35,622 nucleotides of DNA from contig JAUXED010000014.1 of assembly GCA_030618105.1 (NCBI GenBank), positions 1 through 35,622 on the forward strand, in the 5' to 3' direction. The stretch is from Bacteroidota bacterium (GTDB lineage Bacteria > Bacteroidota > Bacteroidia > Bacteroidales > VadinHA17). Positions 1 through 35,622 of this stretch are shown one piece after another (the stretch's first letter is position 1; each line of letters opens with the position of its first letter). The translations under genes and the position numbers were made by a program. Below the pieces are notes generated by a model. The model was not told the origin of the DNA and did no database searches. It worked only from the letters and a program-made list of their open reading frames with translations.

Positions 1-1383
1 GTTGAGAATGTTTATTTTCAAGTGCCCGAGCTAAGAGGATTTGAAAAGTTTTGTGAAGGACGTCCGGTGGAAGAACTGTCACAGATTGTTACAAAAATTT
101 GTGGTGTGTGCCCGGGATGTCACCATATGGGTTCGGGTAAAGCTGCCGATGCTGTTTATGGTGTTGAACCGCCTCCTACAGCAAAGAAATTAAGGGAGCT
201 TTTCTTTATGGCCCATTTTGTACACAGCCATATTGCCCATTTCTATGCCCTTGCTGCACCCGACTTTGTAGTTGGTCCCGATGCGGATCCAGCTAAACGA
301 AATGTCCTTGGCCTGATAGAAAAAGTTGGAGTGGAGATTGGTACAGAAGTACTGAAACAGAGGAGAATTGCACAGGAGATACAGGCTCTGTTAGGAGGTC
401 ATCAAACTCATGTTGTAATGAATATCCCGGGAGGGGTTAGAAAAGGACTTACTAACGAAGAACGGGATGATGTATTAAAAAAAGGAGAGGGGTTTGTTGA
501 ATTCTCAAAATTCTCCCTTAAACTGTTTAATGATGTAGTTCTTCAAAACAAGGTTTATCTTGACCTTATTTTGAATGGTCCCTATTCCTTGAATATTCAC
601 TCAATGGGACTGGTTGATGAAAATAATAAAGTCAATTTTTATGAAGGAAAAGTGAGGGTTGTTGATACTGAAGGTAAAGAGCATTGTAAATATGCTGCTA
701 ATGATTATAGAGATTATGTTGAAGAAAGAGTCGAGACATGGAGTTACCTTAAGTTTCCATACCTGAAAAAAATTGGATGGAAAGGATTTGTTGAAGGTCA
801 GGATTCAGGTGTTTACCATGCTACACCGCTTTCAAGACTTAATGCTGCTGATGGAATGGCTACCCCTCTTGCACATTTAGAATATGAGAAAATGTATAAG
901 ACCCTTGGTGGTAAACCGGTTCATGCTACTCTGGCTATGCACTGGGCCCGTTTAATAGAGATTCTATACAGCTCTGAAAGACTTGTTGAACTTGCTTCCG
1001 ATCCTGATATTACAGGGTCGGAGTTAAGAACTCCTTTAACGAATGTACCTGATGAAGGTGTTGGTATTGTTGAAGCACAGAGAGGTACACTGACACACCA
1101 TTATTGGACTGACAATAAGGGAATAGTAAAAAAAGCAAATATCATTGTTGGTACTACAAACAATAATGCAGCTATCTGTATGTCTTTGAAGAAAGCTGCC
1201 GAGGGACTGATAAAAAAAGGAGTTAATGTGACTGACGGTATATTAAATATGATTGAAATGGCTTTCAGGGCATATGATCCATGCTTCTCATGTGCAACAC
1301 ACCATCTGCCTGGCGAGATGCCGCTACAGGTGAATTTCAGGGATAAAGACGGGAAAATTATCAGAACTGTAAAAAGAGACTAA
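1..1383 (+). CDS. [NiFe]-hydrogenase large subunit, group 3 type (5'-truncated by window edge)
   Basis: This subunit carries the Ni-Fe(CN)2CO active site that makes or oxidises H2. The frame is open from base 1, so the gene begins upstream; by family layout roughly 20-30 N-terminal residues are missing, and the GTG at 22 is internal. The N-terminal metal motif is CGVCPGCHH (CxxCxxxH) and the C-terminal one is DPCFSCATH, the four cysteines that ligate Ni and Fe. About 26 residues follow the last motif; this tail is what a maturation protease normally removes. The central segment EAQRGTLTHHYWTD and the later GTTNNN resemble cytoplasmic group 3 enzymes (Mvh/3c-like), which usually pair with electron-transfer or heterodisulfide-reductase-type subunits; those would lie upstream. 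One oddity is a Lys (TKICGVC) where the family usually has Arg. The maturation protease follows 21 bp downstream. The subgroup is inferred; the family is certain. Confidence 0.95.
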   Translation, partial: VENVYFQVPELRGFEKFCEGRPVEELSQIVTKICGVCPGCHHMGSGKAADAVYGVEPPPTAKKLRELFFMAHFVHSHIAHFYALAAPDFVVGPDADPAKRNVLGLIEKVGVEIGTEVLKQRRIAQEIQALLGGHQTHVVMNIPGGVRKGLTNEERDDVLKKGEGFVEFSKFSLKLFNDVVLQNKVYLDLILNGPYSLNIHSMGLVDENNKVNFYEGKVRVVDTEGKEHCKYAANDYRDYVEERVETWSYLKFPYLKKIGWKGFVEGQDSGVYHATPLSRLNAADGMATPLAHLEYEKMYKTLGGKPVHATLAMHWARLIEILYSSERLVELASDPDITGSELRTPLTNVPDEGVGIVEAQRGTLTHHYWTDNKGIVKKANIIVGTTNNNAAICMSLKKAAEGLIKKGVNVTDGILNMIEMAFRAYDPCFSCATHHLPGEMPLQVNFRDKDGKIIRTVKRD

Positions 1384-1404
1384 CCAGGTGGATAACCGGC
1401 AGAA

Positions 1405-1908
1405 ATGATGAGCGAAAAAAGTGATAAGAAATTACTGGTATTGGGTATGGGAAGTGAAATACTGATGGATGATGGTGTGGGATCCCGCCTGGCTAATAAA
1501 CTCCGGGAAGAAAACCTGCCGCAGGGTTTTCATGTTGAAACATCCAATATAGGTGGATTAGAATTACTTGAAATCATAAGGGACTATGATCAATTGATCA
1601 TTCTGGATGGCATGAGGGGTGGTGGTAAAGTTGGTGATTTATATTTTTTCTCTCCTGAAAATTACCGCGAAACACTTCATTTGTCAACAAAACATGACGC
1701 TTCTTTTCTAAATGCATTGAAGGTTGGAGAGCACCTGGGATACAATTTGCCTCGTAACATTGATATTGTCGGAATAGAAGTAGAAGAGGACAGATGTTTT
1801 GGTGAATACTTTTCGGATAAACTGGAAGAAAGGATAATATATATATATAATGAAATAAAGAAGCTGGTATTTGCTAAAAAAAAAATTCGTAAATTTGAGA
1901 AAAATTGA
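1405..1908 (+). CDS. Hydrogenase maturation protease (HyaD/HybD family)
   Basis: This endopeptidase clips the C-terminal tail of a [NiFe]-hydrogenase large subunit once nickel is inserted, allowing the active site to close. The 167-residue protein has the family's N-terminal strand and nickel-sensing motif (LVLGMGSEILMDDGVG, residues 11-26). Asp23, Asp68 (LIILDG) and His97 (STKHDAS) sit where HybD uses Glu16, Asp62 and His93 to bind Ni. It lies directly downstream of a large subunit that still has a cleavable tail, so the substrate is almost certainly the upstream gene product. Two ATGs are adjacent at 1405 and 1408; no strong ribosome-binding site separates them. The C-terminus is lysine-rich and poorly conserved. 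Confidence 0.93.
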   Translation: MMSEKSDKKLLVLGMGSEILMDDGVGSRLANKLREENLPQGFHVETSNIGGLELLEIIRDYDQLIILDGMRGGGKVGDLYFFSPENYRETLHLSTKHDASFLNALKVGEHLGYNLPRNIDIVGIEVEEDRCFGEYFSDKLEERIIYIYNEIKKLVFAKKKIRKFEKN

Positions 1909-1935
1909 TTAACTTTTGGAAAATAGATATTTGGC

Positions 1936-2409
1936 ATGAGAAGGTTTAATTCCAAGGGAATGTTAGTATTTCCGACACCCGATAAAAAAGTTGCTATCAG
2001 GCAAAAGAAGGTTTGGGTTATTGAAGAAGTATATTGCCAGAATGGACATTCTCTGATTGGTAACCGTGCTGTTTTTAACAATTATAAGGGAATCTACCTG
2101 AAAGTAAAAGGTAATAATAAGGAAGGATGGATTGCCTTGAGTCCTTTCTGTGGGGATAAATCGTGGATTGCGTGTGAAGTCGATCTTGAAAATGGTGAGA
2201 TATTGGAATTCTTTTGTCCTGAATGTGGTGTGAAATTACCGATTTACAGACGATGTACCTGTGGTGCTCATTTATTTACCATGTTTACAGATAAGAATGC
2301 AGACTTTGGAAATTGCATAGGTGTTTGTGACAGGATAGGATGCCAGGTATCAGAAATAGTACAAGCCGATGAATTGCGCAGTAACTCCTGTCTTGATGCA
2401 AAAAAGTAA
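1936..2409 (+). CDS. Cysteine-rich zinc-ribbon protein linked to the hydrogenase genes, function unknown
   Basis: I do not recognise a named family. The 157-residue protein is soluble with no signal peptide. It has cysteines in pairs: a CQNGH segment near residue 36, a CPEC pair near 95, a CTC triplet near 108 and a C-x(3)-C-x(4)-C cluster (CIGVCDRIGC) near 130. CPEC plus CTC is typical of a zinc ribbon; the C-terminal cluster could bind a second metal. It is 27 bp after the hydrogenase maturation protease on the same strand, so co-transcription is likely. A role as accessory, assembly or electron-transfer protein is inference from position only. An alternative ATG lies at 1960. The gene is followed by a long stretch of tandem repeats, which probably marks the end of the operon. 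Confidence 0.75.
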   Translation: MRRFNSKGMLVFPTPDKKVAIRQKKVWVIEEVYCQNGHSLIGNRAVFNNYKGIYLKVKGNNKEGWIALSPFCGDKSWIACEVDLENGEILEFFCPECGVKLPIYRRCTCGAHLFTMFTDKNADFGNCIGVCDRIGCQVSEIVQADELRSNSCLDAKK

Positions 2410-2422
2410 CTCTTTAACACTG

Positions 2423-2486
2423 CATTACCACATCACCACATTACCTCATCACCACATTACCTCATCACCACATTACCTCATCACCA
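2423..2486 (+). repeat. Tandem array, four 16-bp units (CATTACCTCATCACCA)
   Basis: Four head-to-tail 16-bp units fill positions 2423-2438, 2439-2454, 2455-2470 and 2471-2486. The last three are identical and the first differs at one base (A for T at unit position 8). There are no spacers, so this is not a CRISPR array. It sits just after the hydrogenase operon. A fragment of the same word (ACCACATCAC) recurs near 2587, beyond the next repeat array. Confidence 0.9.
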
Positions 2487-2521
2487 CTCCTGATAAGTTA
2501 AAAGTTATACGTTCTTCTTCT

Positions 2522-2588
2522 TAACCCGTAACTCGTAACCCGTAACTCGTAACCCGTAACTCGTAACCCGTAACTCGAAACTCGTAAC
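2522..2588 (+). repeat. Tandem array, four 14-bp units (TAACCCGTAACTCG) plus degenerate end
   Basis: Four exact 14-bp units run from 2522 to 2577, followed by a broken unit to about 2588. Each unit is itself two 7-bp half-units, GTAACCC and GTAACTC, in strict alternation. A shorter relative lies at 3350-3374, after rex. The array is in the rex upstream region, about 100 bp before the start codon. Confidence 0.9.
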
Positions 2589-2685
2589 ACCACATCACAT
2601 TTTGATCGTTCAAAAGAAACTCATGAAAAAATCGTTCGGTTAAGCAATATTTATTTTACCTTTAGGCATCTGTAAATAATTGCTT

Positions 2686-3321
2686 ATGAACAATCTTCCT
2701 GGTAAAACTGTAGAAAGATTAAGTGCATATCGTCGTATATTATTAATTTACTTAACAAAAGGCAGAGATCATATTTTCTCGCATAATCTGGCTAAGCTTT
2801 TTAATATTACGGCAGTTCAGGTTAGAAGAGATGTTATGTTGATCGGATATACAGGGATGCATAAAAACGGTTATAATGTTAAAGAGTTGATCGCCAGAAT
2901 AGGAGAAGTGTTGGATTCAAAGGAAGGACAGAAAGTAGCAGTTGTAGGATTTGGTTATTTTGGTAAAGCTATTACAGGTTATTTTGCCGGGAAAAGATCA
3001 AAATTGATTGTTTTAGCCACATTTGATATTAACCCTAAAAAGGTTGGTGCAAAAGTAAATGGGGTGAAATGTTTTCATATTAACCATTTGGAAACAATCA
3101 TAAGAAATAAAAAAATAACAATTGCAATATTAACAGTCCCTCTTGATGTAGCTCCGGAGGTAACCAACAGACTTGTGGAAGCAGGAATAAAAGGTATTCT
3201 AAATTTCACAACCGTACCACTCAAAGTTCCCCCGGGTGTTTATCTTGAAGAATACGATATGATAACCTCTGTTGAAAAGGTAGCTTTTTTTGTAAAAAAG
3301 AATGATAAAGCTGAAAAGTAA
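2686..3321 (+). CDS. rex: Redox-sensing transcriptional repressor Rex
   Basis: Rex reads the NADH/NAD+ ratio: it binds operators when NAD+ is high and lets go when NADH rises, derepressing fermentation and hydrogenase genes. The 211-residue protein has an N-terminal winged helix (residues about 1-80, with ITAVQVRRDV as recognition region) and a Rossmann domain opening with VVGFGYFGKA (GxGxxG, residues 88-93). The C-terminal swapped helix region (EEYDMITSVEKVAFFV) is present. I chose the ATG at 2686; a TTG two codons upstream is a weaker start. It lies between hydrogenase genes and a ferredoxin-generating fermentation cluster, both of which are the type of target Rex controls, but I found no clear TTGTGAA-type operator nearby. 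Confidence 0.93.
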   Translation: MNNLPGKTVERLSAYRRILLIYLTKGRDHIFSHNLAKLFNITAVQVRRDVMLIGYTGMHKNGYNVKELIARIGEVLDSKEGQKVAVVGFGYFGKAITGYFAGKRSKLIVLATFDINPKKVGAKVNGVKCFHINHLETIIRNKKITIAILTVPLDVAPEVTNRLVEAGIKGILNFTTVPLKVPPGVYLEEYDMITSVEKVAFFVKKNDKAEK

Positions 3322-3332
3322 AATAACAAATC

Positions 3333-3374
3333 AGTCGGCAATCAACAAAAAACTCGTAACCCGAAACCCGTAAT
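3333..3374 (+). repeat. Mixed repeat words after rex (AGTCGGCA and GTAACCCG types)
   Basis: AGTCGGCA lies at 3333-3340, followed within 15 bp by CTCGTAACCCGAAACCCGTAA. These are the two word families that also occur at 2522-2588, 3991-4018, 19583-19611 and 31754-31761. Confidence 0.7.
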
Positions 3375-3405
3375 AATTTAATCATTCAATCATTTACGCA
3401 TTCAT

Positions 3406-3798
3406 TCATTTCTTTCCTTTCACTACCCTGGTTGCAGAAAAATTAATAAGACCAGATGAATATTCAGCAGTACCCGTAAATACATTATCATTGACCGACA
3501 CTTTCATCGAAACCTGTTCATATTCAACTGTAATACCAAAATTCATACCTTTATCATTAATTTCAATATTCTGAAATTCAATAACATAGTCACTATCCAC
3601 AAACTTTAAATAGCCTGTCAGTGTATCTCCCTTAATTTCGAAAATAATACTTCCTGCCTGGTATCCGAAAGGAGCTTGTTCGGCTGTGAATTTCCACGTG
3701 CCTTCATAAATTTTCATCGGATTTCCGGCATGAAGTAAACCGGATTGAAAGATACATAATAAGAAAATGACAAGAAATGAAATAGTAAATCGTTTCAT
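3406..3798 (-). CDS. Small secreted beta-rich protein, function unknown
   Basis: The 130-residue product begins with a clear Sec signal peptide (MKRFTISFLVIFLLC..., cleavage probably after LLHA around residue 24). The mature part is a run of short beta strands with the opening GTWKFTAEQAPFGYQAG, then alternating hydrophobic/polar strands, which fits a small lipocalin-like or other beta-barrel fold. There are no catalytic motifs or cysteines in the mature part, so disulfides and a lipid anchor are unlikely. It is convergent with rex and stands alone. It is probably periplasmic. No specific function can be assigned. Confidence 0.75.
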   Translation of the reverse strand: MKRFTISFLVIFLLCIFQSGLLHAGNPMKIYEGTWKFTAEQAPFGYQAGSIIFEIKGDTLTGYLKFVDSDYVIEFQNIEINDKGMNFGITVEYEQVSMKVSVNDNVFTGTAEYSSGLINFSATRVVKGKK

Positions 3799-4120
3799 AG
3801 TTTTGTTATTTTTTGTTATAAAAATGATGAAAATTTGTTGTCAAATGTAATAAAAGTATAAAGATAATAAAGATGGATTGTCATAAACTTTACGAAAAGT
3901 CATGAAAGATTGCTTTAACAACTGGCGGATCGCAAAATCCGTTTACTTACTAACCCTTATAGGAAAAGATGACAAACTTTGTCTTCAGATTGCCGACTGC
4001 TGACTGAAGATTGTCGACTTAATAATGTAAAGTATAATGAGATTAGCCATTTTATGCATTCCTAACATAAGACACTAAATACTGGGTAAAAATTGGTATT
4101 TTTGAAAAAAACAATTATTT
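3799..4120. other. 322-bp divergent intergenic region
   Basis: The spacer separates the small secreted protein (-) from the acyl-CoA synthetase cluster (+), so it should hold both promoters. It contains a 13-bp palindrome GACAAACTTTGTC (3971-3983), a short CGGAT/ATCCG hairpin near 3927-3942, the repeat words TGCCGACT (3991-3998) and TGTCGACT nearby, and a TATTTTTG promoter word at 4097-4104. No gene was seen in it. Confidence 0.6.
4097..4104 (+). promoter_or_regulatory. Candidate -7 element TATTTTTG for the fermentation cluster
   Basis: TATTTTTG matches the Bacteroidota -7 consensus TAnnTTTG. It ends 16 bp before the ATG of the acyl-CoA synthetase. I found no convincing TTTG -33 partner at the usual distance, so this is a weak call. 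Confidence 0.35.
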
Positions 4121-6178
4121 ATGATCAATCAGCAATTAGTTAATCCACGAAGTATTGTTGTTGTCGGTGGCTCTGAAGATGTATCCAAACCGGGGGGGAA
4201 GTTATTAAAGAATATACTGGATGGCGGATATCAGGGTGATTTGTATGTTTCGAACCCCAAAGCGGATAAGATACAGGGAATAAGGTCGTACAAGAATCCG
4301 GATGATCTTCCTGAAACTGATCTTGCAATATTAGCTATAGCAGCGAAATATTGCCCGGGTACCATTGAATACTTAGCCAAAAACAAAAACACAAGGGCGT
4401 TTATTGTACTTTCTGCCGGATTTAGCGAAGAGAACGAAGAAGGTGCCATTTTAGAAAAGCAGATGGTAGATGCTGTAAACCAGGTGAATGGATGCCTGAT
4501 TGGTCCAAATTGTGTAGGTTTCCTTAACCGGAATTACAATGGAGTATTTACCACTCCTATCCCAAAGCTGGATCCTGCCGGATGCGATTTTATTTCCGGA
4601 TCAGGGGCAACAGCCGTATTTATTATGGAGGCAGGAATACCTAATGGTTTAACTTTTTCCAGTGTATATTCAGTAGGTAACAGTGCCCAGCTTGGTGTTG
4701 AGGATGTGTTAAAATATATGGACCAGAGTTTCGATCCAGAAAACAGTCCCCGGGTAAAGTTATTGTATATTGAAAGCATTGATAAGCCACAGATGTTACT
4801 CAAACATGCATCTTCACTTATCAGGAAGGGATGTAAAATAGCTGCTGTAAAAGCCGGAAGTTCTGATGCCGGCAGCCGTGCCGCATCATCTCATACAGGT
4901 GCACTGGCTGGTTCGGATACTGCCGCGGAAGCCTTGTTTAAAAAAGCAGGAATTGTCCGGTGCCATAGTCGGGAGGAGTTGACAACTGTAGCTTCTGTAT
5001 TTATGCATAAGGAATTACAGGGTAAGAACCTTGCTGTTATAACACATGCAGGCGGACCGGCTGTTATGCTTACAGATACTCTCTCGGAAGGGGGAATGAG
5101 CGTTCCTGAGATTAAAGGAAAAAAGGCTGACGATTTACTTAAGAAATTACACCCCGGATCCTCGGTGACAAACCCGATAGATTTTCTCGCTACCGGAAAT
5201 GCTGAACAGCTTGGACTGATAATTGATGCTGTTGAGAACGACTTTAACCATATTGATGGTATGGTAGTTATTTTTGGCAGTCCGGGATTATTCCCTGTGT
5301 ATGATGTGTATGATGTGCTTCATCGAAAAATGGAAATATGTAAGAAACCGATTTTCCCGGTATTGCCTTCAATAATCAACGTAAAGGATGAAATAAATGT
5401 ATTCTTGTCTAAAGGGCGGATCAATTTTCCTGACGAAGTGGCATTGGGAAAAGCATTATCTAAAGTGTATTTTACTCCTGAACCGGTACCGGAAACAAAG
5501 AGCTTTCCTGCTATGGAACAAAAAAGGATAAGGGAAATTATTGATAACGCGGAAGATGGTTACCTGGAACCTGAAATGATACAGCAATTATTGGATGCTG
5601 CCGGAATACCACGTGTGCCGGAAAAAATAGTTGCTACTGAAAAGGAAGCTGTAAAAGTTTCAGAGGGGTTAGGTTATCCATTGGTAATGAAAGTGGTTGG
5701 TCCTTTGCACAAATCGGATGTCGGAGGAGTAGTTTTAAATGTTAATAGTGATGAAGAGGTTCGAAGGGAATTTAATATGATGATGAAGATTGAAGGGGCG
5801 AAAGCAGTTTTATTACAGCCTATGCTCGAAGGGACTGAATTATTTGCCGGGTTGAAAAAGGAAGATAAATTCGGTCATCTGGTTATGTGCGGACTGGGAG
5901 GTGTTTTTATTGAAGTTATGAAAGATGTTCAATCCGGTCTTGCACCATTAAGTTTTAAAGAAGCAAAAGATATGGTAAGAAACCTCAGGGGATATGGCAT
6001 TATTAAGGGTGCAAGAAAACAAAAAGCCGTTGATGAAAAACAATTTATTGAATTAATTACCAGGGTGGCAACACTGGCAGATATTGCACCTGAGATCAGT
6101 GAGATGGATCTGAACCCTGTATTAGGAACACCGGAAAGGATAGTTGCTGTTGACGCCCGGATCTGTGTGGAAAAGTAA
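4121..6178 (+). CDS. Acyl-CoA synthetase, ADP-forming (fused alpha-beta, acetate-CoA ligase type)
   Basis: The enzyme turns acyl-CoA, ADP and phosphate into the free acid, CoA and ATP: substrate-level phosphorylation at the end of amino-acid or pyruvate fermentation. The 685-residue protein has the fused layout: CoA-binding Rossmann domain (residues 1-130, NPRSIVVVGGSED), ligase-CoA domains (about 140-450) and a C-terminal ATP-grasp domain (about 470-685). The phospho-histidine is His258 in SHTGALAGSD, matching the His257-alpha described for the Pyrococcus enzyme. A second conserved His lies in GPLHKSDVGGV in the ATP-grasp part. It is the first gene of a cluster; the aminotransferase follows after 6 bp. 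The neighbouring 2-oxoacid oxidoreductase suggests the substrate is a branched-chain, aromatic or similar acyl-CoA rather than only acetyl-CoA; that is inference. Confidence 0.94.
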   Translation: MINQQLVNPRSIVVVGGSEDVSKPGGKLLKNILDGGYQGDLYVSNPKADKIQGIRSYKNPDDLPETDLAILAIAAKYCPGTIEYLAKNKNTRAFIVLSAGFSEENEEGAILEKQMVDAVNQVNGCLIGPNCVGFLNRNYNGVFTTPIPKLDPAGCDFISGSGATAVFIMEAGIPNGLTFSSVYSVGNSAQLGVEDVLKYMDQSFDPENSPRVKLLYIESIDKPQMLLKHASSLIRKGCKIAAVKAGSSDAGSRAASSHTGALAGSDTAAEALFKKAGIVRCHSREELTTVASVFMHKELQGKNLAVITHAGGPAVMLTDTLSEGGMSVPEIKGKKADDLLKKLHPGSSVTNPIDFLATGNAEQLGLIIDAVENDFNHIDGMVVIFGSPGLFPVYDVYDVLHRKMEICKKPIFPVLPSIINVKDEINVFLSKGRINFPDEVALGKALSKVYFTPEPVPETKSFPAMEQKRIREIIDNAEDGYLEPEMIQQLLDAAGIPRVPEKIVATEKEAVKVSEGLGYPLVMKVVGPLHKSDVGGVVLNVNSDEEVRREFNMMMKIEGAKAVLLQPMLEGTELFAGLKKEDKFGHLVMCGLGGVFIEVMKDVQSGLAPLSFKEAKDMVRNLRGYGIIKGARKQKAVDEKQFIELITRVATLADIAPEISEMDLNPVLGTPERIVAVDARICVEK

Positions 6179-6184
6179 ATATAA

Positions 6185-7540
6185 ATGAATACGAAAAATA
6201 TGAAGAAGAATACACCAATTGACCACACGATTGTGTCGAGGTTAATAAAAGAGAGTGGCTTGCCTGATATTGGAAGCGCAACAATCCGTGAGATTGTCAG
6301 GTTGGTAAACCGGATTCAGGAAGCAACAGGTGAACGGTTTATCAGAATGGAGATGGGAGTGCCCGGATTGGAACCGGCTCCTGTGGGTATAGCAGCAGAG
6401 ATAGAGGCTCTTAAAAGGGGTGTGGCTTCAAAATATCCTATGATCGAAGGAGTGAAAGAACTCAAAGAAGAAATGTCCAGGTTTATAAAACTGTTTGCAA
6501 ATATTGATGTGGATCCGGAGGGTTGTATTCCAACGGTTGGTTCAATGATGGGAGGAATGGCTACCTTTATGGTGGCTAACCGTAATGACCGTACCCGTGA
6601 GGGAACCCTGTTCATCGATCCCGGGTTCCCGGTTCAGAAACAACAGATAAAGATATTGGGACATGATTTTCGCTCGTTTGATGTTTACAATTTCAGGGGG
6701 AAAAAGTTGAGAAACAAGCTGGAATCTTATCTGAAAACAGGCAAGGTCTCAACTATTATGTATTCTAATCCTAATAATCCCACCTGGATATGTTTTACTG
6801 AGGAAGAATTACAAATTATCGGGGAATTGGCTGATAAGTATGACGCTATTGTAGTTGAAGACCTGGCATATTTTGCCATGGATTTCAGGAAGGATATGTC
6901 AAAACCCGGCATTCCTCCTTTTCAACCGACCGTGGCTAATTACACTGATAATTATCTTCTGCTTATTTCAAGCTCCAAAGTATTTAGCTATGCAGGCCAA
7001 AGAATCGGCATGATGATTATCTCCGATCACCTTTTTAAACGGAGATACCCTGATCTGAAACGGTACTATAAATCAGATCAGTTTGGATATTCAATGATAT
7101 ATGGTGCTTTATATGCGCTTTCATCAGGGGTATCACATTCGGCACAATGGGGACTCAGAGCTATTCTGAAAGAGGCAAATGAAGGCAGATTCAATTTTGT
7201 TGAGAGTGTGAAAGAGTATGCTGTGAGAGCAGGAATAATGAGAAAAATGTTCACTGATAATGGTTTTAAGATTGTTTACGATATGGATGTGGATAAACCT
7301 TTGGCAGACGGATTTTATTTTACTTTTTCTTATCCCGGTTTCACCGGATCAGAATTGCTTGAAGAATTACTTTATTATGGTATTAGTGCAATATCACTCG
7401 AAATTACCGGTAGTGACAGGCTTGAAGGTATAAGGGCATGCGTTTCTCAGACAGGTAGCGACCGGTATAATGATCTTGAATACAGACTTAAACGCTTCCA
7501 TCAGGACCATGGGAAGAAGTTCTTTGCGAAAATTACTTAG
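6185..7540 (+). CDS. Class I/II pyridoxal-phosphate aminotransferase
   Basis: The enzyme moves the amino group of an amino acid to a 2-oxoacid acceptor, giving the oxoacid that the downstream oxidoreductase can use. The 451-residue sequence has fold-type-I marks: SNPNNPTW (cofactor-site Asn), EDLAYF (Asp that contacts the pyridine nitrogen), SSSKVFSYAGQRIG with the Schiff-base lysine at about Lys265, and a C-terminal GIRACVSQ with the carboxylate-binding Arg. It is longer than typical AspC (about 400). It begins 6 bp after the synthetase stop; a second ATG at 6200 is possible. The last residues (GKKFFAKIT) are encoded by an intergenic-type repeat, and the TAG stop falls inside it, so the original C-terminus may have been replaced. 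The amino-acid specificity cannot be read from sequence. Confidence 0.9.
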   Translation: MNTKNMKKNTPIDHTIVSRLIKESGLPDIGSATIREIVRLVNRIQEATGERFIRMEMGVPGLEPAPVGIAAEIEALKRGVASKYPMIEGVKELKEEMSRFIKLFANIDVDPEGCIPTVGSMMGGMATFMVANRNDRTREGTLFIDPGFPVQKQQIKILGHDFRSFDVYNFRGKKLRNKLESYLKTGKVSTIMYSNPNNPTWICFTEEELQIIGELADKYDAIVVEDLAYFAMDFRKDMSKPGIPPFQPTVANYTDNYLLLISSSKVFSYAGQRIGMMIISDHLFKRRYPDLKRYYKSDQFGYSMIYGALYALSSGVSHSAQWGLRAILKEANEGRFNFVESVKEYAVRAGIMRKMFTDNGFKIVYDMDVDKPLADGFYFTFSYPGFTGSELLEELLYYGISAISLEITGSDRLEGIRACVSQTGSDRYNDLEYRLKRFHQDHGKKFFAKIT

Positions 7541-7558
7541 CGGTCTTTGCGTGAAACT
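7521..7558 (+). repeat. CTTTGCG-type repeat overlapping the aminotransferase 3' end
   Basis: TCTTTGCG at 7521-7528 and CTTAGCGGTCTTTGCG at 7536-7551 form a repeat of words related to CTTAGCGAACTTTGCG at 24311-24326. It covers the last codons and the stop of the aminotransferase and runs into the 164-bp gap before the ferredoxin gene. Confidence 0.7.
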
Positions 7559-7704
7559 CTTTAGAAGGATAAGGGGGGCGCAAAAGATAAAAAGGAAAGA
7601 ATTAACCGGTTTGTATAAAAACAGCGAAATGAGTGATGTTTATCATATAATGTTTTTATGGTTATTTTTATCTTTGAAGCCTTACAAAAAAATACAATCA
7701 TAAA

Positions 7705-7932
7705 ATGGCAAAAATAAAAGGTGCAATTGTAGTTGATATTGAAAGATGTAAAGGGTGTGGACTTTGTGCTGAGTCATGTCCTTCTGAAGTTATTTCGCTT
7801 TCTAACAATGTAAATGTTAAAGGTTACCATTATTCCTATATGGCAAATCCGGATGCATGCACCGGATGTTCAAATTGTGCCATTATATGTCCTGACGGAG
7901 TAATTACTGTTTACAGGAAAAAGATTTCATAG
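7705..7932 (+). CDS. 2-oxoacid:ferredoxin oxidoreductase, delta (2[4Fe-4S] ferredoxin) subunit
   Basis: This 75-residue subunit relays electrons from the thiamine-diphosphate site to ferredoxin. It has two full cluster motifs: CKGCGLCAESCP (about residues 15-26) and CTGCSNCAIICP (about 52-63), each CxxCxxCxxxCP. The spacing is that of a bacterial 2[4Fe-4S] ferredoxin. It precedes the alpha subunit by 57 bp, the usual delta-alpha-beta-gamma order of KorDABC/VorDABC-type enzymes. The aminotransferase lies 164 bp upstream, the largest gap in the cluster, so a separate promoter here is possible. Confidence 0.93.
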   Translation: MAKIKGAIVVDIERCKGCGLCAESCPSEVISLSNNVNVKGYHYSYMANPDACTGCSNCAIICPDGVITVYRKKIS

Positions 7933-7989
7933 AGAAGAACAGGTTCGAAAAATAGAAAAAATAAATAATCAAGTAATATTCCTTAAAGA

Positions 7990-9057
7990 ATGGAAGAATT
8001 TGTATTAATGAAAGGAAATGAGGCGATAGCTGAAGCAGCTATTCGTGCGGGAACTGACGGTTATTTTGGGTATCCTATTACCCCGCAATCAGAAGTGATT
8101 GAATATCTTGCTGCTGCCAAACCTCATGAAAGAACAGGAATGGTCCTGCTTCAGGCTGAAAGTGAGGTTGCTGCTATCAATATGTTATATGGAGGTGCAG
8201 GGGCAGGAAAAAAAGTTATGACATCCTCATCCAGTCCCGGAATAAGCCTGATGCAAGAGGGTATAAGCTATATGGCAGGTTCTGAATTACCCTGCCTTCT
8301 TGTGAATGTGGTTCGTGGCGGACCCGGTCTGGGTACTATTCAGCCCTCGCAATCAGATTATTTCCAATCGACAAAAGGAGGGGGGCATGGAGATTATCGT
8401 CTTATAACCCTGGCTCCTGCTTCAGTTCAGGAAATGGCCGATTTTGTAAGTCTTGGGTATGATCTGGCTTTTAAGTACCGGAATCCTGCTATGATCCTGT
8501 CAGATGGTGCTATTGGGCAGATGATGGAAAAAGTAAAGTTCAAACCACAACAACCAAGGAGTAAAAAATCACCCGACTGGGCAACAACAGGAAAAACACC
8601 AGACAGGGAAAGAAATATAATTACTTCATTGGATCTGGATCCTGCCAGGCAGGAGAGGTTTAATGAAAAATTGCAGGCTAAATACAAGAAGATCTGCGAG
8701 AAGGAAGTGAGATATGAAAAGATACAGTGTGATGATGCTGAATATCTTTTTGTTGCTTACGGAACAAGTTCACGAATATGCCAGAAATCAATGCAGATGG
8801 CAAGAGAAGAAGGAATTAAGGTTGGTTTATTCAGACCTATAACTTTATGGCCATTTCCATATAATGAGATCAGAATGATGTCTGGACAACTGAAGGGTAT
8901 TCTCTCTGTAGAGATGAGTGCCGGGCAGATGGTTGAAGATGTTAAACTTGCAGTAGAGGGTAAAGTTAAAGTGAAACATTATGGCAGGATGGGAGGTATT
9001 ATTCCTACTCCTGATGAAATTGTTGAAAATTTAAAACAAAATATTATAGGAGGTTAG
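7990..9057 (+). CDS. vorB: 2-oxoacid:ferredoxin oxidoreductase, alpha subunit (VorB/KorA type)
   Basis: The alpha subunit binds the pyrophosphate side of thiamine diphosphate and part of the substrate pocket. The 355-residue protein starts with LMKGNEAIAEAAIRAG and YFGYPITPQSEV, the standard opening of this subunit, then QAESEVAAINM, TSSSSPGISLMQEGISYMAG and GPGLGTIQPSQSDYFQ. Length and motifs match the short alpha subunits annotated as VorB or KorA, without a fused gamma domain. The C-terminal part (about 240-350) is the transketolase-C-like domain. The beta subunit follows after 4 bp. Substrate could be 2-oxoglutarate or branched-chain 2-oxoacids; the adjoining aminotransferase and ADP-forming synthetase favour amino-acid-derived oxoacids. 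Confidence 0.93.
   Translation: MEEFVLMKGNEAIAEAAIRAGTDGYFGYPITPQSEVIEYLAAAKPHERTGMVLLQAESEVAAINMLYGGAGAGKKVMTSSSSPGISLMQEGISYMAGSELPCLLVNVVRGGPGLGTIQPSQSDYFQSTKGGGHGDYRLITLAPASVQEMADFVSLGYDLAFKYRNPAMILSDGAIGQMMEKVKFKPQQPRSKKSPDWATTGKTPDRERNIITSLDLDPARQERFNEKLQAKYKKICEKEVRYEKIQCDDAEYLFVAYGTSSRICQKSMQMAREEGIKVGLFRPITLWPFPYNEIRMMSGQLKGILSVEMSAGQMVEDVKLAVEGKVKVKHYGRMGGIIPTPDEIVENLKQNIIGG
9048..9054 (+). promoter_or_regulatory. Strong Shine-Dalgarno AGGAGGT for the beta subunit
   Basis: AGGAGGT overlaps the last codons of the alpha subunit and lies 7-8 bp before the beta ATG at 9062. Such a full Shine-Dalgarno is uncommon among the genes of this window and suggests tightly coupled translation of alpha and beta. 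Confidence 0.6.
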
Positions 9058-9061
9058 GGAT

Positions 9062-9844
9062 ATGGCTGATGATACTATTTCAACTAAAGAATTGATCAAA
9101 GAAGAAAACCTTGTTTACAAAAAAAGCAAGATTCTTACGGATAATGAATTTCATTATTGTCCGGGTTGTGGTCATAGTACAACACACAGAATTATTGCAG
9201 AGGTAATTGAAGAGATGGGTATACAATCTAAAACTATTGGTATTGCTCCTGTGGGCTGTTCAGTGTTTATGTATAACTATATGGACATTGATATGCAGGA
9301 GGCTGCACATGGTCGTGCTCCTGCTCTTGCAACAGCCATTAAACGTCTGCTTCCCGAAAAAGTTGTTTTTACTTACCAGGGAGACGGTGACCTTGCTGCA
9401 ATTGGTACAGCCGAGACAATACATGCCTGTAACCGTGGTGAGAATATAACTATGATATTCATTAATAATGGAATTTACGGGATGACAGGCGGACAGATGG
9501 CTCCTACAACACTTGTAGGTATGAAAACGTCAACAACACCATATGGACGTGAAGTATCCCTGATGGGAAATCCGATTAAAATGACCGACCTTATTGTAAA
9601 TCTTCCGGGGACCTATTTTGTTTCAAGACAATCGGTACATACCCCTGGCAATGTTAGAAAAACCAAAAAGGCAATAAGAAAAGCATTTGAATATCAGGCT
9701 CTTAATAAAGGAACTTGCTTCGTAGAGGTGGTTTCAAATTGTCCATCAGGATGGAAAATGACACCGGTGGAATCAAATAAATGGATGGCTGAAAATATGT
9801 TGCCCTTTTATCCTTTGGGAGATATGAAAGTTCCTGAAAAATAG
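9062..9844 (+). CDS. 2-oxoacid:ferredoxin oxidoreductase, beta (thiamine-diphosphate) subunit
   Basis: The beta subunit holds the catalytic thiamine diphosphate and decarboxylates the 2-oxoacid. The 260-residue protein shows YCPGCGHSTTHR near residue 32, the conserved start of the family, and the cofactor/Mg motif GDGDLAAIG...NNGIYGMTGGQ (about residues 107-144). A later EVVSNCPSGWK contains a conserved cysteine segment. It pairs with the alpha gene 4 bp upstream and the gamma gene 31 bp downstream. Beta subunits of this length (about 250-280) without a C-terminal iron-sulfur extension are normal for the four-subunit enzymes. Confidence 0.94.
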   Translation: MADDTISTKELIKEENLVYKKSKILTDNEFHYCPGCGHSTTHRIIAEVIEEMGIQSKTIGIAPVGCSVFMYNYMDIDMQEAAHGRAPALATAIKRLLPEKVVFTYQGDGDLAAIGTAETIHACNRGENITMIFINNGIYGMTGGQMAPTTLVGMKTSTTPYGREVSLMGNPIKMTDLIVNLPGTYFVSRQSVHTPGNVRKTKKAIRKAFEYQALNKGTCFVEVVSNCPSGWKMTPVESNKWMAENMLPFYPLGDMKVPEK

Positions 9845-9875
9845 GATTAATCATTAATAATAAAACAAATATATC

Positions 9876-10430
9876 ATGACTGAAGAGATCATCATTGCAG
9901 GTTTTGGCGGACAGGGTGTTTTATCTATGGGTAAGATACTTTGTTACTCTGGTGTAATGGAAGGACAGGAAGTGAGTTGGATGCCCTCATACGGACCAGA
10001 AATGAGAGGTGGAACAGCTAATGTTACGGTAATTTTAAGTGATGAAAGAATAAGTTCTCCCATCATAAATTCATTCGATACTGCTATTATTCTTAACCAG
10101 CAATCGATGGACAAATTTGAATCTACTGTTAAACCGGGTGGCTTGCTGGTATATGACGGAAACGGGATAACACGCCACCCCGAAAGAAAAGATATAAATA
10201 TCTACAGAATAGATGCCGCCGAGGAAGCAACAAAGATGGGATCCACTAAAATTTTTAATATGATTGTTCTGGGTGGTTACCTTAAAGTTAAGAAGCTTTT
10301 TAAATTAGAAAGTGTTATAAAAGGTCTTAAAAAATCACTACCTGAAAGATACCACCACATGATACCTGTTAACGAAAAAGCTATCCACAGGGGACTGGAA
10401 ATTATTAAAGAGGTGGCAACTGTAAATTGA
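9876..10430 (+). CDS. 2-oxoacid:ferredoxin oxidoreductase, gamma subunit
   Basis: The gamma subunit contributes the CoA-facing part of the complex. The 184-residue protein opens with IIIAGFGGQGVLSMGKIL, the glycine-rich signature of the family, followed by SWMPSYGPEMRGGTANVTV, also diagnostic. It is the last gene of the cluster and ends in front of a convergent gene; a hairpin repeat at 10443-10478 lies in the gap. With the three genes before it this makes a complete four-subunit enzyme. Confidence 0.94.
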   Translation: MTEEIIIAGFGGQGVLSMGKILCYSGVMEGQEVSWMPSYGPEMRGGTANVTVILSDERISSPIINSFDTAIILNQQSMDKFESTVKPGGLLVYDGNGITRHPERKDINIYRIDAAEEATKMGSTKIFNMIVLGGYLKVKKLFKLESVIKGLKKSLPERYHHMIPVNEKAIHRGLEIIKEVATVN

Positions 10431-10436
10431 ATCCAG

Positions 10437-10484
10437 GCTCCCCTCGGAGTCCGAGACTACTACAGTTCGGGCTCCGGGTTATTG
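10437..10484 (+). repeat. Hairpin repeat, copy 1 (CTCGGAGTCCGA stem)
   Basis: The 5' arm CTCGGAGTCCGA (10443-10454) pairs with TCGGGCTCCGGG (10467-10478) over 12 bp with two G-T wobbles, loop of 12 bases, followed by GTTATTGAAAAAAA. A second copy with the same left arm and the same GTTATTG tail lies at 16510-16551. Here it stands between two convergent operons and may also act as a transcription end. Confidence 0.8.
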
Positions 10485-10520
10485 AAAAAAAACTGTCTAC
10501 CTGATCCATGTATAGATATC

Positions 10521-11255
10521 CTACTTCCTTAAAGCCGCTTTTGTAAAGAGATATTCCGGAATTTCTTTATCAAATTCAATTTCATCAATGATAAATTCTG
10601 TTCCGTCACCTTTTTTAAGCATATCTTTAAAAATAATTTTCTTTGGATACCAGCGATTATCAATTTTTGTGATATCAAAAAGCTCCATTCTTTTTAATAG
10701 CTTTCCGCTTTTTGCATACAGCTCTTCTTTTAATGGAATATAGCGAACTTTATCAACCCAAACTTTACGGATTTGATAATTTACTTCAGCAGTTTTTGCC
10801 TGTAGTTCAACAATCCAGCAATCTCGTTCATCAATAACTTCAGAGCCAATTACCCCTGCATCATAATCTTCAAGCAATTCAACGTTATCCATCATATCTT
10901 CATAAGAAAGATCAGATCCCATTAATGATTGTTTGAGCATATGCCCTGATATTTGAATTGTTCTGTCAGAACCTGGTGAATATATCCAAAGCTTATCTTC
11001 CAGCTTAAGCATCTTGGTGCCTTTTTCTCGAGCAGGAGCAAGATATTCTGTAAATGCCTTTTCATCACCAATTCCCCAGGTTTTAGCTTCAATAGTTCGG
11101 GTTTGTCGCGCTCCATGAATTAACATTTTAGAAGTAGAAATGGTGGTTTTGGATGCCATGTTTTCATCGATTTTTTCCAGGATCTCTTTTCCTGTTGGTT
11201 CCTGAGCCCAGATGATTGTTGGGATCAGCAATATTATTAATATTAATCTTTTCAT
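10521..11255 (-). CDS. LolA-like outer-membrane lipoprotein-sorting family protein
   Basis: The product resembles the periplasmic LolA-type half-barrel proteins annotated as outer membrane lipoprotein-sorting protein. These carry acyl chains across the periplasm. The chosen start at 11255 gives MKRLILIILLIPTIIWAQ, a good signal peptide; an ATG six codons upstream (11273) would add charged residues. The mature part (about 227 residues) has GTKMLKLEDKLWIYSPGSDRTIQISGHMLKQSLMGSDLSYEDMM, characteristic of this family, then strands and W-Y-P-K-K near the end. It is the last gene of an operon with two permeases, an ABC ATPase, an outer-membrane barrel and a TetR regulator, so it is likely the periplasmic shuttle of that export system. 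Confidence 0.85.
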   Translation of the reverse strand: MKRLILIILLIPTIIWAQEPTGKEILEKIDENMASKTTISTSKMLIHGARQTRTIEAKTWGIGDEKAFTEYLAPAREKGTKMLKLEDKLWIYSPGSDRTIQISGHMLKQSLMGSDLSYEDMMDNVELLEDYDAGVIGSEVIDERDCWIVELQAKTAEVNYQIRKVWVDKVRYIPLKEELYAKSGKLLKRMELFDITKIDNRWYPKKIIFKDMLKKGDGTEFIIDEIEFDKEIPEYLFTKAALRK

Positions 11256-11280
11256 CGTTTTATATTTTATCATTTATGTG

Positions 11281-11362
11281 TTACAAGATTCAGGATTCAG
11301 GATTCAAGATCCAAGACTCAACTTTCTCACTCAATCTTGTTTCTTGTATCTTGATACTTGCA
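11281..11362. repeat. CAAGATTCAGGATT-type phrase repeat between permease and LolA-like gene
   Basis: The gap holds repeated words ATTCAGG, ATTCAAGAT, CAAGACTC on one side and CAATCTTGTTTCTTGTATCTTG on the other. The two halves are loosely inverted: ACAAGAT (11283-11289) pairs with ATCTTGT (11334-11340). It may fold when transcribed and could modulate expression of the last operon gene. Confidence 0.55.
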
Positions 11363-11368
11363 TCTCAT

Positions 11369-12643
11369 TTATGTTTCCAATTCTTTGAATAACGAAGCAG
11401 TTTTACGTTTATATATTCCAATACCCGAAAGCATGGTTCCTAGTACAACAGAAAACAACCCGGGAATAAAACCCAGATAGTATGCAGGAGTTGTAATATT
11501 TGCCCTGAAAACACTTGGTATCATCATCTTTGAACTTTTCATCATATCGCCAATATCTATTCCAACCTCCTGAATCCAATATGAGAAACCAAGTCCTATT
11601 AACGTTCCAAAAAATGAACCTACAATTCCAATTAATATAGCTTCATAGATCATTGACCGGTAAATATGTCCTTTTTCTTCACCAATTGCCAAACGAACAC
11701 CTACCTCACCGTATCGTCTTAATCCTCCAATTAATCCAGTATTCCACAATACAATAGACATAGCAAGTATAAAAACGGCAACAATTATACCAACGAAACT
11801 ATCTACGTAGTCAAAATACCCAGCCATAATAGAATCATTTTTTAACCTGGTCATTACAGGAGAAAACTCATCATTAGGATCTGAGTACTTATCATTGAAA
11901 GTATTTTCAACATTCATAGCTTCTATATCATCATAATTAGGTGAATCTAAAAATCCCAGAATTTCACCACATGCATCATTCATATCCATAGCATTTTGTA
12001 CACCGGTAATATCAGCAATCATGCCACTTCTGTCCATCATTTGCACTCCGAATTCAATGGTGCCTGCAACAGTAAAATTCTGAATTGACATGCCGCCATA
12101 CATTGTTGAAGTAATTAACGTGACGGTTCCTCCGGGTTTAACCTCCAGTTTATTGGCAAATTCATCACTGATTAACACTTCATTTGGCTTTTCCGGTAAA
12201 CGTCCTTTTCTTAATGAACTTCTTATATTTAATCTGTCAATTTCTTCGCTATTTTCAGATATGAGATCAACAGCTATTCCGGCTACTATGCCTTGCTTTT
12301 TAGTTTCTCCGTTTTCGTCAGGAGTATCTAATAAACCACCAAAGTTTATTCGTTGAACAAATTCCATGGTTGGGTAGTCTATCTGCAGGTTACTTATTAA
12401 GTCATTTATTTCTAATAGTGCAAGATCATTGGGCACCTGATTTTTATTTTCAGCATAGGCATGAGTCATTATTTTTACATGGCCTGAAGTATATTTTGCC
12501 GAAAATTCAATCATATCACCCAAAACACCTGTGATATAACAATGTAATAGCACAGTAAGTGAAACACCTGCAGTAACAACCAGAATTGGTAGTAAACTGC
12601 GATTCCGGTCTCTTAATAATCCTTTAAATAAAAAACGTATCAT
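11369..12643 (-). CDS. ABC transporter permease, FtsX/LolC/MacB type (second permease)
   Basis: A 424-residue inner-membrane protein with the LolC/LolE/MacB layout: one N-terminal membrane helix (LLPILVVTAGVSLTVLLHCYI), a large periplasmic domain (about residues 45-285), then three helices (FVGIIVAVFILAMSIVLWN; the IYEAILIGIVGSFFGTLIGL region; the LGFIPGLFSVVLGTMLSGI region). The cytosolic loop GGLRRYGEVGVRLAIGEEKGHIYRSMIYEA is the FtsX-type coupling segment that meets the ATPase. Its start overlaps the stop of the preceding permease by 4 bp (ATGA), so the two are translationally coupled. These permeases act by mechanotransmission on substrates in the outer leaflet or periplasm. Confidence 0.9.
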   Translation of the reverse strand: MIRFLFKGLLRDRNRSLLPILVVTAGVSLTVLLHCYITGVLGDMIEFSAKYTSGHVKIMTHAYAENKNQVPNDLALLEINDLISNLQIDYPTMEFVQRINFGGLLDTPDENGETKKQGIVAGIAVDLISENSEEIDRLNIRSSLRKGRLPEKPNEVLISDEFANKLEVKPGGTVTLITSTMYGGMSIQNFTVAGTIEFGVQMMDRSGMIADITGVQNAMDMNDACGEILGFLDSPNYDDIEAMNVENTFNDKYSDPNDEFSPVMTRLKNDSIMAGYFDYVDSFVGIIVAVFILAMSIVLWNTGLIGGLRRYGEVGVRLAIGEEKGHIYRSMIYEAILIGIVGSFFGTLIGLGFSYWIQEVGIDIGDMMKSSKMMIPSVFRANITTPAYYLGFIPGLFSVVLGTMLSGIGIYKRKTASLFKELET

Positions 12644-13812
12644 TGTATTTTTCCTTTAATAGCGTCAGTAGGTTTCATTTTAGAAATTTTACGGGCTGGC
12701 AGATAACTAACGATCAAAGTAATTACAAAAACAAGTAATGAAGTTCCAATGATTAAGCCAGCTCCATAAACCGGATAAATAGTTTCTGCTATCGCAATGC
12801 CGAAATCATCCGTTCCGGCAGGCATGGTCATTCCGATAGACATTAACCAGAGAAGCAGTGGTGTCCCAAAAATTGCAATGAATACAACAGCTAATATAGC
12901 ATGCATTGCTCCTTCAACTGTAAAAAGACTAACAACCTGTCTGCGGGTCATTCCCATAGCTATATAAGTTCCAATTTCTTTTTGTCTTCTGAAAATGGAT
13001 AGCACTTGAGTGTCAAAAATTGCTAACATTGCCAAAAGCATTAGAATAACATATATAAAGGATCCTCCCACTTTTTTCATTTTCATCATCTCATTCATTT
13101 CAGTCATTAAGAAATCATAGTCTTTATATTCCCATCCGGAAACAGTTTCATTTATTTCAAAATCCTCTCCGATGATAAACATAGTAGCTTCATCAGGTGC
13201 TTGCATCATTTCCCGGAGCTTTTCGATATGGATATACATTTGTCCGGCATCTACATTAGGAACATTGCAATTAAAAACCTTTACAATTTTCACTTCAGTT
13301 GCATCAAAAGTCCCATTTATATCTCTCCATCTAATTGTAGTTACATCACCTTCTATAAGCTTACAGTTTTTAGCCATTCGTCGTCCAATAACGACAGGTA
13401 TTTCTTCAGATTCAATATTCAATTTTGCGCTTGGTATCGCGATAACTTTTTGATCAGGAATCATTCCTTTCAGAAGCATGCTTTGAATTCTTCCATCGGG
13501 ATAAACTGAAGCTTGTGAAATTAATATAGGAGTTATTACTCCATCAGAAATTGCTTTTTGTAATACTTCAGGAATTTTAGCATGACTTTCTTCAAAAGTA
13601 AAGAAATCATAAGGATCGTAATTCTGGTGCCAGTATTGGCCATTTCCCACTTCCCAGGCTTGCATATCTCTGTTTGCCTGGTAATTCCATCCGTCAAGAA
13701 TTCCATAATGCCAGATCATCATGAACAGGACAAATGCCAATACAATTACATTGAGCCAGGTTCGTAATCCTGCACCAACCAGATTTCGCCAGGCTAATTT
13801 TAATGATAACAT
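12640..13812 (-). CDS. ABC transporter permease, FtsX/LolE/MacB type (first permease)
   Basis: A 390-residue partner permease with the same design: N-terminal helix (VIVLAFVLFMMIWHYGI), periplasmic domain (about 40-240), then three helices (FIYVILMLLAMLAIFD; a MHAILAVVFIAIFGTPLLLWL segment; a IIGTSLLVFVITLIVSYL segment). The loop IFRRQKEIGTYIAMGMTRRQVVSLFTVEGA is the classic FtsX coupling helix region, and the C-terminus ends with SYLPARKISKMKPTDAIKG, typical for LolC/E-like proteins. It starts 17 bp after the ATPase gene. Two different permeases side by side mean a heterodimeric, LolCDE-like transporter rather than a MacB homodimer. Confidence 0.9.
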   Translation of the reverse strand: MLSLKLAWRNLVGAGLRTWLNVIVLAFVLFMMIWHYGILDGWNYQANRDMQAWEVGNGQYWHQNYDPYDFFTFEESHAKIPEVLQKAISDGVITPILISQASVYPDGRIQSMLLKGMIPDQKVIAIPSAKLNIESEEIPVVIGRRMAKNCKLIEGDVTTIRWRDINGTFDATEVKIVKVFNCNVPNVDAGQMYIHIEKLREMMQAPDEATMFIIGEDFEINETVSGWEYKDYDFLMTEMNEMMKMKKVGGSFIYVILMLLAMLAIFDTQVLSIFRRQKEIGTYIAMGMTRRQVVSLFTVEGAMHAILAVVFIAIFGTPLLLWLMSIGMTMPAGTDDFGIAIAETIYPVYGAGLIIGTSLLVFVITLIVSYLPARKISKMKPTDAIKGKIQ

Positions 13813-13829
13813 AATTTTGTCCTCCTTAG

Positions 13830-14528
13830 CTAATTGGTTATAACATCATCTGCACTTACTTTGCCATCTTCAATAAGAATTTTTCTCTTCAAATACTTGA
13901 TTACTTTATCATCGTGAGTGGCAAAAATGAATGTAGTTTGCAAATCTTTGTTGAGATTTTCCATGGTTTGAAGAATGTGATGCGAGTTCTCAGAATCTAA
14001 ATTTGCAGTAGGTTCGTCAGCCAGCACCAATTCCGGTTTTTTAACCATAGCACGGGCAATAGCAACACGTTGACATTCTCCACCTGAAAGTTGTGCCGGT
14101 CTGGATTTCATTTTATCAGTTAATCCTAACCATTCCAGGGAATCCATCACTGCCTTTTTCTTTTCAGCTGCAGATAATTTCAGTAGTAATAATGGAAACT
14201 CAACGTTTTCATAAACTGTATAAACAGGTAGTAAATTAAAAGTCTGGAAAATAAATCCCATATGTTTTCTTCGTAACAGGGCTGCCTGTTTATGATTTAA
14301 TTCCCTGATCGATTTCCCCAATACAACGACAGAGCCTTCAGTAGGGATGTCGAGGGAACCGATAATGTTCAGTAATGTGGTTTTTCCTGAACCACTGGGT
14401 CCAACGATACCGGCAAATTCACCGGTGCCAAATGTCAGATCTATACCATTAAGGGCTGTAAACTCACCTTTACCAATAGGGTACCGTTTAATCAAATCCT
14501 TAACAGTGACGATTTCGGAATTTTCCAT
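13830..14528 (-). CDS. ABC transporter ATP-binding protein (LolD/MacB type)
   Basis: The 232-residue ATPase has all motor motifs: Walker A GPSGSGKTT (about residues 43-51), Q-loop FIFQTFNLLP, signature LSGGECQRVAIARAM, Walker B LVLADEPTANLD, and switch His in FATHDDKV. The sequence is of the LolD/MacB/FtsE subclass that drives FtsX-type permeases. The neighbours fit: two such permeases directly downstream. It lies 87 bp after the outer-membrane barrel gene. Confidence 0.95.
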   Translation of the reverse strand: MENSEIVTVKDLIKRYPIGKGEFTALNGIDLTFGTGEFAGIVGPSGSGKTTLLNIIGSLDIPTEGSVVVLGKSIRELNHKQAALLRRKHMGFIFQTFNLLPVYTVYENVEFPLLLLKLSAAEKKKAVMDSLEWLGLTDKMKSRPAQLSGGECQRVAIARAMVKKPELVLADEPTANLDSENSHHILQTMENLNKDLQTTFIFATHDDKVIKYLKRKILIEDGKVSADDVITN

Positions 14529-14615
14529 ATTTCTTCTTTTTTGTTATTTGTTATTTTTACTCCATATCTTCAGTGATGCAATAGAATTTTGATTGCAGCC
14601 TTGTTGTAATAAATA

Positions 14616-15764
14616 TCAATGATTAAATACAGCCATTAAATATAATCCTTTCCCGGTAAAAAAAGTATTTTCCCGGAGGTTCTGGTAGATCTGAAATTTC
14701 TCCGGATTCCAGAAGCCCATTACATATAGGCTCCAATTATCAAACTGCCACTGCCAGTTAATGAACCGGTAAATGTCTTTGTTATCCCAGTCATAATACA
14801 TGATTGCTGAAATGTTATGTATGATGCTTAAAGGGTAATTAATTGATAATGCTGAAAATGAGGCGCCTTCTCCTCCTCCAAAGGCTTTATCAGAAACATC
14901 AAATACAAAGAATTCATTCATTACATTCAAGCCATTTCCCAACTCAAAAGTATAATCCCATCCCAGATTAAAAAACCTTTTGTATACATTTTCAGTAAGA
15001 TCAAGATCCTGGTGGGTGATTACTCCTTCGAACCATAATCCAATCTCTATATCCCATTTACCATCTATTCCGAACCTGTTTTCCGGAACGATATCTTTCG
15101 AGGAGACAGGTTCAGAAAAGTCAACATTTTTAAGGTTAGCTTGTCTGTGGTGCCAGGTAGCTGCAATTTCTCCGGTGTATAAGGGAACCTGGATACGGCC
15201 ACCGTATTCAACCTTTTTTTTGTGTGATGGAATGAATTCCCACCCTTTGGTGTCTTTATTACCATACAGCCCCCAAAGCCATATATTGGAATTGTTAAGA
15301 AAATAGTAACGGGTCAGAACACCGTATACACCATCGGTCAGCTGCAGAGGATCACGCGGATCGATACGATCGAACCACATTAAAGGCCTCAGAAAAGTTG
15401 CAGAACCAAAGTTAATCTTTTGAAGACCGGCACGTACTTCAAAACGTGGGGTTGTAAAACGCAACCACATTCTGTACGGTTTTATTTTGCCTCCGGTATT
15501 AATACTATCAAACGGATAAATGTCTCCTGAACCATATGAATTGAAGGATAATTCCGAACCAAAACTAAATTTTTCCTGAAAATTTTTCTCCAGGGAAAAC
15601 TCGGGGATATAACGGAGCCCGATTTGAGATTGAAAGGATTGTCCCGGGTTTGTTACCATCCACCCTGCCAGTTGTCCGGATAGTTCAACCTGTTGTGATA
15701 ATCCTTGCGAATACTTAAATAGTAAAACAAAGGTTACCAGGGTAATAATTCTAAAACCATACAT
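14616..15764 (-). CDS. Outer-membrane beta-barrel protein of the ABC/LolA-like operon
   Basis: The 382-residue protein has a signal peptide (MYGFRIITLVTFVLLF..., cleavage near GLSQQ) and a mature part made of alternating amphipathic strands rich in Trp, Tyr and Gly, as in porin-like barrels. Segments such as RMWLRFTTPRFEVRAGLQKINFGSA and FDRIDPRDPLQ resemble those of outer-membrane proteins found with lipid or organic-solute export systems. No plug domain or TonB box was seen. It lies between the tetR gene and the ABC genes, so it is likely the outer-membrane component of the same envelope system. The exact family cannot be named from the sequence alone. Confidence 0.8.
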   Translation of the reverse strand: MYGFRIITLVTFVLLFKYSQGLSQQVELSGQLAGWMVTNPGQSFQSQIGLRYIPEFSLEKNFQEKFSFGSELSFNSYGSGDIYPFDSINTGGKIKPYRMWLRFTTPRFEVRAGLQKINFGSATFLRPLMWFDRIDPRDPLQLTDGVYGVLTRYYFLNNSNIWLWGLYGNKDTKGWEFIPSHKKKVEYGGRIQVPLYTGEIAATWHHRQANLKNVDFSEPVSSKDIVPENRFGIDGKWDIEIGLWFEGVITHQDLDLTENVYKRFFNLGWDYTFELGNGLNVMNEFFVFDVSDKAFGGGEGASFSALSINYPLSIIHNISAIMYYDWDNKDIYRFINWQWQFDNWSLYVMGFWNPEKFQIYQNLRENTFFTGKGLYLMAVFNH

Positions 15765-15810
15765 TTCTTTGTTTTTATTTCATTTCAGGCATCCCAAATT
15801 TTAGTTCATT

Positions 15811-16401
15811 TTAGTCATTTCTTTCATATGGGAATATCCCGTAAAAAAAGAAATTTGTTAATTCCATAACCATATCCTGAGGTGTTTCATATAATTTTGC
15901 TAATTCTTCATCCTTCGCCATGCTCATCATTTGATTTAGAAAATATAAAATAAATTCCGGCTTAATGGTTTGGCGGATATCTCCCCGTTTTTGTGCATCG
16001 ATGTAATCGTTAAGTATTATTTGGATATTGTCATGAATTTTTTGATTGAGGAAATCCAGCAATTCCGGATCAGCATTTTTATAGTAATCTGCATAAAATG
16101 CCTGACTCATCTCATCGGTTTGTTCCATTTTTAATTGAATGGATTGTTTTACTTTTTCAGAAAATGAAACATCCTGACTCATTATGTTCTTGTATTTTGC
16201 CAGGGCTTCAGAAGTTATTTTATTAATAATATATTTAACAAGCTCCGGCTTATTACTGAAATGCTTATAAAAAGTCATTTTGCTCACATTGGCTTCACGA
16301 CAAATCTCCTCAATAGAGACACGTTTTATTCCGAATTTCCAGAATAACTCTTTTGCTGTGGCAACTATTTGTTGAAACTTCTGATTATCAATATCTTTCA
16401 T
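15811..16401 (-). CDS. TetR/AcrR-family transcriptional regulator
   Basis: The 196-residue protein has a typical N-terminal helix-turn-helix (residues about 8-55: IVATAKELFWKFGIKRVSIEEICREANVSKMTFYKHFSNKPELV), followed by an all-helical ligand-binding domain. The first gene of a - strand operon, it lies 46 bp ahead of the barrel gene. A 62-bp dyad begins 11 bp upstream of its start codon, which is where an autoregulatory operator would be. It probably represses the transporter operon until a lipophilic ligand binds; the ligand is unknown. Confidence 0.93.
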   Translation of the reverse strand: MKDIDNQKFQQIVATAKELFWKFGIKRVSIEEICREANVSKMTFYKHFSNKPELVKYIINKITSEALAKYKNIMSQDVSFSEKVKQSIQLKMEQTDEMSQAFYADYYKNADPELLDFLNQKIHDNIQIILNDYIDAQKRGDIRQTIKPEFILYFLNQMMSMAKDEELAKLYETPQDMVMELTNFFFYGIFPYERND

Positions 16402-16411
16402 GGATTTTACA

Positions 16412-16473
16412 AATATTGTATTAATATACGATATGCATTATATTATACATATATCGTACAAATATACAATATT
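16412..16473. promoter_or_regulatory. 62-bp dyad, likely operator of the TetR regulator
   Basis: Outer arms AATATTGTAT (16412-16421) and ATACAATATT (16464-16473) are perfect 10-bp inverted repeats; inner arms TACGATAT (16427-16434) and ATATCGTA (16451-16458) are perfect 8-bp inverted repeats. Both pairs share one centre at 16442.5, so they form a single symmetrical element. On the - strand the promoter-like word TATATTTG (16459-16466, TAnnTTTG) lies within it. Position and symmetry fit a double TetR operator overlapping the promoter. Confidence 0.65.
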
Positions 16474-16509
16474 AATATGTTATTGTCAGGTTTTTTAGGA
16501 TTTTTTTAA

Positions 16510-16551
16510 GCTCTCCTCGGAGTCCGACTCAAGTTCGAGCTCCGAGTTATT
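16510..16551 (+). repeat. Hairpin repeat, copy 2 (CTCGGAGTCCGA stem)
   Basis: CTCGGAGTCCGA (16516-16527) pairs with TCGAGCTCCGAG (16535-16546) with one mismatch and one wobble; the loop has 7 bases. The left arm and the GTTATTG tail match the copy at 10437-10484, in the same orientation. It lies between the tetR promoter region and the end of the small membrane-protein gene. Confidence 0.8.
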
Positions 16552-16563
16552 GTTACCCGGATT

Positions 16564-16767
16564 TCATTCTTCTGTTTTACCCTTATACTTATTAAGTAAT
16601 ACAATACAAATGGTTAGCAATAAAAAACTATTTGCCACATGGAAATAGTTTATTGCATGATTTACAAACAAAAACTCAGGACTAAACAGAAAGTCAATAA
16701 AACCAAGGAACATCAGGACAAGAGCGATTATCCCGGAAATCCATGCAAACAAGTTTAGATTTTTCAT
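16564..16767 (-). CDS. Small two-helix membrane protein, function unknown
   Basis: The 67-residue product has two hydrophobic helices (about 8-28, ISGIIALVLMFLGFIDFLF, and about 42-60, NSFLLLTICIVLLN) linked by a short loop with His and Tyr, and a charged C-terminus (KYKGKTEE). Such small inner-membrane proteins are common and rarely characterised. It stands alone upstream of the tetR operon on the same strand, 162 bp away, with the hairpin repeat and the dyad between, so it is probably not part of that operon. Confidence 0.65.
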   Translation of the reverse strand: MKNLNLFAWISGIIALVLMFLGFIDFLFSPEFLFVNHAINYFHVANSFLLLTICIVLLNKYKGKTEE

Positions 16768-17165
16768 TTTACCGGATTTAAATGTTAATAATCTATATAT
16801 TTTTTAGTGTGAATAGAATGAACTGAAAAATGACTTAGATAACGGACAACTGGGAATTCATTAAATATCTGCTTAAATTACAATAACTTATTCAGAATTC
16901 CAATAATTTGTGTTGGAGGAAGAAAGATCGTGAGTCGTGAGTCGTTTGCTGGAAAACAGGGACAAGCTTATTGCGACCCTGCTATCATAAATAAGGATTC
17001 ATTATTTTGAAATTCATTAACCGGTCAGTCTTAGGAAAAAAAGGAGATTTTTTGTAATTTTACATGTACTTTTCACAGATTTGTGTATTTTAGTTTGACC
17101 GAGTAGTTTGTATTTTTGTTTCACGTTTCAGTGAATGTATGTAAAGTATTTATTTTTAGTTAACA
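16768..17165. other. 398-bp divergent intergenic region
   Basis: This AT-rich spacer separates the small membrane protein (-) from the kelch lipoprotein (+). It contains GTGAGTCGTGAGTCGT words at about 16929-16945, loosely like the GTAACTCG repeats elsewhere, and a TATTTTTG promoter word at 17111-17118. I saw no gene or RNA in it. Confidence 0.6.
17111..17118 (+). promoter_or_regulatory. Candidate -7 element TATTTTTG for the kelch gene
   Basis: TATTTTTG fits TAnnTTTG and lies 47 bp before the ATG at 17166. A TTTG at 17094-17097 is closer (13 bp) than the usual -33 spacing, so the promoter call is tentative. Confidence 0.35.
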
Positions 17166-18746
17166 ATGAGTCAAAAAAAAATGAACAGAAGAAATCAATA
17201 TTTCAGAGTTCTTATTGCTTTTTGTAGCTTATTAATTCTGTTATTTATTAATACATGCAAGAAAATAGATCTTACCAGGGAAGCTATGGTTATGACAAAT
17301 TCATATACCATGAGAAACGGTGTTATTACCCTTACCGGAACAATTGTAGATTTAGGGGAAGGTATTACGAAACATGGTTTTATAGTGTCAAATACTTCTG
17401 GTTCCTTAATCAGTAGTGGAGTAATATATAATTTGGGTTCTGCTTCGCAAACCGGGGAGTTTACATACAATTTATCAGAAGCAGGCGGTGGGGTTAATTT
17501 TTATTTCAGGGCTTTTGCCACATCCGGGGGAGAGATAATATATGGTGAAAGTAATAATTTTTCTACACCCGATCTGGTTGTGACAACACAAACTGCTATA
17601 ATTCGGAGTAAATCCAAAGTAATACTGAATGGTGTAATTAATGACCTGGGATTTGAATCTGTTACTGACCATGGATTTTATTGTGCTGCTAATAACCCTA
17701 CTCCACAGAATTTCCCGGAAAACAAAATAGAATTAGGACCTATTTCAGATGCAACCACATTCAATTATACATTAGCTGAACTTACACCTTATACCGAATA
17801 TCATTTTGTAGCTTATGCACGAAATGACAGTGAAACTAAATTTGGAAGTGTCGTAAGTTTCAAAATGGAAAATGTATGGACCCGGATGCCAAATTTTGAG
17901 GGTAGCGCGAGATACCGTGCTCTGGCTTTTTCACTAGAAGAATCCGGATATATTGCAGGCGGTCAAGATGCAGGATATATAAATGATTTTTATCAGTTTA
18001 GTCCTGATCCGGAAACCTGGATTTCTTTATCTGCAGGAAGTTTACCTGTATCCGGTACTGCTTTTACAATAGGTAACAAAGGTTATGTTATTAATGGGAA
18101 TATTTTATATGAATTTGATCCTGATGAGGAGATGTGGGTAGTTAAGACACCCTTTCCGGGAACTGAGCGATCAAATATGTTCGCTTTTAGTGTAGGCAAT
18201 AGAGGATTTGTTGGTAGCGGTGCTTACTGGGATGGAGAACAGAATGTTTATTTAAATGATTTTTGGGAATTTGATCCTCAGGATGATATAACGGGCACTG
18301 ATATAAATGAAAATCCTATGGGAAGCTGGACGCAAAAGGCTGATTTCCAGGGTGCAGGTAGAATATGGGGAGAAGGATTCTCTATAGCAGATTTCGGTTA
18401 TGTTTGCAGTGGAAGTAATGATGATGATTTAATCGATTTCTGGCAATATGACCCGTCAACTGAAATGGGAACCTGGACACAAAAAACAGATTATCCCGGA
18501 CCTCCCGGTACCGGAATGGTTAGCTTTATTATTGACAATAAGGCTTATGTCTTTAATTATGAACTCTGGCAGTATGATCCTATAACAGAAAACTGGAAAA
18601 AAATGGCGGATTTCCCGGGTCAGCCTCGTTTTGCACCGGTTGGTTTCGCGATCAATAATATAGGGTATGTTGGCACCGGGACTTACAATGATGGTAGTGA
18701 TGACCTATACCTGAATGATTTTTGGGAATATTTGCCTGTTAAGTAA
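17166..18746 (+). CDS. Exported kelch-repeat protein with two FN3-like domains, probable lipoprotein
   Basis: The 526-residue protein begins with a membrane segment (VLIAFCSLLILLFINTCKK). The Cys at about residue 31 sits at the end of it, as in Bacteroidota lipoproteins (loose lipobox), so a lipid anchor is likely. Residues about 40-235 form two similar beta-sandwich repeats (each with HGF, a LG segment, then TEYHFVAYARN-type strands), like FN3-type domains. Residues 240-526 are a kelch propeller: repeated units of the form W-x-x-x-x-x-F/P-G ... GFSI-x-N-x-GYVG-x-G ... LNDFWEFDP. It probably binds a partner or polymer outside the cell. A second start at 17181 is possible. It is followed after 32 bp by the next exported protein. 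Confidence 0.88.
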   Translation: MSQKKMNRRNQYFRVLIAFCSLLILLFINTCKKIDLTREAMVMTNSYTMRNGVITLTGTIVDLGEGITKHGFIVSNTSGSLISSGVIYNLGSASQTGEFTYNLSEAGGGVNFYFRAFATSGGEIIYGESNNFSTPDLVVTTQTAIIRSKSKVILNGVINDLGFESVTDHGFYCAANNPTPQNFPENKIELGPISDATTFNYTLAELTPYTEYHFVAYARNDSETKFGSVVSFKMENVWTRMPNFEGSARYRALAFSLEESGYIAGGQDAGYINDFYQFSPDPETWISLSAGSLPVSGTAFTIGNKGYVINGNILYEFDPDEEMWVVKTPFPGTERSNMFAFSVGNRGFVGSGAYWDGEQNVYLNDFWEFDPQDDITGTDINENPMGSWTQKADFQGAGRIWGEGFSIADFGYVCSGSNDDDLIDFWQYDPSTEMGTWTQKTDYPGPPGTGMVSFIIDNKAYVFNYELWQYDPITENWKKMADFPGQPRFAPVGFAINNIGYVGTGTYNDGSDDLYLNDFWEYLPVK

Positions 18747-18778
18747 ATGCGAAAATGCTAGAATGATAAAATGAAGAA

Positions 18779-19579
18779 ATGACTAAAATGAGTAAAAGAC
18801 CATTCTTACATGTTTTGCTAATTCTATTTTGTTTTGGTTTGTTTTCTGTTAATGGATTAGGGCAAACAAAAGCAAAAATTTTAAATATTGATTTTAACCT
18901 GGTGGGTGAAAATATAGTTATTACTTATGATATAGTTAATTATGCACCGGGAGAAAAATTTGATATTACAATAGAAGTTATCACTGAATCTGGCAAAAAA
19001 CTGAATGCCAGGTCATTGACGGGAGATGTCGGAAGGAATATAACCGGTGGAAGTAATAAACAAGTTACCTGGGATTTTAAGAATGATAATATACAACTTA
19101 CAGAAGGGATATATATTAAAGTAATTGCAGAATCACTCCTGGTGATTGAGAAGCCAAAACCTCCAAAAAAGAAGAGTCTGGGTGGTGCTTTTGCTAAATC
19201 CCTGATATTTCCGGGTTGGGGAAACTCAAGTATCTCAGGAGGACCCTACTGGTTATTCGGATTTGCAGGTTATGGCTGTGCAGCCGGTTCGGTAATGTTT
19301 AATAACAAAAGTTACCAGAGTCTTGAAGATTACAGGGTATCTCTTAATAGAGACGAAAGAGACCAATTGTTTAGTGATGCTGAGTCACAGAATCAACTAT
19401 CCACTATTTTAATGATTGGAGCTGGCGTAATATGGGTGTCAGATATTACAATTCTATTAATAAAAGGTAACAACCCCAAAAATTTAACGTATAAACCAAA
19501 TAGAACAGGACCAGAATTAGGATATAATATTGATCCAATAAGTAAAAGTCCTCTAATGACTTTTAAAATAACATTCTGA
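18779..19579 (+). CDS. Exported protein with beta domain and two membrane helices, function unknown
   Basis: The 266-residue product has a signal peptide (RPFLHVLLILFCFGLFSVNGLGQ), a beta-rich domain (about 30-120, ending GGSNKQVTWDFKND), a proline-lysine linker (EKPKPPKKKS), then a SLIFPGWGNSSISGGPYWLFGFAGYG segment and a second helix (STILMIGAGVIWVSDITILLI). The FPGWGN segment recalls DUF5683-like membrane proteins, but I cannot name the family with confidence. The ATG at 18779 lies inside a run of AAATGA-type words; the ATG at 18788 (MSKRP) is an equally good start. It is flanked by the kelch lipoprotein and the caspase gene on the same strand, suggesting an exported set. Confidence 0.78.
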   Translation: MTKMSKRPFLHVLLILFCFGLFSVNGLGQTKAKILNIDFNLVGENIVITYDIVNYAPGEKFDITIEVITESGKKLNARSLTGDVGRNITGGSNKQVTWDFKNDNIQLTEGIYIKVIAESLLVIEKPKPPKKKSLGGAFAKSLIFPGWGNSSISGGPYWLFGFAGYGCAAGSVMFNNKSYQSLEDYRVSLNRDERDQLFSDAESQNQLSTILMIGAGVIWVSDITILLIKGNNPKNLTYKPNRTGPELGYNIDPISKSPLMTFKITF

Positions 19580-19582
19580 ATC

Positions 19583-19611
19583 AGTCGGCAGTCCACAGTC
19601 AACAGTCGGCA
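19583..19611 (+). repeat. AGTCGGCA-type repeat between two exported-protein genes
   Basis: AGTCGGCA occurs twice (19583-19590 and 19604-19611) with AGTCCACAGTCAAC between. The same octamer is at 3333-3340 and, inverted, at 3991-3998 and 31754-31761. It fills most of the 57-bp gap before the caspase gene. Confidence 0.75.
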
Positions 19612-19636
19612 AGAAAGCAAATAAAAATTATAAGCC

Positions 19637-20974
19637 ATGAAAACAAAAATATTGATTTTTGCGCTTATTGCCTTGGTAAGTTATTCTTATGGGCAGGAAA
19701 AGGTTATCACCGGTAAAAGTAAAGTGAAAAAACTCTTCGTGGAACAGGAAGAAATAAAAAAATTATTACCAAACCTTGAGATCAAAGAACAAGCATTTTC
19801 TGATAAGAATAGTAATCAGATAATTGATGCTTACGAGACCAGTGAAATCACGTTCAAAATTGTTAATTCGGGTGAAGGGTTAGCAAGCGGTGTACGGGTT
19901 AAATTATCACTTACCAACCCGGACACAAAGGGATTAACGTATGATGAAATTATTAATGTCGGGGATATTAAAACCAAAGAATCGAAAGATATTACCATCC
20001 CGATTATTGCCACCAGGGAAATTCAAAGTGGCACAGTTCTTTTTAATATTGAAGTTCTGGAAAAGAACGGGTTAGATGCACATCCAATTGCAATGAGAAT
20101 TGAAACACAGGAGTATACACCGGAAGTTACTGTAGTTGAGGGAATAAAGCAGGAGGAAGAGGTTGTTCCGGAAACAGCATACAGGGGAGTTGGCGATCCG
20201 TTAAAAGGACTTAATGTTTCGAAAGAAAGATCGGAAATGAGAATTGGCGATTATTTTGCCCTGATCATTGGCATTGATGATTATAGTGGAACATGGGCAC
20301 CGCTTAGTAATGCAGTAGGTGATGCAAAAGCCATCAAAGAAATGTTGGAATCGAAATATAAATTCGATCACTTCCGCACACTCTATAACAGGCTTGCAAC
20401 ACGTGAAAATATAATAAGGGAACTCGAATGGTTAGTCCGTAATGTTAAAGAAGAGGATAATGTGTTTATTTATTATTCGGGACATGGGGAGTTTAAGAAA
20501 GAATATAATAAAGGATATTGGGTTCCGGCAGATGCTACTGAAGAATCAACATTTCAATATATTTCGAACAATGACCTGCAAACATTCCTTTCATCAATTA
20601 AGTCAAAGCATACCCTCCTTATTTCAGATGCCTGTTTCAGCGGAGATATTTTCAGGGGGAAAACCATCTCAATTCCTTTCGAAGATACTGAACGATATTA
20701 CCGTGATGTAAATGCCAAACTATCACGCCAGGCAATTACCTCGGGGGGTATTGAACCGGTTATGGATGGGGGAAGAGAAGGACATTCGGTTTTTGCCTAT
20801 TATATTCTTAAAAGCCTGAGAAACAACAATAAACGATTCTTCGATGCTTTTTCCTTGTATAATGATATACGTATCCCGGTAGTCAATAATTCAATTCAAT
20901 CGCCAATTTTGCAACCCATTAAAAATACCGGGGACGAAGGAGGACAATTCTTATTTATCAGAAAAGACTTTTAA
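19637..20974 (+). CDS. Exported caspase-family (C14) peptidase
   Basis: The 445-residue protein has a signal peptide (MKTKILIFALIALVSYSYGQ) and two parts. Residues about 45-160 are a CARDB/NEW1-like beta-sandwich that opens with DKNSNQIIDAYE (56-67), which fits a 12-residue EF-hand-type calcium loop (D1, N3, N5, D9, E12). Residues 201-445 are a caspase-fold peptidase: FALIIGIDDY strand, YYSGHGE with catalytic His283 and LLISDACFSG with catalytic Cys333, so the dyad is intact. The later GHSVFAYYILKSL segment is standard. Bacterial caspase-fold enzymes cleave after Arg/Lys or Asp depending on the pocket; specificity is not evident here. The signal peptide puts it in the periplasm or outside. 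A strong terminator follows. Confidence 0.92.
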   Translation: MKTKILIFALIALVSYSYGQEKVITGKSKVKKLFVEQEEIKKLLPNLEIKEQAFSDKNSNQIIDAYETSEITFKIVNSGEGLASGVRVKLSLTNPDTKGLTYDEIINVGDIKTKESKDITIPIIATREIQSGTVLFNIEVLEKNGLDAHPIAMRIETQEYTPEVTVVEGIKQEEEVVPETAYRGVGDPLKGLNVSKERSEMRIGDYFALIIGIDDYSGTWAPLSNAVGDAKAIKEMLESKYKFDHFRTLYNRLATRENIIRELEWLVRNVKEEDNVFIYYSGHGEFKKEYNKGYWVPADATEESTFQYISNNDLQTFLSSIKSKHTLLISDACFSGDIFRGKTISIPFEDTERYYRDVNAKLSRQAITSGGIEPVMDGGREGHSVFAYYILKSLRNNNKRFFDAFSLYNDIRIPVVNNSIQSPILQPIKNTGDEGGQFLFIRKDF

Positions 20975-20995
20975 TATAGCAAACTGATACAAATA

Positions 20996-21033
20996 AAAAA
21001 TCTCAAAACTACAGAGTTTTGAGATTTTTTTTT
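20996..21033 (+). terminator. Intrinsic terminator after the caspase gene
   Basis: A perfect 15-bp stem, AAAAATCTCAAAACT (20996-21010) with AGTTTTGAGATTTTT (21015-21029), closes a 4-base loop and continues into an unbroken T run to 21033. It ends 22 bp after the caspase stop, so it should close that transcript; the propeller gene then needs its own promoter in the 27 bp left before its ATG, or read-through. Confidence 0.92.
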
Positions 21034-21059
21034 CTATATTTCATCTTAATTCTAATAAA

Positions 21060-24000
21060 ATGAAAAGAGCATTATTGATTTTAATGTCAGTTGTATATAT
21101 TTCTGTCCCTGATGTTTCTTCCCAGATAAATAATTTCAAGTACTATTCGATTGAAGATGGGTTGCCCGTTTCTACTGTATTAACAATGATACAGGATTCA
21201 AGGGGTTATCTATGGCTTGGTACTCAAGGGGGAGGAGTAAGCCGGTTTGACGGTTACAATTTTGTCAATTTCAATACTGAAAATGGGCTCGCAGATAATA
21301 CTATAAGAACTATTCTGGAGGATAGCAAAGGGAATTTATGGTTTGGAACATACGATGGAATTAGTTTTTATGATGGGCATTTATTTCGCACAATCAACAA
21401 AGATGATGGTTTATCCGGAACCCTGGTTGTGAAGATTTATGAAGATAAACAAAACAATATATGGGCAGGCACGGACGAAGGTTTAAATAAGGTTGAATTT
21501 ATAAATAATTATGATTCAGTTAATATTAAAACTTATTCATATATAGATGGTTTAAGTTACAATTTAATATTTGATATTTATGAAGACAGGTATGAACGAT
21601 TATGGTTGGCATTTCATGGTGGAGGTATAAATATTCTAACTTTTTCAGACAGTTCAGGATTACAGGTAGATAAATTATTTCGAGGAACCATCCCGAGTGA
21701 TATTATTTTATCCATTGAAGAAGATAAAGAAGGAAACCTATGGTTTGGCACGTTTGATGAAGGAGTATTTAAGATTGAAGATTTTACCGATTCAAGTCTG
21801 GGAAAAATAAAAACTTTTAATATAAATAACGGATTCCCCGATAACACTGTCTGGGATATTCTCTCAGATAACGATGGAAATATTTGGTTTAGTACCGATA
21901 AAGCAGGAATTGTAAAATATAATCAGGATCAATTCAGGAATTATTCCATTGAACAGGGTTTCCCTGATAAACAGGTGCTATGTCTTTTTCAGGATAGCGA
22001 GGAAAATATCTGGACGGGTACATTTAGCAGTGGTATATGCAGGTTAATGGGAGAACATTTTTCTCACTATACCGAAGAACAAGGTCTGACTAATAGTCAA
22101 ATATACAATATTGCTCAGGATGTAAAAGGCAATTACTGGCTGGCTTCACATGGCGCTGGATTAATAAATCTAACTTTTCATAACGATAAACCTTTTTTTA
22201 AATCATATACTGTTGACAATGGATTACCCGATAACTATATAAATTCAATATATATTACAGCAGACAATAATATATGGCTGGCAACCAAAGAAAATGGTAT
22301 TTCAAAATTTGACGGAAAAAGGTTCATCAACTATACAGAAGAAAATCATCTGGTAAATGACCATGTAAACTGTATTATGGTTGACTCCAGGGGGCAGGTC
22401 TGGAGTGGCACCGTTGGAGGAATAAGCTTGTTAAACGATAAGGGTTTTTTTACAATTAATGAAGAAAGCTGGGAACTTCCAAATAATGAAGTCCAGACTA
22501 TTATCGAGGATAAGAAAGGGAATATATGGGTTGGTACTCTTGGTGGTTTAGCTAAGTTTGAAGGTAATGCGATGACTACTTTTGATGAAGAAGAAGGATT
22601 ATATTATAAGGAAATTTATGCACTTGCCGAAGATGCACATGGAAATATATGGATTGGAACAAATAGTGGCGGCCTGTTTAAATATGAAACAAGTTCGCGG
22701 GAAGAACAACCAATTAAATTAATTGCAGACAATACCATACTCAGGTCCACGAATATTGTATCTCTTGTATTCCAGAACGATAGTGTACTTCTTGTTGGAA
22801 CCAATGTGGGATTTGATAAACTTGTTTTAGATAAAAAGGGTGAGATAATAAGTGCAAAAAATTATTATAAATCAAATGGCTTTATCGGAATGGAGAATAA
22901 TCTAAATTCCATTCTTAAAGATAATAAAGGGAATATATGGTTTGGAACTGTTAAGGGAATTACATGCTATAAACCTGAACTGGAGAAAATTAATACTAAA
23001 CCACCTATAAATCATTTAACGGAACTGGATCTCCAGTTTAAAAATATTGACTGGACTGAACATGCCGATAGTTTGTATCCTTGGACTTTGTTACCCCAGA
23101 CACTCAGGTTACCGCATAGTGAAAACCATCTGACTTTTAAATGGACAGGAATATCCTTGAGCAATCCTGAAAATGTCAGATATAAATATAAGCTTGATCC
23201 GGTAGATAAAGACTGGTCACCATCCCGGCAGCTATCTGAACAAACATATTCGGGAATAAGACCGGGTGATTATTCATTTTTGGTTTTGTCTGAAAATGAA
23301 AACGGGATTTGGAATGAAGAACCTCTTACATTTGATTTTACCATTAAGCCCCCATTCTATCAAACATGGTGGTTTATTTCTATAATGGTTGTTTTGGTGA
23401 TTATTGCCATTATTATCTATATCAAGTATCGTGAAAAGCAGTTAATTCGTGAAAAACGGATACTCGAACAGAAAGTAACTGAACGAACTGTTGAGATACG
23501 GAAACAAAAAACTGAGATCGAGGATCAAAAAGATATCATTGAACAGAAAAATATTGATATTACAGATAGTATCAGGTATGCAAAACGAATTCAGGATGCA
23601 ATATTGCCATCTTTACAAGTGATTAAGGATAATCTGAAAGATTCATTTGTGCTTTACCTGCCAAAAGATATTGTTAGCGGAGATTTTTACTGGGTGAAAG
23701 AAAAAAATGAATCACTTGTTATCATAGCTGCAGATTGTACCGGTCATGGTGTTCCCGGTGCTTTTATGAGTATGCTTGGTATATCCTTTTTAAATGAAAT
23801 AGTTGAAAATGATAATATTACCTCCCCCGAGAAAATTTTAAATATTCTAAGGGAAAATGTTATAACTGCTCTTAGACAAAGAGGTCTGGAAACTGAATCA
23901 AAGGATGGAATGGATATGGCTGTTTGCTCTTATAATAGAAAATTAAAACGCTTGTCGTTTGCAGGAGCAAATAATCCGCTCTACATAGTAAGGGATAAAG

Positions 24001-24305
24001 AACTGATACAAACCAGGGGAAACCGAATGCCGGTTGCCATTCATGTTAAAATGGATGATTTTACAAAATATGATATCCCAATTGAGACAGGTGATTCTCT
24101 TTATATGTTTTCCGATGGTTATGTTGATCAGTTTGGAGGCCCGGAAGGAAAAAAATTCAAGAACAAAAAATTCAAACAATTATTGATCAATATACAGGAT
24201 GAGAATATGATAACCCAGAAGGAAATTCTCAATAAAACCATTACTGAATGGCGTGGAGAACATGAACAAATTGATGATATTGTTGTTTTAGGTTTTAAAG
24301 TTTAA
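21060..24305 (+). CDS. Propeller sensor with SpoIIE-type PP2C phosphatase output
   Basis: The 1081-residue protein has a signal peptide, then about a dozen two-component-regulator-propeller repeats (units like DS-x-G-x-LWLGT-x-GGVSRFDG and EDGLP-x-N) up to about residue 670, a Y_Y_Y domain (about 680-765), one membrane helix (about 770-792, WWFISIMVVLVIIAIIIYI), a coiled coil (about 793-845) and a SpoIIE/PP2C domain (about 860-1081). Metal-binding aspartates are visible in SGDFYWV, AADCTGHGVPGAFMS, DGMDMAVC and FSDGYVDQ. In this family the propeller senses an extracellular ligand and the phosphatase dephosphorylates an anti-sigma-factor antagonist in the cytoplasm. There is no histidine kinase domain. 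It follows the caspase gene but is separated by a strong terminator. Confidence 0.93.
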   Translation: MKRALLILMSVVYISVPDVSSQINNFKYYSIEDGLPVSTVLTMIQDSRGYLWLGTQGGGVSRFDGYNFVNFNTENGLADNTIRTILEDSKGNLWFGTYDGISFYDGHLFRTINKDDGLSGTLVVKIYEDKQNNIWAGTDEGLNKVEFINNYDSVNIKTYSYIDGLSYNLIFDIYEDRYERLWLAFHGGGINILTFSDSSGLQVDKLFRGTIPSDIILSIEEDKEGNLWFGTFDEGVFKIEDFTDSSLGKIKTFNINNGFPDNTVWDILSDNDGNIWFSTDKAGIVKYNQDQFRNYSIEQGFPDKQVLCLFQDSEENIWTGTFSSGICRLMGEHFSHYTEEQGLTNSQIYNIAQDVKGNYWLASHGAGLINLTFHNDKPFFKSYTVDNGLPDNYINSIYITADNNIWLATKENGISKFDGKRFINYTEENHLVNDHVNCIMVDSRGQVWSGTVGGISLLNDKGFFTINEESWELPNNEVQTIIEDKKGNIWVGTLGGLAKFEGNAMTTFDEEEGLYYKEIYALAEDAHGNIWIGTNSGGLFKYETSSREEQPIKLIADNTILRSTNIVSLVFQNDSVLLVGTNVGFDKLVLDKKGEIISAKNYYKSNGFIGMENNLNSILKDNKGNIWFGTVKGITCYKPELEKINTKPPINHLTELDLQFKNIDWTEHADSLYPWTLLPQTLRLPHSENHLTFKWTGISLSNPENVRYKYKLDPVDKDWSPSRQLSEQTYSGIRPGDYSFLVLSENENGIWNEEPLTFDFTIKPPFYQTWWFISIMVVLVIIAIIIYIKYREKQLIREKRILEQKVTERTVEIRKQKTEIEDQKDIIEQKNIDITDSIRYAKRIQDAILPSLQVIKDNLKDSFVLYLPKDIVSGDFYWVKEKNESLVIIAADCTGHGVPGAFMSMLGISFLNEIVENDNITSPEKILNILRENVITALRQRGLETESKDGMDMAVCSYNRKLKRLSFAGANNPLYIVRDKELIQTRGNRMPVAIHVKMDDFTKYDIPIETGDSLYMFSDGYVDQFGGPEGKKFKNKKFKQLLINIQDENMITQKEILNKTITEWRGEHEQIDDIVVLGFKV

Positions 24306-24310
24306 ATATT

Positions 24311-24350
24311 CTTAGCGAACTTTGCGCCTTCTTTGCGAACTCTGCGGTTC
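24311..24350 (+). repeat. CTTTGCG-type repeat after the propeller gene
   Basis: The words CTTAGCGAACTTTGCG and CTTCTTTGCGAACTCTGCGG occupy most of the 53-bp convergent gap between the propeller gene and nadD. They match the repeat overlapping the aminotransferase end at 7521-7558. Confidence 0.7.
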
Positions 24351-24358
24351 ATTCTTTT

Positions 24359-24958
24359 TCACTTTTCATAAAAATGCATATCCCTGATGTATTCATAAAC
24401 TTTGGGTGGCAGGAAATACCGGATATTTTTTCCTTCTTTTACTGATGTGCGAATAAAGCTGGACGAGATCTCCATCAGTGGTGCATCAACATAGTGGATC
24501 ACTGCGTTTTTCAATATGTTTTCTTCATCAGTAATTTTGTCTGTTGGATATCCGAGCCTGGGATATACATAGATTTCATATTTTTCGAGTAGCAGATCAT
24601 AATTTTTCCATTTTTTTATTGTTTTCAGGTTATCTGCACCCATAATCAAAGCAAACCGGTTGGTTGGATATCGTTCTTCAAGATAGGTAAGTGTATTAAT
24701 TGTGTAGGAGGGTCTGGGTAAATAAAATTCGATATCAGATGCTTCCAGTTCAGGATTATTCCCTATTGCCAGTTCTGTAAGATATAGCCGGTGATGATTG
24801 GCGAGAAGGGTCGATTTTTTCTTTAAGGGGTTCTGCGGACTGATAACGAACCAGATATGGTCAAGGTCAGGTGAAAACTCGATCATATAGTTCGCAATAG
24901 CCAGATGACCGATATGTATAGGATTGAAAGACCCGAAGTATAAGCCAATTTTCTTCAT
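24359..24958 (-). CDS. nadD: Nicotinate-nucleotide adenylyltransferase
   Basis: NadD joins nicotinate mononucleotide with ATP to give deamido-NAD, an essential step in NAD synthesis. The 199-residue protein has the nucleotidyltransferase motif GSFNPIHIGHLAIAN (GxFxPxHxGH, residues 9-18) and the C-terminal ISSSFIR (ISSTxIR-type). FALIMGADNL and WKNYDLLLEKYEIYVYPR are also family segments, and the length is normal (about 190-215). It is the last gene of the - strand block yicC-gmk-nadD, a conserved order in Bacteroidota, though a 178-bp gap with a hairpin separates it from gmk. Confidence 0.96.
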   Translation of the reverse strand: MKKIGLYFGSFNPIHIGHLAIANYMIEFSPDLDHIWFVISPQNPLKKKSTLLANHHRLYLTELAIGNNPELEASDIEFYLPRPSYTINTLTYLEERYPTNRFALIMGADNLKTIKKWKNYDLLLEKYEIYVYPRLGYPTDKITDEENILKNAVIHYVDAPLMEISSSFIRTSVKEGKNIRYFLPPKVYEYIRDMHFYEK

Positions 24959-25028
24959 TATTCCGAAAGATAGGTATTAAATACACAATGAATTAGAAAT
25001 TACAAATTACAAATTAAAAATTAGAAAT

Positions 25029-25092
25029 CACAAAGGCACGAAGATTCAAAGGAAGAATGACTGTATCGGGGTGTCTTTGTGGCATTTTTTTT
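25029..25092. terminator. Long-loop hairpin with T run between gmk and nadD
   Basis: CACAAAGGCAC (25029-25039) pairs with GTGTCTTTGTG (25071-25081), 11 bp with one wobble, 31-base loop, then TTTTTTTT (25085-25092) on the + strand. The T run faces away from gmk, so it would stop + strand read-through. The words CACAAAGGCAC and AATTAGAAATTACAAATTACAAATT just before it are of the intergenic phrase-repeat style. Confidence 0.5.
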
Positions 25093-25136
25093 GACTTTTC
25101 GGAGTGGGCTCGAATTTAACGGACTGACATTATTAA

Positions 25137-25718
25137 TTAGTTTTCGAGAAAATTTGAAACTACAGTAATAACTTCACCGGTTGCAATGTCAAGGTTTTCG
25201 TTTATTATTACAATATCGAATTGTTCAGCATAGGTCATTTCCTGTTCGGCTTTTGCCACACGTTTTTGTATATTCTCTTTACTATCTGCTGACCTGTTTA
25301 TAAGTCGTTTATTAAGTTCTTCAATGGATGGGGGTTTTACAAATAATGATAATGCTTGTGTGCCAAATTGTTTCTTAATATTAAGTCCTCCAACAACATC
25401 TACATCAAAAATTACATGTTTGCCTTTTTCCCATATCCTGTAAACTTCACTTTTTAGTGTACCATAGAAATGGTCAGGGTAAACCTCTTCCCATTCAATA
25501 AAATCATTATTCCTGATCTTTTCTTTGAAATCATTAACAGTTAAGAAATAATAATCCCTCCCGTTAACTTCCTTCATTCGTTTTCTTCTTGTGCATGCCG
25601 AAATTGAAAACTCCAGATCAGGATAATGTTTAAGCAGACGTTTTACAATGGTAGTCTTCCCGGCTCCTGATGGTGCCGAAAAAATAACCATTTTTCCCTC
25701 TTTCCTGTTATTATTCAA
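25137..25718 (-). CDS. gmk: Guanylate kinase
   Basis: Gmk phosphorylates GMP to GDP, essential for GTP supply. The 193-residue protein has the P-loop SAPSGAGKTT, the GMP-binding region STRxxR-like ISACTRRKRMKEVNGRDYYFL, FIEWEEVYPDHFYGT and HVIFDVDVVGG. The reading frame opens with TTG at 25718; an ATG at 25691 (MVIFSAPSG) with a GGAAAGAGGG upstream is the alternative. The GK before the first strand is usually conserved, so I favour the upstream start. It begins 14 bp after the yicC stop. Confidence 0.95.
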   Translation of the reverse strand: MNNNRKEGKMVIFSAPSGAGKTTIVKRLLKHYPDLEFSISACTRRKRMKEVNGRDYYFLTVNDFKEKIRNNDFIEWEEVYPDHFYGTLKSEVYRIWEKGKHVIFDVDVVGGLNIKKQFGTQALSLFVKPPSIEELNKRLINRSADSKENIQKRVAKAEQEMTYAEQFDIVIINENLDIATGEVITVVSNFLEN

Positions 25719-25732
25719 AGCTATGTTCTTTT

Positions 25733-26608
25733 TTACAAAACATTCAGCAATTGTTCTTTTATCTTTTCCAGCTCATCTTTCATTTGTATAACCAGTTTCT
25801 GAATCCCGGTATCGTTAGCTTTTGCACCGAGTGTATTGATCTCTCTTCCCATTTCCTGTGAAATGAATCCCAGTTTTTTTCCAATAGGAGATCCTTTGGA
25901 TACATTTTCTAAAAAATACTCACAATGGTTTTTTAACCGGACTTTTTCTTCGGAAATATCGAGTTTTTCGAGATAAAAAATCATTTCCTGTTCAAGTCTG
26001 TTAGCATCAAAATTTTCAGTTGAGATAAACTCATTTAAATTATTATTTAGTCTTTGCCTGATCCTGTTGATCCTTTCTTTTTCAAGTGGGTCAACCTGTT
26101 GAAGATATGACTCAATCATTTTCACTCTTTCAATCATATCTTTTTTCAAAGCTGCTCCTTCACGGGTGCGGAAGCTGATTAATTCTGTGATAGCTTCCCT
26201 GATACAAAATACTACCTTTTCCCATTCTTTTTCGTCCATTTCATCATATTCAGATTTCACGGTATCAGGTAGTTGCATAATAGCAGGTAATAACTGTTCG
26301 CTCTGCTCGATATCAAGTTCGCAAGTGATCTCTTTTAACTGTTTGTAGTAGTTAATTATTACACTCTTGTTGATATTAGCACTCTTTTCGTCTTCTATCC
26401 TGTCAATATAAATACCAAACTCCACTTTTCCACGGTCGAGTTTTTGCTTCAGAAGATTACGGATCTCTAATTCTTTCTCTTTATATATATGTGGAATTCT
26501 TGTATATATATCAAGCTGTTTGCTGTTAAGTGATTTAACTTCGATATTTAGTTTCTTTCCCTGAAGTTCGCAAATGGTTTTTCCAAAACCGGTCATTGAG
26601 TGGATCAT
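25733..26608 (-). CDS. yicC: YicC family endoribonuclease-type protein
   Basis: YicC/YloC proteins are widespread RNA-cleaving or RNA-decay proteins. The 291-residue protein starts at MIHSMTGFGKT (ATG at 26606-26608), exactly the conserved N-terminus of the family. The open frame extends 106 codons further upstream, but that stretch overlaps the MATE gene and has no family similarity. The C-terminal DUF1732 part shows FDANRLEQEMIFYLEKLDISEE, SPIGKKLGFISQEMGREINTLGAKAND, which is diagnostic. Length agrees with E. coli YicC (287). It is 14 bp upstream of gmk and 52 bp downstream of the MATE gene on the same strand. Confidence 0.95.
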   Translation of the reverse strand: MIHSMTGFGKTICELQGKKLNIEVKSLNSKQLDIYTRIPHIYKEKELEIRNLLKQKLDRGKVEFGIYIDRIEDEKSANINKSVIINYYKQLKEITCELDIEQSEQLLPAIMQLPDTVKSEYDEMDEKEWEKVVFCIREAITELISFRTREGAALKKDMIERVKMIESYLQQVDPLEKERINRIRQRLNNNLNEFISTENFDANRLEQEMIFYLEKLDISEEKVRLKNHCEYFLENVSKGSPIGKKLGFISQEMGREINTLGAKANDTGIQKLVIQMKDELEKIKEQLLNVL

Positions 26609-26660
26609 ATGAAGATGTGTTTTTAAATAAATAGTAAAGTTAAGATAATCGGTAGAATTT

Positions 26661-28040
26661 TCAATTCTCTGTTGTTGCGATAAAGAGTTTCCCTGTTTCC
26701 GGTTTTTGTTTTTCAACCACAACTTTGGTTTTCCATCTCCCGGTAAGGTAATAGAGGTATGAGAGAACGGCGCCTGCCAGCCAGCCAATAGGAAATGCCC
26801 ACCATATACCTGTTTCATCAATACTTTTTGACAGTAAATATGCAACAGGAACTCTAATAAACCAGAGGGATAATAGTGTAATAAACATGGGAATAAGTGT
26901 ATCACCTGCACCCCGGAGGGCACCATTTATAGAAAACATAATGGAGAAAATGATATAAAATGAACCGACGATCATCAGGTATTCTTTTCCAATCCGTATT
27001 ACCTCAGGATCAGGGGTAAAGAGCACCATCAGGAATTTCCCAAATACAATTACCAGGATACTTACCGATACTGATACCAGAGATGACATTAAGATAGTTT
27101 CTTTCAGCCCTTTTGTTGCCCGGTGGGTTTTACCTGCTCCCAGGTTCTGACCAACAAAAGTTGCGAGGGCGGCAGCAAAGTTCATTGCAGGTAAGGTTGC
27201 AATTGAATTGATCCGCAGTACAACAGAATACGCGGCTATTACATTGGTGCCAAAAAGATTTACAATTGTCAGGATAGCCATCATTCCCAGAGAGACAAAG
27301 GTATGTTGTATCCCGGTAGGCAGTCCGATCCTGAAACTTTTTTTAAACAAATCCTTATCAAAAGTCAGGTTCTTCAGCCGAAACCTTATGATCTTATGTG
27401 TGGAATTGAGATAAATGATGGCAGAAATAAATGCTATGCCTTGCGACAGAATAGTTGCAATAGCCACTCCTTTGATACCCCATTTGAAAACCAGTACGAA
27501 CAGCAGGTCAAGACCAATGTTCAACAAAGTTGAAATAATAAGAAAATACATAGGGGTCTTTGAGTCGCCCAACCCGCGTAAAATCGCACTGATGCCATTG
27601 AAGCCAAAAAAAACGATAATTCCCGCAAAATATATGTCCAGATAAGCCTTTGCTTGTGGTATAATTTCTTCAGGTAGTTGAATAATCCGTAATATTTGCT
27701 CAGTGAATGTTATCCCGATAATTGTGACAAGAAGAGATGCGAAAAACAGAAAGATAAGCAATGTATCGATCATTCTTCGCACTGTTTGATAATCCCTGGC
27801 GCCAAAAAACTGTGCAATTACAATAGTTGAACCTGAAGCGATTCCAATTATCAGGGCAATCATTGTAAAAATTATAGGGAAAGATGCTCCCACGGCTGCA
27901 AGAGCTTCTTTTCCGATAAAATTTCCGACAATTATACTGTCAACAATGTTATAAAGTTGCTGAAAAACATTTCCCATCAACATTGGAAGAGCAAACTGAA
28001 AAATAAGTTTTCGTTCACTGCCGTTAGTGAGATCTTTCAT
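26661..28040 (-). CDS. MATE family efflux transporter
   Basis: A 459-residue inner-membrane protein with about 12 hydrophobic helices in two similar halves. It starts with LTNGSERKLIFQFALPMLMGNVFQQLYNIVDSIIVGNFIGKEALAAVG, the standard opening of the DinF/NorM-like MATE subgroup, and the second half repeats the pattern (SFRIGLPTGIQHTFVSLGMMAILTIVNLFG). These transporters expel cationic or aromatic compounds in exchange for Na+ or H+. Its ATG is only 8 bp after the tnaA stop, so the two are almost surely one transcript; export of an indole-related compound is a reasonable guess, not shown by the sequence. Confidence 0.94.
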   Translation of the reverse strand: MKDLTNGSERKLIFQFALPMLMGNVFQQLYNIVDSIIVGNFIGKEALAAVGASFPIIFTMIALIIGIASGSTIVIAQFFGARDYQTVRRMIDTLLIFLFFASLLVTIIGITFTEQILRIIQLPEEIIPQAKAYLDIYFAGIIVFFGFNGISAILRGLGDSKTPMYFLIISTLLNIGLDLLFVLVFKWGIKGVAIATILSQGIAFISAIIYLNSTHKIIRFRLKNLTFDKDLFKKSFRIGLPTGIQHTFVSLGMMAILTIVNLFGTNVIAAYSVVLRINSIATLPAMNFAAALATFVGQNLGAGKTHRATKGLKETILMSSLVSVSVSILVIVFGKFLMVLFTPDPEVIRIGKEYLMIVGSFYIIFSIMFSINGALRGAGDTLIPMFITLLSLWFIRVPVAYLLSKSIDETGIWWAFPIGWLAGAVLSYLYYLTGRWKTKVVVEKQKPETGKLFIATTEN

Positions 28041-28048
28041 AATTTGCC

Positions 28049-29428
28049 TTATTGCACAGTTTCAAGCTCTACAGTAAAATGTCTCATGATTGGCGCTTCC
28101 CATACAATTCGTAATCCTTTTCTGTATTCATTTCTTCGCTTATATACCCTGGCTAATGAAGCAGCTACATAATCCATGTGATTATTTGTATATACTCTTC
28201 GCGGTATTGCCAGACGAACCAGGTCAAGTTCGGGATACCTGTTTTTCCGGGTAACAGGATCCCTGTCGGCAAGCAAGGTACCGATCTCACCCCCCCGGAC
28301 ACCGCCATCAATATATAGTTCGATAGCCAGGGTCTGGGCAGGAAATTCTTCTTTAGGAACATGAGGCAGAAACCGTTTGGCATCGACAAATATTGCATGA
28401 CCACCGAAAGGTTCCTGTACCGGAATCCCCTGCTCTTTAAGCAGTTTTCCAAGGTAATGCACCTGGTTGATCCGTGACTCAAGGTAGTCATATTCTGTTC
28501 CTTCGTATAATCCTTGAGCCAATGCTTCCATATCTCTTCCGGATAAGCCTCCGTAAGTTATAAACCCTTCAAACATTATGTTGTAGGTTGTTGCTTTCCT
28601 GTAAAGTTCCCTGTCGCGTAATCCGATAAAGCCTCCCATATTTACAATCGCATCTTTTTTACTGCTCATTGTCGTCCCATCAGCGTATGAGAACATTTCT
28701 CTGACAATCTCACGGATACTTTTTTTCTTGTATTTTTCTTCCCGGGATTTGATAAAAAAAGCATTCTCAGCGAAACGTGCCGAATCATAGATAACCATAA
28801 TCCCATATTTTTTAGCCAGTTCATGAATATTTTTTAAATTATCAAGGCTTACAGGTTGTCCGCCGGAGCTGTTACAGGTGAGTGTAACAATAATAAAAGG
28901 AATTTTTCCTTTTTGATTTTCTTTCAGCACTTTCCCGAGCTTATCGAGGTCGATGTTCCCTTTGAAAGGATGATAAACAGTTGTGTCAAAAGCCTCATTA
29001 ATAGTACAATCCACGGCAAACGCTTTTCTAAATTCAATATGTCCTTTTGTTGTATCAAAGTGCGTGTTTCCGGGTATTATATCGCCTTCTTTAATAAGGG
29101 CTGAGAATAGTACATTTTCAGCTGCACGTCCCTGGTGGGTAGGCAGAAAATATTCAAATCCGGTTATTTCTCTTATAGCATTTTTTAACTTCTCATACGA
29201 AGAAGAACCGGCATAACTTTCATCTCCTTGCATAAGGGCTGACCATTGTTTATCGCTCATAGCTCCTGTGCCTGAATCGGTGAGCAGGTCGATAAATACC
29301 TGTTCGCTTTTCAGGTTAAAAAGGTTGTACCTGGCATTTTTAATCCACTTAAGCCTTTCATTTTTCGTACTTTTGTGAAGAGGCTCAACCATCTTTATTT
29401 TATAAGGTTCAGCAAATGGTAAATTCAT
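28049..29428 (-). CDS. tnaA: Tryptophanase (tryptophan indole-lyase)
   Basis: TnaA splits tryptophan to indole, pyruvate and ammonia with pyridoxal phosphate. The 459-residue protein has LTDSGTGAMSDKQW, PTHQGRAAENVLFS, SNSSGGQPVS-like CNSSGGQPVSLDN, YDSARFAENAFFIK and the cofactor lysine in TTMSSKKDAIVNMGG. Tyrosine phenol-lyase is the main rival. It carries Arg in VRSMERG and Phe in LRFFTARF; this protein has Ile (VRGGEIG) and His (MRHFTVEL) at those places, as in tryptophanases. It begins a - strand operon whose next gene is a MATE transporter 8 bp away. Pyruvate from this reaction could enter the ferredoxin-linked pathway of region 1. Confidence 0.93.
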   Translation of the reverse strand: MNLPFAEPYKIKMVEPLHKSTKNERLKWIKNARYNLFNLKSEQVFIDLLTDSGTGAMSDKQWSALMQGDESYAGSSSYEKLKNAIREITGFEYFLPTHQGRAAENVLFSALIKEGDIIPGNTHFDTTKGHIEFRKAFAVDCTINEAFDTTVYHPFKGNIDLDKLGKVLKENQKGKIPFIIVTLTCNSSGGQPVSLDNLKNIHELAKKYGIMVIYDSARFAENAFFIKSREEKYKKKSIREIVREMFSYADGTTMSSKKDAIVNMGGFIGLRDRELYRKATTYNIMFEGFITYGGLSGRDMEALAQGLYEGTEYDYLESRINQVHYLGKLLKEQGIPVQEPFGGHAIFVDAKRFLPHVPKEEFPAQTLAIELYIDGGVRGGEIGTLLADRDPVTRKNRYPELDLVRLAIPRRVYTNNHMDYVAASLARVYKRRNEYRKGLRIVWEAPIMRHFTVELETVQ

Positions 29429-29790
29429 GTTGTTTTTTTGATTGTTTATGTAAATGATAAAAATTAATTGCTACAAAAAATCATGAGATGGTGTTACTGA
29501 TATAACACCGGGAGAGGTATTTCTACCGGGGAGAATTAACAGGAGGAAAAAGCATCCCTGTTTTTTATGTTCACGTATCGCCTGCAGGCTTTGATCTCAA
29601 AGAATATCATTTTGTTATACTATATTTATGAATTGTTGAATGGAGGGTTATTAAAAACCTGAACAACAATACATAATTTTAAAGACTATTAATTATTTTT
29701 GCAGTTACGTATGCATAACAAAGTTAAGAAAATTAACAGAATTTGAATAGGTTAAGAAACATAACAGGTTCATTTCGAAAAATTCTACAC
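29429..29790. other. 362-bp divergent intergenic region between tnaA and the DUF3078 gene
   Basis: The spacer holds both promoters. On the tnaA side it has inverted repeats: GGTGTTA/TAACACC (29490-29496 and 29503-29509), a short GGTA/TACC pair (29517-29527) and AACAGG/CCTGTT (29538-29543 and 29557-29562). On the other side TATTTTTG lies at 29694-29701. A 24-codon frame on the - strand between about 29611 and 29540 has no Trp codon, so a TnaC-like leader is not supported. Confidence 0.55.
29694..29701 (+). promoter_or_regulatory. Candidate -7 element TATTTTTG for the DUF3078 gene
   Basis: The same TATTTTTG word found before two other + strand genes; it lies 89 bp before the chosen start. No clear -33 partner was seen. 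Confidence 0.3.
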
Positions 29791-31584
29791 ATGAAAAAGA
29801 TAATAATAATCTTATTATTTTTCAGCTATGGTATTGGTCTTTATGGACAGGCAGATTCCTTCAGGGTGAACAGACCGGATACAATACCACGGGTTGATGA
29901 ACATTTTGTTATTGATACATTACAATTGGATGAAGCGATGGATGAGTTAAATGATTCAATCAGGATTGCGGTGGAATACCTTATGTCGTTTTATTTGAAT
30001 GATGAGATATGGAAAGATCCTGACGATCCTTTTCGTTATGCTTTATACCGGATTGCCTGTTATGTGATAAATAGTCCTATTGATTCAACCATAAAATTTC
30101 TCGAATTCTATCCCTATAATAATCTCAATTCTATCATTTCACCAAAAGATGCAATTTCTCTGCCACAGGTAAAATTATTGCCTGACAGTGCAATAGAAAC
30201 ACAAATTGATACAGTAACATCAGGACAATTATTGGATATTAGTGATACAACTATTACCCAACAGATATTTGCTGATTCTGTTGTGGGGATCCTGGATGAT
30301 TCTACAATTATACATATAGGTGATTCTATAAAGTTATACCTTGCTGACACTCTTGATATTCCATTTATCGAAATTAACAAACCCCGGATTGGTGATTCAT
30401 TAAGATATGCTGTGAATGTACTTATTGAGGAGATAAGAAAAGATTCGATGCTGGTTTGGATTATGAATCTGGCTAATGATTCGACAAATGTATGGGTTAA
30501 TAAAAAGGGAAAAAGTTTTTCCAGGTTCTGGTTAAAAAATGAAGTGATGGATTCGATCGGGCTGTGGATGGAGAATGTCGGGCGGAAAGGTATTAAACTT
30601 ACACTGGATGATGGTGTTTATTTCAAAAAATTCAGCCGTAATAAAAAAATTGATAATTTTAAGTTTGAAGAAGAAAAACCGGATGCTGACCTTCGTAAGA
30701 TAACACCGATTGTGGTTAAGCCGGTTTATTGGAAATTAGGCGCTGAATCGGGAATAAACTTCACACAGGGATATTTATCAAACTGGGTTAAAGGGGGAGA
30801 GAGTTCTGTTTCGGCACTTGGAGATTTTACTTCGTTTGCAAATTACACAAAAAACAAGACCAAGTGGGAAAATAACTTCCGGATTAAATATGGAATAATG
30901 AAAACAGGAGAAAAAGGACTGAGGAAAAATGATGATTTATGGGAGATCGATTCAAAATTCGGCCAAAAAGCTTTTGGTAAGCTTGGCCGCAAGATGATGA
31001 AAAAGAATGGCAAGGAAAGCCTGAAAAATTGGTATTACAGTTTTCTTGTCAGTTTGAAGAGCCAAGTTGCAGATGGTTATAATTATCCTAACGATTCTGT
31101 AATAGTATCCTCTTTTATGTCTCCCTGTCACCTGTTTTTTGCCCTTGGTCTGGATTATAAACCCAGCAAAACTACATCATTGTTGATATCCCCTATAACC
31201 TCAAAATTGACAATTGTGCGAGATACTATTAATATAGACCAAACCAAATATGGCCTGGATCCGGACCGGAAAATTAAATCAGAAATGGGAGGGTATGTGA
31301 AAGCAAAATTCCTGTTTAAATTCAATGACGATATCTCACTTGGTAATAAGCTTACTTTGTTTACAAATTATTTAGTAAATCCCCAAAATATTGATATTGA
31401 CTGGGAGGCTACTCTTAAAATGAAAATTAACTACAATATTAATGCTAACATCTCAACGCATCTTATTTATGATGATGATATACAAGTGCCAATTTTTGAT
31501 AACGAGAGGATTAAGATTGGTTCTGGTCCGCGGGTACAGTTCAAAGAAATAATAAGTATTGGGTTTACTTATAAATTTCTGTAA
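29791..31584 (+). CDS. DUF3078 family outer-membrane protein
   Basis: The start at 29791 gives MKKIIIILLFFSYGIGLYGQ, a clean signal peptide; the open frame begins upstream at a TTG (29743), which would put charged residues before it. The mature N-terminal half (to about residue 300) is Asp/Ser/Ile-rich, with many DSxI/DTxI repeats and no clear fold. The C-terminal part, from about 310, is DUF3078: WKLGAESGINFTQGYLSNWVKGGESSVS, then strands ending with FGFTYKFL-like IGFTYKFL, a typical barrel C-terminus. Such proteins are common in Bacteroidota outer membranes, with function unknown. It stands alone and is divergent from tnaA. Confidence 0.88.
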   Translation: MKKIIIILLFFSYGIGLYGQADSFRVNRPDTIPRVDEHFVIDTLQLDEAMDELNDSIRIAVEYLMSFYLNDEIWKDPDDPFRYALYRIACYVINSPIDSTIKFLEFYPYNNLNSIISPKDAISLPQVKLLPDSAIETQIDTVTSGQLLDISDTTITQQIFADSVVGILDDSTIIHIGDSIKLYLADTLDIPFIEINKPRIGDSLRYAVNVLIEEIRKDSMLVWIMNLANDSTNVWVNKKGKSFSRFWLKNEVMDSIGLWMENVGRKGIKLTLDDGVYFKKFSRNKKIDNFKFEEEKPDADLRKITPIVVKPVYWKLGAESGINFTQGYLSNWVKGGESSVSALGDFTSFANYTKNKTKWENNFRIKYGIMKTGEKGLRKNDDLWEIDSKFGQKAFGKLGRKMMKKNGKESLKNWYYSFLVSLKSQVADGYNYPNDSVIVSSFMSPCHLFFALGLDYKPSKTTSLLISPITSKLTIVRDTINIDQTKYGLDPDRKIKSEMGGYVKAKFLFKFNDDISLGNKLTLFTNYLVNPQNIDIDWEATLKMKINYNINANISTHLIYDDDIQVPIFDNERIKIGSGPRVQFKEIISIGFTYKFL

Positions 31585-31624
31585 ATATTCAGTGACTGAA
31601 AAATGCTTAAATGCTTAAATGATT

Positions 31625-31664
31625 GAATGAGGAAATGAGGAAATGAGGAAATGAGGAAATGAGG
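31625..31664 (+). repeat. Five octamer units (AAATGAGG)
   Basis: GAATGAGG at 31625-31632 is followed by four exact AAATGAGG units (31633-31664). Looser words AAATGCTT and AAATGATT come before, and GAGGAGAAAAGG after. The same style (AAAATGN) lies in front of the 18779 gene. Confidence 0.85.
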
Positions 31665-31753
31665 TGAAGAGGAGAAAAGGAGAAGATGAGAAGGAGTGAT
31701 GTGGGAAGGATTAAATGACTAAAGTTTAAAATACACTTTGCATTTTTGCTGAC

Positions 31754-31761
31754 TGCCGACT
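31754..31761 (-). repeat. AGTCGGCA word, inverted, in the gap before the GNAT gene end
   Basis: TGCCGACT here is the reverse complement of the AGTCGGCA words at 3333-3340 and 19583-19611. It lies 7 bp from the stop of the GNAT-family gene, with GCTGACTGCCGACT forming the same phrase as 3989-4003. Confidence 0.6.
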
Positions 31762-31767
31762 AACAAA

Positions 31768-32889
31768 TTACAATAGATCTTTTATAAAGATCCTGAATCG
31801 TTTGCAAAATCTCCCTCTTGCCTTCTCAACTTCTCCCAACATTTTGGTATTGGTTTCGAGAATAAGGTGACTTTCGAGTTCTTTAATCCCATTTGCAATT
31901 GCAGTTTCAAAGAATTTTACTGCCATCATCACATTGATCCCCTTGTTTTGATGCTTCGGTTTAACTGCTCCGAGCAATAGATTTACCCTGTCGGTATTTT
32001 TCATTGCCTTCATTATCCTGAAAATTCCAAACGGGAATAATCTGCCACGGGATTTTTGAAGCCCCTCACTAAAATCAGGAATACCTATTACAAAACCTGC
32101 TATTTCCCCATCAAGAGTAACAGCTTTTAAATATTTAGGATCAAGTATTGGTATATATTGATTAGCCAACTTTATCATCTCATCTTCATCAATAGGAACG
32201 AAGCCATAGATATGACTGTAGCATTCATTCATTAATCTGAGTACAGGTATAATAAATGCTTTAAGTTCCTTTCGTTTAGTAAATTCCTGTATAACAAAGC
32301 CTTCTTTCCGGGAAGCTCGTTGAAGTATTCTTTCATAAACTCCAGGTACTTTCTCAGGTACCGGAATAACAAAATCAAGAAGGTCAACCTCTTTTGTAAA
32401 CCCCTCCCCGGCAATCAAATCAACCATATATTTATGATTACAAGGAGTCGCAATAATTGCCCGGTGCTCAAATCCATCAATAAGAAAGCCCTGAGGATCT
32501 TTGTCAGAAAAACCAAGCGGACCAACCAGTTTTTCCATTCCTTTTTTTCTCGCCCACTCTTCAACAGAGGATATTAACTCATGTACAACCTCCTGATCAT
32601 TCACTGATTCGAGTAAAAAGAATCTTACATTCTTTAAATTATTTAGCTTATTGTGCTTCTTGTTAATAATCCCCATAATTCGCCCAACAACTTCATTATC
32701 CCGGTAAGCTAAAAAAAGAATTGTATCTGAATATGAGTGTGCTTTATTCTCTTTTGGATTAAGGAACTTCCACTCATCTGAGTATAAAGGAGGCACCCAT
32801 GTTTCATGATCTTTATGCAATTTATCCGGTAGATAAATGAATTTACGAAGATCACCTTTTGATTTAACTTGTTTTATTTGAACGGGCAT
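31768..32889 (-). CDS. Long GNAT-superfamily N-acyltransferase (YghO-like)
   Basis: The 373-residue protein resembles the long GNAT proteins annotated as YghO-like or GNAT family in Bacteroidota. It has an N-terminal region with WVPPLYSDEWKFLNPKENKAHSYSDTILFLAYRDNEVVGRIMGIINKKHN, a central GPLGFSDKDPQGFLIDGFEHRA segment, and a C-terminal GNAT core with the acyl-CoA loop KPKHQNKGIN (about residue 313). There is no signal peptide. I recall that a bacterial ceramide synthase belongs to this kind of family, and Bacteroidota make sphingolipids, so a role in lipid N-acylation is possible; this is not shown by the sequence. It is monocistronic. Confidence 0.8.
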   Translation of the reverse strand: MPVQIKQVKSKGDLRKFIYLPDKLHKDHETWVPPLYSDEWKFLNPKENKAHSYSDTILFLAYRDNEVVGRIMGIINKKHNKLNNLKNVRFFLLESVNDQEVVHELISSVEEWARKKGMEKLVGPLGFSDKDPQGFLIDGFEHRAIIATPCNHKYMVDLIAGEGFTKEVDLLDFVIPVPEKVPGVYERILQRASRKEGFVIQEFTKRKELKAFIIPVLRLMNECYSHIYGFVPIDEDEMIKLANQYIPILDPKYLKAVTLDGEIAGFVIGIPDFSEGLQKSRGRLFPFGIFRIMKAMKNTDRVNLLLGAVKPKHQNKGINVMMAVKFFETAIANGIKELESHLILETNTKMLGEVEKARGRFCKRFRIFIKDLL

Positions 32890-32989
32890 AGGTAAAGAAT
32901 AAGTTCTATGTGTAAGCGGGTGAAATCCAATATAATAGGTATTAATACCTGAATAAATACCAGGAGAAATATACTATTTTTTTTTAATA

Positions 32990-33055
32990 TTACATTAAAT
33001 CCGCAAGATGGATAAGATTCCGCATTTCACTCTTTGTTAAATCAATTACTTTCAT
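32990..33055 (-). pseudogene. 21-codon ORF fragment resembling a protein N-terminus
   Basis: On the - strand an ATG (33053-33055) opens MKVIDLTKSEMRNLIHLADLM and stops at TAA (32990-32992). The sequence has the look of an N-terminal helix pair as in TerB-like or other helical proteins, but nothing follows. It may be a decayed gene start, a very small protein or chance. Confidence 0.25.
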
Positions 33056-33206
33056 ATTAACTCATTTATTTATTTTTTAAACAATAATTTATTCATCAAA
33101 AAGATTATATAAAGGTTTTTAAATTTACGAAAATAATTTTGTCCAAATAATATAACACTACAACCGAAATGTAAATAAGCATATCGTATAAATTTTTATT
33201 TCATAC

Positions 33207-33260
33207 AAGAATAACGTTATTAATAACGGCATTAATTACGTTATTAATAACGTTATTCTT
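33207..33260. terminator. Perfect 22-bp inverted repeat made of nested palindromes
   Basis: Arms at 33207-33228 and 33239-33260 are exact reverse complements over 22 bp, with loop GCATTAATTA. Each arm contains the self-palindromes AATAACGTTATT and CGTTATTAATAACG. On the + strand the right arm runs into TTTTTT (33259-33264). Downstream of ubiA on the - strand, it could terminate + strand transcription, or be a protein-binding site with repeated AATAACGTT units. Confidence 0.7.
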
Positions 33261-33281
33261 TTTTATGTTACTTATATTGTT

Positions 33282-34157
33282 TTAACCAACGTACAGATCA
33301 AGAATGGTGAAAAGAGCGAAAATAACACTGGCTATGCCATTGGTTGTAAAGAATGCAAGGTTAATTCGGCTCAGGTCATTGGGTTTTACCAGGAGGTGCT
33401 GGTAGGTAAGTAAGATTAGAAAAATTGCGGATCCAATCCAATAGTAAGTTCCCATGTGAGCAATAAGTCCGGGTGTTATTACAAAACCAGCCGCAAATAA
33501 ATGAAATATGTTTGAAACCCACATAGCTTTTTTCTTGCCAATAACAGCCGGAATTGATTTGAGTTGAAGTGATTTATCAAATTTTTCATCCTGTAAGGAA
33601 TAGATAATATCGAATCCGCTTACCCAGAAAAGTACCACAAGTGAAAAAAATACCGGGATAATGTTGAAACTTCCGGTAACAGCCAGATAGGCGCCAATCG
33701 GCGCCAGAGATAAACCCAAACCAAGTACAAGATGACTGAGTGATGTAAACTTTTTTGTAAAACTATATCCCAGGATAATAAATGCTGCAACAGGTGATAG
33801 TCTGAATGTGAGCTTGTTGATAAAATAGGTGGCGATAAAAAACAGTATCACATTGATGATGACAAAGAGTAGTGCAGACCTGGCTTTAATTATTCCGGCA
33901 GGAATTTCACGTAGAGCTGTACGTGGGTTTTTTCCATCAATTTCCTTATCTGCATACCTGTTGAAAGCCATAGCTGCATTACGGGCGAAGATCATACATA
34001 GAATTACCAGTATAAAAGTGACATAATTAAGTTCTGCTTCAGTTAAACGGACTGCAATAAAAAAGCCGATCAGGGCAAAGGGCATTGCAAATATTGTATG
34101 ACTGAACTTAACCATCGAAAGATAGTTGTTCATCCTGTTAAATGATTTCCTCATCAT
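33282..34157 (-). CDS. ubiA: UbiA-family 4-hydroxybenzoate-type polyprenyltransferase (possibly MqnP)
   Basis: The enzyme attaches a prenyl chain to an aromatic acid in quinone synthesis. The 291-residue membrane protein has about nine hydrophobic helices and both aspartate-rich Mg-diphosphate motifs: NRYADKEIDGKNPRT (about residues 66-80) and YSLQDEKFDKSLQLKSIP (about 190-207). The N-terminal KFSHTIFAMPFALIGFF is typical of UbiA and MqnP rather than MenA. In an anaerobic Bacteroidota the likely product is menaquinone through the futalosine route (MqnP), but this is inference. Starts at 34157 and 34154 are adjacent. It follows the macrodomain gene by 18 bp. Confidence 0.9.
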   Translation of the reverse strand: MMRKSFNRMNNYLSMVKFSHTIFAMPFALIGFFIAVRLTEAELNYVTFILVILCMIFARNAAMAFNRYADKEIDGKNPRTALREIPAGIIKARSALLFVIINVILFFIATYFINKLTFRLSPVAAFIILGYSFTKKFTSLSHLVLGLGLSLAPIGAYLAVTGSFNIIPVFFSLVVLFWVSGFDIIYSLQDEKFDKSLQLKSIPAVIGKKKAMWVSNIFHLFAAGFVITPGLIAHMGTYYWIGSAIFLILLTYQHLLVKPNDLSRINLAFFTTNGIASVIFALFTILDLYVG

Positions 34158-34175
34158 TAATCTCTCTTTTCCTGT

Positions 34176-34685
34176 TTAACTTTTTACCAAATCCTGATAG
34201 ATTTTGTAGTTTTCTTTATCAAAAATAGCAAATATTACCTTTTCTATCTCAGGGTGTTGGTTAAGAAAAGAGGTGACAGTAGAAATGGCAATTCCGGCTG
34301 CTTTTTCTTTTGGGAAACCATATATACCGGTGCTTATGTTAGGGAAGGCAATTGTTTTTAATTGTTTTTTAGCAGCAATTTCAAGGCTTCTTTTATAGCA
34401 TGAAGAAAGCAAATTCTCTTCTTCTTTTTTCCCTCCCTGCCATACAGGACCAACTGCATGAATTATAAAGCCGGCAGGAAGATTATATCCTCCTGTAATT
34501 TTTGCATTACCTGTTTCACAACCATTGAGTTTTCTGCATTCTTCAACCAGTCCGGGACCGGCTGCCCGATGTATTGCACCATCAACACCACCGCCTCCAA
34601 GCAACGATTTGTTAGCTGCATTAACAATAGCATCAACCTGCAACCTGGTAATATCACCTTGTATTATTTCTATTCTGTTTTTCAT
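34176..34685 (-). CDS. Macrodomain protein (O-acetyl-ADP-ribose deacetylase type)
   Basis: The 169-residue single macrodomain resembles YmdB/MacroD enzymes that remove acetyl or ADP-ribose groups from ADP-ribosyl substrates. Motifs: [34 protein letters not shown] (the ADP-ribose binding loop, with the catalytic Asn and Asp segment), and [17 protein letters not shown] (phosphate loop). Length is normal for the family. It lies 2 bp after the pheT stop and 18 bp before the UbiA gene on the same strand, so it is probably transcribed from the pheT promoter. Why it sits with pheT is not clear. Confidence 0.94.
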
Positions 34686-34687
34686 GT

Positions 34688-35622
34688 TTATCTGATCTTA
34701 GCTCCAAGTTCCTTTTCAAAAGTACGGATAAAATTTTGCATGGTTTTGTCTATCCTCTTATCTGTTAGGGTTTTTTCAGTATCCTGGAGGTAGAAACTTA
34801 TAGCATAAGACTTCTTATTCTTGCCGATTTTTTGATCTTCAAAAACATCAAAAAGGTTTATCTTTTTCAGCAGCTTCTTTTCGGTTTTCCAGGCCAGCTT
34901 TTCTATCTGTGAAAAACTGACAGATTTATCAAGAAGAAGAGCCAGATCACGTTTCACTTCCGGGAATCTGGGAATTTCAGAAAAAGACATATCATTTTTT
35001 ACCATCAGATTCAACATTGTATCCCATGAGAAAATACCATAATAAACAGACTGATCGATATCGAAATTCCTGGTTATGGTTGGTTTTAATTGTCCAAATT
35101 CAACAATTGTTTTATCAGATACGAGATATTTAAGCCCTTCGGAAAAGTAGTGTGCCCCGGAAGGAACTGATTCGATATCTTTAGCTGTAATACCTGTTCG
35201 TTTAAGTATTCTTTCAATATATGACTTAAGGTGAAAAAAATCGGTTGGTTTATCCTGGCTGGTCCAACCCTGTTCATTTTTTTGTCCTGTAGTAAACAGA
35301 GCTAAATGTTCCCGTTCACAATAATTGTCAAGTTTATTATCAGAGTCTTTTTTAACCTTATAATAACAGTTTCCGAATTCAAACAGCTTCAGGTTATTTA
35401 TTTGCCTGTTAATATTATATGAAACGGATTCCAGTCCACCATATAATAAGGTTTGACGCATTACATTAAGGTCAGAACTTAGCGGATTATTTAATCTTAC
35501 TGCATTTTGTTCAGGGAAATCATAATTATCTTTATAATAATCATAACCGGTTAATGAGTTACACATGATTTCGAAGAATCCCTGGCTTGATAACAGATCA
35601 GATACTATATTCCGGATTTTTT
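34688..35622 (-). CDS. pheT: Phenylalanine-tRNA ligase beta subunit, C-terminal part (5' end beyond window)
   Basis: PheT with PheS charges tRNA-Phe. The frame is open to the end of the window (the last bases give [29 protein letters not shown]), so the ATG near 35566 is internal. The visible part (about 311 residues) covers the catalytic-like B6/B7 domain with [24 protein letters not shown] and [11 protein letters not shown], and the ferredoxin-fold anticodon-binding domain (B8) with [24 protein letters not shown] and [38 protein letters not shown]. The end (ELGAKIR) matches the normal C-terminus of bacterial PheT. A macrodomain gene follows after 2 bp. Confidence 0.96.

Follow-up and report, generated by a model that had tools for sequence, protein, structure and literature searches.

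Among the closest described systems is AmeABCD of Castellaniella defragrans, in which AmeD is an HAE3-RND pump, AmeA a DUF1302 barrel and AmeB a protein of the DUF1329/LolA superfamily, with AmeC as a further component, and the deletion of which, according to the accessible part of the report, makes cells less tolerant of monoterpenes and lets them accumulate more Nile Red (PMC6394551). In the Bacteroidota, PG1178-PG1181 of Porphyromonas gingivalis and iron-responsive loci of Prevotella intermedia are presented, in the accessible parts of two reports, as strongly regulated units with a TetR regulator, an MMPL pump as the motor, a lipoprotein-sorting (LolA-like) protein and hypothetical proteins, to which ABC ATP-binding proteins are added in P. 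intermedia (PMC10434189, PMC10470040). The Borrelia cluster BBJ23-BBJ29 has a MacB/LolCDE-type ABC transporter, a LolA-like protein and an outer-membrane barrel, and was proposed to export a non-polar ligand; its own features are a single permease (a proposed homodimer), a barrel of the Omp85 type, two TPR proteins and the lack of a TetR among its seven genes (PMC13078400).

The locus that we compare with these systems lies in a window of 35,622 nucleotides (the whole stretch of DNA that was analysed) from a Bacteroidota bacterium, and has the following features:

10521-11273, - strand: LolA-like periplasmic shuttle, 250 aa (PF17131, 1.3e-62), with a signal-peptide-like start and the motif GSDLSYED
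11369-12643, - strand: permease A, FtsX/MacB-type and LolE-leaning, 424 aa (PF02687, PF12704)
12640-13812, - strand: permease B, FtsX-type and LolC-leaning, 390 aa, with RWRDxxGxFDA where LolC has its Hook
13830-14528, - strand: ABC ATPase of LolD/FtsE/MacB type, 232 aa (PF00005, ABC_tran, 7.4e-36)
14616-15764, - strand: outer-membrane beta-barrel of OprD/AlgE-like fold, by its profile a remote DUF1302 homologue, 382 aa, 18 predicted strands
15811-16401, - strand: TetR-family regulator, 196 aa (PF00440, TetR_N, 1e-13)
16427-16458, no strand: predicted TetR operator, palindrome TACGA-N22-TCGTA
16412-16473, no strand: larger inverted repeat enclosing the predicted operator, with 23-nt arms that are 83% complementary

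As an earlier, sequence-only reading of this DNA had stated, six genes (TetR, barrel, ATPase, two FtsX permeases and LolA-like protein) all lie on the - strand, between 10521 and 16401; along transcription, from tetR to the LolA-like gene, the intergenic gaps are 46, 87, 17, -4 and 95 bases, the gap of -4 confirming the ATGA overlap that had been seen between the permeases. Pfam matches bear out the identities given to the TetR, ABC ATPase, FtsX permease and LolA-like genes (FtsX scores of 3.7e-15 and 4.5e-14 for the two permeases), and the call of a barrel agrees with its AlphaFold model (mean pLDDT 81.9), for which the best match among solved outer-membrane barrels has a Z of 20.7. Position 16473, which the reading had marked as the end of its stretch, is the outer end of the inverted repeat upstream of tetR.

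We gathered 105 loci through their barrel, and the counts hence inform on the other four structural genes. These five structural genes stand in order on one strand in 75 of the 105 loci, a conservation of order that excludes a chance assembly and leaves unrefuted the idea of a dedicated system, for which the reading had wanted the order checked in relatives. The remaining 30 loci comprise two that are rearranged, two with gene loss and 26 cut by record ends; in L103 and L127 the permeases and the shuttle are lost despite space downstream. At least three loci are duplicated within the 105 and were kept in the count (L051/L101, L052/L097 and L054/L122), the 80 named loci are the best 80 of 559 by score and form an uneven sample, and two weak barrel matches without the partner genes (L075 and L076) were dropped. 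Judged by record titles, carriers of the operon belong to the Bacteroidota, Aminicenantes, KSB1, Calditrichota and Ignavibacteria, with single cases in other groups. The multi-gene unit is real, as had been supposed, but its presentation as a Bacteroidota ABC version, of which no description was known, was too narrow in scope, as other phyla carry the operon and a Borrelia cluster of ABC, LolA-like and Omp85 proteins has been published (PMC13078400). A literature search returned no account of an ABC/LolA-like/DUF1302-like operon, which is weak evidence of absence since most subscription journals and bioRxiv lie outside its coverage.

The barrel is without a match in Pfam or NCBIfam up to an E of 0.1, and its profile matched none of the sequences of solved structures at E up to 1; it could be placed by its fold and by comparison of profiles. 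When its model was ranked against solved structures, OprD/AlgE came first, and Foldseek by itself ranked general porins first; OprD-like porins serve mostly uptake, so the fold of the barrel does not fix the direction of transport. Against the profile of the DUF1302 barrels of the order, the barrel profile gave an E of 6.1e-11 over 268 columns, the controls (two reversed and eight column-shuffled) all giving 0.027 or worse, and with hhalign it matched the single DUF1302 barrel of contig C53 of the same genome (E 4e-5) and did not match that of contig C144 (E 0.28), so that a firm result took the comparison of profile with profile. The barrel alignment was built without L069, the barrel ORF of which is broken by a TAG, and without the partial L074; DUF1302 barrels were retrieved from 20 of 21 foreign places, and their profile alignment represents 20 of 23 places, the genome's own two included. 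On the evidence of the profiles and of the C53 barrel, the operon barrel is thus, by sequence, a remote homologue of the DUF1302 barrels.

These two contigs each hold a set of RND pump, LolA-like protein and DUF1302 barrel, the genes being adjacent on C144, whereas on C53, within a run of same-strand genes, 6.7 kb separate the LolA-like gene from the barrel beyond it. Both pumps match the HAE3 model TIGR00921 best, with 293 and 320 bits (cut-off 351.9), and an RND pump, a PF17131 protein and a DUF1302 barrel are found together on one strand in 18 of the 20 DUF1302 loci retrieved from the order. The analogy to RND clusters that had been drawn from the sequence is therefore stronger than was claimed, with two RND versions in the same genome and homologous barrels. 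Genes of acyltransferase, patatin, FakA-like, DegV and PlsY type surround the C53 set, which makes a lipid cargo plausible for this sister system. We infer that the operon follows the plan of an HAE3-RND/LolA-fold/DUF1302 exporter of the AmeABCD type, in which the proton-driven RND pump is replaced by an ATP-driven motor. Its likeness to AmeABCD is that of one cassette with an outer-membrane protein of the DUF1302 kind, a periplasmic protein of the LolA superfamily and an inner-membrane motor; it differs in that its motor genes are ABC_tran and FtsX where the Ame motor is an RND pump, in that no AmeC-like gene is among its six, and in its TetR, none being mentioned for Ame in the accessible part of the source (PMC6394551). 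The P. gingivalis and P. intermedia loci, compared by their description only, likewise have an RND (MMPL) motor, with ABC ATP-binding proteins also in P. intermedia and at PG1175-PG1176. Unlike the Borrelia cluster, the operon has two permeases, a barrel that ranks OprD/AlgE first and no TPR match among its six genes.

By its sequence, the motor is assigned to the LolCDE-type (type VII) ABC transporters, with two different permeases and an ATPase. The profile of permease A matches LolF (2.4e-10), LolE (6.3e-6) and LolC (4.1e-4), and the AlphaFold model of permease B has an FtsX-type fold with a periplasmic core domain (Foldseek E 7.5e-18), LolE and LolC heading its solved matches (LolE best, Z 24.7, rmsd 4.0 over 344 residues), with Z 19.6 for the haem exporter HrtB and 17.6 for MacB. 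Against the LolC/E model TIGR02212 the permeases score 45.1 and 24.7 bits, below the cut-off of 362, a cut-off that is strict for this phylum, since the genome's own housekeeping-type permease (contig C104) itself scores only 227.6. The operon ATPase scores 240 bits against the LolD model TIGR02211, the cut-off of which (307.75) is reached by no ATPase of this genome, the best scoring 262.8 (contig C87). In E. coli LolC the Hook (aa 167-179) recruits LolA, and it has been modelled as conserved among diverse proteobacteria. When permease B is aligned to LolC by HMM, five residues of the Hook have no counterpart, and at this place RWRDxxGxFDA is invariant in all 21 aligned relatives. With MacAB-TolC the operon shares a type VII ABC export motor and three compartments, but its six genes include neither a MacA adaptor nor a TolC, its ATPase is separate, its permeases are two, and it has a soluble shuttle where MacAB-TolC has a channel.

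Proteins of PF17131 bear the name 'outer membrane lipoprotein-sorting protein'. The operon shuttle falls below the NCBIfam cut-offs for LolA1 and LolA3, scoring 18.7 bits against the LolA model NF053572 (cut-off 100), for which the genome's own LolA1, on contig C36, scores 178.7, and it matches DUF1329 weakly (0.014, below cut-off). The motif G[ST]D-x-[ST]Y[ED][ED] occurs in 32 of 33 PF17131 proteins, ABC- and RND-linked alike, and is absent from that LolA1. With LolA1 and the LolC/E-type permease of C104 elsewhere in the genome, the operon genes are not its only Lol homologues, and the claim of a complete inner-to-outer-membrane set apart from housekeeping Lol holds for this conserved unit. 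The operon resembles housekeeping LolCDE-LolA in motor fold, shuttle fold and the possession of two different permeases, but its parts score below the NCBIfam cut-offs for LolC/E, LolD and LolA, its Hook region is the shorter one in the alignment to LolC, and it has its own barrel and its own regulator.

A close TetR ORF occurs at 72 of the 105 loci, and at five further loci a divergent one immediately precedes the barrel; the regulator is not universal, as 28 loci, some of them cut by record ends, lack a TetR ORF in the position just before the barrel. The palindrome before tetR, as in autoregulated operons of the TetR family, is a predicted operator that recurs across phyla: of 55 non-redundant upstream regions from 70 TetR loci, 24 carry an exact TACGA-N22-TCGTA and 42 carry it when one mismatch is allowed, against at most 1 and 2, respectively, in 100 shuffles. 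The larger inverted repeat was equalled by none of 300 shuffles. The predicted operator has a single copy in the window and is one of two in the genome. A strict pattern found exactly one place in 6 of 15 genomes, always before this operon; the other nine, the window's own genome among them, have no such place. A looser ten-base pattern was unspecific, with 1-4 places per genome in 11 genomes (0-11 for a backwards control). As a guide to a regulon the operator was therefore dropped, the strict pattern returning only this operon and the loose one doing no better than its control.

Taken together, we consider it reasonably probable that the operon encodes a TetR-repressed, single-operon trans-envelope exporter, the cargo of which would be a lipophilic small molecule or a lipid. 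Binding of a ligand to TetR would lift repression; the LolCDE-like motor would use ATP hydrolysis to extract its hydrophobic cargo from the inner membrane's outer leaflet; the short conserved hairpin RWRDxxGxFDA of permease B would dock the LolA-like protein, taking over the part of the LolC Hook; and the loaded shuttle would traverse the periplasm to the barrel, through which the cargo would enter the outer membrane or pass across it.

A serious contender, at somewhat less than an even chance, is the efflux of a broad range of toxic hydrophobes (for example solvents, bile-like compounds or antibiotics) with TetR as the sensor, in place of the export of a lipid made by the cell; this is the small-molecule half of the preferred explanation, and the probabilities of the two overlap. 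It is favoured by a strict operator-like site that stands only before this operon in the six genomes having it, by the AmeABCD precedent, as far as the accessible part of the report goes (PMC6394551), and by the flanking ORFs, the clustering of which over the 105 loci yielded no family beyond the six in more than 11 loci (30 families listed), whereas the lipid genes around the C53 RND set favour an endogenous lipid, at least there.

The same lack of widely shared companion families argues against a second, specialised lipoprotein route, in which motor and shuttle would move a subset of lipoproteins that the barrel displays or receives. The LolCDE-like fold of the motor and the LolA-like shuttle speak for such a route, and the Borrelia authors named lipoproteins among what BBJ23-29 may carry (PMC13078400), but permease B lacks five Hook residues in the LolC alignment, the nearest relatives found for shuttle and barrel sit in RND loci, and control by TetR generally suits a small ligand better. 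We therefore regard this route as unlikely, and lipoprotein traffic as less likely than the export of a small lipophile or lipid.

An export of haem, porphyrin or iron-linked compounds, that is an HrtBA-like job with an added outer-membrane route, would accord with the match of the permease B model to HrtB, but the LolE/LolC Z is higher, and we hold this job to be improbable. Also in its favour, according to the accessible parts of the reports, TetR/MMPL/LolA-like loci of P. gingivalis and P. intermedia rise 13- to 223-fold in iron shortage (PMC10434189) and the TetR, MMPL, LolA-like and hypothetical genes of P. gingivalis fall by log2 7.4-8.1 in excess hemin (PMC10470040); these loci, however, are driven by an RND pump, and it is shortage, not excess, that raises them. 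Equally improbable is retrograde transport, with the barrel admitting a hydrophobe and shuttle and ABC bringing it in or restoring lipid asymmetry, for although the best structural match of the barrel is to OprD-family porins, known mostly as uptake channels, the top solved relatives in the permease comparison (LolCDE, HrtBA and MacB) are known to work outward, and AmeABCD, in the accessible part of its report, exports (PMC6394551).

Seen alongside its RND counterparts, the operon suggests that many PF17131 proteins are shuttles of dedicated hydrophobe or lipid exporters instead of lipoprotein sorters, and that one shuttle-and-barrel route can work with either an ABC or an RND motor; the coupling of a soluble carrier to two unrelated motors would thereby become directly approachable. 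More tentatively, and with close to an even chance, the operon may belong to an undescribed, phylum-crossing class of soluble-shuttle exporters with an exchangeable motor, in which a chassis of LolA-like protein and DUF1302/OprD-type barrel, often with a TetR, would have as its motor an RND pump in some cases and, in others, a heterodimeric ABC transporter of LolCDE type with the purpose-made docking hairpin RWRDxxGxFDA replacing the LolC Hook, and which would spread between lineages as a self-regulated operon cassette. In a tree, the ABC-linked PF17131 shuttles form one clade; the very long outgroup branch does not allow one to read whether the motor changed from RND to ABC or from ABC to RND. 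Pairwise identities among 11 loci indicate that tetR and the barrel change faster and that the permease pair was exchanged in at least one lineage; they display no single clean break, and one recombination break between a TetR/barrel/ATPase half and a permease/LolA-like half was rejected. A single-permease relative in Vibrio campbellii was also rejected as the same system, its 442-aa neighbour giving no convincing match to either barrel profile (E 0.58 and 0.0036). The whole operon is present in a deposited culture, Persicobacter psychrovividus NBRC 101262.

The operon (10521-16401, minus strand) lies on the complete contig C20 of a 2.39-Mb genome in 184 contigs and is transcribed in the order TetR, barrel, ATPase, permease B, permease A and LolA-like protein (the shuttle). 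ORF checking bore out the six minus-strand genes proposed by the sequence-only reading, with small gaps and a single ATGA overlap. Pfam names are LolA_like (PF17131), FtsX with MacB_PCD, FtsX, ABC_tran and TetR_N, the barrel having none. No gene reached a curated NCBIfam cut-off among the matches listed, which for the ATPase were the top 25 of 204. The ATPase comes nearest to LolD, scoring 240 bits against a cut-off of 307.75, and permeases B and A to LolC/E, with 45 and 25 bits against 362. The 95-base gap between the permease A and LolA-like genes (11276-11368) forms a degenerate inverted repeat whose 35-nt arms match at 71%.

Counting the window's own genome, 27 of the 149 genomes searched in the order have the barrel (25 with strong matches), as do 12 of the 395 sampled from the phylum. 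We collected 105 loci, at least three of them present twice: 24 from the order, the window, and the best 80 of at least 559 stretches confirmed by a pattern scan of named genomes. The predicted conservation of gene order was found, since barrel, ATPase, permease B, permease A and LolA-like genes follow one another on one strand at 75 of the 105 loci; two others (L061 and L099) carry all five rearranged, gene loss is seen at two (L103 and L127) whose records run on, and 26 are cut, with less than 7 kb remaining beyond the barrel. A TetR ORF lies close by at 72 loci (in L099 before the ATPase, not the barrel); five further loci have a divergent TetR immediately before the barrel. Permease B occurs twice within the operon in L071, L129 and L134. 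Relatives also contain a family of small ORFs (10 ORFs at eight loci, inside the operon in eight cases), which may be four-helix-bundle (23S-intervening type) genes.

Record titles outside Bacteroidota include Aminicenantes, KSB1, Calditrichota and Ignavibacteria, with single records for Gemmatimonadota, Desulfococcaceae, Chlorobiota, Zixibacteria (the decayed L127) and Clostridiales (perhaps misbinned). In a permease tree of 60 rows, 18 of them ungrouped, the starred branches require at least four label changes for Bacteroidota and at least three for Ignavibacteriota, which hints at transfer between lineages but is not proof, because bins may contain stray contigs. Loci L090 and L132 are 95-97% identical in TetR, barrel, ATPase and LolA-like protein and 79 and 84% in permeases B and A, as if the permease pair had been swapped as one unit. 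Two Persicobacter plasmid records (L223, 1.07 Mb; L224, 1.58 Mb) carry the whole six-gene operon, in a region where the collection's table lists no gene.

The operon had been proposed to be separate from housekeeping Lol, and the same genome indeed encodes LolA1 on contig C36 (178.7 bits, cut-off 100) and a LolC/E-type permease on C104 (227.6 bits, under the cut-off of 362); an ATPase on C87 outscores that of the operon on the LolD model (262.8 vs 239.6 bits). PF17131 also matches two more proteins strongly, one on C144 and one on C53. Both have a DUF1302 barrel and an RND pump in their locus, the pumps scoring highest on the HAE3 model but under its cut-off, so that one genome contains three shuttle-and-barrel sets, two RND and one ABC. 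The C53 set (locus L016) has the acyltransferase, dehydrogenase, patatin, FakA-like, DegV and glycerol-3-phosphate acyltransferase genes of the following run as neighbours, its barrel lying 6.7 kb past the shuttle gene:

667-16598, one strand, first part: TetR, short-chain dehydrogenase, acyltransferases, RND pump, radical SAM
Second part, one strand: LolA-like, patatins, FakA-like, DegV, glycerol-3-phosphate acyltransferase, DUF1302 barrel

This run is a candidate lipid synthesis and export cluster. RND pump, PF17131 protein and barrel share one strand at 18 of 20 DUF1302 loci from the order, the exceptions being L218, cut at a contig end, and L221, without pump and shuttle. In a quick tree whose outgroup branch is very long, the ABC-linked shuttles group as a single clade, separate from 13 linked to DUF1302 (SH-aLRT 100); G[ST]D-x-[ST]Y[ED][ED] occurs in 32 of 33 shuttles of both kinds. 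Profile comparison makes the barrel of the operon a distant homologue of DUF1302 barrels, with E 6.1e-11 over 268 columns (reversed controls 0.12 and 0.16, eight column shuffles 0.027 or worse). Its AlphaFold model, built from 23 aligned relatives, has 18 strands and a mean pLDDT of 81.9, with residues 126-133, within the most conserved motif, at low confidence. In VIA-align 2 the top matches are OprD/Occ-type porins (Z 20.7, rmsd 3.5, 298 aligned), and the alginate exporter AlgE comes below them (Z up to 18.7); Foldseek alone puts general porins first, so the fold does not fix the exact subfamily.

A relative with a single permease, on a Vibrio campbellii LJC015 plasmid (L225, 3618-10227), comprises an ATPase, one FtsX permease, a PF17131 protein and a protein of 442 aa that matches nothing in Pfam; genes for a histidine kinase and a LytTR response regulator come next. 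Among control genomes, PF17131 also matches Methanocaldococcus jannaschii, Haloferax volcanii and Methanosarcina acetivorans; these archaea have no such outer membrane, so membership of the family does not imply delivery to one.

Systems of the same kind are already known: AmeABCD of Castellaniella defragrans (PMC6394551), but with an RND motor, and Borrelia BBJ23-29 (PMC13078400), with an ABC motor but a different barrel. The statement that a Bacteroidota ABC version is undescribed stands, none having been found in the literature searched. Against the PDB, permease profiles match LolF, LolC, LolE and MacB; permease B leans towards LolC (3.4e-8, LolE being absent at E up to 0.01) and permease A towards LolE (6.3e-6 vs 4.1e-4 for LolC). 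The permease B model (pLDDT 81.2) is nearest LolE and LolC (Z 24.7 to 22.3 in the top nine rows), and the fold by itself does not tell these two apart. Aligned to E. coli LolC, whose Hook spans aa 167-179 (PMC10865981), permease B lacks five Hook residues and has there R161 W162 R163 D164 x x G167 x F169 D170 A171, the named residues being invariant in 21 of 21 sequences; we infer that this short hairpin may be the docking point for the LolA-like protein.

Upstream of tetR lies an inverted repeat with 23-nt arms (equalled by none of 300 shuffles). In relatives, TACGA and TCGTA are spaced by 27 bases in 26 instances, the runner-up distance having four, and TACGA-N22-TCGTA is exact in 24 of 55 non-redundant upstream regions and present with at most one mismatch in 42 (at most 1 and 2, respectively, in 100 shuffles). 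A stricter form occurs at one place each in six of 15 genomes scanned, each in front of the operon by sequence and position, and nowhere in the other nine, including the window's own; the ten bases alone are too weak a pattern for delimiting a regulon. Imperfect hairpin-forming repeats in the same orientation flank the operon (10437-10484, 48 bp; 16510-16552, 43 bp). At up to one mismatch, the genome has no further copy of their 17-base core, and none of the loci fetched from other genomes contains a 12-base core; the repeats may be cassette end marks or paired terminator-like hairpins.

Outward transport of a lipophile would be the likeliest job of the operon because of what its parts do in relatives: LolA folds bind lipids, LolA is recruited to LolCDE (PMC10865981) and AmeABCD exports hydrophobes (PMC6394551). 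Since the operator is local and a common flanking family is lacking (in flanking-ORF clustering, no listed family exceeds 11 of 105 loci), we consider an inducible exporter of a foreign or stress-made hydrophobe more likely than a constant single-lipid route. The cargo may nevertheless be an endogenous lipid, the sister RND set on C53 lying among lipid genes. A haem or iron link would be worth testing, by analogy with the strong iron regulation of RND relatives in oral Bacteroidota (PMC10434189, PMC10470040). Lipoproteins are less likely, chiefly because the Hook region of permease B is shortened and the closest relatives are RND sets.

Elsewhere in the window, a caspase-domain (Peptidase_C14) gene is followed by one for a 1081-aa Reg_prop/Y_Y_Y/SpoIIE protein (19637-24305, plus strand). 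A YicC-like ORF (start 26926) and a MatE ORF (end 26661) on the same strand share 266 bases (26661-26926); the real YicC start probably lies further in, because the match begins only at residue 108 of the called ORF.
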